Origin: Anaeropeptidivorans aminofermentans
GTDB lineage: Bacteria > Bacillota > Clostridia > Lachnospirales > UBA5962
Direction: 5' to 3'
DNA length: 64,000 nucleotides
Assembly: GCF_940670685.1 (NCBI RefSeq)
Contig: NZ_OW711693.1
Coordinates: forward strand, 3,224,001-3,288,000
The notes below the pieces were generated by a model that had not been told where the DNA came from, did no database searches, and saw nothing but the letters and a program-made list of their open reading frames with translations. Below are positions 1 to 64,000 of the stretch, piece by piece (the stretch's first letter is position 1; each line of letters begins with the position of its first letter). Made by a program: the position numbers and the translations under genes.

Positions 1-152
1 AACGCATAATCAACCATTGAAAATAGCTTCCTTACATTTAAATACCGGTCCCATAAAAGGGCAAAAATTAACCCGATTCCAAATCTTGTAATCGTCTTAT
101 ATATAATGGGGCGTATCATATGGGGCTTGTATATTTCTGATATTTTTTTCAT
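1..152 (-). CDS. Membrane protein, 5' end only
   Basis: The reading frame opens at an ATG whose complement ends at 152 and runs out of the left edge of the window, so about 50 residues are visible. They begin MKKISEIYKPHMIRP and include a hydrophobic stretch (FGIGLIFALLW) consistent with one membrane segment. An AAAGGG motif lies a few bases before the ATG, which favours it over the in-frame ATG at 119. The family is not recognised. It is separated from the next gene by about 560 bases that carry repeats and a terminator. Confidence 0.5.
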   Translation of the reverse strand, partial: MKKISEIYKPHMIRPIIYKTITRFGIGLIFALLWDRYLNVRKLFSMVDYA

Positions 153-194
153 ATTTGAATACCCTTTCGGAACAAAATATATAATTATACTATA

Positions 195-330
195 AGTTAA
201 TTTGCTTTTATGACCCCTGTTAGTGTATGACTTTGGAAGATATACCTATTGAGTTTATAGTATAGTTTACAAACAAGCTTTTATCTTTATGGAACTATAG
301 CAAATAAGAGAAAAGCAAACTGATAATGCT
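195..330. repeat. Family B short inverted-repeat element (diverged)
   Basis: An AATTTGCTTTT motif near the left end and AAAAGCAAACTGATAATGCTAC near the right end form imperfect terminal inverted repeats. Related copies lie at 9814-9900 and about 10566-10655. It is immediately followed by a family A element. It is non-coding and MITE-like. Confidence 0.45.
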
Positions 331-331
331 A

Positions 332-472
332 CTATAAGTAAATTTAAAGTGAAACAGTAACAAAATCATATATTCACAAAGATTCAAGAATGTACTGTTT
401 CCGAAGGAAGTCCGTGTTTTTGAATCTGTAACAAATAGGTTTTTGTTACTTCTTTATAGAAAACTTACTATA
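332..472. repeat. Family A MITE-like element, copy 1
   Basis: About 140 bp bounded by TATAGTAAATTT-like termini. It has the internal layout seen in all copies: a GTAGCAAA-like motif, an inner imperfect palindrome around a GAAGGAA(A/G)TCCGTG core, then a TTTTGTTACTTCTT stretch. Other copies are at 14183, 25189 (inverted), 29542, 37771 and 41026. Confidence 0.65.
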
Positions 473-518
473 TTTCATATAAATTCAAGTATAGTACGCT
501 CTCTATATTCTGTCAATT

Positions 519-556
519 AAAAGGGGGCGTTGCAAAATAAATTTGCAGCACCCCAC
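519..556 (-). terminator. Rho-independent terminator after oligopeptide operon 1
   Basis: On the minus strand a GGGGTGCTGCAAA / TTTGCAACGCCCC hairpin is followed by a T run. It lies about 160 bases beyond the stop of the last transporter gene and probably ends that operon. Confidence 0.55.
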
Positions 557-717
557 TTTTTCGTTTAAAACCCAAAGAGCTTTAATCAAAACATCATAGG
601 AATAATAGCCATTCTTCCACTTTTCTAAGGAAAAGCCAAAACATGCCGTTTCCTTTGGAAGGCCAACCTCCTCTTGGGTTATTAATTTAAGAATCTAATC
701 AGCATAAATAAGTGAAC

Positions 718-1656
718 CTATGCCTTTGCAAGTTCTTCTCTGTACTTCTCAAGCTCACGCTGATTGCCGTAAATGAAGTGGCCTTCGAGAATTTCTTCCC
801 AAACCGGTTTATCAACTGAATAATCATGAACCGATGGGTCGTAAATAAATAATTTCTTCTTCTTTTCCACTTCAGGGTCTGGCTGGGGCACCGCAGATAG
901 CAGCGCCTTTGTATAAGGATGCAATGGGTGGCGGAACAGTTCTTCAGACTCTGCAAGCTCAACGATTCTTCCTTTATGAATAACCGCTATTCTGTCGGAT
1001 ATAAAGCGTACAACAGATAAGTCATGAGAAATAAAGAGATATGTAAGGTCTCTGTTATTTTTCAGGCGGTTCAAAAGATTCAGAACCTGAGCACGGATAG
1101 AAACGTCCAAAGCGGAAATTGGCTCGTCGGCAACGATGAATTCCGGCTCCATAACCAATGCCCTTGCAATACCGATACGCTGCCTCTGGCCGCCGGAGAA
1201 CTCGTGAGGGAAGCGGGAAGCAAATTCCGGCAGAAGGCCTACTTCTCTAAGGGCCTGCTGAACCTTTTCTTCACGCTCGGCATCATTTTTATAAAGGCGG
1301 TGGTTAATTAATCCCTCTGATACAATATAGTCTACCTTTGCTCTTTCATTGAGAGAAGCCATCGGGTCCTGGAAAATCATCTGGCATTTGCGGATAATCT
1401 CTTTATCAAGCTCTTTAGAAATTTTACCGCTGATTTTCCGGCCTTTGAAATAAATCTCTCCGCCTGCCGCAGGATTAATCCTAAGGATTGTACGGCCAAT
1501 GGTGGTTTTTCCGGAACCTGATTCCCCAACAAGAGAAAATGTCTCGCCTTTATAAATATCAAAATTAACGTCTTGAACGGCTACGAATTCTTTTCTGCCG
1601 GAACCAAAACTAACCTTTAAATTTTTAACCTCAATTAATTTTTCTTTTCCTGCCAT
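718..1656 (-). CDS. Oligopeptide ABC transporter ATP-binding protein (OppF-like)
   Basis: A 312-residue cytoplasmic ATPase that would power peptide import together with its OppD-like partner just upstream. Walker A is GESGSGKTT at residues 44-52, the Q-loop is QDPMASLN near 96, the signature is FSGGQRQR at 153-160, and Walker B plus the catalytic glutamate are IVADEP at 174-179. The C-terminal part carries the usual [12 protein letters not shown] motif. It lacks the cysteine cluster that often closes OppD/OppF proteins and that is present in the second transporter of this window. It is the last gene of a five-gene operon, with 4 bases between it and the preceding gene. Confidence 0.9.
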
Positions 1657-1660
1657 GCCA

Positions 1661-2701
1661 TTAACCTCTCTTTCTTAATCTCTCACGCATACGAAGAATG
1701 GCTTCCGGCTGCTCAATTTTAGGAGCCCTTGGGTCCAGATACCATGTCTTTGCCTTGTGAGTTTCAGAAATACTGAAAAATGGTGGCTCTTTTACGAAGT
1801 CAATCGCCAATGCTCTCTTGTTACGGGGAGCAAATGCGTCGCCTACGATGGTATTAAATAAGTTCGGCGGCGTACCTTCTATGGAAGGAAGCTCTTCGCC
1901 TTTTACCCCAAGCTGAGGAAGGGCCGATAAAAGCGCCCATGTATACGGATGCCAAGCGTCGTAGAAAATCTCGTTTACAAGACCGTATTCTACAATCTGG
2001 CCGGCATACATAACCGCAACACGATCGGCTACATTGGCAACAACCCCAAGGTCATGGGTAATATAAATAACTGTCATTTTAAGTTCACGCTGCAGACTGT
2101 GGATCAAATCCAGAATCTGGGCTTGAATTGTAACATCCAGAGCAGTTGTAGGCTCATCGCAAATAAGAACCTGAGGACGGCAGGCAACAGCAATTGCAAT
2201 AACAACACGCTGCCTCATACCGCCGGAGAACTCATGAGGGTACTGATTATAGCGGCGTTCCGGATCCGGAATACCTACTTTTTTCAGCATTTCAATAGCT
2301 TCGGCCTTGGCTTCTGAGCCCTTTAATCCCTGATGCAGTTCAACACTTTCCTGAATCTGGGTCCCTATTTTTTTAAGAGGGTTTAAAGAGGTCATGGGGT
2401 CCTGCATAACCATTGCAATTTTTTTGCCTCGGATTCGAAGCCATTCCTTCTCAGTCTTATACTTTGAAATGTCTACTCCGTCATATAGAATAGAGCCTCC
2501 GGTAATGCTGCCGTTTGCATCAAGCATTCCAACAAAAGATTTTGTAAATACCGATTTGCCGGAGCCTGATTCCCCTACGATTGCCAGTGTCTCGCCTTCA
2601 TACAGATCTATAGAACACTTTCGGATAGCTGTTAATCTGCGGCCACGTAAACTGAACTGGATTTCCACATCCTTAGCAGATAAAATATGCTCTTTTGCCA
2701 T
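1661..2701 (-). CDS. Oligopeptide ABC transporter ATP-binding protein (OppD-like)
   Basis: A 346-residue ATPase with Walker A GESGSGKS near residues 43-50, Q-loop [14 protein letters not shown], signature FSGGMRQR and Walker [13 protein letters not shown]. After the nucleotide-binding domain the oligopeptide-transporter tail follows ([14 protein letters not shown], then [10 protein letters not shown]). The cysteines common at this point in OppD proteins are replaced by [12 protein letters not shown], so this branch lacks the cysteine motif. An AGGAGG site precedes the ATG. Its partners are the OppF-like ATPase downstream and the two permeases upstream. Confidence 0.9.
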
Positions 2702-2720
2702 TTATGTTTTCCTCCTGTTC

Positions 2721-3665
2721 CTATACGTGGTTTCTTGGGTCTGAAGCGTCAGAGAATGCATTACCTATCAAATAGAATGTTACTGTAATGACAGATACAA
2801 TAACCGCCGGGAAAATCAGTAAATACGGATAATCCAAGAAGAAACTGCGTGCATTTCTAAGCAAAATACCCAAAGAAGGCGTATTAATGTCGAGACCAAG
2901 CCCCAAATAAGAGAGCATGGATTCCATGGATATGGTTCCTGGAATGGACAATGCCAGCCTCAGAATTATAACGCTTATAAGCTGCGGTAAAATGTTTTTT
3001 ATTAAAACACGGTGAACCGGCGTACCTAATGTTCTTGAGGCAAGATTATATTCCCTGTCACGATAAATCATAACAAGGTTTCTAACGTTTCTTGCCATAA
3101 CCAGCCATCCGAAGCAAATAAGAGAGGTTGCCATTATGGTGAAGCTTTGTCCGATAAGAAGCGCAATCAAAGTCATGTATATAATCATCGGAACGTTATT
3201 TATAAGATTATAAAGCTCAGTAAAAAAACGGTCAAGCTTGCGAACATATCCCCAGATACAGCCTATGGTAATACCCAAAAGGCATTCGCCGATTGCTACT
3301 ATAAGCGCAAGCTTAATAGATGTTTGGGAAGCATACCATACCTGGCACCAATAATCACGACCAATATTATCCGTACCAAACCAGTATTCGGAATTGGGGC
3401 TTATAAAGGATTTGGCGCTGTCCGTCACAAGGGTTTGATAATCGTATTTTCCTATTGCGAGAGCAACGAAGGAAAATATAACTAAAAGTATAAATATAAT
3501 TGACAGTACTACGGCAGATCTTCTTTTAAGAAAGTTTTGAAGAACAGACTTCCAATAGGAATAATCTGAGTAGCCGGTCATTTCCGCCGCCTCAGGAGAA
3601 TACTCTACGAAGGTAAAAAGATCATCTTCATTTGTCTGAGCTGCTATATTGTTCTGATCTTCCAC
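2721..3665 (-). CDS. Oligopeptide ABC transporter permease (OppC-like)
   Basis: A 314-residue inner-membrane permease. A cytoplasmic N-terminal tail of about 50 residues is followed by a first membrane segment (VVLSIIFILLVIFSFVALAIG), a periplasmic loop containing FGTDNIGRDYWCQVWYA (the GTDxxGRD motif typical of OppC/DppC), and the binding-protein-dependent transport domain with an EAA-like loop (NLASRTLGTPVHRVLIKNILPQ). It overlaps the upstream oppB-like stop by one base, so the two permeases are probably translationally coupled. Confidence 0.92.
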   Translation of the reverse strand: MEDQNNIAAQTNEDDLFTFVEYSPEAAEMTGYSDYSYWKSVLQNFLKRRSAVVLSIIFILLVIFSFVALAIGKYDYQTLVTDSAKSFISPNSEYWFGTDNIGRDYWCQVWYASQTSIKLALIVAIGECLLGITIGCIWGYVRKLDRFFTELYNLINNVPMIIYMTLIALLIGQSFTIMATSLICFGWLVMARNVRNLVMIYRDREYNLASRTLGTPVHRVLIKNILPQLISVIILRLALSIPGTISMESMLSYLGLGLDINTPSLGILLRNARSFFLDYPYLLIFPAVIVSVITVTFYLIGNAFSDASDPRNHV

Positions 3666-4615
3666 TATCTTGTACCTCCTTTGCTTGTAAGGGTAATTCT
3701 TGGGTCAACAAGCATCATAAGCACGTCCCCCAGAAACAGCCCTGTAATACTCAAAACCGAATAGAGAATAACCAAAGTCTGGACAACATTTAAGTCATAA
3801 CGATTAATAGAGTCCGTTAACAAGGGGCCCATGCCGGGAACGGAGAAGAATCTTTCCACAAGCAAGGATCCGCCTATAGTAGTAAGCAAAGAAGCAGGCA
3901 AATACTGAGCAAGAGGCACGAAGGCGTTTCTAAGTACATGCTTTGTCATAATGCTTTTGGTGGACATGCCCTTGATACGGGCAAGCTTTATATAGTCCTT
4001 GTTAATTTCGTCAATCATATATCTTCTTGTCCAAAGTGCCCACCATGCTATGGAAAGCATGGCGAGACACGTAATTGGCAGAATGCTTGAAGGTCCCGGA
4101 TTTCTCGTGGAATAAAGGGACGGCAGGTCTAAGACTCGCGATCCGAATATCAATACCAGAGAATAGGAGACCAAAGGCGGTACCGCATTGACAAAGATCG
4201 TATAGGCTGTACCGATATGGTCCGGGATTCTGTTTTTAAACTGAGCCTGAACAATACCCAATGCAATACCGACTACTATGGCAATGCCAAGGGAAGTTAA
4301 ACCCAGCCTCATGGAAATTTGAAATTTGCTACTTATGACCTTCACTACAGGCACACCGTTTTGAATTCTTCTTGACTCACCAAAGTCAAATCGAAGTAAT
4401 TGCCCATAAAAACGGAATAGCTGTTCAGGAACAGGGTCTAGAAGGCCTGCTGCCAGCAGCTGCTCATTTTTTTGCTGCTCCGTAAATTTCATCAGCTGGT
4501 CCTCTGTGAAATAATAGTCGGTTGGGAGCATTCTAAGGAGCAGAAATACGGCTGTCACAACGATAAGTATCGTTACAAGAGATTGTACCAGCCTTTTCAG
4601 CGTATATTTAAGCAT
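3665..4615 (-). CDS. Oligopeptide ABC transporter permease (OppB-like)
   Basis: A 316-residue permease starting MLKYTLKRLVQSLVTILIVVTAVFLLLRMLP, the standard OppB/DppB opening. The central region has several membrane segments, and the EAA loop appears as YIKLARIKGMSTKSIMTKHVLRNAFVPL. The C-terminus contains ERFFSVPGMGPLLTDSINRYD, a hallmark of the family. It starts 6 bases after the binding-protein gene ends and overlaps the next permease by one base. Confidence 0.92.
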   Translation of the reverse strand: MLKYTLKRLVQSLVTILIVVTAVFLLLRMLPTDYYFTEDQLMKFTEQQKNEQLLAAGLLDPVPEQLFRFYGQLLRFDFGESRRIQNGVPVVKVISSKFQISMRLGLTSLGIAIVVGIALGIVQAQFKNRIPDHIGTAYTIFVNAVPPLVSYSLVLIFGSRVLDLPSLYSTRNPGPSSILPITCLAMLSIAWWALWTRRYMIDEINKDYIKLARIKGMSTKSIMTKHVLRNAFVPLAQYLPASLLTTIGGSLLVERFFSVPGMGPLLTDSINRYDLNVVQTLVILYSVLSITGLFLGDVLMMLVDPRITLTSKGGTR

Positions 4616-4621
4616 CGTCTC

Positions 4622-6649
4622 TTATTTACCTGCAGCGTGCTCTGCCGCAAGGGCTTCCGCCTCTTCTGCAGTATAGGCATCTACAGAAGTTCTCCAATTT
4701 TTCATTTTTTCATTCTGAATACCGAACATGGCATTCATTCTGCTGGTGTTGTCAATCTTTGATAAAGCCCAAGGTACCTGATAATGGCATGGGAGCACTA
4801 AAACGTTGTCAAGCATGAATGCTTCAGCCTTTGCGTATGCTGCATAACGAGCATCCATATCGGTTGTAATGGCATCAGCTTCTTCAACTAATCTGGTATA
4901 TTCCTTGTAAGCTGCAATAAGGTCTTTATTGGCTTCTGTTTCTTCAGTTATTTGATTCATGTAAGAATAGTTTTGAGAATAGTAAGCGTTGTCATTTCCA
5001 TAAGCTTCCTGGCCAAGGTAGTTCTGAGGATCACCATAGTCAGCGCCCCATCCGTTGATTACGAAGGAGTGAAGGTGGGGATTAACAACTTCCTGTCTTA
5101 CACTTGAAACATAAGTTTTAATATTTAATTTAACAAAATCGTCTCCAAGGGTGCTTGACATTGCCTGCTTAAGAACATTAGCAGTGTCAAGGGCAGTCTG
5201 GCTGGAGGCTGAAATATAGTAATCTACTTCTACGGGGAATGTTACGCCGAGAGCCGTAAGTTCTTCCATAGCCTGTTTCTTATACTCTGCAAATTTTCCG
5301 GCGTCAAGCCTTGCCATTGTTTCACCGTTTGCCTCAGGAAGGCCTAATTCTTCCCTTACAAGTTCGGTATACTCTATACCGTCTGAGTTATAGATGAGAC
5401 CTCTCATAGTGTAGAAATTATTTTCGCAAACCATAGGTGTAATCGCATTTGTTCTCTTGTAGTATTCTTTCAAATCAAGGCCGTAGAACCATGCTTTTCT
5501 GAAAGCTGTGTTGGCAATTGCAGTGTTCCAGTTTGTATCTGGAGTACCGTCTTCTTTATTTTTGTTGTAGTTAAAGTGGAACTGGTATGAATACTTGGAA
5601 GGAACGTCTGGAACCATGTAATTGTAGAATTCATGGTTAGGATTTCCGCTGATTGTCTTAACAACGCCTTCTGTAAGCTGAACATAGTCAATCTCACCTG
5701 ACTGATAAAGCTGGAACCCAACGTCATTAGATTCCATCATCTTAAATGTTACCGTATCAAATCTATCGCTTTCTGTATCCCAATATAAAGGATTTTTTGT
5801 ATATATTTTTTCATTGCCGTGAATGAAGGATGTCATGGTGTAAGCACCGTTATACCACATATTTTCGTTGTTCATTGATGCTACTTTATCAGGTCCGCCT
5901 AATTCGTCAACCATCGCCTGAGCCATGGGATAGAGGCAGTTGTATGTTGCTACTGTGTCAAAATATGGCTTTTCTGTAATGCAGTGATAAATAAGGGTGT
6001 AATCGTCTGGCGTTTCAAGGCCTACCATTTCACGGAATTTGGAGCCTTCCGCTGCTGTAAGCGCTTTGGCTTCATCAGCTGAAAGAGCCTTAGTATATTC
6101 ATAATATTCTTCTGCGCCTGTAATCATTTCAATAGGCATAGAAGTATTGTTAGAATCGTTTTTATGGAAGTTCAGTATCCACTCAAGGCCTGTCGCAAAG
6201 TCCTGAGCATTACAAACTGCTTTTTCTGCGCCGTTCACGTCAACCCATTTTACATCGTCGCGGAGTTTAAAGGTCCATGTAAGGCCGCCGTCTTCTGTTC
6301 CCCACTCTTTTGCAATTGCAGGTACCAGCTTACCGTATGTATCTACTTCAAGAAGAGGATCAACAAGGTTTGTTAAGTTTTCAGAGTCCTCTGCTCTCTG
6401 GCTTTTAAGAATGTTAAATGTTTCAAGCTCTCTGGTTAACAATATGCCGCGCACTAAATCCTTGATTGGTTCAGCGTCATTTTTAGCACTTGGAGCCGCT
6501 TCTGTAGGCTTATCTGTTTTCTCAGTCGATGCCTCTTTCTGTGGCTCATTGTTATTAGCAGCATTGTTGTTACCGTTGCCGCCGCATGCGCTCAATACAA
6601 ATATAGCTGAAAGAGCAAGCGCGAGGGCGCGTGATAAAGTTTTCTTCAT
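4622..6649 (-). CDS. Oligopeptide-binding lipoprotein (OppA-like, SBP family 5)
   Basis: The extracellular, lipid-anchored receptor of the transporter, 675 residues from the chosen start. The signal peptide MKKTLSRALALALSAIFVLSACGG has the lipobox LSAC, followed by a low-complexity linker rich in N, E, K and T. The mature part shows family-5 features such as LTNLVDPLLEVDTYGKLVPAIAKEW and LTWTFKLRDDVKWVD. An AGGAGG site lies 9 bases before the ATG at 6649; the ATG three codons earlier overlaps that site and is unlikely. It is the first gene of the operon. A long 5' intergenic region precedes it. Confidence 0.92.
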   Translation of the reverse strand: MKKTLSRALALALSAIFVLSACGGNGNNNAANNNEPQKEASTEKTDKPTEAAPSAKNDAEPIKDLVRGILLTRELETFNILKSQRAEDSENLTNLVDPLLEVDTYGKLVPAIAKEWGTEDGGLTWTFKLRDDVKWVDVNGAEKAVCNAQDFATGLEWILNFHKNDSNNTSMPIEMITGAEEYYEYTKALSADEAKALTAAEGSKFREMVGLETPDDYTLIYHCITEKPYFDTVATYNCLYPMAQAMVDELGGPDKVASMNNENMWYNGAYTMTSFIHGNEKIYTKNPLYWDTESDRFDTVTFKMMESNDVGFQLYQSGEIDYVQLTEGVVKTISGNPNHEFYNYMVPDVPSKYSYQFHFNYNKNKEDGTPDTNWNTAIANTAFRKAWFYGLDLKEYYKRTNAITPMVCENNFYTMRGLIYNSDGIEYTELVREELGLPEANGETMARLDAGKFAEYKKQAMEELTALGVTFPVEVDYYISASSQTALDTANVLKQAMSSTLGDDFVKLNIKTYVSSVRQEVVNPHLHSFVINGWGADYGDPQNYLGQEAYGNDNAYYSQNYSYMNQITEETEANKDLIAAYKEYTRLVEEADAITTDMDARYAAYAKAEAFMLDNVLVLPCHYQVPWALSKIDNTSRMNAMFGIQNEKMKNWRTSVDAYTAEEAEALAAEHAAGK

Positions 6650-7560
6650 AAAATACATCCTCCTTTATTATTATAAATAATATCCTCTGGGAGACCAGCC
6701 CATAGGAACCTGCCTGTTAACATACTTAATCCACTTACAGATAACAGCAGGAATTTTTGATGTGCATAATGCCCTTTCCATCAGAGAAGCATAGCAGTGA
6801 ATAATTTAAACAAAAATTCTCTCTGATTGAATAGGGCACATAGCAATATTCATCGTATTTAGGATAGCAGACATCATATTATTTGTCAATATTATATAGT
6901 TAGTATATAAATTACGAATCTTTTATGTATGATATACCTAATTTTATTCAGCAACTTCTTTGTTTATAGACTAAATTTGATATTTTTCAATCAAATTCTG
7001 CAATTTTATGCATATTTTTATACCTTAATACATCAAAGCATTTTAAGCTGCCGAATGGAGATGAACCATTGCATAGTACCAGTCGTAATTTGACAGATTT
7101 TTTCTGTTATTTTACTGAATATTTTACATTCTATTGTCTATGCAGAAATGTCTGTGTAACAATTAAAAATTATCAAACCGCCTTTCCTCACAAATTATTA
7201 TTATAATAAACATTTCTGGTAGCATTCCTTCAATGTTTAGTATACACCTGTTTGTTATTTTAAGACATTTTTTTGTATATAAGGCCGTCATAGTTTAAAC
7301 AAAAAAACACTTAATTAAACCACATAATAATATAATTGAAATTTACATAAATATCAATGGGTTTTTTATCCTTTCCTTCTTACTTTCAATTAAGTGTCAA
7401 AATATATAGTTCATATTATTTTTTATTAAATAATTAGGGAAGAAAGTCCAAAAATATAGATTTTTTTATCTTTGTATTTTTGTATATAAATCATAATAAT
7501 ATTAATAATCAAGTAGGCATTATAATGAAATTCATACTTTCACTTTGGGATAAAAACAAA
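6650..7560. other. AT-rich intergenic region upstream of oligopeptide operon 1
   Basis: About 900 bases without an ORF that looks coding. It should hold the promoter of the oligopeptide operon. No riboswitch, tRNA or repeat family was recognised here. Confidence 0.4.
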
Positions 7561-7589
7561 TTGACAATATAATGCAAGAATAATAGATT
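7561..7589 (+). promoter_or_regulatory. Candidate sigma-A promoter of a small orphan transcript
   Basis: A perfect TTGACA (7561-7566) is followed after 17 bases by TAGATT (7584-7589), matching four of six positions of the -10 consensus. Transcription would begin near 7596, only a few bases before an ATG at 7600, and would end at the terminator at 7707-7747. Confidence 0.35.
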
Positions 7590-7599
7590 TACTGAGAAT

Positions 7600-7707
7600 A
7601 TGACGTTAAAAACAAGGACTTTAAGTCTTAAAGCAAGTAATATTTTTACGCCAAAGAAGCTAAAGCTTTCTCTTATTTTAAGAAAAGGTATTCTTGGGCT
7701 AACTTAA
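7600..7707 (+). CDS. Possible 35-residue basic peptide, or a small RNA
   Basis: A short frame starts ATGACG and ends in TAA exactly where a terminator hairpin begins. The peptide (MTLKTRTLSLKASN...) is strongly basic and contains a hydrophobic patch (KLSLILRKGILGL). There is no ribosome site, and the predicted transcription start is almost at the ATG, so a coding mRNA would be leaderless. A small non-coding RNA is the alternative. It stands alone in a 1.5-kb intergenic region. Confidence 0.25.
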   Translation: MTLKTRTLSLKASNIFTPKKLKLSLILRKGILGLT

Positions 7708-7747
7708 ATATTGCCGAAAGAATAAGCTTCCGGCAATATTCTTTTTT
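7707..7747 (+). terminator. Strong plus-strand terminator
   Basis: AATATTGCCG (7707-7716) pairs perfectly with CGGCAATATT (7731-7740) and is followed by six T residues. No annotated plus-strand gene precedes it, which implies a short transcript just upstream. Confidence 0.7.
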
Positions 7748-8162
7748 AGGAATATAATGAATCATGAAATCTGTTTGGGATATATATATGAAAAAATTTG
7801 TAAAATAATTAATTCATATTATTTATAGGATGGCTTTTGTATAGGATTAATAAATGATAAATTCCCTCTAGGCCTTTTCCCGAATCCTCAGCTTTAATCT
7901 ATACTGTTTCCTTGTACAGCCTTTATGAAACAAAATGTCATATCTCATTATTTCTATCACTCATATTCAATTTATCTCCCTTTTTTAGGGCCTGTAAACT
8001 TAAAACGGCCTTCTTCCTTTGATAAAATATCATAAAATGAATCTGCCCATCCATGTTTTCAGCAATTTGCTATTTCCCCCAAATTTATATTGGTTTATTT
8101 TACTAAAATTAAAATGCATATTTATTCCTTTTTGGCTCAAATTGCAAAATGGCCAAAGTTTT

Positions 8163-9785
8163 TTATTGTTGAGATAAATTTTTGAGCTCTTCGTCAATAA
8201 TCTTTTTATCAATTCGTTCAAATAAAATAGCAGGCTCGGGTATTTGCAGCTGAGAATTAATTCTTTTAGGCTGCCAGCTAAAATCAATATTAAGCCACTG
8301 CCTTACCTTTTCTGATGAAAAGGGAAGGAAAGGCTCAAGGAGCACTGAAAGATTCGCAATCATCTGGACACAGTTTAATAGGGTCTCATTGCATTTTTCA
8401 ATATTTGTACTGCGGCTTTCCCATGGCTTTTGGGTATCAAAATACTTGTTTCCGTAACGGACAAATTCAAAAATTACATCTATGGCCTCTTTTAGGCTTC
8501 CTTTTTCAATCAGGCTTCCCACGCGGGGATAAATCTCATTAATATTCTTTTCTATTTCTTTATCTATATTTCCTTCGGGAACTATTCCGCCAAAATACCG
8601 ATATATAAATGCCAAGGTACGGTTAATAAAGTTTCCGTAGGCTCCCAATAATTCTCCATTATGAGTATTAATAAATTCTCTCCATGAAAAGTCCGTGTCC
8701 CTTTTTTCGGGCCCGTTTGAAATCAGAAAATAACGGATAGAATCGGGATTATATCGATCGACAATATCCTTAATCCATATGGCGTAATTTTGGCTTGTGG
8801 AAATCTTTCTGCCTTCAAGGGTCAGATATTCGCTTGAAATCATATCATCGGGAAGCTTCCATTTACCGCCTTCGGCAATCATAAGGGCAGGCAGAATAAT
8901 ACTATGGAAGGGGATATTATCCTTTCCATGTACGTAATAATGCCTGCTGTCTTCCTTCCATAAATCAAGATAGTCTTCTCCTCGTTCTTCGGCGACAGCT
9001 TTACTCATGGATAAATATCCGAGAACATTTTCTGCCCAGATATAAATCTTTTTATTCTCGTAGCCTTCTTTTGGAACATCAATTCCCCAATCTAAATCCC
9101 TCGTTACGGCTCTATCCCTTAGGCCTTCGTCAATATATCTTTTAGTAAACGAAACAGCATTTTTACGCCAGTGAGAACGGCCTTTAAGATAATCCCTAAG
9201 CTCTTTTTCCATCTTCGAGATGGCAATAAAAAGATGCTTCGTTGGCCTGAATTCCGGCATACTTCCGCAGACGGAGCAGTGAGGCTCCAATAAGTTTTCC
9301 GGCTCAAGCACAGTACCGCAGGCATCGCATTGATCGCCCCTTGCCTTTTCCCCGCATTCAGGGCATTTGCCTATAACAAAACGATCTGCGAGAATATTTC
9401 CGCATTGATTGCAGAAGGCTTGAGGGGCTTCTTTTTCATAGATATAATCCCCTTCATACATTGCCTTATGAAAATCCTGAACAAATTCCTTATGCTCCTC
9501 GGAAGATGTCTTTCCGTAACGGTCGTATTGAAATCCTATTTTGTCAAAGCAATAGCAAAACTCATCATGGTAATAATTGCTTATGGCTTCCGGCGACTTT
9601 TTTTCCTCTTTGGCTCTAATGGCCACAGGCGTTCCATGGCAGTCGCTTCCTGATACGAGATAGACGCTGTCTCCTTTAGCCCTATAATACCTTGCAATCA
9701 CATCGGCAGGCAAAAGAGCCGCAAGATGCCCGATATGAAGGGGCCCGTTTGCATAGGGCCAAGCGCTTCCAATTAATACTTTCAT
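8163..9785 (-). CDS. metG: Methionyl-tRNA synthetase
   Basis: Charges tRNA-Met with methionine in the cytoplasm. The 540-residue class I synthetase has the HIGH signature (HIGH, residues 17-20) and a KISTS variant of KMSKS at 327-331. The insertion holds eight cysteines in CxxC pairs (125/128, 141/144, 153/156, 170/173), so two zinc knuckles are likely. It ends without the C-terminal Trbp111-type tRNA-binding domain, so it is a short form. It is monocistronic and preceded by a methionine-type T-box leader, so expression should rise when uncharged tRNA-Met accumulates. Confidence 0.96.
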   Translation of the reverse strand: MKVLIGSAWPYANGPLHIGHLAALLPADVIARYYRAKGDSVYLVSGSDCHGTPVAIRAKEEKKSPEAISNYYHDEFCYCFDKIGFQYDRYGKTSSEEHKEFVQDFHKAMYEGDYIYEKEAPQAFCNQCGNILADRFVIGKCPECGEKARGDQCDACGTVLEPENLLEPHCSVCGSMPEFRPTKHLFIAISKMEKELRDYLKGRSHWRKNAVSFTKRYIDEGLRDRAVTRDLDWGIDVPKEGYENKKIYIWAENVLGYLSMSKAVAEERGEDYLDLWKEDSRHYYVHGKDNIPFHSIILPALMIAEGGKWKLPDDMISSEYLTLEGRKISTSQNYAIWIKDIVDRYNPDSIRYFLISNGPEKRDTDFSWREFINTHNGELLGAYGNFINRTLAFIYRYFGGIVPEGNIDKEIEKNINEIYPRVGSLIEKGSLKEAIDVIFEFVRYGNKYFDTQKPWESRSTNIEKCNETLLNCVQMIANLSVLLEPFLPFSSEKVRQWLNIDFSWQPKRINSQLQIPEPAILFERIDKKIIDEELKNLSQQ

Positions 9786-9813
9786 ATTTCTAAACCCCTT
9801 TACGTTTATGCTG

Positions 9814-9900
9814 TGTAGTAAATTTGCTTTTCTTCCGTAGTAAGGAACAGGACCTAAAAAAGCATAAAATCAAGGAAAAGCAAATTTACAATGCTACTGT
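9814..9900. repeat. Family B short inverted-repeat element
   Basis: GTAGTAAATTTGCTTTT at one end and AAAAGCAAATTTACAATGCTAC at the other form terminal inverted repeats about 87 bp apart. It sits between the metG start and its T-box terminator. Confidence 0.55.
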
Positions 9901-9934
9901 TTTATTTTCATTCGAATATGAAACAAAATGAATT

Positions 9935-10215
9935 AAAAAAAGCCCTCCTCTCCGAAAACTATGTTTTCGGGGACGAGAGCATGGCTTCGTGTTACCACCC
10001 CAATTCATTTGCACCTCACGGCACAAACCTCATCTGCTGCAGGCAGGAAATGATCTGCCGATAGCATAGCGCAATAACGGGCGCCCCCGTCGCAGCCTAA
10101 ATTAAACTAATTTCGGTGCGCAGCTCCAAGACCATATTCAGCAGCTCCATAGCTTTACCCGTTCTCAGCAGTAGGGTTCTCTGTAAAAGATGATTCTGCT
10201 TACTCTTCTTTTCGT
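9935..10215 (-). promoter_or_regulatory. T-box leader of metG (tRNA-Met sensing)
   Basis: On the minus strand the T-box core GGGTGGTAACACG lies at 9988-10000 and is followed by a terminator hairpin (arms about 9963-9985 and 9942-9960) and a T run at 9935-9941. Stem I lies upstream, with an AGAGA motif, and an ATG codon at 10133-10135 inside GAATATGG is well placed as the specifier, matching the methionine synthetase downstream. The T-box and terminator share sequence, as expected for an antiterminator/terminator switch. Confidence 0.9.
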
Positions 10216-10480
10216 TGCCTTTGGGTTTCAATATATAAACAGCGTATGCTTATACCGAATAAGTATGCAAAGTTCAGACAGCCTGAAGCATGACACAGCC
10301 CGGAAGGAATCTCTTCGTATGGCATAGCAACGGACTTTTAGATGCATATTAAGATTCGTGTAAACACATTCTAGTATATCGTAAATTTCTTTATTTTACA
10401 AGACGGTTATTTTTGTATATTCTTAATATCGGTATATATAGTCATTTATTATGGAGGCTTTAGCTTGATGCTCTATAAAA

Positions 10481-10508
10481 ACAGGGACCGATAAGTATCA
10501 ATCCCTGC
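10481..10508 (-). terminator. Probable terminator of the SDR operon
   Basis: On the minus strand CAGGGA and TCCCTG arms enclose a partly paired loop and are followed by TTTTTATAG. It lies about 260 bases after the dehydrogenase stop. Confidence 0.5.
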
Positions 10509-10565
10509 CTTTATATTTCCTGTCCGGCTTATAAAATAGCTCCGGTTTTTTCAATTGCTCCGTAT

Positions 10566-10655
10566 GAAGCCTTATAGTCAATTTGCTTTATTTGGCCGCA
10601 AGCATTTGGCTTTAATAAGAGAAAAGCAAATTAACAATACTGCCGTTTCATACTT
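10566..10655. repeat. Family B short inverted-repeat element
   Basis: TATAGTCAATTTGCTTTA and AAAAGCAAATTAACAATACTGC are the end motifs, giving the same layout as the copy at 9814-9900. Confidence 0.5.
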
Positions 10656-10765
10656 ATTCAAATATAAGGAAGATAAAATTACCTGCCGTAAATCTTTTAT
10701 TGAAAGCGTCTCCTGCAACTGCCGCCTTTTCCTACTATTAATAGTCTTTTAGAATATAAATAAGA

Positions 10766-11512
10766 TTATAAAATGGACTTTCCTCCGTCTACTACAAGGT
10801 TCATGCCTGTGCAATAGCTGGATTCATCGCTTGCCAAGAACAGCATTGCCTTAGCGATTTCATAAGTTTTGGCGCTTCTTCCCATAGGGATCGAAGGAAG
10901 AATCAGCTTTTCAAAATCACAGCCTTCGGGAATAAGCTCTGTAATGGTTAATCCGGGAGAGACGGCGTTTACTCGAATTCCTCTGGAAGCAAATTCTACT
11001 GCGGCCGCCTTTGTAAATTGGATAACCGCACCCTTTGAAGCACAGTAAGATGAATATGTATCAAGGCCTTCGATGCCTGCAAGAGATGAGGTGTTTACAA
11101 TGGAGCCTTTTTGATTTTTAAGCATGTAAGGAAGCACTAAGCTCGTAAGCATAAAATAGCTCTTTATATTTAAGTCAAATACTGCATCGTACTGCTTTTC
11201 GACATCAAGCTCTTCAAGTTTAAAGGGAACCGATTTTCCTGCATTATTTACAAGAATGTCAATGGTTCCGTATTGCTCTACGGCCTTATTTACAAGGGCT
11301 TCCAAATCTGCTTTTACAGTGACGTCTGCCTGAACGAAAGCAGCTTCTCCGCCTTTTTCTTTAATTTCTTTCTCAAGAGCCTCGCCAAGAGCCTTCCGTC
11401 TGCCGCAGAAAACTACGTTTGCCCCTTCTTCTGCGAAAACCATCGCACAGGCCTTCCCTATACCAGATGTGGCGCCGCTTACGATAGCCACTTTACCGCT
11501 GAGTCTTTTCAT
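10766..11512 (-). CDS. Short-chain dehydrogenase/reductase (SDR)
   Basis: A 248-residue NAD(P)-dependent oxidoreductase of the classical SDR family. The Rossmann motif is GATSGIGKA near residues 13-21, the adenine-ring motif is NNAG, the catalytic serine lies in NTSSLAG, and the YxxxK pair appears as YCASK. The C-terminus VDGGKSIL is typical of FabG-like members. The fatty-acid genes that accompany true fabG are absent. The gene is third in an operon with an M20 hydrolase and a membrane protein, so a catabolic role on the product of the hydrolase is more likely. The substrate is unknown. Confidence 0.85.
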   Translation of the reverse strand: MKRLSGKVAIVSGATSGIGKACAMVFAEEGANVVFCGRRKALGEALEKEIKEKGGEAAFVQADVTVKADLEALVNKAVEQYGTIDILVNNAGKSVPFKLEELDVEKQYDAVFDLNIKSYFMLTSLVLPYMLKNQKGSIVNTSSLAGIEGLDTYSSYCASKGAVIQFTKAAAVEFASRGIRVNAVSPGLTITELIPEGCDFEKLILPSIPMGRSAKTYEIAKAMLFLASDESSYCTGMNLVVDGGKSIL

Positions 11513-11554
11513 AACAAACCTCCTTTAAAATGAATTCGTTTATTTATACTTCAC

Positions 11555-12856
11555 CTATTCAATGCCGCACCATTGGGCAATAATCAGAGCGTATATTTTT
11601 GCTGCTTCAACAAGCTGGGATATGGCGATTTTTTCTCCGGCAACGTGAGCGTATTTGCCTTCTCCCGGGCCTAAAATAATGACGGGTATATTCTTTTCGG
11701 CTATAAAGGAAGCATCTGATACGGCAAACATGCCTGTTAACTCGCCCCCTGCAGGCACAACCGTTCTAACGGCCTTCTGGGCAAGCTTGCATATTTCTTC
11801 CTCCTGCGCAATATCAAAGGAAGGCCAGTTAAATATCCATTCCACTTTCGGCGGATTTTTTACAAGCCAGTCGTCATTTAAGCAGGCGTTTTTAATATGG
11901 GCTTCTATTTCATTTTTTATGCTTTCAGGGGTTTCCTGAGGCGGATAAAATAAGGAATAAGACATTTCAATATTGTCTGAAACCAGGCTTCGGCCTACCC
12001 CCGCATCTATCGTCGCGCAGTTAATGCAGAAATATCCCTGCTTATACAATTTATGTTTCTTCGTCTGGCCCCATTTTCTTTCTAAATCTTTTACGGCATT
12101 ATAGATAATCATTCCTTTTTCTATGGCGTCTACCCCGGCTTCTTCGCCTAAGCCGCCGTCTCTTATCACCTCGCCCCGACGGGCAGCGTGGCAGGATTTT
12201 CCCTTAACCGACCATTTCATTTCAAAAACCCCCGGCTGGGCGGTATTGATTTCAAAAGGTATGGCATCGGTAGAGGTCGGCTCGCATACGATGGCTGCAT
12301 CTGCCAGCGGTCCATGCTCAAGGCAGGCGCCCGTTCCCGCTTCCGTAACCTTACATTCTTCCCCTACGGCGTTTTGAAAAACAATATCGCCTTTGGGCTT
12401 ATATCCTGCCTTTAAAAGAGCCTTTAATGCAAAGAGGGCAGCGGCATTTCCGCCTTTCATATCTACGGAGCCTCTTCCGTGGACGTATTCATCGTCAATT
12501 CTTCCGCTGAAGGGGTCTTCCCCGTTCCACTGTTCAATATCCCCCGGGGGAACAACGTCAATATGGCCGTTAAACATAAGGGATTTCCCTTCCCCTGTGC
12601 CCTTATACACGCCTACAAGGCTTGCTCTTCCGGCAAAGCCTTCCGCTTCAAAAATATCTGTTGCAATGCCTTCTTTGTCCATAAGGCTTTTTAAATATTC
12701 GCTTACCTTTCTTTCACCGCCAAATGTTTTCTCAGGCTCATATCCGAACTCCGGCGTAACGCTTTTAATCTGCACCAAATCTGAAACGGTTTTCACAAGC
12801 TCGTCTTTTAAGCTCTCTACAGCTTCATAAATTTTGTTCTTTACTTCCTCTTTCAC
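11555..12856 (-). CDS. M20-family metallohydrolase (ArgE/DapE-like)
   Basis: A 433-residue zinc amidohydrolase or carboxypeptidase. Metal-site motifs are FNGHIDVVPPG (first histidine and aspartate), GRGSVDMKGG (bridging aspartate), GEECKVTEAG (catalytic glutamate with metal glutamate) and the C-terminal histidine in YAHVAGEKI. A dimerisation lid lies in between. It probably cleaves an N-acyl amino acid or small peptide. It lies 24 bases after a membrane protein gene and 42 bases before the SDR gene, suggesting uptake, hydrolysis and oxidation of one compound. Confidence 0.85.
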   Translation of the reverse strand: MKEEVKNKIYEAVESLKDELVKTVSDLVQIKSVTPEFGYEPEKTFGGERKVSEYLKSLMDKEGIATDIFEAEGFAGRASLVGVYKGTGEGKSLMFNGHIDVVPPGDIEQWNGEDPFSGRIDDEYVHGRGSVDMKGGNAAALFALKALLKAGYKPKGDIVFQNAVGEECKVTEAGTGACLEHGPLADAAIVCEPTSTDAIPFEINTAQPGVFEMKWSVKGKSCHAARRGEVIRDGGLGEEAGVDAIEKGMIIYNAVKDLERKWGQTKKHKLYKQGYFCINCATIDAGVGRSLVSDNIEMSYSLFYPPQETPESIKNEIEAHIKNACLNDDWLVKNPPKVEWIFNWPSFDIAQEEEICKLAQKAVRTVVPAGGELTGMFAVSDASFIAEKNIPVIILGPGEGKYAHVAGEKIAISQLVEAAKIYALIIAQWCGIE

Positions 12857-12880
12857 AAAAATACCCCCTTTTATTCATAA

Positions 12881-14050
12881 TCAGCCCATTAAAAACGGTA
12901 CATGCATAATAATCATTGACCAGACGCCGGACACCAGCCCAAGACATATCAGCGCTATGGGGCAGGGATGCCATCTTTGGGTAATCTTAATTTTTTCTAA
13001 TAAGAAGTGAACTAAAGCCGGCATTACAGCGGCAGAAACGATTACTGTTAAAATTAACGTCACCATAGGTATACTATAGGTGTTCAGCACAGAGCCGGTG
13101 GTTACGGCACAGATAAAGGTAAAGGCAAAGCCTGATTTCAAATATTTGGGATACCAGACAAAAAGCGCCGTAGCTGCGGTAAGAAGGGTTCCGAAAAGAA
13201 ATACAGGAAAACGGTCGGAAGCATAATTAATGCTATTGGGATTTAATAACCAGCCTATGATGGCCCCTGAATAAAGGCCTACGGTAGCTAAGGGGCTTCC
13301 CCAGAAAACCGGCTCCCCGGGGTCTGCCAGCATACGGGTGTAAAAGAGCTTGCTGCCTTCCATGGGGCCTGCTTCTTCTTTGTTAGGCTCTTTCGTTTCC
13401 TTCACAGGGTCTTTTTCATTCATCCAAGGAATTATTCTGCACAGTTCAATACATATAATCGTAACAATTCCCATGCCTAAAGCTACACCGCAGAAGCCGG
13501 GAATGCCTAAAGGATTGGCAACGTTCATAAAAAGCCAATTAGAAACAGGATATGTAAGAAAGCCCGCCAATACCCCTGAGGTAACTATTTTCTTAGGGCT
13601 TCTGCCGAATAAGAGAACCAAAGTCGGCGCTGTACTTACAAAGGGTGCAAAGGTAGGCGTCCATGCCCCCGCCTCAAAGTAAACTATATTTGTGATTATA
13701 AGCCCTATGACGGCTGTGGCTATAACAGGCCAGAACATTCCGCTTCCGCCCAAAGCAGGAACCCCCATAAAAGGCCTTCCTTTTCTTTCAAGACTGTCAG
13801 CAATTACAGCAAATATAATAAGCCCCGCCGCAGCAAATATCGATTTAAAGAAATAGGCTTCCGTCATATCTCCGAAAAACCAAAATATCCGATGGAGGAA
13901 GCTTCCTTCGGCGGCTTTCAGTAAAATATCGACAAACCCGGGGATATAAGCATTGCTTTCAATCAGCGGCTCAATAGAACTCATTGCCGCAAAAAGCAGT
14001 ATAATCGCCAAAACGGTTGCTATATAAGCCGGTACTATTTTTTTGCGCAT
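12881..14050 (-). CDS. Polytopic membrane protein, possible transporter (DUF1576-like?)
   Basis: A 389-residue protein with roughly ten hydrophobic segments, beginning KIVPAYIATVLAIILLFAAMSS. Mid-protein there is a charged loop (MNEKDPVKETKEPNKEEAG), and GVPALGGSGMFWPVIATAVIG precedes a transmembrane segment. The length and topology recall the DUF1576 membrane family, but this assignment is from memory and weak. As first gene of an operon with an M20 hydrolase and a dehydrogenase it would fit a substrate carrier. An AGAGAGG site precedes the ATG. Confidence 0.6.
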   Translation of the reverse strand: MRKKIVPAYIATVLAIILLFAAMSSIEPLIESNAYIPGFVDILLKAAEGSFLHRIFWFFGDMTEAYFFKSIFAAAGLIIFAVIADSLERKGRPFMGVPALGGSGMFWPVIATAVIGLIITNIVYFEAGAWTPTFAPFVSTAPTLVLLFGRSPKKIVTSGVLAGFLTYPVSNWLFMNVANPLGIPGFCGVALGMGIVTIICIELCRIIPWMNEKDPVKETKEPNKEEAGPMEGSKLFYTRMLADPGEPVFWGSPLATVGLYSGAIIGWLLNPNSINYASDRFPVFLFGTLLTAATALFVWYPKYLKSGFAFTFICAVTTGSVLNTYSIPMVTLILTVIVSAAVMPALVHFLLEKIKITQRWHPCPIALICLGLVSGVWSMIIMHVPFLMG

Positions 14051-14182
14051 ATTAACACCTCTCTTTTATTAAGATGCCGGGGCATGTTTTAGAAAATCAT
14101 GCCCCAATAAATTTCCGAAACTATTTAATACAAGAATCCATGGGAAAGGGTCAAAAAGTATGGAACAAATTAAAATGGGCGT

Positions 14183-14322
14183 TATAGTAAATTTAAAGTC
14201 AAGCCGTAACAAAGCCTTATATTCTTAAGGCTCAAAAAATGTACTGTGCCCAAAGAAAATCCGTATTTTGAGTCTTTAGGAAATCGGTTTTATTACTTCT
14301 CTATAATAAATCTACTATTATA
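14183..14322. repeat. Family A MITE-like element, copy 2 (diverged)
   Basis: TATAGTAAATTTAAAGTC at the left and a degenerate ATAAATCTACTATTATA at the right bound an element with the same internal order as the other family A copies. Confidence 0.6.
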
Positions 14323-14546
14323 GTAGGCAGTGCCTGAAAATAGTTAAACCGCCTCTATGTTAGAAATACAGCTCTAAATTTAATGAATTTTAAACAAAAA
14401 TAAGTAATCTGCCGGAAAATAAGTATCCGAGTATTTTTAAGGATGCAGGCCTGTTTTATGGTAAATTCACCAGGCCTTGGCCTTTTCAGACACGTTTAAA
14501 AAATACTTTAATCTTTTTACCGGAAGGCATCTTTTGGCCTTACAAA

Positions 14547-15671
14547 TCAATCAGAAATCTTACATACTATTCTTTCCTGCCAGCCGGTGATAATCTGGCG
14601 ATAGCCGGCTATTTCCTTATCCAGCGCAGTATCTCCCGTATCCACAAGAAGGATATTCCCCGGCAGATTATAAATTTTATCCGCGGAAGAAATGATTATG
14701 ATGTTTTCCGTACCAATTTTCCGAATCACTCTTGGGCTAAGCTGCTGGTTTCCCCTGCCGAAAACGTGGCCCTGCCCGCCGATGACAGTAAGAATGAGTT
14801 TAACCTTCTTTCCTTCAATAAGATGGAATATTTGGTCTTCGGTACAGTCTTTCATAAGAATTTCGTTTCGATAGATAACATCGATTCCAAGAAGGGTGCC
14901 TTCAATATTCATATGTTTAAGAATATTGAAGGTCGTGCTTCCCGTGCCGAAAATATAACGGGTATCCTGATCCCCTTTATTTATAATATCTATAACTTCC
15001 TCTGCAATGCCCTCAATATCATGGCTTTGATATTTCGCCCCTGATTTGGGGTGCTGCATCAGGTTTTTTATCTGGGGTACGGATAAATATCCATAAAGCT
15101 TTGCCTGAACTCTATTGTTTCTGAAAAGCGCCTCATCAATATCCATGACCTCACATTGGAGCACATTAATATTAACTCTGCTTTCCAAAAAGAGCCTTAG
15201 GGCTTCTCCTGCAGACTTTGGATTATTTGCATAAACAGCAGAATGTATCTTCACGCCGGCAGGGATGCCCATAACGGTTAAATCAATACCTACGGCATTA
15301 TATATATTTCTTGCCGTACCATCTCCGCCGGCAAAGACTAATATTTCCGGTTTTTCTTCTTTCATAAGCCTTGCAGATTCTTCCGTATCCTCATGGCTTG
15401 TTTTTTCAGGTTTCGCCTTTCCTATGACCTTATAAGAAAAACCCATGGATTGAAGCAAATTTTCTCCCATAATCCCCGGGGCAGTGAGAAAAAACAGCGC
15501 TTCTTTTATAGGCAGCAGGCCTTCAAGGGCAATTTTTGTTTTATTCTCCGCTTCCATAACGGCGCCCTTTTCAAAAGCCTGCCGTTGAATATCCTCCCCG
15601 TCGCTGCCCTTCAAGCCTACTCTTCCGCCGATGCCTGCAACAGGGTTTATAATGAGGCCGATTTTATGCAT
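14547..15671 (-). CDS. ATP-NAD kinase-like protein (AcoX/COG3199 type)
   Basis: A 374-residue protein with the NAD-kinase fold. IGLIINPVAGIGGRVGLKGSDG at the N-terminus and FAGGDGTARNIYNAVG near residues 105-120 carry the GGDGT nucleotide-binding motif, and a third glycine-rich site is FGTGSTTFNILKHM. This branch is distinct from housekeeping NAD kinase; its reaction is unproven. It overlaps the stop of gcvPB by 8 bases, so it is translationally coupled to the glycine decarboxylase subunits and may supply or sense their cofactor. Confidence 0.8.
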   Translation of the reverse strand: MHKIGLIINPVAGIGGRVGLKGSDGEDIQRQAFEKGAVMEAENKTKIALEGLLPIKEALFFLTAPGIMGENLLQSMGFSYKVIGKAKPEKTSHEDTEESARLMKEEKPEILVFAGGDGTARNIYNAVGIDLTVMGIPAGVKIHSAVYANNPKSAGEALRLFLESRVNINVLQCEVMDIDEALFRNNRVQAKLYGYLSVPQIKNLMQHPKSGAKYQSHDIEGIAEEVIDIINKGDQDTRYIFGTGSTTFNILKHMNIEGTLLGIDVIYRNEILMKDCTEDQIFHLIEGKKVKLILTVIGGQGHVFGRGNQQLSPRVIRKIGTENIIIISSADKIYNLPGNILLVDTGDTALDKEIAGYRQIITGWQERIVCKISD

Positions 15672-17226
15672 TTTTCTTTTCCTTCTTTTTTAAATACTGT
15701 CTCCATGAGCATATTACATTTTCAGGGTTTTCTTCATAATAGTTTTTAATGCCGTGGCAGGGGGCGTTATGAGGGGCTGTCTTTATGATTTCCGGCTGGT
15801 TATAGCATTCCCATGCGATTTTCTCAAGAACTGCTACGAATTCGTCAATGTCCTTTTTGCTGTAAGAATCTGTAGGCTCAAGGGTAAAAGGTTCAGGCAC
15901 AATATGGGGGTGATGCGATTCCCAGTAATGCTCCATACTGTAGTCTACAAGCCTTCTCTGTACGTCTTCCGTGCCGAAGCCCGTATCGTTTTTAAGCTGT
16001 TCCCAGCTATAGCGGCATTGTTCGATTCTTCTTTTGCCCTCAGCATAATACATGGTAACGCCTTTTATGGCAGAAACCTTTTTAACTGTATACTGATTAT
16101 TTAAAACGGCGCACATGGCAGCTTCCCTTACACCGTCGCTTCCCAAGGAGCGCAGCCACATATAGACTCTTACCACGATAGCGGCATTGCCATAGAAAGA
16201 CCTTACTTTGCCTACGCTTTTCTTTATATCGTAGTCAAGCCTGAATTGTTCTCCTTCTTTTACAACGGCAGGCTTAGGCAGAAAGTCCTTAAGGAATTCC
16301 TTTGCCCCTAAGGCACCGACGCCGGGGCCCATTCCGCCGTGAGGAGAGGAAAATGTTTTATGTAAATTATAATGAATCAAGTCAAAGCCAGCATCTTTAG
16401 CCCTTGTGATACCCATAATACCGTTCACGTTTGCCTGATCGTATACGGCGATGGCACCTACGGCATGGGCGGCTTCTACATATTCTTTTATTCTTGGGTT
16501 AAATATCCCTGTATCCTCAGGATTTGTAATAAATACGGCGGCCGTTTTTTCAGATAATGCCGCTTTAAAGGCTTCCAAAGCAGGATAGCCAAGCTCATTA
16601 TCCTGCATAAGGTCTATTACCTTATATCCGCAGGTGGCAGGGGCTCCTGCATCGGCGGGGTGCGAGAAGATGGTAGTCACAATTTCGTCCCTGTTTTCCC
16701 CTTTGTCCTCAAAATACTTTCTTATAATAAGCGCATTTGTATATATGGCATGGGCACCGCCTCCCGGCTGGAATGAAAATACGTCCATACCGGAAATGCT
16801 TTTAAGATAGTTTTCCGTATGGTGATAAATTTCAAGTATCCCCTGTATGGTAGATTCGTCCTGCAATGGGTGAACGTCTGCAATATTCGGGTTTCTGGAA
16901 ACTAAATGCTCCTGAACCTTAGGGCTGTACTTCATGGTGCAGGTACCTTGGCCGATGTCTACGCTGATGTCATTTCCCAATACCTCTTGGGAAAGCCGCA
17001 TGTAATGCCTGTTTACTCTCATTTGTCCAACCTCCGGAAGGCAGGGGGCCTTCTTTCTTCTTAACCCTTCCGGTATAATGGCTTTTTCTTCCTTAATTTC
17101 TTCTTTTATTTCACGGCTTGCATCAGGAACCAAAACGCCTCTTTCCCCTGCTGTACTCATTTCAAATATAATAGGTTCATCCCATTTTGCTTCATGGAAA
17201 TTGCGCAGTAATGTCTTTTGATCCAT
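15664..17226 (-). CDS. gcvPB: Glycine dehydrogenase (decarboxylating) subunit 2
   Basis: The PLP-binding half of the split P-protein, which decarboxylates glycine and passes the aminomethyl group to lipoylated H-protein. The PLP lysine is K290 in the motif HYNLHKTFSSPHGGMGPG. Other family signatures are GQGTCTMKYSPK, HPLQ and SFQPGGGAHA. At 520 residues it is longer than the usual 480-490. It follows gcvPA by 78 bases. GcvT and GcvH are not encoded in the window and would have to come from elsewhere, so a specialised paralogue is possible. Confidence 0.92.
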   Translation of the reverse strand: MDQKTLLRNFHEAKWDEPIIFEMSTAGERGVLVPDASREIKEEIKEEKAIIPEGLRRKKAPCLPEVGQMRVNRHYMRLSQEVLGNDISVDIGQGTCTMKYSPKVQEHLVSRNPNIADVHPLQDESTIQGILEIYHHTENYLKSISGMDVFSFQPGGGAHAIYTNALIIRKYFEDKGENRDEIVTTIFSHPADAGAPATCGYKVIDLMQDNELGYPALEAFKAALSEKTAAVFITNPEDTGIFNPRIKEYVEAAHAVGAIAVYDQANVNGIMGITRAKDAGFDLIHYNLHKTFSSPHGGMGPGVGALGAKEFLKDFLPKPAVVKEGEQFRLDYDIKKSVGKVRSFYGNAAIVVRVYMWLRSLGSDGVREAAMCAVLNNQYTVKKVSAIKGVTMYYAEGKRRIEQCRYSWEQLKNDTGFGTEDVQRRLVDYSMEHYWESHHPHIVPEPFTLEPTDSYSKKDIDEFVAVLEKIAWECYNQPEIIKTAPHNAPCHGIKNYYEENPENVICSWRQYLKKKEKKNA

Positions 17227-17304
17227 ATATATTCTCCCTTCTTTAAAGATTATTTGCCGAATTTCTTAAGTGAATTTATCTTTTCATTTTCTTTCAAAAT
17301 ATTA

Positions 17305-18711
17305 TTAAGCTAGAATTTCATTTAAGGCTTCCATAAGCCCGTCGATTTCCTCTTTAGAGATGATTTCTGTTACACAATAAAGAGCGCAGTTTATAAGCCC
17401 GTCAAAATCCTTTGAAAGGTCGTATCCGCCGAATATTTTATACTCAAGGAGCTTTTCATTAATTTCTGAAACGCTTTTTCCTGTTTTGCTGAAATCCACA
17501 ACAAATTCCATGAAAAACGGACTGTCAAATTTAATTTCGACATTCTTTAATTCCTGAAACCTTTTCTTTGCGTACTGGCTGTTATAGAGAATCGCAGAGC
17601 CTACGTCTTCCATTCCCTTAGGGCCCATTAAAGCCATGTATACGGCGGCGGAAACCATCCAGAGATTTGTGCCTGTTCCGGTATATTCTTTTCCGAAGGC
17701 CCTTTTTGCATAGTGGGTACGTTCAATAAGCATGTTTCCGAATACGTATTCCCCTTCTACCTCCGGCTCTGCCATGCCGTATATAAAATCTTTATAGTTA
17801 TTGAGATATTTGGCCTCTGCCTTTGTGGAAATAAATCCTGCCTGCCCGTTTCCGCAGGAAAGATGAAGGCCTAAGCTATGTAAATCTCCGCAGGTAATAG
17901 TTGCGCCGTAATTTGAAGGCGCCTCCATGACGCCGAGAGAAATGGGATTCACATAAACGATAAATTCCGCACCGGCGTCTTTTGCAAGCTTCCCGATTTC
18001 TTCTGCATTCGGCTCTAAAACCCCTAAAAATCCCGGGTTTTCAATTAATATCGCTGATACATTGCTATTTATTTTATTCTTAAAGTCCGCCATATCAATG
18101 GCGCCTGTTTCTTTATTATAGCCTACATATACGACTTCAACTTCCAATTCCTTTTGAACGGAGGCCATATAGTTTTCTACTGCGGATTTGTTCTGGGGAT
18201 TCATAAGCTCAGGCAGAAGAACTTGCTTTCTGCCGTTGATTCTATTTGCCATGGCTAAAGAAGTGGCTGCAGCCTGACCGCCGTCATACTGGGGAACGCT
18301 CATAACCTCTGTGTCAAGAAGCTCTGCAAGCATGGAATTATACTCAAAGAAGGTTTGGTATTTTCCGTGGTCTGCCCAGCTTTCAGCCCCGTAGCAGGTA
18401 AGGAACTCTCCCCTTGTGGTTATTTCATCAACAACTGCAGGGATAAAATGCTGGGCACAGCCTGCTCCTAAAAAATTAGTATATTCACTGCAGTTTTTAT
18501 TCTTTGCAAGTATTTTTTCCGTGTGTTTTTTAATGCTGTATTCATCAAGAATGGCATCGGGTATGTCCAGCTTTTCTCTGAATTTTAAGCTTTCGGGAAT
18601 CTCCTCATATAAATCCCAAAGGTCTTTTACCCCCACAAAATCCATCATTTCCTTTTGTGCTTCCGGTGCAGAGTTTGGAATATATGGATATACAATTTTT
18701 TCTTTACACAT
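17305..18711 (-). CDS. gcvPA: Glycine dehydrogenase (decarboxylating) subunit 1
   Basis: The partner of GcvPB, with the same fold but no PLP lysine. It begins with a motif typical of the subunit (YPYIPNSAPEAQKEMM), followed by LGAGCAQHFIPAVVDEI and YDGGQAAATSLAMANR. The ATG at 18711 is chosen because AGGAGG lies 6 bases before it; an in-frame start nine codons upstream precedes this site and is rejected. The product has 468 residues. It is the first gene of the gcvPA-gcvPB-kinase operon. I saw no glycine riboswitch in the leader. Confidence 0.9.
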   Translation of the reverse strand: MCKEKIVYPYIPNSAPEAQKEMMDFVGVKDLWDLYEEIPESLKFREKLDIPDAILDEYSIKKHTEKILAKNKNCSEYTNFLGAGCAQHFIPAVVDEITTRGEFLTCYGAESWADHGKYQTFFEYNSMLAELLDTEVMSVPQYDGGQAAATSLAMANRINGRKQVLLPELMNPQNKSAVENYMASVQKELEVEVVYVGYNKETGAIDMADFKNKINSNVSAILIENPGFLGVLEPNAEEIGKLAKDAGAEFIVYVNPISLGVMEAPSNYGATITCGDLHSLGLHLSCGNGQAGFISTKAEAKYLNNYKDFIYGMAEPEVEGEYVFGNMLIERTHYAKRAFGKEYTGTGTNLWMVSAAVYMALMGPKGMEDVGSAILYNSQYAKKRFQELKNVEIKFDSPFFMEFVVDFSKTGKSVSEINEKLLEYKIFGGYDLSKDFDGLINCALYCVTEIISKEEIDGLMEALNEILA

Positions 18712-18988
18712 AAAAATCCTCCTTTTCTGTATTGACAATGATTCATCTTTAAAGAGATTAAAATGGTTTCCCTTGATATTATTCTAAAACCCTCTCACGA
18801 TGAAAGGTATATAGTGTAAATTTATATAAAATCAATATTATTTCTTCCTGTTTTATGTATTATTTTTATATTACTATTCTCTAAATCCTTAAATCATATG
18901 TAACTTTGCAATAGATACAAGCTGTTTATACAATTTTTCATTGTATATATAGTCATATACAACAACAAAGAATGATTTATGGCAAAAT

Positions 18989-19018
18989 AAAAAACCCTCC
19001 TGCGTAAGAGGGTTTTAT
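18989..19018. terminator. Bidirectional terminator between the MerR gene and gcvPA
   Basis: AAAACCCTC (18991-18999) pairs with GAGGGTTTT (19008-19016). A runs and T runs on both sides allow function in either direction. Confidence 0.6.
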
Positions 19019-19021
19019 GTA

Positions 19022-19150
19022 AAGTAAATTCTTATAAAGAAACAGCAAAAGCCAGTTTCTGTAAATTAGAAACATGGCTTCCTTCGGAAACGATATTTTT
19101 TAGAAAACATGGATATAAAATCTCTGTTCCTGTTTTACTTAAAATTTATA
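19022..19150. repeat. Family A-like element, inverted and decayed
   Basis: AGTAAATTCTTATAAAGAA at one end, an inner CTTCCTTCGGAAACG core and AAAATTTATACTA at the other end match the inverted family A order but with many changes. Confidence 0.4.
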
Positions 19151-19155
19151 CTATC

Positions 19156-20013
19156 CTATTCTTTTATCTCTAAAAATATAATTGTTACATAGTCTTCCTC
19201 ATTGGGAACCATATCAGGTCCCATGCGGTATACTTCAAGGGATTTGCCTGTAAGAGGGATATTATTCTTTTGGGCCCAGCATTCCATTTTCTTATAAAAA
19301 TCCTCTAAATCGCAATAAGACCCTTTGTGCAGGCCCTTTATGGATTTAAATGAAGGAAATGTTCTAATATGATCGGAAGATACAATATTGGTGTCCTTAA
19401 CCGTAAAGAAGGTTTCGAGGTCTCCGTAGCTTTCCGTAAACTGCCTCATATAGCCGCTGTGTAAAAAGGCACAAAGTTCTTTATTTACCGAAATATTATT
19501 ATCTTTTGCCAAATTCTGCAATTGTGCCATTCTATCTATAAAAAGCTCATTTACATTGGAATTATAATGGCTTCTGATTCCTATAATCTTTGCTTCCGGC
19601 ATAGTTATGATTTCAAAACTTTCTTCCGCCTTTTTCCCGGCACATTTCATATAAACTTCCGTAACGCTTTTATAAAAGGTGATATTATCTTCATAAGCCT
19701 GAAGGGCTCTGTCTAATTCTGTTTTTTTTCTGCCGATATTTTTCCTGAGGTCTTCTATGAAGTTTTCCAGATTGCCGTCTTCCATAATCTTAAAAACCTC
19801 ATTAAAAGAAAATCCAAGGTTTCCCAAATTTTTTATAAGGATAACCTTATCAAGCTGCTCATAGCTGTAATAACGGTAATTATTATGTATCTCCCTAATG
19901 CTTGGAGATAGGATCTTCTTATTATCCAGATACCTGAGCTGCTTTATGGGAATATTGCTTATTTTTGAAAACTGGCCTATGGTATAATATCTTTTCTTCT
20001 TTATAATTTTCAT
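19156..20013 (-). CDS. MerR-family regulator with GyrI-like effector domain
   Basis: A 285-residue DNA-binding protein. The MerR winged helix occupies about residues 8-75 (YYTIGQFSKISNIPIKQLRYL, then YRYYSYEQLDKVILIKNL). A coiled linker follows to about 120, and a GyrI/BmrR-type small-molecule domain fills the C-terminus (IITMPEAKIIGIR... ending YVTIIFLEIKE). Such proteins usually activate efflux or metabolic genes in response to a ligand. The ATG at 20013 has GGGTGA about 6 bases upstream. Its target is unknown; the nearest divergent gene is the amidohydrolase at 20616. Confidence 0.85.
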   Translation of the reverse strand: MKIIKKKRYYTIGQFSKISNIPIKQLRYLDNKKILSPSIREIHNNYRYYSYEQLDKVILIKNLGNLGFSFNEVFKIMEDGNLENFIEDLRKNIGRKKTELDRALQAYEDNITFYKSVTEVYMKCAGKKAEESFEIITMPEAKIIGIRSHYNSNVNELFIDRMAQLQNLAKDNNISVNKELCAFLHSGYMRQFTESYGDLETFFTVKDTNIVSSDHIRTFPSFKSIKGLHKGSYCDLEDFYKKMECWAQKNNIPLTGKSLEVYRMGPDMVPNEEDYVTIIFLEIKE

Positions 20014-20366
20014 ATGAATCACCCGATACGCTGGTATATTTACAGGTTACAGATAATATAAATAATTTGGTTTATAACCGTAAGGCTTATGTACAAATTC
20101 TACCCCATTTTAATCTATATGCGCCATAGTTTGTTTTAAAACTGTCAAATTGACCAAAGGGTTAACACCATAAGGTTTAAATAAAATAATCTCCTTTCAG
20201 CGGATGCTTTATTAAGCCTGATATCACTAGATTTCTGCTTATTTATAAATATCTATATGATAATTATATTTAGTGAAAGTGGAGTAAAGCAATAAACTTA
20301 AAAACACACAGCCACAGCCATCAATAAAATCAAAATTTTATCCTAAATTCTTCTTAAAATCACTAT

Positions 20367-20405
20367 TTTTTGCCTATGGGCCCTTTAAAATTTCATAGGC
20401 AAAAA
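20367..20405. terminator. Inverted repeat, terminator-like
   Basis: TTTTTGCCTATG (20367-20378) pairs with CATAGGCAAAAA (20394-20405). It lies in the 600-base region between the divergent MerR and amidohydrolase genes, about 210 bases before the latter. No gene ends nearby, so it could also be a regulatory hairpin or the end of a small RNA. Confidence 0.4.
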
Positions 20406-20615
20406 GACGTATTATTCGTTGATTTTTCGATAAATTCGCCGCATTGACACTATAATTTATATAAGATATGATGTATTTATAAACAGATTGGATTACTTTA
20501 AAATAAGAATACATATCAGAGATTTTATTTAAAAATAACCGTGATTGAGCTCGGCAGTATCTGAGGAATTTTTTAACTAGAAAGTTATTTTACCATAAAT
20601 CAAAGGAGGAATATT

Positions 20616-22049
20616 ATGGACCCAAAAAAAGAGATTATGGAACTCGTTGACGCGAAAACCAAACTTTTTACCGACGGCAACGATAAGGTTTGGGAATTTG
20701 CAGAAACCCGTTTTGCTACGGAAAAATCTGCCAATGTTTGGTGTGAGCTTCTTGAAAATGAGGGTTTTAAAATCACCAGGGGCCTTGCCAACATGGAGCA
20801 TGCTTTCGTCGGAGAATACGGCAGCGGCAAGCCGGTCATCGGCATATTGGCCGAGTATGACGCTTTAGGCAACATGAGTCAGGTAGCCGATTGCCCTGTG
20901 GAAAAGCAGCTTGTTAAAGGCGGCAACGGTCATGGCTGTCAGCACCACCTTCTTGGCACCGGTGCAATTGCCGGAGCCGTAGGCATAAAGGATTATATGG
21001 AAAAGCACAATATCCCCGGTACAATTAAGATGTTCGGCTGTCCGGCGGAAGAAAGCGGCTACGGCAAAGCCTTCATGGCAAGAGACGGCGTATTTGACGG
21101 CTTAGACTGCGCCCTCACATGGCACCCCATGTCTTCTACAGGCATTATGGACACTTCATGCCTGGCAGTATTTCAGGCTTATTTCCACTTTAAAGGCATC
21201 TCCTCCCATGCCGCCAACGCCCCTGAACATGGAAGAAGCGCCCTTGATGCCGCCGAGCTTATGAATATCGGCGTAAATTTCTTAAGGGAGCATATTATAG
21301 ATGAGGGCCGTATTCATTATGCCTTCATGGACGCAGGTGGCTTATCGGCAAACGTTGTACAGCCTACAGCAACCCTGTATTACTTTGTAAGAGCACCGAA
21401 AACCTGGCAGGTTCAGGAAATATACGATAGAGTCGTGCGCATAGCAAAGGGCGCCGCCATGATGACGGATACAGAGCTTACAATCGAGTTTGACTCTGCC
21501 GCCTCTGATGTACTTATTAATAAAGAGCTTTCTTTGGCTGTTTATGATAATCTTAAGCTTGTTGCACCTTTAGAGTATACTAAGGAAGAGTACGAATATA
21601 TGCAGCAATTTTATGACCAGCTTAGTGAATCTACCAAAAGGCGTATTTTCCAAAATCTTAAAAACAGCAATCCCGACAAATCCGATGAAGAAATTCTTGA
21701 AATGTCCAAAAGCTCCATCAATACCTTCCTTCAGCCGCCCCTCTTCCCAAATAAACCTCTCATGGGCTCTAACGACGTGGGCGATGTCAGCTGGGTAACG
21801 CCTACCTGTCAGTTTTCCATTGCCTCTACGGCAAACGGAACCCCGCCCCATTCATGGCAGTGGGTAGCCGTTGGAAAATCAAGCGTAGCTCATAAGGCCG
21901 CGATTGCCGCAGGAAAAACCATTGCTATGACGGCTCTTGACCTTATTAACACTCCAGAGCTTCTTGAAAAAATACAGGCTGAGCATTTAGCAAACCTCAA
22001 CGGTTATGTTTATAAAAGTGCAATCCCCCCTGAAGTAATGCCAAGGTAA
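20616..22049 (+). CDS. M20-family amidohydrolase (AbgB-like)
   Basis: A 477-residue zinc hydrolase related to the p-aminobenzoyl-glutamate hydrolase subunit AbgB and to other peptidase M20D enzymes. Motifs are GILAEYDALGNMSQ, NGHGCQHHLLGTGA (metal ligands), CPAEESGYGKAFMARDG (catalytic glutamate) and HGRSALDAAELM in the lid region; SNDVGDVSWVTPT is a further family signature. AGGAGG lies 8 bases before the ATG. It is monocistronic, with a terminator 20 bases after the stop. No AbgT-like carrier is adjacent. The true substrate is not evident. Confidence 0.85.
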   Translation: MDPKKEIMELVDAKTKLFTDGNDKVWEFAETRFATEKSANVWCELLENEGFKITRGLANMEHAFVGEYGSGKPVIGILAEYDALGNMSQVADCPVEKQLVKGGNGHGCQHHLLGTGAIAGAVGIKDYMEKHNIPGTIKMFGCPAEESGYGKAFMARDGVFDGLDCALTWHPMSSTGIMDTSCLAVFQAYFHFKGISSHAANAPEHGRSALDAAELMNIGVNFLREHIIDEGRIHYAFMDAGGLSANVVQPTATLYYFVRAPKTWQVQEIYDRVVRIAKGAAMMTDTELTIEFDSAASDVLINKELSLAVYDNLKLVAPLEYTKEEYEYMQQFYDQLSESTKRRIFQNLKNSNPDKSDEEILEMSKSSINTFLQPPLFPNKPLMGSNDVGDVSWVTPTCQFSIASTANGTPPHSWQWVAVGKSSVAHKAAIAAGKTIAMTALDLINTPELLEKIQAEHLANLNGYVYKSAIPPEVMPR

Positions 22050-22069
22050 GCATAATCCTTTAATATTTC

Positions 22070-22103
22070 GGCCCTTGCCTCGGAAGTTTCCGAAGCAAGG
22101 GCC
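22070..22103 (+). terminator. Terminator of the amidohydrolase gene
   Basis: GGCCCTTGC and GCAAGGGCC arms with an inner TCGGAA/TTCCGA pairing are followed by ATTTTG. Confidence 0.65.
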
Positions 22104-22334
22104 ATTTTGCCGTAAAACAGATTTATTTGCATAATTGATGCAGTAATGCATAAAGCGCAGTATTTAAAATTAACATAGTAAATTCTTATAAAGAAGAACG
22201 TGATTTATTATAAACTTACAAATACGGATTTCCGCAGGAAACATAGTGAATTTCCTTTATAATAAATTAACTCGTAAGGAAACCATAGGATATTCCCATC
22301 AGTTTATATAAAAAGCCTGCCATGGCGTAACTTT

Positions 22335-23726
22335 TTACTGCAGCCACGCCTTTTTAAGCAGAGCGATTCCCAAGCGGATTTCCTCGTGTGAAAGAGCGCC
22401 ATAGCCCAGCAATACATTGCCTTCATATTGACAAGGCATTTTGCCTACAAAATAAGGCGATATGGGATAAACCCGCACTCCGTTTTCCAGCGCGGACCGG
22501 CACATCTCGGCCTCACTCATGCCGGCATTCAGCCGAACCAGCAGATGATGACCTGCACTCTCGCCGCTGACCTGTATCTTGCCGTCAAAGGCACGGAGCT
22601 CTTCGTCCATCAGGGCCCTTTTATTTTTATAGAGCAGCCGCATTTTATTTAGATGCCGTTCAAAATGCCCTTGGCGAATAAACTCATTCAGTACCTTCTG
22701 CTCAAAGCCTGAAACAGGAGAAGAAAACACTCCGTAATCCTGCCGGTAAATATGGAGCAAAGAATCCGGCAGCACCATAAAGCTAATGCGCAGGCTGGGG
22801 GCAATGGATTTTGAGAAGCTTCCCAGATAAATCACCCTGCCATGGGTATCGATGCTTTGCAGTGAGGGCAAGGGCTTTGTGTTATAGCGGAATTCACTGT
22901 CATAATCATCTTCAATAATATAGCGCTCTTTATGGGATTTTGCCCAATTGAGAAGCCGCACCCGACGGCCGATGGGCATACTGATACCCAAAGGAAACTG
23001 GTGGGAAGGGGTAATATATACCGCCACGCGATTTCTTTCCTGCAGGGGCTCTACCGGAATGCCTTCGCCGTCAATATCCACCGGCAGTACCTTGTGCCCC
23101 ATTCTGTTAAACATTTGATATGCCCTGTTGTAGACAGGGTTTTCCATTGCGATGGTCCAGCTTTTATCCAGAATATAGCTTAAAATCTGAAGCAAATTGT
23201 CAACCCCCGCCCCTACTACAATCTGCTCCTGCCGGCAGTTCACTCCCCGGGCCTCATAAAGATATTTTGAAATGGCCTCCCGAAGCTCTTCGCTCCCCTG
23301 GGAAGAGGTGCGTTTCAGAAGGGTCTTGTCATATTCGTTAAATACATTTTTCATTATCCTTCGCCAAGTATTATAAGGAAAATGTATTTCATCAATCCCA
23401 TCTGTTGAAAAATCAACAAGCACCGTCTTTTCTTCTGTTTTTTCACTGTAAGGCTCTATCACTCTGGGCTGCCTTTGGGTAAGGGTTTCCAAAGGACAGA
23501 CAAAAAAGCCTTTTTTAGGCAAAGGCTGAATAAACCCTTCCGAAACAAGCTGGGCATAGGCCGTATCCACTGTGGTAATGCTTACCCCAAGCTCCGCTGC
23601 CAAAGTACGTTTGGAAGGAAGCCTTTCGTGAGCCTTCCATATTCCCTGATAAATTTGCTGCTTATATTGCTGATATATCTGCTGGTATAACGGGGGGCTG
23701 TTAGGGTTAAAGGATAAATGAATCAT
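22335..23726 (-). CDS. MocR-type regulator (GntR helix plus aminotransferase domain)
   Basis: A 463-residue chimera. A GntR winged helix at about residues 10-75 (LYQQIYQQYKQQIYQGIWKAHERLPSKRTLAAELGVSITTVDTAYAQL) is linked to a type-I aminotransferase fold. PLP-binding features include VGAGVDNLLQILSY, the lysine motif YLGSFSKSIAPSLRISFM, and IIEDDYDSEF. Such proteins sense PLP or PLP adducts (for example PdxR or GabR). It is divergent from an ECF transporter S component 180 bases away, which favours a vitamin-B6 uptake regulator, though this is inference. Confidence 0.88.
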   Translation of the reverse strand: MIHLSFNPNSPPLYQQIYQQYKQQIYQGIWKAHERLPSKRTLAAELGVSITTVDTAYAQLVSEGFIQPLPKKGFFVCPLETLTQRQPRVIEPYSEKTEEKTVLVDFSTDGIDEIHFPYNTWRRIMKNVFNEYDKTLLKRTSSQGSEELREAISKYLYEARGVNCRQEQIVVGAGVDNLLQILSYILDKSWTIAMENPVYNRAYQMFNRMGHKVLPVDIDGEGIPVEPLQERNRVAVYITPSHQFPLGISMPIGRRVRLLNWAKSHKERYIIEDDYDSEFRYNTKPLPSLQSIDTHGRVIYLGSFSKSIAPSLRISFMVLPDSLLHIYRQDYGVFSSPVSGFEQKVLNEFIRQGHFERHLNKMRLLYKNKRALMDEELRAFDGKIQVSGESAGHHLLVRLNAGMSEAEMCRSALENGVRVYPISPYFVGKMPCQYEGNVLLGYGALSHEEIRLGIALLKKAWLQ

Positions 23727-23835
23727 AGTGCTCTCCTATCTGGTATCTAAAAATAATCAAAAACTGGCATTTTAAGTAGTATCAGATTCATTGTATTATA
23801 GCTATAGCAAAAAGATAAGTCAAGGAGTGGAAAAT
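23727..23835. promoter_or_regulatory. Divergent promoter/operator region of MocR and ECF genes
   Basis: Related half-sites ATCTGGTATCT (23738-23748) and AGTATCAGAT (23778-23787) lie in imperfect inverted arrangement. A TATTAT -10-like box lies at about 23794-23799 for the rightward unit, placing the second half-site between the -35 and -10 positions. These are candidate binding sites for the MocR protein. Confidence 0.35.
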
Positions 23836-23910
23836 ATGATTCAAGAAAAAAAGATACTTGCTGTCAAAAAGCCACAAATACATATAGAAGAAAAGGAGGT
23901 GCTGTCATGA
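23836..23910 (+). CDS. 24-residue leader ORF coupled to the ECF S component
   Basis: A short frame (MIQEKKILAVKKPQ... ending KEVLS) starts with ATG 6 bases after an AGGAGTGG ribosome site. Its TGA stop overlaps the ATG of the ECF gene as ATGA. Its last codons contain the AAAGGAGG site for the ECF gene. This is a classic layout for translational coupling, and it may be a regulatory leader or a real small protein. Confidence 0.45.
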   Translation: MIQEKKILAVKKPQIHIEEKEVLS

Positions 23911-24443
23911 GTTCCAATGTAAAAAACACCTCTGACACAATCCGATCCATTGCCACAGGAGGGCTTTTTATTGCCTTGGTGTTTGTGGCGACTATGTTTA
24001 TTAATCTCCGCCTGCCTATTGCCAGTAACGGGGGGCTTGTTCATCTTGGCAATGTGCCTCTGATACTTGGCGCAGCTCTGTATGGGCGTAAAACCGGCGC
24101 CGTTGCCGGAGCCTTCGGCATGGCACTGTTTGATTTAGTTTCCGGCTGGGCCGCCTGGGCGCCTTTTACCTTTATAATCGTAGGGCTTATGGGCTATATT
24201 ATAGGGGTGATTGCTCATAGCACCGGCCGCATCAGCACCTTTCGTCTTATTATGGCAATAATAACGGCCGCCATTATCAAAGTAACCGGCTATTATGCCG
24301 CAGAAGTCCTGCTTTATGGAAACTGGGTCATACCCTTAGGTTCAATCCCCGGAAATCTCATGCAGATGGGGCTTGCAGCCGTAATTTCTTTGCCGGCAGT
24401 ACGTATTCTTTATCCCATATGCCATAATGTTCAAAGGGCATAA
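23907..24443 (+). CDS. ECF transporter S component, possibly for vitamin B6
   Basis: A 178-residue integral membrane protein of about six segments that would bind a vitamin and dock on a shared energising module (EcfA/EcfA'/EcfT encoded elsewhere). The family signature is LHLGNVPLILGAALYGRKTGAVAGAFGMALFDL (as HLGNVPLILGAALYG then GAVAGAFGMALFDL), and an N-terminal ALVFVATMF helix precedes it. Divergence from a PLP-binding MocR regulator suggests pyridoxine or a related vitamer (PdxU/HmpT-like). A thiamine or other precursor cannot be excluded. A terminator follows. Confidence 0.8.
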   Translation: MSSNVKNTSDTIRSIATGGLFIALVFVATMFINLRLPIASNGGLVHLGNVPLILGAALYGRKTGAVAGAFGMALFDLVSGWAAWAPFTFIIVGLMGYIIGVIAHSTGRISTFRLIMAIITAAIIKVTGYYAAEVLLYGNWVIPLGSIPGNLMQMGLAAVISLPAVRILYPICHNVQRA

Positions 24444-24489
24444 TGTTAAAACGCGGTCTTTCATACTTGAACCTTTATATAAGCAAGTA

Positions 24490-24526
24490 AAAAACTCAAG
24501 GCTTCTTAAAAACCTTGAGTTTTTTA
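24490..24526 (+). terminator. Terminator of the ECF gene
   Basis: AAAAACTCAAGG pairs with CCTTGAGTTTTT and is followed by further T residues. Confidence 0.8.
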
Positions 24527-25188
24527 TTTGTTAAAACAATCAACTCTAATTATTAAAAATTTACCTTCCTGTATAAAGATACTTTATTTCGCAATTGCTT
24601 AGCCCCATCAGCTAAGCTTATTATTCCTGAATTAAACTTCATTAAAATATTATTGGCTCTAAAATATCTCCATCTGTATAATTTATAAACGGAAGCCCCA
24701 ATTACGTTTAAATAAATCTATGGCTGCTGGCCTACCTGGCATTTGATAATCAGATATAAGTAGCCGTGTAAGCCCTTAGCCTAAGCTAGATTGAACTGCT
24801 CTTTAATAAGGAAAGCAAAAACAGCCCTTAAAGAACTTATTGCTATTGCTACTTAAATGTTAATTATATATAATATTTATATAGTTTTTAGTATAAAGCT
24901 TTACTCCCCTTATCATTTAAAATAAAAGCTTGCGGCTTAATAATATATTTAACCCTCCTTTAATATAGAAGTATTAGGCTGTATCTGAAAACAGCCCTAT
25001 TATATAGAAAATATAGTATGCCTTCCAGCAGAACAGAAAACTTTGACACACGAACTGTTTTTTATCTTTCAGGCATGCTCCGGCTTTCATTTACCTAAAA
25101 GTGCAATACCACCGACAACATATTCTTTCCCTTTTATTATAAAAAGCGTAATTCATCTTACGCCTTTTTCAATCGTTTCAGATAAGAT
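24527..25188. other. Intergenic region without recognisable gene
   Basis: About 660 AT-rich bases. No coding frame is convincing. A terminator-like hairpin (AAAAAGCGTAA / TTACGCCTTTTT, about 25141-25169) near its right end is the only clear structure. Confidence 0.4.
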
Positions 25189-25328
25189 TATAGTAAATTC
25201 ATCATAAAGAAGTAGCAAAAGCCTATTCCCTTAGGGCTCAAAAACACGGATTTCCTTCGGAAACGGTACATTTTTGAGCCTTCGTGAATATACGGCTTTG
25301 CTACTGTTTAACTTTAAATTTACTATAG
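25189..25328. repeat. Family A MITE-like element, copy 3 (inverted, well conserved)
   Basis: Nearly the exact reverse complement of the copies at 29542 and 41026, with TATAGTAAATT and AAATTTACTATA termini and an inner GGCTCAAAAA / TTTTTGAGCC pairing. Confidence 0.8.
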
Positions 25329-25339
25329 CTATAGTAAAC

Positions 25340-25360
25340 AAACTTAACAGTTTTAAGTTT
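25340..25360. promoter_or_regulatory. Candidate LacI-type operator
   Basis: AAACTTAA (25340-25347) and TTAAGTTT (25353-25360) form a perfect 8-bp inverted repeat with a 5-base centre, about 40 bases upstream of the LacI-fusion ATG. It could mediate autoregulation. Confidence 0.4.
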
Positions 25361-25398
25361 AATAAGTATATCCATTATATATAGGGAGTGGTTTTTTT

Positions 25399-27648
25399 AT
25401 GGCTACGATGAAGGATATCGCGCGTTTGGCAAAGGTCTCTCAGGGAACCGTCTCAAATGTTTTGAATAATAAAGGAAATGTTTCTGTTGAACGAATAAAA
25501 ATGGTCATGAATGCCGCCAAAGAATTAAATTATATTATTAACGCTCCAGCCAGCCAATTGCGCAGTCAATCAGGCCTTGCAAAAATAATAGCAGTTATTT
25601 TGCCTAATGTTATTCAGCCGAAATATTCGGCTTTTTTTACATCAGTACATAGAATATTTCAGGAGCTTAATTATATCGTTCTGCTCTTTGTTACCGGAGA
25701 TTCTCCTTATGTTGAAAAAAATGCTATCAATACCATCTCAACCCTTAGAGCCTGCGGCGTCGTTACCGTAACCTCATGTAAAGATGCTGAAGAGGCCTAT
25801 GAGCCGGTAAAGCAAAGAGGCGGAAAAGTTATTTTCGTTGAACAGGAGTTTTGCAGCAATGATATCTTTATAGGCTTTGATTATAAGGCTGCCGGCAAAA
25901 TAGCCGCAAAAAAGGTCCTTTCGGAAGGCTGTTCCAATATCGGCCTTATGACAGGGCTTGACTATTATTCAAGTGAATCTATGTTTGAAGAAGGCTTCAT
26001 GGAATATATCAAGGAATCCGGCAAAGATGTTTCCGTCCACAGCATTCAATCCGATTACACTGTCCAGCTTAAATCTGTACTTGAGCTTATCAGTCTCTGC
26101 AAAAAGCCCGACGCTATCGTAACCACCGGTAAAAATGATTACCACGTTATTCTTCAAGCCTATGACAATATCATATGTGAAAAACTTCCGGTAATCATAG
26201 CCGTTGTCCCAAGCCCCAATGCAGAAAATCGGGAAGGTCTTAACCAATATATCCTTGACTATTCAAAGCTTGGAAAAAAAGTAAGCGATCAAATGGCAGA
26301 GCTTCTGGATCCGGAACACAATAAACCCTCATCAGAGCATCTCTATCTGGAACCGGACGGCTGGAAAAATAAATCCCATGAAAACAATATATATTTTAAC
26401 CGGAAAGGCACGGTTCTTAATATCCTCCTTGCTGCCAGCCAATCTTCCGAGGCGCTGAAAAAGATGTCCCCGGGCTTTACTAAAAAAACCGGTATATCCC
26501 TTAATTTTGACACGATGCTTTTATCTGACCTTGCCGATTATCTGTACCAAAACCCTTATACCGCCGAATATGACATTGTGCGGACGAATCTGGTTACAAC
26601 GCCGTCGTTTCCTTTGGACGCTTTAGTGCCTTTTGAGGAGCATGATTTTGAACAATTAACCGCTACCATGTTTCCCAATGTGATTAATACATTTTCCTAT
26701 GTAGAGAATGTGCCCTGCGTTATTCCTTTTGATATCAGCGTTCATTTTCTGGCCTACAGAAAGGACCTTTTCAGTGACCCGATTATCTCCCGGGGCTTTT
26801 TTGAAGCATACGGCAAAGAGCTTAAGGTTCCTACAGATTATGAGGAATATAATCTCATATCAAAATTCTTTACCCGGTCCATCAACAAGGATTCTCCCGT
26901 TATCAGCGGAACAACAAGTATCTTGGGAGACGATACCCTTTTATTTACGGATTTCCTGCTAAGGTATAAAAATATGGGGGGAATCATCGCAAGCCCTAAA
27001 GGAGAAATGGTATTTGACAGGGATATCGCCCAGGAAGCAATTGAAAATTATTATGAGATGCTTTCTTATTCCATTATCTCAAGCGACTCCAACCGAAAAG
27101 ACACAGGTATCATTACCTTTGCCGAAGGAAGCACGGCAATGGAGCATATTTCAACCTCTTATGCCCCCGGAATATTAGATTTAAAGAAAAACTATATTGA
27201 CGGGCGTATCGGGTATGAATTTCTTTTAGGCCAGTCTACCTATTTGGGGGGCGGCGGCCTCGCCATACTTTCCGGCTCCAAAAACCCGGATGGAGCGGAA
27301 GCCTTTATTAAATGGGCATGTGCCCTTCCTCAGGCACGGCTTTTCACATTGCTTGGCGGTACATCGCCGCATGCTCCCGTTTATAAAGATATGGAAATAC
27401 TTCAAGTATATCCTTGGCTTAGTTTAATAACGGAATCTGTAAATAAAGATTCCATGGCTATGGAATTAAGTTATTTCTACAGATACCCTCTTGAAAAAGA
27501 AATCGGAGACGTATTAAGAAAAATATACAATGATAAAATGGAAATAACCCATGCGGGAAAAATAACAGAAGAAATCTTCAAAAAACATTATACCGGCGGA
27601 ATTTCTCTTGCCCGCCACGATTATAGTGAACTTAAAGTGAAACCATAG
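25399..27648 (+). CDS. LacI-family repressor fused to a solute-binding-protein domain
   Basis: A 749-residue protein, about twice the usual LacI length. Residues 1-55 form the LacI helix-turn-helix (MATMKDIARLAKVSQGTVSNVLNNKG). About 60-335 match the LacI periplasmic-binding-like sensor (KIIAVILPNVIQPKYSAFFTSVHRIFQ). From about 340 to 740 a second ligand domain resembles family-1 extracellular solute-binding proteins of sugar ABC systems (VLNILLAASQSSEALKKMSPGFTKKTG, and a C-terminal LGGGGLAILSGSKNPDGAEAFIKWA). No signal peptide or membrane segment is present, so this domain is cytoplasmic. The last codons derive from a family A repeat terminus. No sugar genes are adjacent; its target is unknown. 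Confidence 0.85.
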   Translation: MATMKDIARLAKVSQGTVSNVLNNKGNVSVERIKMVMNAAKELNYIINAPASQLRSQSGLAKIIAVILPNVIQPKYSAFFTSVHRIFQELNYIVLLFVTGDSPYVEKNAINTISTLRACGVVTVTSCKDAEEAYEPVKQRGGKVIFVEQEFCSNDIFIGFDYKAAGKIAAKKVLSEGCSNIGLMTGLDYYSSESMFEEGFMEYIKESGKDVSVHSIQSDYTVQLKSVLELISLCKKPDAIVTTGKNDYHVILQAYDNIICEKLPVIIAVVPSPNAENREGLNQYILDYSKLGKKVSDQMAELLDPEHNKPSSEHLYLEPDGWKNKSHENNIYFNRKGTVLNILLAASQSSEALKKMSPGFTKKTGISLNFDTMLLSDLADYLYQNPYTAEYDIVRTNLVTTPSFPLDALVPFEEHDFEQLTATMFPNVINTFSYVENVPCVIPFDISVHFLAYRKDLFSDPIISRGFFEAYGKELKVPTDYEEYNLISKFFTRSINKDSPVISGTTSILGDDTLLFTDFLLRYKNMGGIIASPKGEMVFDRDIAQEAIENYYEMLSYSIISSDSNRKDTGIITFAEGSTAMEHISTSYAPGILDLKKNYIDGRIGYEFLLGQSTYLGGGGLAILSGSKNPDGAEAFIKWACALPQARLFTLLGGTSPHAPVYKDMEILQVYPWLSLITESVNKDSMAMELSYFYRYPLEKEIGDVLRKIYNDKMEITHAGKITEEIFKKHYTGGISLARHDYSELKVKP

Positions 27649-27831
27649 CAAAGCCGTATATTACTTGAATTCATAAAAACAGCAGCATTGTCAAATAAGG
27701 CGGGGAAAATCCTGACTGGACAAAACACCCTTTACGGCATTTAATCTTGCAGTATTTTGCGGAGCAAAAATCTTATTGCGTTTCTATTATCTTGTGCTAA
27801 AGTCAAATACGTATAGCGGTATAAAAGCATT

Positions 27832-27928
27832 TATAGCAAAACAAGATTAAGGTAAGAACAAAAATCTATTTTTCATAAACGGCTTAAAATATACGATTTT
27901 TGTTGCGCTAATTCATTGTTTTGCTATA
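27832..27928. mobile_element. Family C MITE-like element, short form
   Basis: A 97-bp element with perfect 13-bp terminal inverted repeats TATAGCAAAACAA and TTGTTTTGCTATA. Its interior matches the 123-bp copies inserted in the toxin array (56180, 57219, 62057), minus about 30 internal bases. Confidence 0.75.
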
Positions 27929-28189
27929 GATAAGATATAATACGCAGTATTTTGTGAAACTGCCTTTATTTGATTTTTATCATTGAAAGCTTTATTATCT
28001 ATTGCTGTACATACTTAAATTAAGCTTGTTTTAAATTAGTCTTCATTAGGTATATAGGCGATTTCACCATGCTTCCTATAAAAATCCCTTTTTTGAGTAG
28101 TATAAAAAGGCATGACCTTAGAGATAGGCTTTTATCTCTTTTTTATAAGAAATTTACTATGACGAGTTCATTTTTAATGTTTAATTATA

Positions 28190-28228
28190 AAAAGCCCATA
28201 TTACTTTTTTAAGTAATATGGGCTTTCT
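28190..28228 (-). terminator. Terminator of the LarA-like gene
   Basis: AAAGCCCATATTACTT (28191-28206) pairs perfectly with AAGTAATATGGGCTTT (28211-28226), 15 bases after the stop on the minus strand. A T run follows in that direction. Confidence 0.75.
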
Positions 28229-28242
28229 TATTAAATATTTTA

Positions 28243-29499
28243 TTATTGGTAATTTATTAATTTCGGAAGGGTTGAACCGCCATAGGGCATGGCAATGACA
28301 GTGGCATTCTTTCCAAGTTTGTTAAATGCATCGTCAAAAGCATCTTGGGCTTTTTTATAGGGTTTTAAAAAAGCTTTTCTTACCAAATCCTCCTCAAGCT
28401 CCGAAACAAGATATATATCAGCATTATCCAATACCATTGCAATAGCCGCCGCCTTATGCCCTCCCAGCTTGAAATCTGTTTTTATACGTTCAATAAGATT
28501 TTGAGGTTCTTTCGCTTCTCTTATCCATTCTTCAAAGACGGCTTCTCCAAGGCCCTCTCTGCAGGAACCTATGAGGATTATGATACCGCCTTTTTTTACG
28601 GCATGTTTGGCATTGTCCAAAGCCTTCTGGGTCTGATAAAGGTTTAAATCCTTCGGTGTCCCTCCCTGAGATACGATGACAATATCTGCCTTTTCAGGAA
28701 TTCTCTTTAAATACAGTCCGTCTAAAAAGTTACAGCCTGCTCTGTGGGCCGCAACTGCATCCCCTGCAACGGCATGAATTATTTCCTTATGCTCGTCAAG
28801 GACTACATTTATAATGAAGTCAACCCCCACCATGGCGGCGGCCTCCTCTATATCCTCCCGGACAGGATTGCCGGAAAGCCTTCCGGCACAGGCTTCTTCT
28901 CTTATCATATAGCTGTGATTATTCTGTATGGCGGCTCGTGTAGATACCCCCGGCATAATTGCCTTTGCCCCTCCGCTGTAGCCCGCAAAATAATGGTACT
29001 CTATGTTTCCAAGACAAATTCTGCGGTCAGCTTCTGCTACAACTTTCACGATATCTACCGGCGTTCCAAAAGATGTTATTCCATAATGTATGCAATCTGC
29101 TGTATCGCCGTCTACGCAGGTTATTTCGCTATATGCCCTTTTCCCTGCCAGCTTTTCCTTTTCGGCTTCCGTATGCCTTCGATGGCTTCCAAGGGCAAAC
29201 ACAAGAGTAATATCCGACGGGGATACCCCTGCATCGTAAAGTTCGTCTAAAAGTGCGGGCATTATTTTATAGGTTGGAAGGGGCCTTGTTACATCGCTTG
29301 TGATGATGGCTATTTTTTCTCCGGGCTTTACAATTTCTCCAAGTTTTTTTGAGCCTATAGGAGAAAGAAGGGCCCTTTTTACCTCTGCCTCCCCTTTTAA
29401 ACCGTATTCTACCGGATTTGGAAGGAGAATCTCCAGTAAGTTTTCTTCGGGAAGTTCAATTTTTTCTGTTTCTGTTCCAAAACCAAATTCAAGCTCCAT
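28243..29499 (-). CDS. LarA-like nickel-pincer racemase family protein
   Basis: A 418-residue member of the lactate racemase (DUF2088) family. Likely active-site residues are H106/H109 in GSHRRHT, H169 in GNIEYHYFAGYSGGAK, K179 (the lysine that tethers the nickel-pincer cofactor in LarA) and H195 in QNNHSYM. The spacing agrees with H174, K184 and H200 of the Lactiplantibacillus enzyme as I recall it. The cofactor-synthesis genes larB, larC and larE are not in the window. Homologues act on various 2-hydroxyacids, so lactate is only one possible substrate. The creatininase-family gene lies upstream. Confidence 0.85.
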   Translation of the reverse strand: MELEFGFGTETEKIELPEENLLEILLPNPVEYGLKGEAEVKRALLSPIGSKKLGEIVKPGEKIAIITSDVTRPLPTYKIMPALLDELYDAGVSPSDITLVFALGSHRRHTEAEKEKLAGKRAYSEITCVDGDTADCIHYGITSFGTPVDIVKVVAEADRRICLGNIEYHYFAGYSGGAKAIMPGVSTRAAIQNNHSYMIREEACAGRLSGNPVREDIEEAAAMVGVDFIINVVLDEHKEIIHAVAGDAVAAHRAGCNFLDGLYLKRIPEKADIVIVSQGGTPKDLNLYQTQKALDNAKHAVKKGGIIILIGSCREGLGEAVFEEWIREAKEPQNLIERIKTDFKLGGHKAAAIAMVLDNADIYLVSELEEDLVRKAFLKPYKKAQDAFDDAFNKLGKNATVIAMPYGGSTLPKLINYQ

Positions 29500-29541
29500 T
29501 TTTATCCCTTCCTAAATATAAGAATTGATGCCACATTGTAG

Positions 29542-29680
29542 TATAGTAAATTTAAAGTTAAATAGTAGCAAAGCCGTATATTCACGAAGGCTCAAAAATG
29601 TACCGTTTCCGAAGGAAATCCGTGTTTTTGAGCCTTAAGGGAATAGGCTTTTGCTACTTCTTCATGATAAATTTACTATA
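29542..29680. repeat. Family A MITE-like element, copy 4 (well conserved)
   Basis: TATAGTAAATTTAAAGTT to AAATTTACTATA, nearly identical to the copy at 41026-41163. Confidence 0.85.
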
Positions 29681-29915
29681 AATTTAATCCGCAATAAAAA
29701 CGCGTATTCCCATAAGCTTAAAAATATACCGTTTTTGAAGGAAGTCTGTGTTTTTAAGCTGTGTAAAAAGGCATGAACTTAGCAGACAGAGCATCTGTAG
29801 TTTAAAAATGCCCTGTGGACTTAGAAAGCGGCGAATCTAATTTTATGGAAATAAAGCCAAGTTTTATTCTCTAGTGAATAGACTTTTGTTACTGCTTTAT
29901 GAGAAATTTACTATA
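29677..29915. repeat. Family A-like element, copy 5, expanded and decayed
   Basis: It follows copy 4 directly and shares its TATA end. The core GTTTTTGAAGGAAGTC and the end TTTGTTACTGCTTTATGAGAAATTTACTATATA are recognisable, but about 100 extra bases separate them. Confidence 0.5.
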
Positions 29916-29942
29916 TAAGAATATTCTAAGCAGATATTCTGA

Positions 29943-30725
29943 CTAAATTTCAAGGCTTTCTTCTTCTATTCCAAGCTCTGCCGTTTTAAATTCCTCTATA
30001 AATTCTACTATATATTCACTGATTTTATCAAGCATATTTCTTCCCCATTCTTCCGTAGCCGTATTGGGATGATCGGGGCCTACCCAGCCGTTATCCGTGG
30101 CCTTTGAAATATATCTTGGAAGCACGAGTTCTATGTTTTTAAAAGAAACTGTTTTAAGCCCTTTCGCCTTAATATTTTTACTTACATCGGTCATTCCGCC
30201 GTCTTTAACGGCCTGCCAATCTACGCTTTCAGGGCAAATAGCCATAATGGCCGCCGTCTCTTCACCGCCGGCATGCCCGCCCTTCCACTCAGGGTTAAAT
30301 TCCCATGCCATCAGCCACCAATTCATAATGGCGGCTAAACCGCCTTTTTTGCTGATATCGCAGCCTATAGCTTCAAGAGAAGGAATGTTTCCGCCGTGAC
30401 CGTTTAAAAATATGAACTTTCTGGCCCCTGCTGAATAAAGGCCGTCAACAATTTTAGAAAGAACCTGATACAGCAATCCGCCGCCTAAGGAAATGCTTCC
30501 GGGAAAGCCCATAAAATAATCGCAGGCCCCATAGGGTATGCTGGGAGCAATCATAATATCTGATTTTTGTTCTATACTGTCAATAAGGTTATCAGGAATG
30601 ATAATATCCGTTCCTAAAGGCAGATGAGTTCCATGGCATTCTATGCTTCCGATTCCTATGATAACCATGTCATTGTTTTTAAAATATGCCTGTGCTTTAG
30701 GCCATGTACTGTATTTTAAACGCAT
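29943..30725 (-). CDS. Creatininase-family metallohydrolase
   Basis: A 260-residue hydrolase acting on cyclic or linear amide bonds. Metal-site motifs are IGSIECHGTHLPLGTD (Glu, His, Asp ligands), FLNGHGGN and KGGHAGGEETAAIM. True creatininase, formamide hydrolases such as FAPy deformylase and mycofactocin-type proteins share this fold, so the substrate is open. AAGGGGA lies ahead of the ATG. A 40-bp palindrome overlaps the likely -35 box. The gene lies downstream of a peptide transporter operon and upstream of the LarA-like gene. Confidence 0.88.
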   Translation of the reverse strand: MRLKYSTWPKAQAYFKNNDMVIIGIGSIECHGTHLPLGTDIIIPDNLIDSIEQKSDIMIAPSIPYGACDYFMGFPGSISLGGGLLYQVLSKIVDGLYSAGARKFIFLNGHGGNIPSLEAIGCDISKKGGLAAIMNWWLMAWEFNPEWKGGHAGGEETAAIMAICPESVDWQAVKDGGMTDVSKNIKAKGLKTVSFKNIELVLPRYISKATDNGWVGPDHPNTATEEWGRNMLDKISEYIVEFIEEFKTAELGIEEESLEI

Positions 30726-30772
30726 TTTTCTTCCCCTTCTTTATAAAAGGTTATCTTTATAATATACAATCC

Positions 30773-30812
30773 ATATGAGTATGCAAGGGCCATGGCCCTT
30801 GCATACTCATAT
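30773..30812. promoter_or_regulatory. 40-bp perfect palindrome overlapping the creatininase promoter
   Basis: The first 20 bases, ATATGAGTATGCAAGGGCCA, are followed directly by their exact reverse complement with no loop. On the minus strand TTGCAT inside the palindrome, then 16 bases, then TATTAT make a plausible promoter for the hydrolase gene. No T run follows either arm, which argues against a terminator. It is a strong candidate operator. Confidence 0.6.
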
Positions 30813-31122
30813 TTATACAAAATAAACTTAAAAATAATACCATTAGAATCTTACAAATTGTTTTTTAAATAGGCGTTTCCCCACCGTTGACAAAAACCTT
30901 TTTATTTTTGTTAATGATAAAATAAATCAAACGGCTTATTCATAATCATTACAATTAATCATGTAAAAACTTATTTGTTTCGTAATACTCGATTGAATGT
31001 GAACGATAATATTAAGCTATCTAAAGTCAAATATTCATAAGAGAATAAAAGTAAACTAACCATATAAGGTAATATAGGGCACAATACGATACTTTTTAAG
31101 TTCCCAGCCATTAGCTTTTTAT
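30813..31122. other. Intergenic region after the dipeptide operon
   Basis: About 310 AT-rich bases between the binding-protein stop and the palindrome. No gene, strong hairpin or repeat family was recognised. Confidence 0.4.
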
Positions 31123-32661
31123 CTATTTATTTACGATTACCGTCTCAAGATTATGATATCCGGCAGGGTGCATAATAAAGCCCTCAACATTGTTTCGTGC
31201 TGCAACGATAAGATTTGTGTAGCAAAGATTTATATTCGGGCTTTCATCATAAACAATTTCTTCTATTTGCTGATAGCATTTTTCAATTTCTTCTCTATCC
31301 ATGGTTTGGCGGGCTTCCTCTATTAATTTATCAACTTCAGGATTATCGAAGAAACTGCGGTTTCCGCCGGCACCCTTCTGAGAGGAATGAAGAAGGGAAG
31401 AATAGGAGTAATCCGCATGGCCCGCCGAGCATATCCAGAAATAAAATGCCAGCTGAAATTCGCTTTTATTGGCATGCTCATAATATGTACTCGCGTCGTG
31501 AATATCTATTTTAACATTCACGCCTATCTGCTTAAGCTGCTCCTGAAGCACCTGACATACGGCGACACGGTTTACGTCCTCAGCAACTGCAAGAGATAGT
31601 TCAAGCCCGTTGGGGTATCCTGCTTCTGCCAGCAGCTGCTTTGCTTTTTCTATATCCTGGGTATAGTATTTAGCGTCCTTGTAATAATTAATGGCCGCCG
31701 GAGGAATTACGGAATTGGCAACTGTTCCCGCTCCGTAAAGGACGCTGTCGATGATAGCCTGAGGGTCTACAGCATATCTAAGGGCCTGCCTTACAAGCTT
31801 ATTGGATAAAGTTTCGTCTTCTACATTCATGCTTACATACCATGCATTTAAAGAAGGGCTCTCAAAAAGCTTAAGGTTCTCATTTTCTTTTATAATGGAA
31901 ATATCATTAAAGGCAAGGTCATATACCAGGTCAACTTCTCCGTTTTCAAGCGCAATTGTTCTCTGAGATGCCTCGGGAATGATTCTGAAGGTAACGTTTT
32001 CAGTCTTTGCAGGCTCTTCAAAATAGTCCTTAAAGGCCTTCATTTTCATTTGATTGCCTTGGCTCCATTCAACAAACTCGTAAGGGCCGCAGCCGATGGG
32101 GTGCTCAAGAAATCCATTGGGATTAGATTCTACAACAGCTTTTGGAACGATGGCGGCAAAAGGAACCGTTAAATTAATAAGCGCGCCTGAATAAGGAGAG
32201 TTCAGATTGATGCGTATGTTATATTCATCAATCAGGTCTACGCTGTCAATGTAATTTACGATAAAAGAAACATAAGAAGACTCAATGGCCCTGTCCAAAG
32301 AGAATTTTACGTCCTCAGCCGTAAGCTTGCTTCCGTCATGAAATTTTATGTCTTCTCTTATTTTAAATTCGTAAGTTTTGCTGTCTATCTCCTTCCAGCT
32401 TTCGGCAACGTAAGGTGCAACCTCTCCTTCCGACGTAAGTTTAAGAAGGGTAGCAAATATATTATTCGTTAAGATAACAGCAACAATCTCCTTGCCTACA
32501 TGAGGGTCCAAAGAAGTGGGGTCCGCAGTTACGGCAATGGTCAAGGAATCTGAAACCGTTTTTTCTGATGTTTTATTTGCTTCCCCGGAGCTGCCGCATG
32601 CAGCCACGCTTAAAATCATTGCAAAGATTATGAACATGCCCAAAATTCTTTTGATACGCAT
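31123..32661 (-). CDS. Dipeptide/oligopeptide-binding lipoprotein (SBP family 5)
   Basis: A 512-residue extracellular receptor. The signal peptide MRIKRILGMFIIFAMILSVAACGSS ends in the lipobox VAAC (written here as SVAAC). Family-5 signatures follow: VTADPTSLDPHVGKEIVAV, YEFKIREDIKFHDGSKLTAEDVKFSLDRA and GCGPYEFVEWSQGN. Its size is typical of DppA-type receptors, smaller than the OppA-like protein at 4622. It is the last gene of the transporter operon, 83 bases after the OppF-like gene. The ligand may be a short peptide, but family members also bind nickel, opines and other small molecules. Confidence 0.9.
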   Translation of the reverse strand: MRIKRILGMFIIFAMILSVAACGSSGEANKTSEKTVSDSLTIAVTADPTSLDPHVGKEIVAVILTNNIFATLLKLTSEGEVAPYVAESWKEIDSKTYEFKIREDIKFHDGSKLTAEDVKFSLDRAIESSYVSFIVNYIDSVDLIDEYNIRINLNSPYSGALINLTVPFAAIVPKAVVESNPNGFLEHPIGCGPYEFVEWSQGNQMKMKAFKDYFEEPAKTENVTFRIIPEASQRTIALENGEVDLVYDLAFNDISIIKENENLKLFESPSLNAWYVSMNVEDETLSNKLVRQALRYAVDPQAIIDSVLYGAGTVANSVIPPAAINYYKDAKYYTQDIEKAKQLLAEAGYPNGLELSLAVAEDVNRVAVCQVLQEQLKQIGVNVKIDIHDASTYYEHANKSEFQLAFYFWICSAGHADYSYSSLLHSSQKGAGGNRSFFDNPEVDKLIEEARQTMDREEIEKCYQQIEEIVYDESPNINLCYTNLIVAARNNVEGFIMHPAGYHNLETVIVNK

Positions 32662-32744
32662 TGTTTTTCCTCGCTTTCGTATTTTAAATTTATATTTACC
32701 TTCGAATCTTTAGAATCAAAGGACAAATATCTCTTTTCCTGCTG

Positions 32745-33710
32745 CTAGTGCAATATGCACGAAACAAAATGCCCAGGCGATACTTCTTTAAGGGGGATAT
32801 CTGCGCTTGTGCATTCAGGCTTTGCAAAGCGGCAGCGTTTTGCAAACCGGCATCCGGGCTTTGGATTTATGGGAGAGGTAAGCTCCCCTTCAAGAGGAAC
32901 TTTTTCCACTTTGTAATCAGGGTCGGGTACGGGTATCGCCATAAGCAGCGCCTGAGTATACGGGTGGAGAGGATTTTTGAATAATTCCTTCACAGGAGAA
33001 ATCTCAACCATCTGCCCCAGATACATTACGGCTATCTTATCCGATAAATGTTTCACCACAGACATATCATGGGTTATGAACATATAAGTAAGCCCCAGCT
33101 TTTCCTGAAGGTCCTGCATTAAATTGAGAATTTGTGCCTGTATTGAAACGTCAAGAGCTGAAACGGGCTCATCACATACTATAAATTTGGGCTCCAGTGA
33201 AAGCGCTCTGGCAATGCCGATTCTCTGGCGCCTGCCGCCGTCAAGCTCATGAGGATAAGTATTCACCAGGCGGGACGCAAGGCCCACCATGTCCATAAGC
33301 TCATGAACCCTTTTAGAAAGCCTTTCCTTATCTTTGCTGCTGATGATTTTTTGTATAATCAAAGGATAAGCTATGGTTTGGCTTACGGTCATTCGAGGGT
33401 TCAAGGAAGCATAAGGGTCCTGAAAAATAATCTGCATGTCGGAGCGGACCTTTTTCAATCTGGACTTTCCGAATTTAGCCACATCTTCTCCCTGAAAGAA
33501 AACCTGCCCCGACGTAGGCTCATGAAGCCTTAATATGGTTCTGCCAAGGGTAGACTTTCCACAGCCGGACTCTCCCACAACCCCTAAAGTTTCCCCTTCT
33601 CCGATGGCAAAGCTTACATTGTCTACCGCATGGAGCAAGCCTTTTTTCGTCTGGAAATATTTCTTCAAATCTTTTACCTTTAATACAGGCTCTTTATTGG
33701 TAATTGACAT
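32745..33710 (-). CDS. Dipeptide/oligopeptide ABC transporter ATPase (OppF/DppF-like)
   Basis: A 321-residue ATPase. The start at 33710 is chosen because GGAGG lies 7 bases before it and because a longer in-frame start would overlap the preceding gene by over 100 bases. Walker A is GESGCGKST, the Q-loop QDPYASLNPRMTV, the signature region DGGRRQRIG (a variant in which the usual leading LSGGQ is replaced by LDGGR), and Walker B FIVCDEPVSALD. The C-terminus carries the cysteine motif PGCRFAKRCRFAKPEC. It begins 2 bases after the OppD-like stop. Confidence 0.9.
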   Translation of the reverse strand: MSITNKEPVLKVKDLKKYFQTKKGLLHAVDNVSFAIGEGETLGVVGESGCGKSTLGRTILRLHEPTSGQVFFQGEDVAKFGKSRLKKVRSDMQIIFQDPYASLNPRMTVSQTIAYPLIIQKIISSKDKERLSKRVHELMDMVGLASRLVNTYPHELDGGRRQRIGIARALSLEPKFIVCDEPVSALDVSIQAQILNLMQDLQEKLGLTYMFITHDMSVVKHLSDKIAVMYLGQMVEISPVKELFKNPLHPYTQALLMAIPVPDPDYKVEKVPLEGELTSPINPKPGCRFAKRCRFAKPECTSADIPLKEVSPGHFVSCILH

Positions 33711-33712
33711 CA

Positions 33713-34702
33713 CTATTCCTCCGTTTCCTCGGCTTGCCCGTCTTTGTATTTGATGCATCGAACCTGATGCCCTCCCCCTATGTCTATCATAAAGGAGTTC
33801 CACTTGGCGCATTCTTTTACGGCGTATTTGCACCTGGGATGAAACTTACAGCCCTTGGGAAGGCTCATAGGGTCCGGCACAAGCCCCTTAATCGGTGTAA
33901 GGCGTTTAACCTCTTCCACAAGGCTTGGAATCGAACCGAAAAGCCCTTCCGTATAAGGATGCTTGTAATTTTTAAAAATCTCCCGTAAAGAACCGTATTC
34001 CACAATTTCACCGGCATAGATAATGGCAACGTTGTCACAGTTTTGAGCCACAATGCCTAAATCATGGGTTATCATAATCATAGAAGTCTGAAACTTCTTT
34101 TTAAGCTCTCCCATCATAGTCAGCACCTGGTCTTGAATTGTAACGTCAAGCGCCGTCGTAGGCTCGTCGGCAATCAATAATTTAGGATTGCAGGCAAGAG
34201 CTATGGCAATAATAATACGCTGCTTCATGCCGCCGGAAAATTGATGGGGATATTCCTTCATTCTTTCCCTGTGAATGCCCACAAGCTCAAGCATTTTCGC
34301 CGCCGCTTCCTCCCCTTCGGAAGGGGTCATTTTATTATGGGCGTGTATGGCCTCTTCTATCTGCTTTCCCACAGGCATGACAGGATTAAGAGAGGTCATG
34401 GGGTCCTGAAAAATCATGGAAATTTCAGCCCCTCTGATTTTTCTCCTTTCCTGCTCTGAAATTTTCAGGATATCCTGCCCGTTATATAAAATCTCCCCGC
34501 CTGAAATTTCTCCCGGCGGTGATGGAATAAGCCCCATGATGCTTTTTGCAAGGGTTGTTTTCCCTGCTCCCGTCTCTCCCACAAGGCCCAGCGTCTCCCC
34601 CGGCGCCAAAGATAAGCTCACGCCGTTTAAAGCCTCTACCAGACCGTCGCTGGTTTTGTATACCACCTTTAAATCCTTAACTTCCAGTATATTATGACTC
34701 AT
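33713..34702 (-). CDS. Dipeptide/oligopeptide ABC transporter ATPase (OppD/DppD-like)
   Basis: A 329-residue ATPase from the ATG at 34702, which has GGGGGA 6 bases upstream; a GTG five codons earlier overlaps that site. Walker A is GETGAGKTT, the Q-loop [14 protein letters not shown], the signature FSGGMKQR and Walker [13 protein letters not shown]. The C-terminal cysteine motif [16 protein letters not shown] is present, unlike in the first transporter. A 152-base gap separates it from the permease genes upstream. Confidence 0.9.
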
Positions 34703-34854
34703 TCTCGTATCCCCCACTGTTTTTGATATATTGGCTCTTATTTTTAAAAATCATATACTAGTAAATTAACTTAAAACTGCACACGTTAATTTATCAAAAC
34801 ATATGAAATACATTATTTAACTTTAAACTACTTTAAAATTAAATAAGTATAAGG

Positions 34855-35781
34855 CTAATCCTTAAGCTTAGGGTCAAGGGCATCTCTAAGGCCGTCCCCC
34901 ATAAGATTCAGAGACAATATCGTAAGCATAATGGCAAGGCCGGGTATCAGCGTAATATGCCATGCCTCTCTAAGATAAGTACGGGCATTTGAAAGCATAA
35001 GGCCCCATTCCGGAAGGGGCGGCTGTACGCCAAGACCCACAAAAGAAAGGCTTGCGATGGTAAGAATGGCTCCGGCAACCCCTAATGTCCCCTGCACGAT
35101 AATGGGCGCTAAGGAATTGGGGATTACAAATTCCAGAATGATTCTGGCGTTTCCCGTGCCTACTGCCCGGGCAGCCTCTATGTATTCTTTATCTCTTACG
35201 GTAAGCACCGAAGCCCTTAAAACCCGCGCAAATGTGGGTATGTAGGAAATGGCTACGGCTATTACTACATTGACGGTGCTTGTCCCAAGGGCCGCAACCA
35301 TCGTAAGGGCCAGAAGCATAGGCGGCATAGCCAGAAGGATATCCATAAGCCGCATTAATATATTATCTGTATGCCCTCCGTAAAAGCCTGCGATTGCCCC
35401 AAGGGCTCCCCCTGTGAGCATTGCGGCAGAGATTGCTATAACCCCCATAAAGAGGGAATTTCTTGTTCCCCAAAGGATTCTGAAAAGAACGTCTCTTCCG
35501 AATTCATCTATTCCGAACCAATGCTCAAGGCTTGGGCCTTCAAGCCTTCTTGCTAAATTTTGGCCTGTTACATATACATCATAGATTCTGTTACTTGTAA
35601 CAATATCAACGATTACCGTTGCAACAGAGATAATTACCAGCATAATCAGAAAATACATGCCTGCCATGGCAAGGCGGTTCTTCTTGAATCTGCGCCATGT
35701 TTCCTGCAGGAGAGTCCGTTCCGTCACCTGATTTGCCAAAGCCGTATCTTCCTTCTGGGATATTTCAATATTCTTATTCAT
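34855..35781 (-). CDS. Dipeptide/oligopeptide ABC transporter permease (OppC/DppC-like)
   Basis: A 308-residue permease with the N-terminal pattern TWRRFKKNRLAMAGMYFLIMLVI, then the periplasmic motif WFGIDEFGRDVLFRILWGTR. The EAA loop appears as YIEAARAVGTGNARIILEFVIPNSLAPI, and VQPPLPEWGLMLSNARTYLREAWH is the usual C-terminal block. It starts 3 bases after the OppB-like stop. Confidence 0.93.
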   Translation of the reverse strand: MNKNIEISQKEDTALANQVTERTLLQETWRRFKKNRLAMAGMYFLIMLVIISVATVIVDIVTSNRIYDVYVTGQNLARRLEGPSLEHWFGIDEFGRDVLFRILWGTRNSLFMGVIAISAAMLTGGALGAIAGFYGGHTDNILMRLMDILLAMPPMLLALTMVAALGTSTVNVVIAVAISYIPTFARVLRASVLTVRDKEYIEAARAVGTGNARIILEFVIPNSLAPIIVQGTLGVAGAILTIASLSFVGLGVQPPLPEWGLMLSNARTYLREAWHITLIPGLAIMLTILSLNLMGDGLRDALDPKLKD

Positions 35782-35784
35782 AAA

Positions 35785-36732
35785 TTATTTCCCCTTATAT
35801 TGTGACTTGATTTGCGGATCTACAAAGGCATAGAGCAAATCGATGAGAAGGTTTACAAATGAAAATATAACCGATAGAAATATAACCGAGCCCATAACCA
35901 TAGGAATATCTCTGGATTTAATGGAATCCACAATCAATCTGCCTATCCCCGGCCAGGAAAACACCGTCTCCGTCATAATAGAGCCGCCCATTAAGGTTCC
36001 GAATTGAAGGCCCACAGCCGTAATAATGGGTATAAGCGCATTTTTAAGCATATGCTGTGTGGTAACCTGACGCTCGGTGATTCCTTTGGAACGGGCCGTG
36101 CTTATGTAATCTTGTCGGATAACCTCTAAAACCGATGAACGGGTTGTCCTTGCAATCATGGCTAGAGAATAGCTTCCTAATGCTACGACCGGAAGCACAA
36201 GGCTTTTCATAAGAGGGATAAAGCCTTCCCCCATGCCTGAGGAGGGCAAAAGCCTTAACCTAAGGGAAAAAACAATAACCATCAGAAGCCCCATCCAGAA
36301 TACAGGCATGGAAACCCCTATCAAAGCTCCTATCATAGCGATATTATCAATCATGGAATACTGCTTTTTTGCTGATAGTATTCCTACGGGAATCCCCAGC
36401 ACCAAAGAAAATAAAATAGCCCCCACCGCAATAATTAAAGTATTGGGGAAACGGTCTAAAACCTGCTTCATGACCGAAAGCTGGTTTTTATAGGAAACAC
36501 CAAAATCTCCCTTGATGGCTTTACTTACATAATTAAGATACTGAATCAGTATGGGGTCGTTGAGGCCAAGCTCTTCTCTCTTGGCCTCAATATCCGCTTC
36601 CGTAGCCTTATCCCCCAGGATCGATACGGCAGGGTCTCCCGGGGCCAAAGAGAGGACTACGAATACCAAAAGCGTTACCCCCACTAAAACAGGTATAATC
36701 ATTAATAATCTCTTTCCGATATAGCGCCACAT
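35785..36732 (-). CDS. Dipeptide/oligopeptide ABC transporter permease (OppB/DppB-like)
   Basis: A 315-residue permease. It opens MWRYIGKRLLMIIPVLVGVTLLVF, contains LAPGDPAVSILGDKATEADI, the EAA loop YISTARSKGITERQVTTQHMLKNALIPI, and ETVFSWPGIGRLIVDSI near the C-terminus. It is the first transporter gene and lies 66 bases after the Nif3-like gene, with which it may share a transcript. Confidence 0.93.
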   Translation of the reverse strand: MWRYIGKRLLMIIPVLVGVTLLVFVVLSLAPGDPAVSILGDKATEADIEAKREELGLNDPILIQYLNYVSKAIKGDFGVSYKNQLSVMKQVLDRFPNTLIIAVGAILFSLVLGIPVGILSAKKQYSMIDNIAMIGALIGVSMPVFWMGLLMVIVFSLRLRLLPSSGMGEGFIPLMKSLVLPVVALGSYSLAMIARTTRSSVLEVIRQDYISTARSKGITERQVTTQHMLKNALIPIITAVGLQFGTLMGGSIMTETVFSWPGIGRLIVDSIKSRDIPMVMGSVIFLSVIFSFVNLLIDLLYAFVDPQIKSQYKGK

Positions 36733-36798
36733 ACAAACATCTTCCTTCCCTCCAGATTTATTTCAGAAAAAATCCCCCTTATGGAATTTATGAATGGT

Positions 36799-37614
36799 CT
36801 ACATATCCGTAAGATTCGGAGCTTCAGCAATAAATTCTCCCTGAAGGCCCAGTTTCTTAAAAAAATCAAGCATGGCAACAGGCGAAAACCTTTCTGTAGA
36901 ATAATGGGTTCCCCCTATTAAGCTGACGCTCTTTTTCGATGCCTCCTCATGGATATCAAGAGTCCATGAGACAGCAGGATTTGTTACCCCTGTGAGCATC
37001 ATATTGATGCCCTTTTTCCGAAGCTCATCATATACATCAGTATTTCTGGCACAGCCTCCCATAATGGCTACCCGCCCGCCTTCAATAAATTCTCCCCCGT
37101 AAGGATAGAGTTTTACAGGATGGCCCAATGCCTTTTCAATATTAATAACAAAGTCCTCTGCTCTTTCAGGGGCTCCTTCGCAAAGAGCGCCCAATACCGA
37201 ACCGTTCTGTATATAAAATTCTCCGTAGGGCTTTAATCCAAGGGCTCTGCCCAAAGTGTTGCTTGGAGAATAAAAATTGCTTTTATCCAAAGGTATATGA
37301 TAGGCAAAAAAACTGATTTCATTTTCTTTAAGCCTTTTTTTCAATTCTTCCGGGATTTTGGGATAAGGATCGTTTTCCGTGGGTCTCGGAGGAACCGGGT
37401 GATGAGAAAAAAGCATTACGTTATGTTCATTTCTTCTAAGTATTTCTTCAAACACAGAGGGGGAAGCAAATGTAGAGGTATAAACCTTCTTAATAATCTC
37501 CGTATTGTGATATTGAAGCCCCTTAATTTCGAAAACATCTATACATTCTTCCGGTTTAAAATATGCCTCTAAGGCTTTATAAACATCCTCTGCTTTTACG
37601 CCTTCACTTAACAA
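36799..37614 (-). CDS. Nif3-like dinuclear metal-centre protein
   Basis: A 271-residue member of the NIF3/YbgI family, which carries two metal ions and whose biochemical role is unsettled. Metal-ligand motifs are FSHHPVPP near residue 70, FAYHIPLD near 110 and GGTHYSTERF near the C-terminus. The start is TTG, with GGAGG 7 bases upstream. Family members are usually housekeeping genes near trmK; finding one at the head of a peptide-transporter operon is unusual and hints at a hydrolase role on an imported compound. Confidence 0.82.
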   Translation of the reverse strand: MLSEGVKAEDVYKALEAYFKPEECIDVFEIKGLQYHNTEIIKKVYTSTFASPSVFEEILRRNEHNVMLFSHHPVPPRPTENDPYPKIPEELKKRLKENEISFFAYHIPLDKSNFYSPSNTLGRALGLKPYGEFYIQNGSVLGALCEGAPERAEDFVINIEKALGHPVKLYPYGGEFIEGGRVAIMGGCARNTDVYDELRKKGINMMLTGVTNPAVSWTLDIHEEASKKSVSLIGGTHYSTERFSPVAMLDFFKKLGLQGEFIAEAPNLTDM

Positions 37615-37770
37615 AATATCGCCTCCTGTTATTTTTAGCCTTTTAAATATTAATAGAAATAAATTATGTCAGATTGAATTTCATTAAAAGCTATAATTTA
37701 AGCTTTTATAATTGCTGAGAATAACCATCTGGAACTTTCGCCCCTGTCAGCTTTTTTCCGGGGCATGCTT

Positions 37771-37909
37771 TATAGTAAATTTAAAGTCAAACCATAACAA
37801 AACTATATATTCACTTTGGCTTAAAAATGTACTGTTCCATGGGAAATCGGTGTTCTTGAGTCTATAGCGGATTAGATTTTGTTACTTCTTTATAAGAAAT
37901 TTACGATAC
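37771..37909. repeat. Family A MITE-like element, copy 6 (diverged)
   Basis: TATAGTAAATTTAAAGTC at the left and TATAAGAAATTTACGATA at the right, with the same inner order as other copies. Confidence 0.65.
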
Positions 37910-39455
37910 TTAAGTCTTTTAAAGTTCATAGGTCAATAAGCAGTCCTCCCCTGGGCAGTCCATTTTTCTGTAAAGCAGTATAAATTTTATATTTATAGTA
38001 AATCAGCCATTGAAATAAAAGGAATCTTCTAAAGTTAAATAAGTCTGCCTACTTGTTCTTGCAAGATACAATATTTCTTTAGTATCTATGGGAAACAAAC
38101 GTGTTTGGGATCGTCTTTTAAGAATTAGTAATACGTATCAATTTTTAAAATTTGCAGCATTTTATATAAGCATTGTACAAATTTAAAAACGCAGAAAAAG
38201 GATAGGAATTGTAATAAGCTTGCTTTTATGTCACTATTCATAGAGAGCTTAAAACTGCATAAAATCAAGAAATATGAATTGAGAAGAATTTATCTGTCAT
38301 ATGGTTAGAAATTTGAAAACGAATTTATCGACTATAAAGAGGCTCACTTAAAAATGGTTTATATGTTTTTTCAAGTGTGCTTTGTATAAATTAGCGTATT
38401 TTATTGGGCGAATCCGTTAAGATAGAATCTTTGAGATATGGCTTAGATGCGAATAGACAATTATAATCTTGCCTATCTTAACTTATTGTATCGCTCATAT
38501 TTTATATATTTTGTATATAATTAGAACGTTTCAATAATTTTCAGTAGTCATTTTTATTATTTTACACCCTAAAATTTTCTGTGTCAACACAAAAATGCAA
38601 CATATTAGAAATTCACTTTGCGGTCACTAGGCAATACTTGATACGTCTTCTAGCATTAAACCTATAGCTCTCTTTCTGCGGTAGTGCCTATTTGGATTGT
38701 ATTTATGCGGCTAGCCTTTATTGCAGCAATCAATCCTTTGTATGCTTTTATTTGAAGAAATATATCTTCAAACATAATACGGAACAGTACTTTTAAAATA
38801 GCTCATACGATTAAGACTGAAACCGTTATTTTTGTGAAGATAATGTATGCCGCTATCCCGTGTAATAGGTTTACGGTTAATTTTACAGGAAAGCTGTATA
38901 AAAAATTATTGTATTATAGAAACATAGAGCTAAGCCTTTATTTTGATACAATTTATAGGCATAAAGTAGCAGAAAAATGAACATCATAATAATTGAGCGA
39001 TTTGGTACGGATTAAAATATTTGCACTGCACTATGAAAGGGTAAATATAATAATATTTTTTATCCGTGACCATATTAACAGGATTATACTTATAAATAAT
39101 TGAATCATTCTTTGAAAAGGCCCGTATCAAGGATTCAGATGCAGCTAAGGAGTAATGCTTGCATTAAAAATTAATACCCCATCTGCATTTGGTTTTTTTG
39201 TCGGTGCGTACGTCCTTGCACATTTATAAAAGCAAAAAAATTAAAATACTGTAATTTCAAGGCAAATATTTGGATATTTGTTGCAATTGCAATGCAAATA
39301 TTTCCTTTTCTATGATAGACTGAATACAAACAAGGAAAAATATAGGAATTTGCCGCCAGAGGAGAAACACCTTTACTAATAATCATCTAATTGATAAGAT
39401 AAACCGCGCACTGATGGGCTTTTGACAGATATGAACTTTAAGGACATTCCAAAGA
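37910..39455. other. Long intergenic region without recognisable gene
   Basis: About 1.5 kb of AT-rich sequence. All frames are short, and none has a ribosome site plus family resemblance. It may contain promoter elements of the DUF438 gene or decayed DNA. Confidence 0.4.
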
Positions 39456-39492
39456 AAGGGACGTTTTATGATAATTTTAAAAGTACGTCCCT
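39456..39492. promoter_or_regulatory. Inverted repeat in the DUF438 leader
   Basis: AGGGACGT and ACGTCCCT arms enclose about 20 bases, roughly 80 bases before the DUF438 ATG. It could be an attenuator or an operator. Confidence 0.35.
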
Positions 39493-39570
39493 GTAAAAGT
39501 TAGATATGGATAAGATTAAATAACAACCGGCCGAGAACAAATCCTTGGTCAAAGAATAGGAGGTATTAAA

Positions 39571-40773
39571 ATGAGTCAGGAAATTAATAATCGGGAATAC
39601 CGCAAAAATGTGATTAAAGACCTTCTGCGTAAGCTGCATGAAGGCCAGACCGTAGATGACGTCAAGCATGAATTTGACGAGGCCTTCTCCGGGGTTTCCG
39701 CCTCGGAAATCTCAGAGGCGGAGCAGGCGCTGATTGCGGAAGGCCTGCCGGTACAGGAGGTGCAGCGGCTTTGCGATGTTCATGCAGCCGTTTTTAAAGG
39801 CAGCATTGAGGAAATTCATGCACCCGCCGATGCTTCCCAGATGCCCGGTCACCCTGCCCATACCCTCAAGGCAGAAAACAGAGCGCTTGAGCAGCTGATT
39901 ACCGAAAAAATCCGCCCGGCGCTGCAAGCATTTTCAGACAGAAAGCTTGCTGCCGAGGAGCTCGCTGAAGAAATCGAAGCTCTAAAGCAGATTGATAAGC
40001 ATTACCTGCGTAAAGAGAACCTGTTTTTCCCTTATATGGAACAGTACGGAATTACTGCTCCCCCTAAGGTTATGTGGGGTGTGGATGATGAAATACGTGC
40101 TCTGATTAAGGAAACCTCCGCCTTAGCCAAGGCCGGTGACAAGGCCATAGTGGCAAAGCTCGAAGAGACACTGACCCGTATAGAAGAAATGATTTTCAAG
40201 GAGGACAATATCCTCTTGCCTATGCTTCTGGAAACCTTGACCCCTCAGGAATGGAAGAATATTGCAGATGAAAGCGACGAGCTGGGCTACTGCCTGATTG
40301 ACCTCCCTGTTTCATGGCAGCCTACAGCGGCGGCAGATGCTGTGTCGCCCCCCACAACACCGGAAAGCGGCGATATTGCCTTACCTACGGGATTTTTATC
40401 CGCCACGGAACTTACACATTTATTTAATGCCCTCCCTGTGGATATTACCTTTGTAGGAAAGGACGACACGGTACGCTATTTCTCTCAGGGTGCAGAGCGC
40501 GTGTTTCCCCGCACGAAGGCCATCATCGGCAGAGAGGTTGCCAATTGCCATCCCCCTGCCAGTGTCCACATTGTTGAAGGCATTATAGCCGACTTAAAGT
40601 CTGGCAAAAAGGATCACGAGGATTTTTGGATTAAAATGGGCGGCAAATATATCTATATTCGTTATTTTGCAGTACGAGATGAAAAGGGCGAATACCTCGG
40701 CGTACTTGAAGTCACTCAGGACATCGCATCTATTCAGCAGATTGAGGGCGAAAAGCGCCTTGTATCCGAATAA
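39571..40773 (+). CDS. DUF438 / hemerythrin / PAS-domain protein
   Basis: A 400-residue cytoplasmic protein. Residues 1-75 fit DUF438 (VIKDLLRKLHEGQTVDDVKHEFDEAF, then EISEAEQALIAEGLPVQEVQRLCDVHAAVF). About 90-240 is a hemerythrin-like four-helix region with candidate iron ligands in PGHPAHTLKAENRALE, IDKHYLRKENLFFPYME and IFKEDNILLPMLLE. About 285-395 is a PAS domain (LPVDITFVGKDDTVRYFSQG to GVLEVTQDI). Such proteins are thought to sense oxygen, nitric oxide or redox state. AGGAGG precedes the ATG, and a strong terminator follows. Confidence 0.88.
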   Translation: MSQEINNREYRKNVIKDLLRKLHEGQTVDDVKHEFDEAFSGVSASEISEAEQALIAEGLPVQEVQRLCDVHAAVFKGSIEEIHAPADASQMPGHPAHTLKAENRALEQLITEKIRPALQAFSDRKLAAEELAEEIEALKQIDKHYLRKENLFFPYMEQYGITAPPKVMWGVDDEIRALIKETSALAKAGDKAIVAKLEETLTRIEEMIFKEDNILLPMLLETLTPQEWKNIADESDELGYCLIDLPVSWQPTAAADAVSPPTTPESGDIALPTGFLSATELTHLFNALPVDITFVGKDDTVRYFSQGAERVFPRTKAIIGREVANCHPPASVHIVEGIIADLKSGKKDHEDFWIKMGGKYIYIRYFAVRDEKGEYLGVLEVTQDIASIQQIEGEKRLVSE

Positions 40774-40892
40774 AAATGCAAGGCCTGCCATAACCACATA
40801 AAATCCAATACTGCATTTTAATGAGTGCCTTCATACAGCATTGATGCTAAAGGCAAAATAATATAACAAGCTAATCAAGTAAAATAGAAAAC

Positions 40893-40930
40893 AATAATAA
40901 GAGCCGTCGAATTTGACGGCTCTTATTATT
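40893..40930 (+). terminator. Terminator of the DUF438 gene
   Basis: AATAATAAGAGCCGTC pairs perfectly over 16 bp with GACGGCTCTTATTATT around a 6-base loop. Confidence 0.7.
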
Positions 40931-41025
40931 ATATTCTTCTGAATTTTATATACTTCCAGTTGACTAAAGGCTTTGCTTTTGATGGCGGCAAAAAGATTAA
41001 ACTTAGAAATTATCCAATCATGATT

Positions 41026-41163
41026 TATAGTAAATTTAAAGTTAAACAGTAGCAAAGCCGTATATTCACGAAGGCTCAAAAATATACCGTTTCTGAAGGA
41101 AATCCGTGTTTTTGAGCCTTAAGGGAATAGGCTTTTGCTACTTCTTCATGATAAATTTACTAT
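41026..41163. repeat. Family A MITE-like element, copy 7 (well conserved)
   Basis: Nearly identical to copy 4, with intact TATAGTAAATTT / AAATTTACTATA termini. It ends 23 bases before the MetQ-like stop codon. Confidence 0.85.
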
Positions 41164-41185
41164 ATGTAACAAATCTAGGCTTTAT

Positions 41186-41998
41186 TTAGAATGCGGGATT
41201 GCTTGCCCAGCTGTATTCGTCGATTAAAAACTGCCTAACTTTGTCGCTTTTTATGTGGCTGATTAAGGCTTTTATTGCGGCGCTCTCCTTATTGTCACTT
41301 CTGGCAACCAAAGATATTGCATATCCTTCTGTTACATCATCTTGTTTTTCAACATAAAGCCTTTGCTCATCTCCTGTCAGCTCCAGACTCTTTGCATAAG
41401 TAGGATACATAATAGCAAGCCCTGTTTCTGAATATCTTTGGGCGAGGCTTGTTAAGGGTACCCTATCTTCAAATTGTAAATTTTTCGGATTAGAATCGAT
41501 GTCTTCAACGGTAATCCCAACGGTCTTGTTATCCTTAAACGTAAGCAGCCCTGCTTGACCCAGTAAATGCAATGCTCTGCTGATATTTGTTGCATCGTCT
41601 GGAATTGTAATGCTTGCTCCTTCCGGTATTTCTTCAAGGGCAGTATAGTCTTTTGAATATAATGCGAAAGTAGCATGATAAATAGGCTGTACTGTTACTA
41701 AATCTGAATTATTGCTATTATTAAAAGCTTGCAAAAAGTAATCATGCTGAATCATATTGGCATCTAATTCTTTATTTTTCAGAAGATTATTGGGTGTTTG
41801 GTATTCTGAAAACTCATGGATGTTAAGGGTATACCCTTCTGCTTTTAAATCCTCTTCAATCAGTAATAAAATATCTTTCATGGGATAAAAGGCAACGCCT
41901 ACATTAATCTCTTTATTGTCTTTCGTCTCTGCTGATTTGCACCCTGCTAAAGTAAGTATTACCGCAAATAGAAGTAAAGCTAATAAATTTCTCCTCAT
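41186..41998 (-). CDS. metQ: MetQ/NlpA-family substrate-binding lipoprotein
   Basis: A 270-residue lipid-anchored receptor for methionine or a related amino acid. The signal peptide MRRNLLALLLFAVILTLAGCKS has the lipobox LAGC. The mature protein shows family features INVGVAFYPMKDIL, LDANMIQHDYFLQAFN and ITIPDDATNISRALHLLGQAGL. The ATG at 41998 has GGAGG 7 bases upstream; an upstream in-frame start would overlap the permease gene. It is the last gene of a metN-metI-metQ operon. No SAM riboswitch or methionine T-box was seen upstream, so another ligand is possible. Confidence 0.88.
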   Translation of the reverse strand: MRRNLLALLLFAVILTLAGCKSAETKDNKEINVGVAFYPMKDILLLIEEDLKAEGYTLNIHEFSEYQTPNNLLKNKELDANMIQHDYFLQAFNNSNNSDLVTVQPIYHATFALYSKDYTALEEIPEGASITIPDDATNISRALHLLGQAGLLTFKDNKTVGITVEDIDSNPKNLQFEDRVPLTSLAQRYSETGLAIMYPTYAKSLELTGDEQRLYVEKQDDVTEGYAISLVARSDNKESAAIKALISHIKSDKVRQFLIDEYSWASNPAF

Positions 41999-42011
41999 CT
42001 TTCGTCCTCCA

Positions 42012-42686
42012 TTATCTTTTGTCAATTTTTTTGGCAATGCCGTTCCCTACGGTCTGCACAATTTGTACGATTAAAATCATCATTACAATGATAATCCACA
42101 TCAATTTGTAATTAAAATTATAGTAGCCTTCATTAATAGCTAAATACCCTAAGCCGCCGCCGCCAATGATACCCATTACCGTAGAATAGGACAGCAAGCT
42201 GATTGTGGTAGAGGTAAAACTCAGTACCAGACCTGTTCTCGCTTCTTTCAGTAAAAACTCAATAAAATACTGAATGGGATTTGCCCCCAAGGCATAGGAG
42301 GTTTCGTAAATATTTTTATTTACGTCCAGCATGTCCTTTTCGGCAAATCTTGCAAATGTAGCCATTCCAATCAGGCTTAAAGGAATTTTTGACGAATCCA
42401 CGCCGAAGCCTGTACCTAAAAGCATCCGGTTAAATGGGATCAATACGATGATAAACAGGATAAATGGAATCGACCGTATGATGTTTATTACGCTTGATAA
42501 GATAAAATACACTATTTTATTCCTGTAGATCCCATTGGCACCTGTAGTAAACAGCACAAATCCAAGCAGCAAGCCAATGAACAAAGAAACAAGCATTGAT
42601 GTAAACATCATATCCATAGTTTCATAAAAGGATTTAAAAATAGCTGCCTTAAAAGCAATAAATATGGTGATATACTCATGCATCAT
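42012..42686 (-). CDS. metI: MetI-type ABC transporter permease
   Basis: A 224-residue permease with about five membrane segments. The family signature is seen in INIIRSIPFILFIIVLIPFNRMLLGTGFG and in the EAA loop YALGANPIQYFIEFLLKEA. MGIIGGGGLGYLAINEGYYNFN is the typical C-terminal block. The start overlaps the metN stop by 11 bases, so translation is probably coupled. GGAGG lies ahead of the ATG. Confidence 0.9.
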   Translation of the reverse strand: MMHEYITIFIAFKAAIFKSFYETMDMMFTSMLVSLFIGLLLGFVLFTTGANGIYRNKIVYFILSSVINIIRSIPFILFIIVLIPFNRMLLGTGFGVDSSKIPLSLIGMATFARFAEKDMLDVNKNIYETSYALGANPIQYFIEFLLKEARTGLVLSFTSTTISLLSYSTVMGIIGGGGLGYLAINEGYYNFNYKLMWIIIVMMILIVQIVQTVGNGIAKKIDKR

Positions 42687-43398
42687 TTTTCAAAGCCTCC
42701 TTGTATGAAACAGGGGTTAATTCCTTTGTGTTCAGTTTGATAATATCTGCAATCTGCCCTTTTTCTATGATTGCAACTCTGCTGCATAAGGCTTTAATCA
42801 CTGATATATCGTGAGAAACCATGACGATTGTTGTACCAAACCTCTCGTTAATATCCTTCAAAAGCTTTAATATTTCATAGCTCATTTTTTCATCTAAAGC
42901 TGAAGTAGGCTCGTCACAAAATATGATTTTAGGATTGGTCATCAAGGTTCTTGCTATGGCAACTCTCTGCTTGCCGCCGCCGGATAGATTTTTAATATAG
43001 GACTTTTCAAAATCTGAAAGCCCGACAAAGGATAATAATTCCCTTGCCTTTTTGCGGCTTTCTGCTCTATTTCCTTTTCGCAGTTTTACCGGCAGAAGTA
43101 CATTATCGAGTACATTTAAATTGCTCAGTAAATTAAAACCCTGAAAAATCATGGATGTATCTTTTACTAAAATATGCCTTGATTTATGATCCAGCTTTTT
43201 CCCCATCAAATAGATATTGCCTTCATCCGGCGCTATAAATCCATTCATCAGCCTCAATATAGTAGACTTGCCGCTGCCGGTCTCTCCCACAATCCCAAAT
43301 ATTTCTTTTTCATCGATAAACACATCGATATTATTTATCACATTGATATCTCTGTCATTTATGTAATATCTTTTTGTTACCTTTTCCAGCCGAATCAT
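42676..43398 (-). CDS. metN: MetN-type ABC transporter ATPase
   Basis: A 240-residue ATPase with Walker A GETGSGKST, Q-loop FQGFNLL, signature LSGGGKQR (usual form LSGGQKQR, with Gly in place of Gln) and Walker B IIFCDEPTSALD. It is shorter than classical MetN (about 340), lacking the C-terminal ligand-sensing ACT-like domain, so it should not show methionine trans-inhibition. It is first in the operon. Confidence 0.88.
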   Translation of the reverse strand: MIRLEKVTKRYYINDRDINVINNIDVFIDEKEIFGIVGETGSGKSTILRLMNGFIAPDEGNIYLMGKKLDHKSRHILVKDTSMIFQGFNLLSNLNVLDNVLLPVKLRKGNRAESRKKARELLSFVGLSDFEKSYIKNLSGGGKQRVAIARTLMTNPKIIFCDEPTSALDEKMSYEILKLLKDINERFGTTIVMVSHDISVIKALCSRVAIIEKGQIADIIKLNTKELTPVSYKEALKNDA

Positions 43399-43796
43399 GC
43401 ATTCACCTACCTGTCTGCGTACAGTTTATAATTATATCAAAAATAATGTACATAGTACACCTTCGTTAACTTATTAAGTGATTTTAACCTATAAAAAAAT
43501 GCTATGACAGTCTTATCCTGCTACAGCATCTCCTTAAATTCTGCCGCCGCATTTATATGGTCATGGTGAACAGCAGGATATCTATAGTTACTTTGTTTAG
43601 ATGACTTTTCCGCCGCCCTCGCTTGCTGATTGTTACGATTCTTTTATCTCACATATTTCATTGTCTCATCGGTACTGCTATTCACAGGTATTGAACCTTA
43701 GCGCATAACAATTATAATTTTTTATGAAGCCGCCGGTATATTCCTGTGAAAAGTAAGATGAATAAAACCGCTTTTCATAAGAAGAGTATTCCTTAT
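43399..43796. other. Intergenic region between metN and the reductase operon
   Basis: About 400 bases. It should hold the metN promoter. No riboswitch or repeat family was recognised. Confidence 0.4.
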
Positions 43797-43830
43797 AAAA
43801 AAGCGCCCCTTTATTAGGGGCGCTTTTTTA
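43797..43830. terminator. Terminator after the selenoprotein reductase operon
   Basis: GCGCCCC (43803-43809) pairs with GGGGCGC (43817-43823), flanked by A and T runs on both sides. It is a bidirectional terminator about 70 bases after the CPWC-protein stop. Confidence 0.85.
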
Positions 43831-43845
43831 TATTTGCCGTCTTAA

Positions 43846-43883
43846 AGGTTCCGGGCATCGCTTAAGCGTGAAACCCGGAACCT
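43846..43883. other. Long hairpin after the CPWC-protein gene
   Basis: AGGTTCCGGG pairs with CCCGGAACCT around a loop holding the palindrome CGCTTAAGCG. It lies between the stop at 43899 and the terminator and may stabilise the 3' end of the operon mRNA. Confidence 0.45.
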
Positions 43884-43898
43884 GATTAAAAGCAAATA

Positions 43899-44504
43899 TT
43901 ACTGAACCAGTTTTTCTATTACCAATTGAAATACCTCAAAGGGCTGGGGGCCGACAACTGCATAAGCGTCATTGAGAATATAAGTAGGAAGGCTGTCGAT
44001 ATCTCTTTGCTGGGCTTCCAATGTATATTTATCAATAGCTGCTGCATATCTGCCGCTTTCCGTCATTCTTCGCATTTCTTCCCCGTTAAGCCCAGCTTCT
44101 TCAGCAGCGGAACTTAACACGTCCCAATTGCCAATATCCTTCCCCTCACCAAAAAGCTTTTTAAATACAGCTTCGTTAAAAGGAAGCAGCCGCCCCTGCT
44201 CACGGGCATATTCGGTAGCTTCAAGGGCAAGCTTTGTATAAACCATATGCTCCGGAAATGTGATAGGAAGCCCATTGACTTTCGCCATACGGCTTACTCT
44301 TTCGTACATATCCGCTTTGCTCGCTTTTTCCTCAGGGGTCATTCTCATGCCCTCCGGAGGAATTTCCGGATGAAGCAGCAAAGGGCGCCAATCAATTTGG
44401 GCGCAGTATTCATACTGCAGCCGTTTTGCGGCAATCTGCCCCAAATAGCACCATGGGCAAAGATAGTCATAATAAACTGTTACTGTAAAATCTTTCAGCT
44501 TCAT
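43899..44504 (-). CDS. DsbA-family thioredoxin-fold oxidoreductase (FrnE-like, CPWC)
   Basis: A 201-residue protein with a thioredoxin fold split by a helical insertion. The active site C16-P17-W18-C19 sits after the first strand (VTVYYDYLCPWCYLGQ), and the cis-proline region follows IDSLPTYILNDAYAVVGPQP. There is no signal peptide, so it acts in the cytoplasm, as do FrnE and 2-hydroxychromene-2-carboxylate isomerase relatives. It is 45 bases after the GrdB-like selenoprotein gene with a good GGGAGG site. In that context it may pass electrons to, or recycle, the selenoenzyme; this is inference. Confidence 0.82.
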   Translation of the reverse strand: MKLKDFTVTVYYDYLCPWCYLGQIAAKRLQYEYCAQIDWRPLLLHPEIPPEGMRMTPEEKASKADMYERVSRMAKVNGLPITFPEHMVYTKLALEATEYAREQGRLLPFNEAVFKKLFGEGKDIGNWDVLSSAAEEAGLNGEEMRRMTESGRYAAAIDKYTLEAQQRDIDSLPTYILNDAYAVVGPQPFEVFQLVIEKLVQ

Positions 44505-44549
44505 ATTTACATTCCTCCCGACTTTGCCTTGGTCACGGCCTTATGGCAG

Positions 44550-45854
44550 CTATTTAAACAGCTGAGGCTTTTCAATATCTGCTTGAAGGGCTTCTAAAGC
44601 TGTGCGTACAATTTTCCTGCGCAAAGTGATTTCAGCGTCAGGCGGCAAAGCCGCATCCCCCATAGGGTGAATAATGCCGTTTCCCTTAACCATACGGTTA
44701 CTGTTTGCCATCATGGCAATATTAGGCAGGCTGGTAATTTGAGCAACAGGAATTCCCGCTCCTTCAATTTCTTTAGCCAAAGTTGCACCGCAACGCGTGC
44801 TGGTGCCTCAGGTGGAGGTGAGAATTACCGCGTCAACGCCGTCTTCTTTCAAGCGTTCAACAATGCCCTGCCCTATCTTTTGGGAATTCACGATGGGCGT
44901 TGCTACACCTGTTGTGCTGTATAACGTTTTATTAAGGCTTTTAATAACACCCATATCCTCCAGTTCCTTCATTACGTCAAAAGGAACAAGCCTGAGAGGG
45001 TTTTCATTTACTTCACGGGTATCGTAACCGCTGTGGTTCGCATAGAATTCCCCGCCCTTCAGGGTATCTCTTTCGCTGAGGTCAATAGAAACGTATTTTG
45101 TTGCTGCGGCCCACTCCAGCCCGTCGGGATTTCCTGCAGGTACGAGACCGCCGTCAGTTACGAGGGCAATTTTGGCCTGTTTTAAATCTTTAACGGCAGG
45201 GGCAGGTTTTACTTCGTCAAAATGAGCTAAATCCAATTCAGGCTTTATTTCTTCTCCTCGGAACTGAGCAAGAAGCATATCTACGGACCTCACCGCCGCC
45301 GATTTATCGGAAAACTTGTTTATAAGGTAGCCCTGGCTGAAATAGCCTTCCTCTTCGGGGCTTCCGATAGGCTCCTTATGAATGAGCTTAAGCCCTATAT
45401 TTAACATCTTGCCTACTAATTTCCTCATGTCCTTGACAACACCGGCGGTTTCTATAATATAAACCTTTGAGCGATATAAATCTACGCCGGGATTTTCCTT
45501 ATACATGCCTGTTACAGCCGGAATACCCAGCTTTTCCTGAACCCCTGCGCAAATGGCGCCGCAGGCATAACCGTAGCGACCGGCGTTGAAAGCGGGACCC
45601 GCGATAACTAAATCAGGTTCATATTTTTTTACCAACTCACAGAAGATATCCGGCAGTTCTTCAATACACTCTGCCGCCGTATTGTCACCGCATATAACGG
45701 TTGCCACAACCTGACCTTTGTCACCAAGGGCGCTTTGCACCGCAAGGCCCGGGCCTACGGCTCCTTCTTTTACCTGAATTTCCGCCGAGGCCTGTTCTTC
45801 TCCGCCAAGCTGGCCGAAAAACTGATTTGTATATTGTATGACCTTCAATCCCAT
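44550..45854 (-). CDS. GrdB/GrdF/GrdH-like reductase selenoprotein (Sec349)
   Basis: The substrate-specific selenoprotein subunit of a glycine/sarcosine/betaine-reductase-type component B. The frame runs 434 codons if the UGA at 44808-44810 is read as selenocysteine: the residues before it are VDAVILTST and after it GTSTRCGATLAKEIEGAGIPV, which is the conserved Sec region of the family. The N-terminal part has VIQYTNQFFGQLGGEE and VIAGPAFNAGRYGYACG. The segment after UGA is essential and keeps family identity, so termination at UGA is unlikely. The known motif as I recall it is UxxCxxC; here it reads UxxSxxC. The gene follows the GrdE-like subunit. No GrdA, GrdC or GrdD gene is nearby. Confidence 0.9.
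44785..44810 (-). promoter_or_regulatory. UGA codon and candidate bacterial SECIS hairpin
   Basis: Immediately after UGA the mRNA can fold as GCACC (44806-44802) with GGUGC (44789-44785), and inside it GCA with UGC around the loop CGCGU. A compact GC-rich hairpin just downstream of UGA is what bacterial selenocysteine insertion needs. The exact SelB contacts cannot be judged by eye. Confidence 0.55.
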
Positions 45855-45925
45855 TATAAACCGTACCTCCTTCTTTAGGCTTCTCGAACAATCAAATTAC
45901 TTCTGATAAAACCCGTTATAAATCA

Positions 45926-47224
45926 TTAATACTTAACTTCCACCAAATTCGTGTTGCCCATCTGGGCGCCTTGGCCAAACAGAGACGTAAGCCCGTAATT
46001 AAGCTCTCCGTTTGCGTCCTTAAGATGACCGATAACACGCTCAACCGCTTGGGCTGTGACAGCTTCCGTTATATTGCCGGTATTTACCATGGCGGAAGCT
46101 TTCGGGTCGGTAAAGATAATGCCGTTTACCTTATACTTTCCGTCTGGAAGCTTAGCCGCCATATCGTCCATAAGAAGCACGGATTTTATACCGTACTTAG
46201 TGGCATTAACCGCAAACTGGGCAATATCAATCTGGGGAGAACCACCGGTAGCCTTTGTAAGGATTGCCCCGTCGGCACCCATATGCAGTGCCAGCTTAAG
46301 AGCCAAATTTACGTGGGAAACAACATCATGGTCCTCAAGCTGCGCAACTGTAGGGATAACCCCAAGCAGCAGCAAATCCTTACCGTGTCTTTCATAGAGT
46401 TCTTTAAGAATAGGATGGTTTTGAATCGTGTATGTATCAAGGGTTGCCGGAGAAGCCCCGTTAATATTCAGATAAGGATTGATAACGGCTCCGTCAAATA
46501 ATTCGTTGGGATGCAGAAGCATCGACGGCGTCCATGAATACATGCGTCCGTAAATTGAAAATTCTTCTTTCAGGTAATATCTGTAGAGATTCATAATATA
46601 AACTACCTTCGGAAGATTTTCTTTATCCTTTGCTATCTTAGTCAAAGGAGGTAAATCGTATACTTCCACTTCGTCCGGGGTTAAATCTTTGCAGCATGAG
46701 GCAAGATAAACAGCTGCCTTGAAGCCTGCAAGCTTAATGGCCACTTTATAGTTAGGTTCCTTTACGTCAACGCCTTCCGCCGGATAAGTAGTAATGCAAA
46801 TATTATGGGTTTTTGAATATACGGTGTATTCCGCCAACGGCCCTGACATATCAATGATATTTCCGTAAGGCTTTCGTCTGTCGCTGAGATGGCCGCCTGT
46901 ATCGTCAATAAGAATAACAGCGGAACCGCTTAATGCATCCGTAATCCCGTTTCCGACAAATTCAATGGTTTTATTGAGAACCCCCGGAAAGTCGCTCCCG
47001 TCTTTTCTTGCACGAGGCTCTATGGCTTCCATTACCTGAACAATCCGGGCGCTTTCCCCGGGATGTACAAGCTCAATTTCTACCTTGCTGAACTGAATGT
47101 CCTCTTCAAGCATGGTTTCAAGCTCCTGTTTATTGACAGACAATGTTCCGCTGTTGAAGCTCGTTTTTTCTGCAAAAACAACGTCCTTGACAATAAACTT
47201 TTGTAACTCAAGTCGCATATTCAT
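45926..47224 (-). CDS. GrdE/GrdG/GrdI-like reductase subunit
   Basis: A 432-residue protein resembling the proprotein subunit of component B, which in the known enzymes is cleaved to create a pyruvoyl group that binds the amine substrate. Family features include LVHPGESARIVQVMEAIEPRAR, SAVILIDDTGGHLSDRR, and ERHGKDLLLLGVIPT. The only cysteines are C143, C177 and C178; the region around residues 245-270 (DGAVINPYLNINGAS), where I recall the pyruvoyl-forming cysteine in GrdE, contains none. It may therefore use a different residue or mechanism. AGGAGG precedes the ATG. It lies between an MFS gene and the selenoprotein gene. Confidence 0.85.
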   Translation of the reverse strand: MNMRLELQKFIVKDVVFAEKTSFNSGTLSVNKQELETMLEEDIQFSKVEIELVHPGESARIVQVMEAIEPRARKDGSDFPGVLNKTIEFVGNGITDALSGSAVILIDDTGGHLSDRRKPYGNIIDMSGPLAEYTVYSKTHNICITTYPAEGVDVKEPNYKVAIKLAGFKAAVYLASCCKDLTPDEVEVYDLPPLTKIAKDKENLPKVVYIMNLYRYYLKEEFSIYGRMYSWTPSMLLHPNELFDGAVINPYLNINGASPATLDTYTIQNHPILKELYERHGKDLLLLGVIPTVAQLEDHDVVSHVNLALKLALHMGADGAILTKATGGSPQIDIAQFAVNATKYGIKSVLLMDDMAAKLPDGKYKVNGIIFTDPKASAMVNTGNITEAVTAQAVERVIGHLKDANGELNYGLTSLFGQGAQMGNTNLVEVKY

Positions 47225-47254
47225 AAAGCTTCCTCCTTTTCTCCCGCAAGTCCG

Positions 47255-48496
47255 TTATTTTTCCGGCTTGCTTTTTTTCAACATTTGGATACAGAGCGCA
47301 CCAAGTAACGATGCGGCAATGCTCATTATTACTACGCCGCTTAAATTTCCTGTGGCGTCGGCAATCATACCGCCAACAATAGGGCTTATAGCCGAGGCGA
47401 TACTGAAGAAGCCGCCTATAAGGCCAAAGCTTGTGCCTAAAAGGGATATAGGGAAATATTCCGGCAAAATAGAAGAATTGAGAACTACGGGGCCGGCACT
47501 GGATATAGCAATAAACAGCAAGCCTATCATTAATCCGACGGTTGAACGGGCACTGGTAAGAAGAACAAGCATTCCTATAGACAAAAGCACCATACCGAGG
47601 GCGTAGGCCTTGCGTTTTTCAATCTTATCTCCCAGCATTCCGAAAAGAGGCGGACTGAGAAGGGCGGCAAAACTGCTTATAGAAATAAGGCGCCCAAGCT
47701 GTACGGGCTCCCAGCCCATTTCCTGCAAATATCCCATTCTGAATGTTATAAAACCTGTATTTGAAAAACCAAATAAGAAATAGGCGGCCAATATAAGATA
47801 AAAGGACTTTTGGCCTACTACCTGCTTAAGGCTCTCCTTTGTCCATGGATTGGTCTTTTTGGCGGCTTGAGCCTGTACCGCCGCCAGTTCTTCCGGCGTT
47901 GCAGCATAGGGCTCCGTATTCATATCGATAGGCTTATTCCGTATTATAAGGAAAAGCAGAATTGTAATAGCAGCCAATGCTATTGACTCTACACGGAAAA
48001 CCGAATAATAGGGGAACTTAAGCAAAATAACCGGAATAATGAGGCCGGCAGAAAGGGTTACAATGGAAGTTCCCAGCTGGGCAAATCCCATAGCGGTACC
48101 GCGTTTTGCCCTTCCAAACCAGTTTGATAGAATCTGGGTAGGAAGAACAAACAGCGCAGCAGCGCCCACGCCTGCTATGCCGAAACCAAGGGTAAGCATG
48201 AAAACACTTCGGCCTAAGGACATAATAAATACGCCGGAGGCTAAAATCGCGCATCCGATAACCGAGGTAACCCTTGCACCGATTTTATCGGAAAGCACAC
48301 CCCAGATAATGCGCATAATAGCATCAGCCCAGAAATAGAACGACAAAATAGTGGCCATAACCGTATGGGAAATGCCCAAAGTCTCTTCCATTGTCGGAAC
48401 TAAGTAAGGATATACAAACCTCACCAATCCAACACTGAAATAAAGCAGAAAGCTTCCTAAAGTTACAACCCATGCGTAATGCAATTTTTTGACCAT
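47255..48496 (-). CDS. MFS transporter, probable substrate carrier of the reductase operon
   Basis: A 413-residue twelve-helix carrier of the oxalate/formate-antiporter-like or monocarboxylate-type MFS branch. The first-half signature loop is RIIWGVLSDKIGARV, and a central hydrophilic loop (NKPIDMNTEPYAATPEELAAV) separates the halves; the second-half copy is PLFGMLGDKIEKRKAYALG. AGGAGG lies 6 bases before the ATG at 48496. It is first in the operon and is followed after 30 bases by the GrdE-like gene, so it probably imports the reductase substrate or exchanges it for the product. A carboxylate or zwitterion is plausible. Confidence 0.85.
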   Translation of the reverse strand: MVKKLHYAWVVTLGSFLLYFSVGLVRFVYPYLVPTMEETLGISHTVMATILSFYFWADAIMRIIWGVLSDKIGARVTSVIGCAILASGVFIMSLGRSVFMLTLGFGIAGVGAAALFVLPTQILSNWFGRAKRGTAMGFAQLGTSIVTLSAGLIIPVILLKFPYYSVFRVESIALAAITILLFLIIRNKPIDMNTEPYAATPEELAAVQAQAAKKTNPWTKESLKQVVGQKSFYLILAAYFLFGFSNTGFITFRMGYLQEMGWEPVQLGRLISISSFAALLSPPLFGMLGDKIEKRKAYALGMVLLSIGMLVLLTSARSTVGLMIGLLFIAISSAGPVVLNSSILPEYFPISLLGTSFGLIGGFFSIASAISPIVGGMIADATGNLSGVVIMSIAASLLGALCIQMLKKSKPEK

Positions 48497-49010
48497 ACAC
48501 AACCTCCTACAGTAATTTTTTCATTATAAAACCTCATGCCAGCAAACAGCGCATACCAAAAAATTTTAAAAATAAAACCCTGCTCCTTCTTTCTGCGGGG
48601 CTTATAAATAAACGCCCCTAGTATAAAACGCCCCTCCTTATATGATAAATTTGTGGTGTTTTTAATTACGGCGGTATAAACCAAAGTTTAAATCCTGAAT
48701 TCATGCCTTAGGCAGTATCTTCAGGTCAAAAACCGATGCATATTCCGCCCATAAATTGCAAACTGCCTGTATGGATACGCTGTACATCTAACGAGGTTGT
48801 ATTGCCGTGAAAAATTAGAGGATAATCCTGAGATTATAACCCAAAAGGGCTATTTCTGTTTTACACAGAAATAACGCCGGTTGAAAATCAGCTTCATCAT
48901 TGCAAATTAAGCACTACTGTATTCTTGATTTTTTATGTATTTTGGACTTCTTTACAGCCGTCCTCTTATCCCTCCTATTGTCAATAAACATTTCATCATG
49001 GTATAATGTG

Positions 49011-49425
49011 AATAAAATCAAGCAAAGCTTGATTTTATTCATGAATACATCTCACAAAGGGAAATGTATGAATAGGACCCTCAATTACCATATATCCCAT
49101 AAAAACTAGGCTTCGATTAGTTTTAGTCATGAATACATTTCATAAAGGGAAATGTATGAATAGGACCCTCAATTACCATATATCCCATAAAAACTAGGCT
49201 TCGATTAGTTTTAGTCATGAATACATTTCATAAAGGGAAATGTATGAATAGGACCCTCAATTACCATATATCCCATAAAAACTAGGCTTCGATTAGTTTT
49301 AGTCATGAATACATTTCACAAAGAGAAATGTATGAATAGCGCCCTCAATTACTATATATCCCATGAAAATCAAGTAAAGCCTGATTTTATTCATGAATAT
49401 ATTTTGCAAAGCAAAATGTATCCAT
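49011..49425. repeat. 88-bp tandem repeat array, about four units
   Basis: The motif AAATGTATGAATAG recurs at 49063, 49151, 49239 and 49327, giving an exact 88-bp period. Units 2 and 3 are identical; unit 4 has diverged. Each unit contains two hairpins: ATACATTTC / GAAATGTAT and AAAACTA / TAGTTTT. The array is flanked by related larger hairpins, at the left AATAAAATCAAG / CTTGATTTTATT. Each unit can also encode a 22-residue frame starting MNT(S/F)HKGKCMNR, but none has a ribosome site. Confidence 0.85.
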
Positions 49426-49570
49426 GTGTACTACACTTATGGTATAAGCCGCATAGTAAGTTCTAATATATAATCCCGCCATAAGCATAGGGCTTTATAA
49501 AGTTTAAAATAGAGTTAAAGTAAATTGACAGCATCCCTGTTTCATATTCAACAGAGATAGAAACAACTGT

Positions 49571-50791
49571 TTATGACTTGGCTTCCTTTTCGCCCACAGG
49601 CAATTTAGGAAAAGCCAAAGTAAGAACGCCTGCGCATAAAGACAATATTCCTCCTAAAATATAAAGCAAAGTATAATTATCTCCCGTAAGGGGCGAAATA
49701 ATATAAGAGGGAAGCACAACAGCCAAAAGCAGCCTTATCATTGCTGAAAAGCCGCCGGCCACACCGGCATTTTCCGGCCCTATTTCTTTTAGCATGACGG
49801 GGACGGCAACCAGCTGGGAGTTTAGCCCGCTGGATACAAATCCCGTAAGAAACAGGCTTATAATAAGGGCAATCCCTTCCGGTGCCCGCCAGGCAAATGC
49901 GGTACCTATTCCCGTCAGTACACTGAATGTCCAGAAAAATGTTTCCATTCTGCCTGTTTTAATACAGATAACCGGCCCTAATACCGAGCCTGCAAAGCTT
50001 CCAATCATAATAACGGAACTTACGGCTCCTGCCGCAACTGCGTCCATGCCTTTTACACTCTGCAAGGCCTGAGGCAGAAAAGTATTTACACACATGGTGG
50101 AAGCGGTAATCAACCCTGAGGTTAGCCCGGCAATCCAGATATATCGGTTTTTTATTACTGTTGTGAGATTTTTCTTCATCGGGGGGCCGGATAATGAAAT
50201 GACTGGAAGGGGACCTGTATTTTCAGGGCTCTCTTTCATAAAAGCAATCCAGATAATCATTGCTGCCCCATTTAAAACAGCTGCAAAAATAAATGCTCCT
50301 GATACGGAAGCGAACATGGCGGTTGTGCCTACGGCAAGGGCCATAGACGCACTGGCGCCGGACAGCACTATACCTACTCCTGTACCTATTTTTCCTGGTG
50401 GGAACCAATTTCCTATAATCTTTGCAACATTTGAATTAAGAAATGAGCAAACCAAACCGGACAGAAACATGCATATAAAAAGCGCAGCAAAATTATTGGC
50501 AAATATTCGGCCTATAACAGCCAAAAGAGAAATTAAACCTGCCGCTGTCACACAAACTTTAACACCCAGCTTGTCGCACAGAACGCCCGAAGTCAGGGAA
50601 AAAAGGATTCCTGGAATCATGGCTGACGAAAAGAGAATTGAAAACTGCGCCGGGCTGATATTTAAAGACGGCATCAGTTTATACGTCTGAGAAGACAGCT
50701 GGTACATAGGATACATAGTTGCAAAATTCAATAAAAACGCACATGCAATAATAACGTATGGATAGCGGCTTGAAGTACGCTCTTCGGACAT
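49571..50791 (-). CDS. MFS transporter 2
   Basis: A 406-residue twelve-helix carrier related in layout to nitrate/cyanate or oxalate-type MFS proteins. The first-half loop is TSGVLCDKLGVKVCVTAAG. The central loop is MKESPENTGPLPVISLSGPPMKK. The ATG at 50791 has AAGGAGG 5 bases upstream, so an in-frame GTG eight codons earlier is rejected. It diverges from the PucR-family regulator gene 145 bases away, which probably controls it. It may export or import a compound related to the reductase pathway. Confidence 0.83.
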   Translation of the reverse strand: MSEERTSSRYPYVIIACAFLLNFATMYPMYQLSSQTYKLMPSLNISPAQFSILFSSAMIPGILFSLTSGVLCDKLGVKVCVTAAGLISLLAVIGRIFANNFAALFICMFLSGLVCSFLNSNVAKIIGNWFPPGKIGTGVGIVLSGASASMALAVGTTAMFASVSGAFIFAAVLNGAAMIIWIAFMKESPENTGPLPVISLSGPPMKKNLTTVIKNRYIWIAGLTSGLITASTMCVNTFLPQALQSVKGMDAVAAGAVSSVIMIGSFAGSVLGPVICIKTGRMETFFWTFSVLTGIGTAFAWRAPEGIALIISLFLTGFVSSGLNSQLVAVPVMLKEIGPENAGVAGGFSAMIRLLLAVVLPSYIISPLTGDNYTLLYILGGILSLCAGVLTLAFPKLPVGEKEAKS

Positions 50792-50936
50792 ATTTTCCTC
50801 CTTAACTTTTCCCACATCTATATTTTACACTTTACATGTACATATGTAATCAGATGGTCAGTACCAATTTGCGTTACTGCCTTTATGCACTCAAGTACAG
50901 TTCTCATCACATGCATAAGAAAGCGAGGGATTGGAA

Positions 50937-52454
50937 ATGAATCTTAACTTATCTATCCTTTCATATTATTTAGATGATTTGAAACCGGTTTCTTGCGGAA
51001 AATCAAAGCAGATGCTGAATTGCCAGGATATTCGCCTGTGGAATGAAAAAACAGCCGAGGATACTAGGTTCTGCTATTTGTCGGAATGGACATGACTCTC
51101 GGACCAGTCCCGCTTCCCGGGTAAAATAATTTGCGTGGGCGGCGGTGAGCTTGCCGTGGAACGGCTTTCTTCACAGGCGCATGAAGCGCTGGTTCTCGAC
51201 TATACGGATTTGAACAGTCTATATTCCCGCTTAAGAGACATTTTCGTGATGTATAACAATCTGGACGAAGCTTTAACAAAGGCGCTCCTTTCGGAGCAGC
51301 CCCTTCAAGTGCTGTTAAACCATGCCGCCGACTTTTTCCAAAATCCCGTAAGAGCTTTTGATGCTGATTTGGCCCTTATTGAAAGCAGCAATAACTGTCC
51401 CTACGCCGAAAACGATCTTGTTTGGAAAGAAATTTCATCGACAGGAATGGCAAGCACTATCATATCCAACAGGTTAAAAAGCAGGCAGCAGATGCAGGCT
51501 CTTTATAAATCGGAGAAGGCCGTATTTATAGACGTGGGTAAAGACTTCGCAAGGTCTATTGCCGTTAACTGCTTCAGCGAAAAAGAACGTTTCGCCATAC
51601 TCACTGTCAGCGGCTCTAAAACCTATATCTCTCCCCAGCTTCTGGGACTTGCAGACCATATTGCAGAACGTCTTACCCCTGCCCTTCTTAAATATTGCGG
51701 ACCTAAATCCTATAAGCGCTCCCAGACTGTAGCCTATATTTCGGGATTGCTGTATGGTCAACAGGTTGACCTTCAGATTATGGATGCGCGGCTTAAAAAT
51801 ATCGGTTGGAAAAAGAACGACAAATATCTGGTTCTGCGGGTCAAATTGCCTTATCAGAATTTCATGGAAGGAATAGACGGTTACAACAAAAAATATTACG
51901 CCTCTTTCTTTAAAGATAGTCTGAGCTTTCTGCAGGAGGATATTGTAAATATCATTTTAAATATCTCCGGCAAGGAAGAAGCTATATTGAAAGAAATTGA
52001 GACAATGGAAATAAGCCTTATAAGAGACGGTGCGCTCTGCGGAATAAGCCTTGCTTTTCAAGACTTTTCCATGCTGCACGAACACTATCTCCTGGCAGGC
52101 ATTGCCCTAAATTCCGGCAAGCTTTGTAATACAGAATCACCCTACCGTTATTACAGGGACTGTATGCTTTCTCACCTTTTGGGTGAATTATCCGGGATTA
52201 TGCCGCTGAGAGCTTTGTGCAATGAGGCCGTTTTGCGTATTCAGGAGCATGACGATTTGCACGGAAGCCCATTTGTTATAAGCCTTCTGGCCTATTTGCA
52301 GGAAGAGCGCAGCCTGGTAAAGGCCGCAAAGGCTTTGAATATCCATAGGAATACTTTGGTCTACAGGCTGGAACGCATATCAGAAATTGCAAAGATTGAC
52401 TTTAACGATACAAATCTGCGCATGCACATTTTATTTTCATGTGTATTGTTGTAG
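50937..52454 (+). CDS. PucR-family regulator with an in-frame UGA at codon 53
   Basis: The complete frame of 505 codons begins with an ATG at 50937 behind GAGGGA and is open to the TAG/TTG region at 52454 except for one UGA at 51093-51095. The residues on both sides fit the N-terminal part of PucR-type regulators (RLWNEKTAEDTRFCYLSEWT before, then GKIICVGGGELA after), so the frame is continuous across UGA. The C-terminus has the PucR helix-turn-helix (LVKAAKALNIHRNTLVYRLERISEIA). Three explanations are possible: a nonsense mutation, a sequencing error, or a selenocysteine. A shorter product from a GTG at 51135 is also possible. It is divergent from MFS 2. Confidence 0.65.
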
Positions 52455-52706
52455 CATATTAAATCATCCATTTAATAGCTGTACATAAGCTTTTAATACG
52501 GAAGGCTTAATACATGCAGGTATATAATCAGTTTACTTTTATGACTCTTTTAGGCGGCATGAATAAGAGAAAAGCTATGCTTTCAGATTTTTTAGCTATA
52601 TATAGATGCTTCATCAGACAATTCAAAAATAGCTTTGAAAAACATGTTCTCTTTAATAGGGAGAAGAAATGAATTTTATTTTTTATCGGGATTTTTTATA
52701 TTAGCA

Positions 52707-52755
52707 TTTTAATCCAAAAACCATCTGCTTTTAGCAGATGGTTTTTGGATTAAAA
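52707..52755 (+). terminator. Terminator after the PucR-family gene
   Basis: TTTTAATCCAAAAACCATCTGC pairs over 22 bp with its complement at 52734-52755 around a 5-base loop. (Arms 52707-52728 and 52734-52755.) It is about 250 bases downstream of the regulator stop. Confidence 0.6.
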
Positions 52756-53539
52756 TCACAGCAGAGTAACTTTAAAGAAATAAAAAATTAGATTCTAATT
52801 AGATAAAAATACGAGTTCCTTTTAAATATGCCGAAACCATTAACGTATCTTGCACCGAAGCATGATTCTGCCTATTCCAAGGCGGCCGCTTCCTCTAAAT
52901 GGTAAGGCGTGAAAAACAGTATCTTATTACTGAATACCTGATTCATGTTTCCATTTGCATAACTATTCTTAATTTATCCTAGGTATTATCAAGCTGGTAA
53001 GGACTCAATGTAATGAAATTTCCCAAGGTCTTACCTAAACAGTCTGCTTGTTTGTTGTTATTTCCTTCCTGTTTCTACCATAGGCTCTGTAGTAGGCTCC
53101 GCCACAAGCTTTTTTTATTCAAGCTTTAGAAAAAAGGAGCTTATTAACTCCCGCTATCACAAAGTTCAAGTTATCGGCCTTATTTCACGCATGCTTCCGC
53201 TACTGTAATCAGCCTGCTTTTCTGGGCATAGCTACTGAAACAATTTTTGTCCGCGACAGAATTGCTGCCCCTATCAAGGGCTTGTAGATATGATGAGTGT
53301 CAGCCTTGGCGTAGCAGGGCCAATATCATTATGGATTATTTTCTATTCTTTTCCATATTCAGTAACTCTCCTACATAAGCTTTCTTATTATTCCAAATTC
53401 ATTTGTTACTATATTGTATTTGAAGTATGTCCATCGTTAGAAATAAATAGTTTAGTAGTTAAAGCCACAGGTTTTTCTGAAAAGTATTTTGCACCATTTA
53501 AATTGTCATGATAAGAACTAAAATTACCATTATGTTTGT
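52756..53539. other. Decayed coding remnants, no intact gene
   Basis: Plus-strand fragments with a membrane-protein flavour are visible, for example SVVGSATSFFYSSFRKKELI near 53090-53150 and SLGVAGPISLWIIFYSFPY near 53300-53360, interrupted by stops and frame changes. They probably come from one decayed permease-like gene, whose family I do not recognise. The region borders the toxin array. Confidence 0.35.
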
Positions 53540-53950
53540 CAAAATGCCTTTATCCTTACTGCTCAGCTTCTTTTCGTAGGGTCCGAAATTTACTTTGCTC
53601 GATTCCCTGTGAGATTCTAAAATATCGTATACAGCAAGCCTCTCCTTCTATATCAGGCAGTATTTTAAACATATCATAGTTCAAAAGAAAGTCCATTTTC
53701 TGAACTGCCGCATCCGTAAAGGGCTCTTTCTCAAACATCTACTCCACTATAAGCTTATCTGCATATCTTCTGTATATTTAGGAGCTTCTTTTAGTTCCTT
53801 TCTTATTTCTTCTTTGCTTATATAGGTTTCCGTAGGATTATAGAAAAAGAATAAGTCTTCCGCCGAAAGCATCTCTTTAAGAAAATTTATAAGGTCTTTT
53901 TTGCTTAGAAGAGGTTCTTTGACCTTGCTGTTTTTATCCTGTGAAACCAA
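53540..53950 (-). pseudogene. Decayed pre-toxin N-terminal segment (array end)
   Basis: It matches the pre-toxin N-terminus at 57299-57856 but carries a 13-base deletion (after KYTED), a CAG-to-TAG stop before MFEKEP, and a one-base insertion after PDIE. It ends at the LSSKDK segment, so no toxin domain follows. It marks the left, oldest end of the cassette array. Confidence 0.75.
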
Positions 53951-53959
53951 AGCCCCCTT

Positions 53960-54219
53960 TCTTAAAGATTTATACTACGGCAACATCAATCCAAACGAAA
54001 AACCATTCATCAGATTCAGAATATAGTAAAGACATCAAAATTGTGTTCGGAATAGAGGGAAAATTACTCGCTCTCTTGAATGACACAGAGAAAGAATTAT
54101 TTCAAACTTTTTCAGATGCTCGCGGCAACATGAGCCGAATTGCCATAGCTGATAGCTTGGTGGATGGTTTCTGTTTGGCAATGAGAATTACTATTGAAGT
54201 CATGGGAAAACATAATTAA
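53960..54219 (+). pseudogene. DUF6809-like small gene, frameshifted remnant 1
   Basis: In one frame the start reads LKDLYYGNINPNEKPFI and, after a one-base shift, the other frame continues DSEYSKDIKIVFGIEGKLL to VDGFCLAMRITIEVM. Together these match the small DUF6809-type proteins as I recall them. The 5' end abuts the start of the pre-toxin segment on the other strand. Four more partial copies occur in the array. Confidence 0.55.
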
Positions 54220-55100
54220 GGTAAATACAGCGCAATCGCCCTTGTTTACAAATTGCACTTTATAATTGGAAATATTTATGAAACTTCCTCTATAATCTTT
54301 TTTGAACGTTTACCAAGTAATTCTGTCAAATAAGTCCTTTCTTTGAAGAGATATGCTGTGCTTTCAAAAACACTCAGCGATATTACTTCGTCAACGTATT
54401 TGTCATTGAGACATAGTAAATCTTCAATAAAGTTGAAAATATTAGTTATTTCTTGTCTATCATTTTGTAAAATGCACTCTACTAGATAAGGCGTAAGGAC
54501 ATCACCAAATACAGTATGAGAACCCGTACTATCACCCTCTTGCCAGCTAATCTCGTCATCATATCTTTCACGAAGTTTTGGCAAATGTTCTATTAATTTT
54601 TTGTTAAGATCATCGCTTTTCAATTAATTTCCTCCTAATGCATTTTTTAAATCATTTAAAAGCTTAGTGGCAATATCCAAATCACTTTGATTGAGAGGTT
54701 GTTTATTGATAATATTTTCAAGATTGCTCACTCTTTCCATCGCTTTGCGTATATGTGATTTGCCTCCAACCAATTCACCTGTAGATAGTTCATGTCGTAC
54801 AGCATCTGCTAATCCGCCATCTCCTGTTGTAGCACCTGGTCTATAAATTTCATTAATGGCATTCTTTAGTTTGTCATTTTGTGCTGAGTTTAACAGCTTA
54901 TCTCTTATACTCCCCGTGCCCTAGTGCCTTTACCATCTCTAATCCCGATTGCATTCGCCGTTTCCAGGGCCTTATTATTACTTACATAGAACTCTTTTAT
55001 CTCTTTGCCATATTCAGCGCCTTGAAGGAATTCTTCTTTAAAATATTTATCGACTTCTTCCATTTTTTGAAGAGCATTGAATGCATTGCTGCTTTTTGCC
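54030..55100. repeat. Duplicated block 1, left copy (pairs with 60978-62048)
   Basis: Offset 6948. It holds the DUF6809 remnant tail, the DUF7674-like immunity gene (identical protein) and the frameshifted toxin C-terminus. Only a few base differences were seen, for example near 54830-54850. Confidence 0.85.
54276..54623 (-). CDS. Immunity protein, DUF7674-like (copy 1)
   Basis: A 115-residue acidic cytoplasmic protein, probably neutralising the toxin domain encoded just upstream. It reads LIEHLPKLRERYDDEISWQEGD near the start and IFNFIEDLLCLNDKYVDEVISLSVFE in the middle, which recalls the DUF7674 family. The start is TTG with GGAGG 7 bases upstream, and it follows the toxin TAA directly without any gap. 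An identical protein is encoded at 61224-61571. Confidence 0.7.
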   Translation of the reverse strand: MKSDDLNKKLIEHLPKLRERYDDEISWQEGDSTGSHTVFGDVLTPYLVECILQNDRQEITNIFNFIEDLLCLNDKYVDEVISLSVFESTAYLFKERTYLTELLGKRSKKIIEEVS

Positions 55101-55128
55101 ACAAAGTAGTTCGTAACGCTTAATAAGT
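54624..55128 (-). pseudogene. Toxin cassette, linker plus frameshifted C-terminus (copy 1)
   Basis: The linker runs YFVAKSSNAFNALQKMEEVDKYF to IGIRDGKGT and then loses one G relative to other cassettes (ACTAGG for ACTGAGG), giving RARGV and a stop. If the base is restored the frame continues GSIRDKLLNSAQNDKLKNAI, then RPGATTGDGGLADAVRHEL, to LLNDLKNALGGN at 54624. The toxin family is unnamed to me but recurs in polymorphic toxins. There is no start codon with a ribosome site. Confidence 0.75.
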
Positions 55129-55176
55129 CTTGTAATTGAAGTTATGCAAAAAAACGATTAGTCTTATGGACTCATC

Positions 55177-55206
55177 AAAAGCCCGACTACATAGTAGTCG
55201 AGCTTT
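55177..55206 (-). terminator. Terminator after the immunity gene of cassette 6
   Basis: AAAAGCCCGACTA pairs with TAGTCGAGCTTTT with one mismatch. It is about 80 bases after the stop at 55289. Confidence 0.65.
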
Positions 55207-55288
55207 TGGCTGTTTATAAATCTATAGAAAAGCATGTTCTATAGCCAGAGAAAGTTGGCCTGCAAATTTGTTTCCAACAGTATATTTA

Positions 55289-55684
55289 CTATTGGAAATA
55301 CTTAATTTCAGGTTCCCATTCTGTAATAATCTCGATAACATAATTATTTGAAATTATCACATAATGCTTTAATTCTAGATACTCATATAAGTTACCGCAT
55401 ATTTGTTCAACAAAATTATCAAACTCTCCACTTGTTATCTGATAAATAACATTCGTAAATCCCAACGCTTTAAAGTCTTTAATAGCCTCATCTTTAAATA
55501 AATTATTAAGTGCTATTCCCTCATCTAACATTCTAAAAACTGAAACCACACCAAAATCAAGCTGTATCTTAAATTCGGGAGAAATGAGGTTAATTAGTAA
55601 TCCTTTTTCTTCTCCATTTTCTAGTAATACCTGATATTTAGCTTTAGGTATTTTGTCTTTAAAAACTTCTTGCCATTTTTCCAT
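55289..55684 (-). CDS. Putative immunity protein of cassette 6
   Basis: A 131-residue acidic soluble protein beginning MEKWQEVFKDKIPKAKYQVLL and ending EWEPEIKYFQ. It lies 12 bases after the stop of the toxin cassette and has an AAGGAGA site ahead of its ATG. Position, size and charge are those of polymorphic-toxin immunity proteins. I do not recognise the family. Confidence 0.65.
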   Translation of the reverse strand: MEKWQEVFKDKIPKAKYQVLLENGEEKGLLINLISPEFKIQLDFGVVSVFRMLDEGIALNNLFKDEAIKDFKALGFTNVIYQITSGEFDNFVEQICGNLYEYLELKHYVIISNNYVIEIITEWEPEIKYFQ

Positions 55685-55696
55685 CTATGTATCTCC

Positions 55697-56179
55697 TTAA
55701 TACCTTATTTTATATATTTTTTTATTAGAAACTTTAATTTCTAAAGTTGAACCTCCAGTTTTACTTCCAGGTCTGGCTACAACTTTTGTCCCATCACTTA
55801 ATGTCCCAACTTTACCGGAGCCATACTGAGTTTGTATATCCTTCACATTAGATGGGCCTAATGATTCAAAATCTTCTAATGTTTTTTCAAATCCTCCAGT
55901 TTTTTCATAATTACGTGCAACTCCGGCATTATTAGTAGTATCCTTCGCACCTGCAATTATATCGTCTATACTTTTTACCTTCCTCGAACCCTCAGGCCCC
56001 TTACCATCTCTAATCCCAATTGCATTCGCCGCTTCCAGAGCCTTATTATTACTTACATAGAACTCTTTTATCTCTTTGCTATGTTGAGCGCCTTGAAGAA
56101 ATTCTTCTTTAAAATATTTATCGACTTCTTCCATTTTTTGAAGAGCATTGAATGCATTGCTGCTTTTTGCCGCAAAGTT
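55697..56179 (-). CDS. Toxin cassette 6, linker and C-terminal toxin domain
   Basis: Reads from the MITE boundary through MEEVDKYFKEEFLQGAQHSKE and the junction IGIRDGKGPEG into a variable domain (VKSIDDIIAGAKDTTNN, SNVKDIQTQYGSGKVGTLSDG, STLEIKVSNKKIYKIRY). The domain resembles endings of other polymorphic toxins, but I cannot name it. A MITE separates it from its pre-toxin fragment, so it has no natural start; the first ATG in frame ends at 56134. It is probably silent or an exchange reservoir. Confidence 0.65.
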   Translation of the reverse strand, partial: NFAAKSSNAFNALQKMEEVDKYFKEEFLQGAQHSKEIKEFYVSNNKALEAANAIGIRDGKGPEGSRKVKSIDDIIAGAKDTTNNAGVARNYEKTGGFEKTLEDFESLGPSNVKDIQTQYGSGKVGTLSDGTKVVARPGSKTGGSTLEIKVSNKKIYKIRY

Positions 56180-56302
56180 TAGTAAAACAAGATTAAGGTA
56201 GTAACAAAAACCTATTTTTCATAAACGTCTTAAAATATAGAATCACTATTTTAAGCCATTCAAAATATACGGTTTTTGTTCCACCAATGCATTGTTTTGC
56301 TA
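56180..56302. mobile_element. Family C MITE-like element in the pre-toxin segment, copy 1
   Basis: 123 bp with TAGTAAAACAA / TTGTTTTGCTA ends, placed between GCAAAGTT and TGGTTCGTAACGC. Cassettes without it read GCAAAGTAATTTGTAACGC at the same point, so it is an insertion that breaks the toxin frame. Confidence 0.85.
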
Positions 56303-56387
56303 TGGTTCGTAACGCTTGATAAGCCTTCCACCGTTAGGCCTGTAATAATATCTCCTACGGAAGTTCCCATTCGGATTGTATTATAGC
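56303..56387 (-). pseudogene. Pre-toxin fragment (MGTSVGDIITG) of cassette 6
   Basis: Begins abruptly after the stop of the immunity gene with the TATAATACAATCCGAATG segment (YNTIRMGTSVGD) and runs to the MITE. It has no upstream N-terminus, which is the usual form of the downstream orphan cassettes. Confidence 0.7.
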
Positions 56388-56693
56388 CTAATTAGCTTCT
56401 CTCCAAATTACACCACCATCATACAATTTAATTTCTAATGGTGGATTTTGCATAGATATCTCAATCAAACTACCAACTTCAAAATCTAGCCTCTCGGATG
56501 GAGAACCTAATATATTTGATACACCAAATACGCAAGAATAAAATTCTTGGTAATCATCATCATCCATATCCAATCCATTGTCTGTTTCAAAAATTGTATC
56601 AATTTCACCCTCTATTTCTAAATTATTTTGCCATTTGATAATAAGCTTTGTCCCATTTGGGTACTTATTTATAGCTTTTATTAGTTCGTCCAT
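56388..56693 (-). CDS. Immunity protein for type-50-like toxin (copy 1)
   Basis: A 101-residue acidic protein (MDELIKAINKYPNGTKLII, then NGLDMDDDDYQEFYSCVFG). The ATG at 56693 has GGAGG 8 bases upstream; an ATG five codons earlier touches the toxin stop but has no site. The protein is identical to the one at 62265-62570. It should protect against the toxin encoded directly upstream. Confidence 0.7.
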   Translation of the reverse strand: MDELIKAINKYPNGTKLIIKWQNNLEIEGEIDTIFETDNGLDMDDDDYQEFYSCVFGVSNILGSPSERLDFEVGSLIEISMQNPPLEIKLYDGGVIWREAN

Positions 56694-56708
56694 GTCTTTA
56701 ACCTCCAT

Positions 56709-57856
56709 TTATGGCCTTGCCGGAACAATATGAGCCTGACCCTTGCTATCATAGTGTATTATACCTTTCGTTGTATCTGTGTAAGTTCCGGTGGCTTCAT
56801 CATAATATTGACCTATCATCTTTCCAAAATCTATGCGTTCTTTAGTAGCCCCGACTAGTTGCCCTGTTCCCGCATAATCATCAAGTAATTGTTGTGGATT
56901 TTCTGATAATATACTTCTAGGTTTTCCTTTGGCAACTTCTTGATTATAATTATTTGTTCCGGGTATATGTTTGTCTTGTTGCCCTTTATTGACTTTAATA
57001 CCGTTTGGATTTGCCTTACTCCCCGCGCCCTCAGTGCCTTTACCATCTCTAATCCCGATTGCATTCGCCGCTTCCAGGGCCTTATTATTACTTACATAGA
57101 ACTCTTTTATCTCTTTGCCATATTCAGCGCCTTGAAGAAATTCTTCTTTAAAATATTTATCGACTTCTTCCATTTTTTGAAGAGCATTGAATGCATTGCT
57201 GCTTTTTGCCGCAAAGTTTAGTAAAACAAGATTAAGGTAGTAACAAAAACCTATTTTTCATAAACGTCTTAAAATATAGAATCACTATTTTAAGCCATTC
57301 AAAATATACGGTTTTTGTTCCACCAATGCATTGTTTTGCTATGGTTCGTAACGCTTGATAAGCCTTCCACCGTTAGGCCTGTAATAATATCTCCTACGGA
57401 AGTTCCCATTCGGATTGTATTATAGGTGGCGATAACCCATCCTTTATCCTTACTGCTCAGCTTCTTTTCGTAGGGTCCGAAATTTACTTTGCTCCATTCG
57501 TCATGGGATTCTAATATATCGTATACAGCAAGCCTCTCCTCTATATCAGGCAGTATTTTAAACATATCATAGTTCAAAAGAAAGTCCATTTTCTGAACTG
57601 CCGCATCCGTAAGGGGCTCTTTCTCAAACATCTGCTCCACTATAAGCTTGTCTGCATATCTTCTGTAGAGTTCTTCCGTATATTCGGGGGCTTTTTTTAA
57701 TTCCTTTCTTATTTCTTCTTTGCTTATATAGGTTTTCGTAGGATTATAGAAGAAGAATAAGTCTTCTGCCGAAAGCATCTCTTTAAGAAAACTTATAAGT
57801 TCTTTTTTGCTTAGAAGAGGTTCTTTGACCTTGCTGTTTTTATCCTGTGAAACCAA
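56709..57856 (-). pseudogene. Complete pre-toxin plus type-50-like toxin, split by a MITE
   Basis: The best-preserved long gene of the array. The N-terminal part (57856 down to about 57342) reads LVSQDKNSKVKEPLLSKKE, then LLNYDMFKILPDIEERLAVYD, FGPYEKKLSSKDKGW and MGTSVGDIITGLTVEGLSSVTN. It starts with a TTG behind a GGGGG run. A 123-bp MITE then ends the frame. The remainder continues with the linker, IGIRDGKGTEG, and a toxin domain (GQQDKHIPGTNNYNQEVAKG, LLDDYAGTGQLVGATKERIDFG, TTKGIIHYDSKGQAHIVPARP) that matches polymorphic toxin type 50 as I recall it. No secretion signal is visible. Confidence 0.75.
57219..57341. mobile_element. Family C MITE-like element in the pre-toxin segment, copy 2
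   Basis: Same 123-bp element and same insertion point as the copies at 56180 and 62057. Confidence 0.85.
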
Positions 57857-57867
57857 AGCCCCCTTTC

Positions 57868-58125
57868 TTAAAGATTTATACTACGGCAACATCAATCCAA
57901 ACGAAAAACCATTCATCAGATTCAGAATATAGTAAAGACATCAAAATTGTGTTCGGAATAGAGGAAAAATTACTCACTCTCTTGAATGACACAGAGAAAG
58001 AATTATTTCAGACTTTTTCAAATGCCCACGGAAATATGAACCGGGTTGCTGTAGCTGACGGTTTTGTGGACGGATTCTGTTTGGGAATGCGGATTTCCGT
58101 CAAAGTCCTGGAGAAGCAATTTTAG
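57868..58125 (+). pseudogene. DUF6809-like small gene, frameshifted remnant 2
   Basis: The same one-base shift (PFI then DSEYSKD) as remnant 1, followed by a frame ending VDGFCLGMRISVKVLEKQF. It lies head-to-head with the start of the pre-toxin gene. Confidence 0.55.
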
Positions 58126-58129
58126 GAAG

Positions 58130-58166
58130 AACACAAAAAGCCTACGAAACCTAGGCTTTTTGTGTT
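58130..58166. terminator. Bidirectional terminator after cassette 4
   Basis: AACACAAAAAGCCTA pairs perfectly with TAGGCTTTTTGTGTT. Confidence 0.8.
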
Positions 58167-58220
58167 GAATAAATAGCTAAACAGCAACAAGTCTAACATA
58201 TGATAAATGTAGAGTTTAGG

Positions 58221-58607
58221 CTATTCTTCACCTTCTACCCATACCTCTTCACATTTTACAGTTAACCACCTAGGATTATCATCGATTGTTTTTATGCTAA
58301 CTTCAAATAATCCATTATTGCTCTTAGCTAAACAATGTGTGATTGTGTACCAGCTAAAAACGTATGATTGTAGCTCGATTTTTGGTATGTCACTAAAAAC
58401 TTGGGGCATATTAAATGCTGCTTCTCTACAGTTTTTAAAGCGTATTGTTAACTCTCTGTTCTTATTTCTGCCATCTTGAGTATCCCAATAATAATCAACT
58501 GCAACCAGTAAATCTAGCATATTAGAATCCCAATTAATACTGTTCACAATACTATCTGTAAAATCAAAATTGCTATTAAAAACGTCAAAATCCTTTGTAA
58601 GTATCAA
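58221..58607 (-). CDS. Putative immunity protein of cassette 4
   Basis: A 128-residue acidic protein (LTKDFDVFNSNFDFTDSIV, LLVAVDYYWDTQDGRNKNREL, ending EEVWVEGEE). The start is TTG behind GAGGTGAT, 11 bases after the toxin stop. It resembles small immunity proteins of beta-rich type but I cannot name the family. Confidence 0.65.
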   Translation of the reverse strand: MILTKDFDVFNSNFDFTDSIVNSINWDSNMLDLLVAVDYYWDTQDGRNKNRELTIRFKNCREAAFNMPQVFSDIPKIELQSYVFSWYTITHCLAKSNNGLFEVSIKTIDDNPRWLTVKCEEVWVEGEE

Positions 58608-58618
58608 ACTATCACCTC

Positions 58619-59465
58619 TTATTGTCCGAAATAAAAATGGGTTAAATCTCTTAATTCTTGTTTAGTAGCATTGCTTGGGAATAATCCGTTATTATCTAAA
58701 TAGCCGCCACCTTTGTTTTGAACTCTAAAATACGGAGTACCCTCCCCTGGAGTTGCATGGATTCTTACTTTTGTTCCGGTTGCTGGGTCAGTAAGAATTG
58801 TTGCAGGCCCACTTTTGCCTCCGCCTGCTTCAACTGTTTTTGTCCATCCGGAGTTTTCAAGACTATTGATTAATTCGTTTGGTTTAGCATTTTTTCCTAT
58901 ACTGTTAAAGTCCTTGCCCGTCCATTTTACGTTCCCCGTGCCCTCAGTGCCTTTACCATCTCTAATCCCAATTGCATTCGCCCCTTCCAGGGCCTTATTA
59001 TTACTTACATAGAACTCTTTTATCTCTTTGCCATATTCAGTGCCTTGAAGGAATTCTTCTTTAAAATATTTATCGACTTCTTCCATTTTTTGAAGAGCAT
59101 TGAATGCATTGCTGCTTTTTGCCGCAAAGTAATTTGTAACGCTTGATAAGCCTTCCACCGTTAGGCCTGTAATAATATCTCCTACGGAAGTTCCCATTCG
59201 GATTGTATTATAGGCGGCGATAATCCATCCTTTATCCTTACTGCTCAGCTTCTTTTCGTAGGGTCCGAAATTTACTTTGCTCCATTCGTCATGGGATTCT
59301 AATATATCGTATACAGCAAGCCTCTCCTCTATATCAGGCAGTATTTTAAACATATCATAGTTCAAAAGAAAGTCCATTTTCTGAACTGCCGCATCCGTAA
59401 GGGGCTCTTTCTCAAACATCTGCTCCACTATAAGCTTGTCTGCATATCTTCTGTAGAGTTTTCCC
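58619..59465 (-). CDS. Toxin cassette 4, truncated pre-toxin plus toxin domain
   Basis: The longest uninterrupted cassette without a MITE. It enters mid pre-toxin (LYRRYADKLIVEQMFEKEP), runs through MGTSVGDIITG and the junction IGIRDGKGTEGTG, and ends in a toxin domain of about 105 residues (GKDFNSIGKNAKPNELINSLE, GPATILTDPATGTKVRIHATP, LFPSNATKQELRDLTHFYFGQ). The family is not recognised; the ELINSLENSGW start faintly recalls HicA-type RNases. No ribosome site precedes the first possible start (GTG, 59428). The 5' end has been cut by a DUF6809 remnant. Confidence 0.65.
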
Positions 59466-59661
59466 GAGGCAAAGACATCAAGATTATGTTCGAAATAGAA
59501 GAAAAATTACTCACTCCTTGAATGACACAGAAAAAGAATTGTTTCAAGCTTTTTCAGATGCTCGCGGCAACATAAGCCGAATCGCAATAGCTGATGGTTT
59601 TGTGGATGGGTTTTTGTGCCGGAATGAGAATTGCTATTGATGTTATGTTGAAACAATTCTA
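59466..59661 (+). pseudogene. DUF6809-like remnant 3
   Basis: Starts at the AAAGACATCAA point shared by remnants 3 and 4 and carries further frame changes (after KLLT and near VDGF). It lies between cassettes 3 and 4. Confidence 0.5.
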
Positions 59662-59668
59662 AACAATA

Positions 59669-59700
59669 CAGAAAAAGCCTAAGATTTAGGCTTTTTCTGT
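59669..59700. terminator. Bidirectional terminator after the barstar gene
   Basis: CAGAAAAAGCCTAA pairs perfectly with TTAGGCTTTTTCTG around GAT. Confidence 0.8.
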
Positions 59701-59711
59701 TGAATAAATAT

Positions 59712-60116
59712 TTAATCAACAAGATAAACATTAAAAGGCTTGGATTTCCCTCCCACAACACACCGCTCTACTTCCTCTTGCCAAAATGGAAGTACTGTTT
59801 CTTTAAGGCTATCCATAACTATTGCCTTTATTCTTGCATCTTTTGATAAAAATTGGCTATAGCTATAAATAATTAAAGTATATCCGTCGCTGTCAAGCCA
59901 ACTTAAATCTCGAATCCAATCTAAATACCTGTCGATACTGTCAATACAAGTGGTTGGAAATTTCATTTTTTCCTCAATTTTTAAAATATAATCATTCCAG
60001 GATTGAACATCTACGCCGTTTATTTCTACAAGGTATGTTAACGGTTTCTTTTTTATCTCTTGAACTATCTTTACTATCTCTGCTTGATTGATATGAAAAA
60101 TCTTGTTTTCAAACAT
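59712..60116 (-). CDS. Barstar-family immunity protein
   Basis: A 134-residue inhibitor of the barnase-like RNase encoded just upstream. The barstar core is visible: a strand and first helix (TYLVEINGVDVQSWNDYILKIEE), the loop and helix that in barstar fill the RNase active site (FPTTCIDSIDRYLDWIRDLSWL), then DGYTLIIYSYSQFL. TAGGAGT precedes the ATG, 11 bases after the toxin stop. Confidence 0.85.
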   Translation of the reverse strand: MFENKIFHINQAEIVKIVQEIKKKPLTYLVEINGVDVQSWNDYILKIEEKMKFPTTCIDSIDRYLDWIRDLSWLDSDGYTLIIYSYSQFLSKDARIKAIVMDSLKETVLPFWQEEVERCVVGGKSKPFNVYLVD

Positions 60117-60127
60117 AAATTCAACTC

Positions 60128-60706
60128 CTATTTAATTTTTATGAATGTGCTGTAATGGTCACTTGTGTAATAAATTGATCCATCACTTCCAGTCAAAAAT
60201 CTCTGTGCATCTCTGGTAGCTCCCGGAATATAATTATTTACATCAAATTCTTTATAAGTTATTGGATTCCCTGCGCTATTCGTTGTTGGGAGTTTAGAAT
60301 CAAAGTTATTATACTTTGATCCAGCAGCTGTGCCTTGTGTTTGCCCGCTAAAATTTCCCTTCCAACCATTTTTCTCATATCCATTATATGCTTTTTGAGC
60401 ATTGTCAGGTAGATCATCATAACTTCCATTTTTGATTACGTTCCCCGCGCCCTCAGGCCCTTTACCATCTCTAATCCCGATTGCATTCGCCGCTTCCAGG
60501 GCCTTATTATTACTTACATAGAACACTTTTATCTCTTTGCCATATTCAGCGCCTTGAAGAAATTCTTCTTTAAAATATTTATCGACTTCTTCCATTTTTT
60601 GAAGAGCATTGAATGCATTGCTGCTTTTTGCCGCAAAGTAATTTGTAACGCTTGATAAGCCTTCCACCGTTAGGCCTGTAATAATATCTCCTACGGAAGT
60701 TCCCAT
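60128..60706 (-). CDS. Toxin cassette 3, barnase-like ribonuclease domain
   Basis: 192 residues from the first in-frame ATG. Residues 1-85 are the shared pre-toxin segment and linker to IGIRDGKGPEG; about 95-192 form a microbial RNase (barnase/RNase N1) domain. Catalytic residues fit barnase: E153 in YKEFDVN, R165 and R169 in GATRDAQRF, H184 in SDHYSTFIKIK. The spacing matches barnase E73, R83, R87 and H102. Upstream (60707-60983) the pre-toxin frame continues but has a 4-base deletion after ESH, so the full N-terminus is lost. No ribosome site precedes the ATG. Confidence 0.88.
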   Translation of the reverse strand: MGTSVGDIITGLTVEGLSSVTNYFAAKSSNAFNALQKMEEVDKYFKEEFLQGAEYGKEIKVFYVSNNKALEAANAIGIRDGKGPEGAGNVIKNGSYDDLPDNAQKAYNGYEKNGWKGNFSGQTQGTAAGSKYNNFDSKLPTTNSAGNPITYKEFDVNNYIPGATRDAQRFLTGSDGSIYYTSDHYSTFIKIK

Positions 60707-60983
60707 TCGGATTGTATTATAGGCGGCGATAATCCAGCCTTTATCCTTACTGCTCAGCTTCTTTTCGTAAGGTCCGAAATTTACTTTGCTCCATTGTGAG
60801 ATTCTAAAATATCGTATACAGCAAGCCTCTCCTCTATATCAGGCAGTATTTTAAACATATCATAGTTCAAAAGAAAGTCCATTTTCTGAACTGCCGCATC
60901 CGTAAGGGGCTCTTTCTCAAACATCTGCTCCACTATAAGCTTGTCCGCATATCTTCTGTAGAGTTCTTCCGAGGCAAAGACAT
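60707..60983 (-). pseudogene. Pre-toxin N-terminal fragment of cassette 3
   Basis: Reads EELYRRYADKLIVEQMFEKEP to LAVYDILESH, then a 4-base deletion shifts the frame before WSKVNFGPYEKK. It begins at the junction with a DUF6809 remnant. Confidence 0.75.
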
Positions 60984-61167
60984 CAAAATTGTGTTCGGAA
61001 TAGAGGAAAAATTACTCGCTCTCTTGAATGACACAGAGAAAGAATTATTTCAAACTTTTTCAGATGCCCATGGCAATATGAGCCGAATTGCCATAGCTGA
61101 TAGCTTGGTGGATGGTTTCTGTTTGGCAATGAGAATTACTATTGAAGTCATGGGAAAACATAATTAA
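60984..61167 (+). pseudogene. DUF6809-like remnant 4
   Basis: Runs from the GACATCAAAATTGTG point to the stop after IEVMGKHN; nearly identical to the end of remnant 1. Confidence 0.5.
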
Positions 61168-61223
61168 GGTAAATACAGCGCAATCTCCCTTGTTTACAAA
61201 TTGCACTTTATAATTGGAAATAT

Positions 61224-61571
61224 TTATGAAACTTCCTCTATAATCTTTTTTGAACGTTTACCAAGTAATTCTGTCAAATAAGTCCTTTCTTTGAAGAGAT
61301 ATGCTGTGCTTTCAAAAACACTCAGCGATATTACTTCGTCAACGTATTTGTCATTGAGACATAGTAAATCTTCAATAAAGTTGAAAATATTAGTTATTTC
61401 TTGTCTATCATTTTGTAAAATGCACTCTACTAGATAAGGCGTAAGGACATCACCAAATACAGTATGAGAACCCGTACTATCACCCTCTTGCCAGCTAATC
61501 TCGTCATCATATCTTTCACGAAGTTTTGGCAAATGTTCTATTAATTTTTTGTTAAGATCATCGCTTTTCAA
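61224..61571 (-). CDS. Immunity protein, DUF7674-like (copy 2)
   Basis: Identical in protein sequence to 54276-54623, with the same TTG start behind GGAGG and directly abutting the toxin stop. Confidence 0.7.
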   Translation of the reverse strand: MKSDDLNKKLIEHLPKLRERYDDEISWQEGDSTGSHTVFGDVLTPYLVECILQNDRQEITNIFNFIEDLLCLNDKYVDEVISLSVFESTAYLFKERTYLTELLGKRSKKIIEEVS

Positions 61572-62056
61572 TTAATTTCCTCCTAACGCATTTTTTAAAT
61601 CATTTAAAAGCTTAGTGGCAATATCCAAATCACTTTGATTGAGAGGTTGTTTATTGATAATATTTTCAAGATTGCTCACTCTTTCCATCGCTTTGCGTAT
61701 ATGTGATTTGCCTCCAACCAATTCACCTGTAGATAGTTCATGTCGTACAGCATCTGCTAATCCGCCATCTCCTGTTTTAGCACCTGGTCTATAAGTTTCA
61801 TTAATGGCATTCTTTAGTTTGTCATTTTGTGCTGAGTTTAACAGCTTATCTCTTATACTCCCCGTGCCCTAGTGCCTTTACCATCTCTAATCCCGATTGC
61901 ATTCGCCGTTTCCAGGGCCTTATTATTACTTACATAGAACTCTTTTATCTCTTTGCCATATTCAGCGCCTTGAAGGAATTCTTCTTTAAAATATTTATCG
62001 ACTTCTTCCATTTTTTGAAGAGCATTGAATGCATTGCTGCTTTTTGCCGTAAAGTT
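61572..62056 (-). pseudogene. Toxin cassette 2, frameshifted C-terminus (copy 2)
   Basis: Carries the same one-base deletion after DGKGT as copy 1 (54624-55128). The upstream pre-toxin frame is additionally broken by a MITE at 62057. Small substitutions, for example ACA to AAA in the TTGDGG region, distinguish the copies. Confidence 0.75.
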
Positions 62057-62179
62057 TAGTAAAACAAGATTAAGGTAGTAACAAAAACCTATTTTTCATA
62101 AACGTCTTAAAATATAGAATCACTATTTTAAGCCATTCAAAATATACGGTTTTTGTTACACCAATGCATTGTTTTGCTA
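62057..62179. mobile_element. Family C MITE-like element in the pre-toxin segment, copy 3
   Basis: Same 123-bp element at the same site; downstream of it lies a different toxin domain from that behind the copy at 56180. Confidence 0.85.
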
Positions 62180-62264
62180 TGGTTCATAACGCTTAATAAG
62201 CCTTCCACCGTTAGGCCTGTAATAATATCTCCTACGGAAGTTCCCATTCGGATTGTATTATAGC
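62180..62264 (-). pseudogene. Pre-toxin fragment (MGTSVGDIITG) of cassette 2
   Basis: Same abrupt start after the immunity stop as at 56303-56387. Confidence 0.7.
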
Positions 62265-62570
62265 CTAATTAGCTTCTCTCCAAATTACACCACCATCATA
62301 CAATTTAATTTCTAATGGTGGATTTTGCATAGATATCTCAATCAAACTACCAACTTCAAAATCTAGCCTCTCGGATGGAGAACCTAATATATTTGATACA
62401 CCAAATACGCAAGAATAAAATTCTTGGTAATCATCATCATCCATATCCAATCCATTGTCTGTTTCAAAAATTGTATCAATTTCACCCTCTATTTCTAAAT
62501 TATTTTGCCATTTGATAATAAGCTTTGTCCCATTTGGGTACTTATTTATAGCTTTTATTAGTTCGTCCAT
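62265..62570 (-). CDS. Immunity protein for type-50-like toxin (copy 2)
   Basis: Identical to the protein encoded at 56388-56693, with the same internal GGAGG site and ATG. Confidence 0.7.
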   Translation of the reverse strand: MDELIKAINKYPNGTKLIIKWQNNLEIEGEIDTIFETDNGLDMDDDDYQEFYSCVFGVSNILGSPSERLDFEVGSLIEISMQNPPLEIKLYDGGVIWREAN

Positions 62571-62585
62571 GTCTTTAACCTCCAT

Positions 62586-63292
62586 TTATGGCCTTGCCGG
62601 AACAATATGAGCCTGACCCTTGCTATCATAGTGTATTATACCTTTCGTTGTATCTGTGTAAGTTCCGGTGGCTTCATCATAATATTGACCTATCATCTTT
62701 CCAAAATCTATGCGTTCTTTAGTAGCCCCGACTAGTTGCCCTGTTCCCGCATAATCATCAAGTAATTGTTGTGGATTTTCTGATAATATACTTCTAGGTT
62801 TTCCTTTGGCAACTTCTTGATTATAATTATTTGTTCCGGGTATATGTTTGTCTTGTTGCCCTTTATTGACTTTAATACCGTTTGGATTTGCCTTACTCCC
62901 CGTGCCCTCAGGCCCCTTACCATCTCTAATCCCAATTGCATTCGCCCCTTCCAGGGCCTTATTATTACTTACATAGAACTCTTTTATCTCTTTGCTATAT
63001 TGAGCGCCTTGAAGAAATTCTTCTTTAAAATATTTATCGACTTCTTCCATTTTTTGAAGAGCATTGAATGCATTGCTGCTTTTTGCCGCAAAGTAATTTG
63101 TAACGCTTGATAAGCCTTCCACCGTTAGGCCTGTAATAATATCTCCTACGGAAGTTCCCATTCGGATTGTATTATAGGTGGCGATAATCCAGCCTTTATC
63201 CTTACTGCTCAGCTTCTTTTCGTAGGGTCCGAAATTTACTTTGCTCCATTCCCTGTGAGATTCTAAAATATCGTATACAGCAAGCTATCCTC
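62586..63292 (-). CDS. Toxin cassette 1, truncated pre-toxin plus type-50-like toxin
   Basis: Open from LAVYDILESHREWSKVNFG through MGTSVGDIITG (first ATG ends at 63161, 191 residues from there) and the junction IGIRDGKGPEGTG to the type-50-like domain ending GIIHYDSKGQAHIVPARP. Unlike its partner at 56709-57856 it has no MITE, but it lacks the first 100 residues of the pre-toxin and any ribosome site. A TAG stop lies just upstream. Confidence 0.75.
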
Positions 63293-63294
63293 AG

Positions 63295-63374
63295 TCTCTA
63301 TAGCAGACGGTTTTGTGGACGGTTTCTGTTCAGGAATGAAAATATCGCTTGAAGTATTACAGACGACGAAATAA
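63295..63374 (+). pseudogene. DUF6809-like remnant 5
   Basis: Only the 3' end is left (VSIADGFVDGFCSGMKISLEVLQTTK), joined directly to the cut pre-toxin of cassette 1. Confidence 0.5.
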
Positions 63375-63415
63375 AAGCAAGAGAAACGCTCCTAAAAGGA
63401 GTTTTTCTCTTGCTT
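63375..63415. terminator. Bidirectional terminator after cassette 0
   Basis: AAGCAAGAGAAA pairs with TTTCTCTTGCTT and an inner CTCC/GGAG pair. Confidence 0.75.
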
Positions 63416-63428
63416 GAAAACAATGACC

Positions 63429-63758
63429 TTAAGCTATTTCAATTTTTTTGCATATGATTTTTCCACCTAAAGGCCAAGCTGAAATTTGAATAATGAAAAA
63501 TTCCTCCTCTTCCAGAATTTCCACATCTTGTATGAAGTATTTATAATCTAAATCTCCATCGTTTCTTTTGCCCTTACTATAAGTTTTGTCATGTTTTAAG
63601 GAAATTTCAAAACAATTATTAAATTTACATACAACAGTATCTGAACTATTTCCAACAAACGTAATAACGACATTCTCAAACCAATCGTCTATTATAATAC
63701 TTTCTATCGCAGTATCAATGGCTCCAATTTCTATCAATTTCTTCTCTAAATCATGCAT
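63429..63758 (-). CDS. Putative immunity protein of cassette 0
   Basis: A 109-residue protein beginning MHDLEKKLIEIGAIDTAIES, with strands (NVVITFVGNSSDTVVCKFN) and an acidic C-terminal part. GAGGTG precedes its ATG, 26 bases after the toxin stop. The fold looks like small beta-rich immunity proteins. Confidence 0.65.
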   Translation of the reverse strand: MHDLEKKLIEIGAIDTAIESIIIDDWFENVVITFVGNSSDTVVCKFNNCFEISLKHDKTYSKGKRNDGDLDYKYFIQDVEILEEEEFFIIQISAWPLGGKIICKKIEIA

Positions 63759-63784
63759 AAATAAACACCTCGTCTTTCTAAATT

Positions 63785-64000
63785 CTATCTTGGTATATGT
63801 GCATCAATACTATTAGCTGGAACTATGTTTCCGTTAATGTCAAGTGCATTACCGACATCATCAAAAATATGCATATGTGGATATGTAGTAACTTTATCTG
63901 CTGGATCAATCCTAATTCGATAATTTCCACTACTATCCTTTATATGTGTAAATCTACCATCGGGACTGCCACTGTAAGTCCAACCATCAGGTAACGCTTT
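63785..64000 (-). CDS. Toxin C-terminal domain of a further cassette, 5' end outside the window
   Basis: The last 71 residues of a protein entering from the right edge: ALPDGWTYSGSPDGRFTHIK, then YRIRIDPADKVTTYPHMHIF, then ANSIDAHIPR and a TAG at 63785-63787. The histidine-rich RIDP...YPHMH...AHIP pattern recalls a named polymorphic toxin type (perhaps type 24), but I am not sure. An immunity-like gene follows. Confidence 0.6.
   Translation of the reverse strand, partial: KALPDGWTYSGSPDGRFTHIKDSSGNYRIRIDPADKVTTYPHMHIFDDVGNALDINGNIVPANSIDAHIPR

Follow-up and report, generated by a model that had tools for sequence, protein, structure and literature searches.

Four genes were found on the minus strand of the 64-kb stretch of DNA analysed here (the window), between 43899 and 48496. 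In order they encode an MFS carrier, a GrdE-like subunit, a GrdB-like selenoprotein and a DsbA-like protein with a CPWC motif, and a strong terminator comes last (Table 1). The initial annotation had described same-strand genes with short gaps and a strong terminator closing the operon, and both points hold, the gaps being 30, 71 and 45 bp. The terminator arms were read from the sequence; the terminator scan gave a shorter stem, on the + strand.

Table 1. Features of the four-gene locus, in window coordinates
Feature	Position	Strand	Remarks
MFS carrier	47255..48502	-	Start TTG 48502 or ATG 48496; MFS_1 4.7e-49 (Pfam)
GrdE-like subunit, 432 aa	45926..47224	-	Gly_reductase PF09338 1.4e-97; pyruvoyl-forming Cys absent
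GrdB-like selenoprotein B, 434 aa	44550..45854	-	GRDB PF07355 4.7e-133; motif TSTUGTSTRCGAT; TAG stop
In-frame UGA, selenocysteine U349	44808..44810	-	Frame and conservation across the codon
SECIS_4-like selenocysteine insertion element	44770..44807	-	Immediately 3′ of the UGA; 35.2 bits, E 3.8e-5, gathering score 38
DsbA/FrnE-type thioredoxin-fold protein, 201 aa	43899..44504	-	CPWC (C16, C19); DSBA PF01323 1.7e-33
Intrinsic terminator	43797..43829	-	13-base arms 43797-43809 and 43817-43829, 7-base loop, T run

The DSBA domain (116 bits) and the CPWC motif make the last protein a member of the DsbA/FrnE oxidoreductases; FrnE chains in the PDB match it at 5.7e-16, and by eye it has no signal peptide. 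No solved structure matching the GrdE-like or GrdB-like protein by sequence was found. The best models for the MFS protein are those for L-lactate, D-galactonate, phosphoglycerate and oxalate/formate, all under cut-off. A selenocysteine-containing "DsbA-like protein form 1" of the DsbA/FrnE family, likewise with a thioredoxin fold and [CU]xxC, is listed in the accessible text of PMC13188914. The window protein differs in being encoded together with a GrdEB-type pair, and no paper listed by our literature search connected DsbA/FrnE proteins with such pairs.

Selenocysteine codon and changed cysteines

A UGA within the GrdB-like frame, with family sequence on either side, had been proposed, and the match to the selenoprotein B model TIGR01918 indeed runs over this codon (residues 4-434, 465 bits against a cut-off of 65); PF07355 gives 444 bits against a cut-off of 22. 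The SECIS_4 match is slightly below the gathering score in the window gene and above it in the orthologue described below (43.9 bits). The hairpin energy of the window copy is unexceptional, being equally low in 19.7% of 1000 synonymous recodings. A search of the one-contig host genome for selenocysteine machinery, which the initial annotation had called for, returned selA, selB, selD and tRNA-Sec. With the in-frame UGA, a SECIS slightly under its gathering score and the Sec machinery in the genome, the protein belongs to the GrdB-like selenoproteins. In the 85 codons 3′ of the UGA, the window and orthologue genes differ at 17 first, 10 second and 50 third positions and 64 residues are identical, as expected of a translated sequence under purifying selection. 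The same pattern rules out a GrdB-like pseudogene. A chance UGA is also ruled out, since the orthologue has the same codon with both flanks conserved.

The UxxCxxC behind Sec is a protective motif, and with betaine and fluoroacetate no Schiff base is formed. In the window GrdE-like protein NPYLNINGASPA stands at the place of SGNCVSACDKN in glycine GrdE, and the pyruvoyl-forming Cys is missing. This column holds Cys in 68 of the 77 aligned GrdE-type rows (one PrdA row counted in) and Phe in betaine GrdI; in the same 77-row alignment neither the window protein nor its orthologue has any Cys in the aligned region. In the GrdB-like protein we did not find UxxCxxC, as it reads UGTSTRC, with Cys changed to Ser at +3 and retained at +6. 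UGTSTRC (UxxSxxC) is common to four GrdB proteins, those of the window and of G707, G552 and G542. In all four grouped pairs the GrdE Cys that forms the pyruvoyl group is missing and GrdB has UxxSxxC. Neither the lost pyruvoyl Cys nor the lost +3 Cys had been noticed in the initial annotation. In the accessible part of PMC9908766 it is suggested that the GrdE pyruvoyl only keeps GrdB active, and this weakens the inference from the lost Cys to the kind of substrate. According to the portion of PMC6778437 at hand, strain DCMF has a B component without UxxCxxC that was dismissed as probably a pseudogene. Unlike that call, one such change is here common to four genomes and the window gene is under purifying selection, which matters for annotation.

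Family placement and related loci

Neither protein of the pair reaches the cut-offs of the glycine, sarcosine, betaine, D-proline or fluoroacetate models. The glycine reductase GrdB model TIGR01917 gave 434.8 bits against an equivalog cut-off of 602.2, and betaine GrdH 429.7 against 775. The highest-scoring models for the pair were the sarcosine ones, with 492.9 for GrdF and 245.3 for GrdG against exception cut-offs of 800 and 780. The fluoroacetate model FarE (NF053623) gave 171.2 against an equivalog cut-off of 675, and the D-proline models gave 87.3 against 300 (PrdB) and 27.9 against 700 (PrdA). The tree check that had been proposed placed the pair outside the sarcosine and betaine clades. 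Topologies in which window and orthologue are joined to the sarcosine rows (p 0.0003) or to the betaine rows (p 0.0002) are rejected by the AU test. Both trees group the window with G707, G552 and G542 (support 91/92 for GrdB and 99/97 for GrdE). The betaine rows are united with this group in the GrdE tree (95/92) but not in the GrdB tree. In the larger GrdE tree, long branches (PrdA, L012, L076, L075) leave the bootstrap unsettled; the window placement is kept in a smaller 18-row GrdE tree without PrdA, L012 and L076. No resolved clade is formed by the glycine rows, and the tree by itself does not exclude them. The earlier suggestion of a different substrate is supported in part, by the failed glycine, sarcosine, betaine and proline cut-offs and by the AU test.

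Sarcosine GrdF/GrdG and glycine GrdB/GrdE are of the same two families as the window pair and have Sec in the same place, but both the pyruvoyl Cys and UxxCxxC are retained in their reference rows. Betaine protein B is similar in that GrdI is without the pyruvoyl Cys and lies in the neighbouring group of the GrdE tree. It differs in that GrdH keeps UGTCTRC and is not the window's neighbour in the GrdB tree, and in the BCCT carrier of the betaine system. On these grounds, and with glycine, sarcosine and betaine pairs already present in the host by cut-off (its GrdF at 776 against 800), it is highly improbable that the window pair is a diverged reductase of one of these three substrates, redundant with the dedicated pairs, even though the sarcosine models score best and the glycine rows leave room for it.

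In the samples searched, one orthologous set was found, in a Bacillota MAG of another class, with the four genes in unchanged order and identities of 44% (MFS), 58% (GrdE-like), 71% (GrdB-like) and 53% (DsbA). The suggested survey for the order MFS, GrdE, GrdB, DsbA therefore rests on two genomes, with no second orthologous set in these samples; the identical order in so distant a MAG confirms that the MFS and thioredoxin-fold genes belong to the set. The further MFS genes upstream are dissimilar between window and orthologue and were therefore left out of the conserved set. A search of genome contigs with a single protein gave no orthologue; repeated with an alignment of two rows, it gave this MAG contig alone. 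Viral contigs gave nothing. Plasmid records contained distant relatives of the GrdE-like protein (6 records) and of the GrdB-like protein (23 records), some of which served as named references.

The active site of the orthologue's DsbA reads UPWC with an in-frame TGA, a Sec/Cys exchange relative to the window. The DsbA of G884 is also UPWC, and the 18 kb read there contain no Grd gene, although just some 340 bases of contig follow the DsbA gene. The Sec form of DsbA had not been noticed in the initial annotation. In G552 the sister pair lies in one same-strand gene run with GrdC and GrdD, and a gene for a C-GCAxxG-C-C protein stands behind GrdB. No relative of the window DsbA or MFS occurs at the G552 and G542 loci (18 kb each); together with the G884 case, this means that DsbA and GrdB are not strictly linked.

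Host reductase genes and the proposed reaction

The host has six GrdB genes, six GrdE genes and one grdA. No grdA was found in the operon or the 64-kb window, in line with the earlier statement that GrdA/C/D are not nearby. The sole copy lies in a full grd operon (selA, selB, tRNA-Sec, grdX, E, B, trxB, trxA, A, C, D), 2.3 Mb from the window on the contig (or 1.4 Mb in the opposite direction, should the contig be circular). For the orthologue MAG, no GrdA/C/D was seen in 80 further contigs (396 kb), a small sample of its roughly 360 contigs and 1.7 Mb. Of the two routes offered before, the one through shared GrdA/C/D gains from the single grdA with grdC and grdD adjoining; the stand-alone, D-proline-like route finds little support, given PrdA and PrdB scores far under cut-off and the G552 sister pair placed with GrdC and GrdD.

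The B components of glycine-reductase-type systems determine which compounds can serve anaerobes as electron sinks, and the substrates assigned to them are glycine, sarcosine, betaine and lately fluoroacetate. Since the cofactor-forming Cys is lost and the pair has its own redox protein, it probably breaks down a different small acid. On balance we lean towards a substrate-specific protein B of the glycine reductase type, made of the GrdE-like and GrdB-like proteins, acting on a small carboxylate that needs no Schiff base, and served by its own importer, its own DsbA and shared GrdA/C/D. The carboxylate would carry a leaving group on its alpha-carbon and would be imported by the MFS carrier. 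U349 of GrdB would then attack the alpha-carbon, the leaving group would depart, and the resulting carboxymethyl-selenoether would be handed to the genome's single GrdA, after which GrdC/D would yield acetyl phosphate. The DsbA-like protein may re-reduce U349 in trans, because the clade lost the +3 Cys of the protective UxxCxxC. Two changed landmark cysteines and, in two genomes, an own redox partner predict a further substrate and offer testable features.

Alternatively, the (seleno)DsbA may replace GrdA as acceptor or electron donor in a self-contained reductase that frees its product without acetyl phosphate. That this operon includes a DsbA gene in two distant genomes, one of which encodes the Sec form, agrees with this, as do the absence of grdA from operon and window and the DsbA UxxC that mirrors the CxxU of GrdA. 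We nevertheless consider it rather unlikely, because GrdA, C and D are encoded at another place in the host genome, the G552 sister pair sits with GrdC and GrdD, and UPWC DsbA also occurs without an adjoining Grd gene. A related and similarly doubtful proposal is a GrdA-independent selenoenzyme, in which the GrdB-like Sec would take a carboxymethyl group from a non-amine carboxylate (e.g. haloacetate) and hand it, or the oxidised Sec, to the operon's Sec/Cys DsbA for completion of the reduction. If true, this enzyme class would have a third mode of reduction in addition to the glycine type (GrdA/C/D) and the proline type (PrdA/B/C).

The preferred reading, a protein B feeding shared GrdA/C/D, overlaps with a special case of itself, a haloacetate (fluoroacetate or chloroacetate) reductase in which the MFS carrier imports the acid, Sec displaces the halide and the carboxymethyl group passes to GrdA/C. 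By gene content, the nearest plan to the window operon is farACEB of Cloacibacillus porcorum MFA1, four genes with an MFS of oxalate/formate type, a FarE without two pyruvoyl cysteines, a FarB without CxxC residues and no grdA/C/D (PMC10838667). Like the window, it combines an MFS carrier, a GrdE-like protein lacking the pyruvoyl Cys and a Sec GrdB-like protein with altered Cys behind Sec, and the models matched by the window MFS, albeit under cut-off, include those for lactate and oxalate/formate. But farACEB has a radical SAM gene where the window has DsbA, and the window GrdE-like protein scores no better with the FarE model than the host's glycine GrdE (173) and sarcosine GrdG (185). Also, no fluoride riboswitch exceeds the gathering score in the window or at the orthologue locus. 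A haloacetate substrate is therefore possible but unlikely. Of 348 genomes from the phylum to which the host belongs, 26 match the FarE family at E <= 1e-60, with none above cut-off. The fluoroacetate precedent had been overlooked in the initial annotation.

Gene order, UGA readthrough and distribution of the operon

By Pfam and NCBIfam the four genes are MFS, Gly_reductase (the GrdE type), GRDB containing Sec, and DSBA. All are on the minus strand, separated by 30, 71 and 45 bp, and a strong terminator closes the operon; the initial annotation had described the shared strand, the short gaps and the terminator. Its UGA within the GrdB-like frame, with family sequence on both sides, was likewise recovered, as the family model spans the codon. 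GrdE-like queries (a single protein or a two-row alignment) were run against overlapping genome samples (146 relatives; 391, 398 and 295 genomes from the class, phylum and order respectively; and two sets of 8 and 13 around the orthologue), and across these we found a single orthologue, on contig 37 (JAAYHG010000108.1) of a Bacillota MAG (G707). The next-best matches in the phylum have 37-40% identity and end near residue 402. The MFS-GrdE-GrdB-DsbA order recurs in one further genome, this MAG, which keeps all four genes (identity 44% for MFS, 58% for GrdE, 71% for GrdB and 53% for DsbA).

Behind the UGA, 64 of 85 residues are identical between the window and the orthologue and the differences are distributed 17/10/50 by codon position, which places these codons under purifying selection. 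A SECIS_4 (Rfam) match lies directly behind the UGA, at 35.2 bits (E 3.8e-5), slightly below the gathering score of 38, and the orthologue's scores 43.9 bits, above it; the hairpin energy of the window copy by itself is not exceptional. Judged from the sequence, the UGA is read through, because the family model crosses it, selection acts downstream and SECIS_4 follows directly. At 45.9%, the operon's G+C is higher than that of any of the 4.6-kb stretches sampled across the window (mean 39.9, sd 2.7, highest 45.8). Taken with the patchy distribution, this suggests horizontal acquisition.

Grd and Sec genes of the host

The host genome is a single contig of 3.76 Mb (estimated completeness 96.75%) with 6 GrdB, 6 GrdE and 1 GrdA gene, the last with a TGA. 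GrdA lies in a run of selA, selB, tRNA-Sec, glycine riboswitch, grdX, grdE, grdB, trxB, trxA, grdA, grdC and grdD. Along the contig, 2.3 Mb separate this run from the window pair (1.4 Mb in the other direction if the contig is circular), so the claim that GrdA/C/D are absent near the pair holds. selD, itself with a TGA, was also found; with selA, selB and tRNA-Sec present, the reading does not founder on missing Sec machinery. By NCBIfam cut-offs there is a glycine pair (GrdB 740 vs 602), a sarcosine pair (GrdG 831 vs 780; GrdF 776, just below 800) and a betaine pair (GrdH 811 vs 775). The other 3 of 6 pairs, including the window pair, fall below every NCBIfam substrate cut-off. For the pair at L011 a sugar-linked substrate, e.g. 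glycated glycine, is conceivable.

Features in the window and at related loci
Feature	Location	Observation
Four-gene operon	window 43899-48496 (-)	GrdB-like Sec at U349
GcvPB and GcvPA (glycine decarboxylase subunits)	window 15664-18738	above cut-off; fits glycine metabolism
Nickel-dependent malate racemase, LarAH6-type	window 28243-29499	above cut-off
Tandem array	window 49014-49421	upstream of operon; 88-bp unit, 3.8 copies
Second MFS gene	window 49571-50815	upstream of operon; G+C raised, as in operon
Divergent gene with PucR-type helix-turn-helix	window 51135-52454	upstream of operon; G+C raised, as in operon
Repeated genes	window 55289-63161	common N-terminal part (GIRDGKG), C-terminal parts vary; one with Ntox50
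L011, host GrdEB pair	G000:C1:3723000-3740000, 7580-14446	GrdX; motif UGTDTRC; in run with mannose-family PTS subunits and SIS-type sugar-phosphate protein; below substrate cut-offs
L012, host GrdB-GrdE pair	G000:C1:619000-637000, 6607-11009	preceded by amino-acid-permease-like gene; GrdE lacks pyruvoyl Cys; below substrate cut-offs
L105, UPWC DsbA-like selenoprotein	336-1007	aldo/keto-reductase-like gene upstream (by eye); no Grd gene in 18 kb read; genome has tRNA-Sec and selB

Active-site cysteines and trees

The pyruvoyl group of GrdE is formed from a Cys, and a C. difficile GrdE peptide 242-266 is reported (excerpts of PMC9908766). We took the Cys of the GNCVS motif as the pyruvoyl-forming one because of its place near this peptide and its alignment with the PrdA Cys. 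It is present in 68 of 77 GrdE-type rows, which were selected as best matches, so that the counts are not population frequencies. The nine exceptions carry other residues: Phe in 4 betaine-type rows, Leu together with an insertion in both the window and its orthologue, Tyr in L012 and G542, and Thr in G552; G542 and G552 are genomes with sister pairs. Among 17 distinct GrdB motifs behind Sec, obtained by pattern search of the collected loci (many with GrdE and no GrdB nearby are thereby omitted), 12 are UGTC, 4 UGTS (window, orthologue, G552, G542) and 1 UGTD (L011).

In the GrdE tree the window and G707 group at 100/100, with G552 at 97/92 and with G542 at 99/97. A wider group (95/92) adds L012 and the betaine rows, which gives nine rows that all lack the pyruvoyl Cys. 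The larger GrdE tree was flagged for long branches and unsettled bootstrap; leaving out PrdA, L012 and G542 to give a smaller tree did not change the placement. In the GrdB tree the same four group together (91/92) but not near the betaine rows, so a betaine-reductase link has the support of one subunit but not of both. The expected position outside the known clades stands for sarcosine and betaine, since AU tests reject the window and G707 as one clade with either (p 0.0003 and 0.0002), but the glycine rows form no resolved clade, and the case for separation from glycine is therefore the model score below cut-off together with the absence of the Cys.

Proposed substrate type and role of DsbA

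In the literature searched, fluoroacetate reductase appears in two papers (excerpts of PMC10838667, PMC12366334). The enzyme class of the window pair is already known and, on this search, the pair is a new variant of it. According to excerpts of PMC10838667, activation of glycine and sarcosine presumably proceeds via a Schiff base, which fluoroacetate is unable to form, and the pyruvoyl cysteines are absent from FarE as from GrdI; the window GrdE-like protein shares this absence. Betaine forms no Schiff base because its nitrogen is quaternary. By analogy with both, the window pair's substrate would not be activated in this manner and is probably of the kind that forms no Schiff base. For the MFS protein the nearest models are those of lactate, galactonate, phosphoglycerate and oxalate/formate carriers, none of which reaches its cut-off; this hints that the substrate may be a carboxylate anion; the carrier adjoining the host betaine pair, in contrast, is a BCCT. 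The G552 pair is part of a run of genes on one strand that also holds those for a C-GCAxxG-C-C protein, CoA-transferase-like proteins, GrdC and GrdD; sharing a run with GrdC and GrdD favours a shared GrdA/C/D route for the group (window, G707, G552, G542).

In the orthologue's DsbA gene an in-frame TGA stands in the very place of the codon for the first active-site Cys, giving UPWC vs the window CPWC. A DsbA-pair search of 388 phylum genomes gave 3 at E <= 1e-40: the host, G707 and G884, the last likewise UPWC on a contig with tRNA-Sec and selB and with no Grd gene within the 18 kb read. Sec DsbA-like proteins are already listed as a class (excerpts of PMC13188914). Among 17 listed papers that mention at least two of betaine reductase, sarcosine reductase and DsbA, none mentions DsbA, and the nine combining glycine reductase, DsbA and selenoprotein are, judged by title, surveys, databases and bioinformatics papers. 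The UxxCxxC motif, of which the +3 Cys forms part, is regarded as protecting Sec (excerpts of PMC6778437). Our best reading is that DsbA, with its Sec/Cys exchange, would be the reductant standing in for the lost +3 thiol of GrdB; this is the least certain step because the G552 and G542 loci have no such DsbA near their GrdE/GrdB pairs.

As to the neighbouring genes, the PucR-type gene is a possible regulator, and the repeated GIRDGKG genes look like a polymorphic toxin cassette array.
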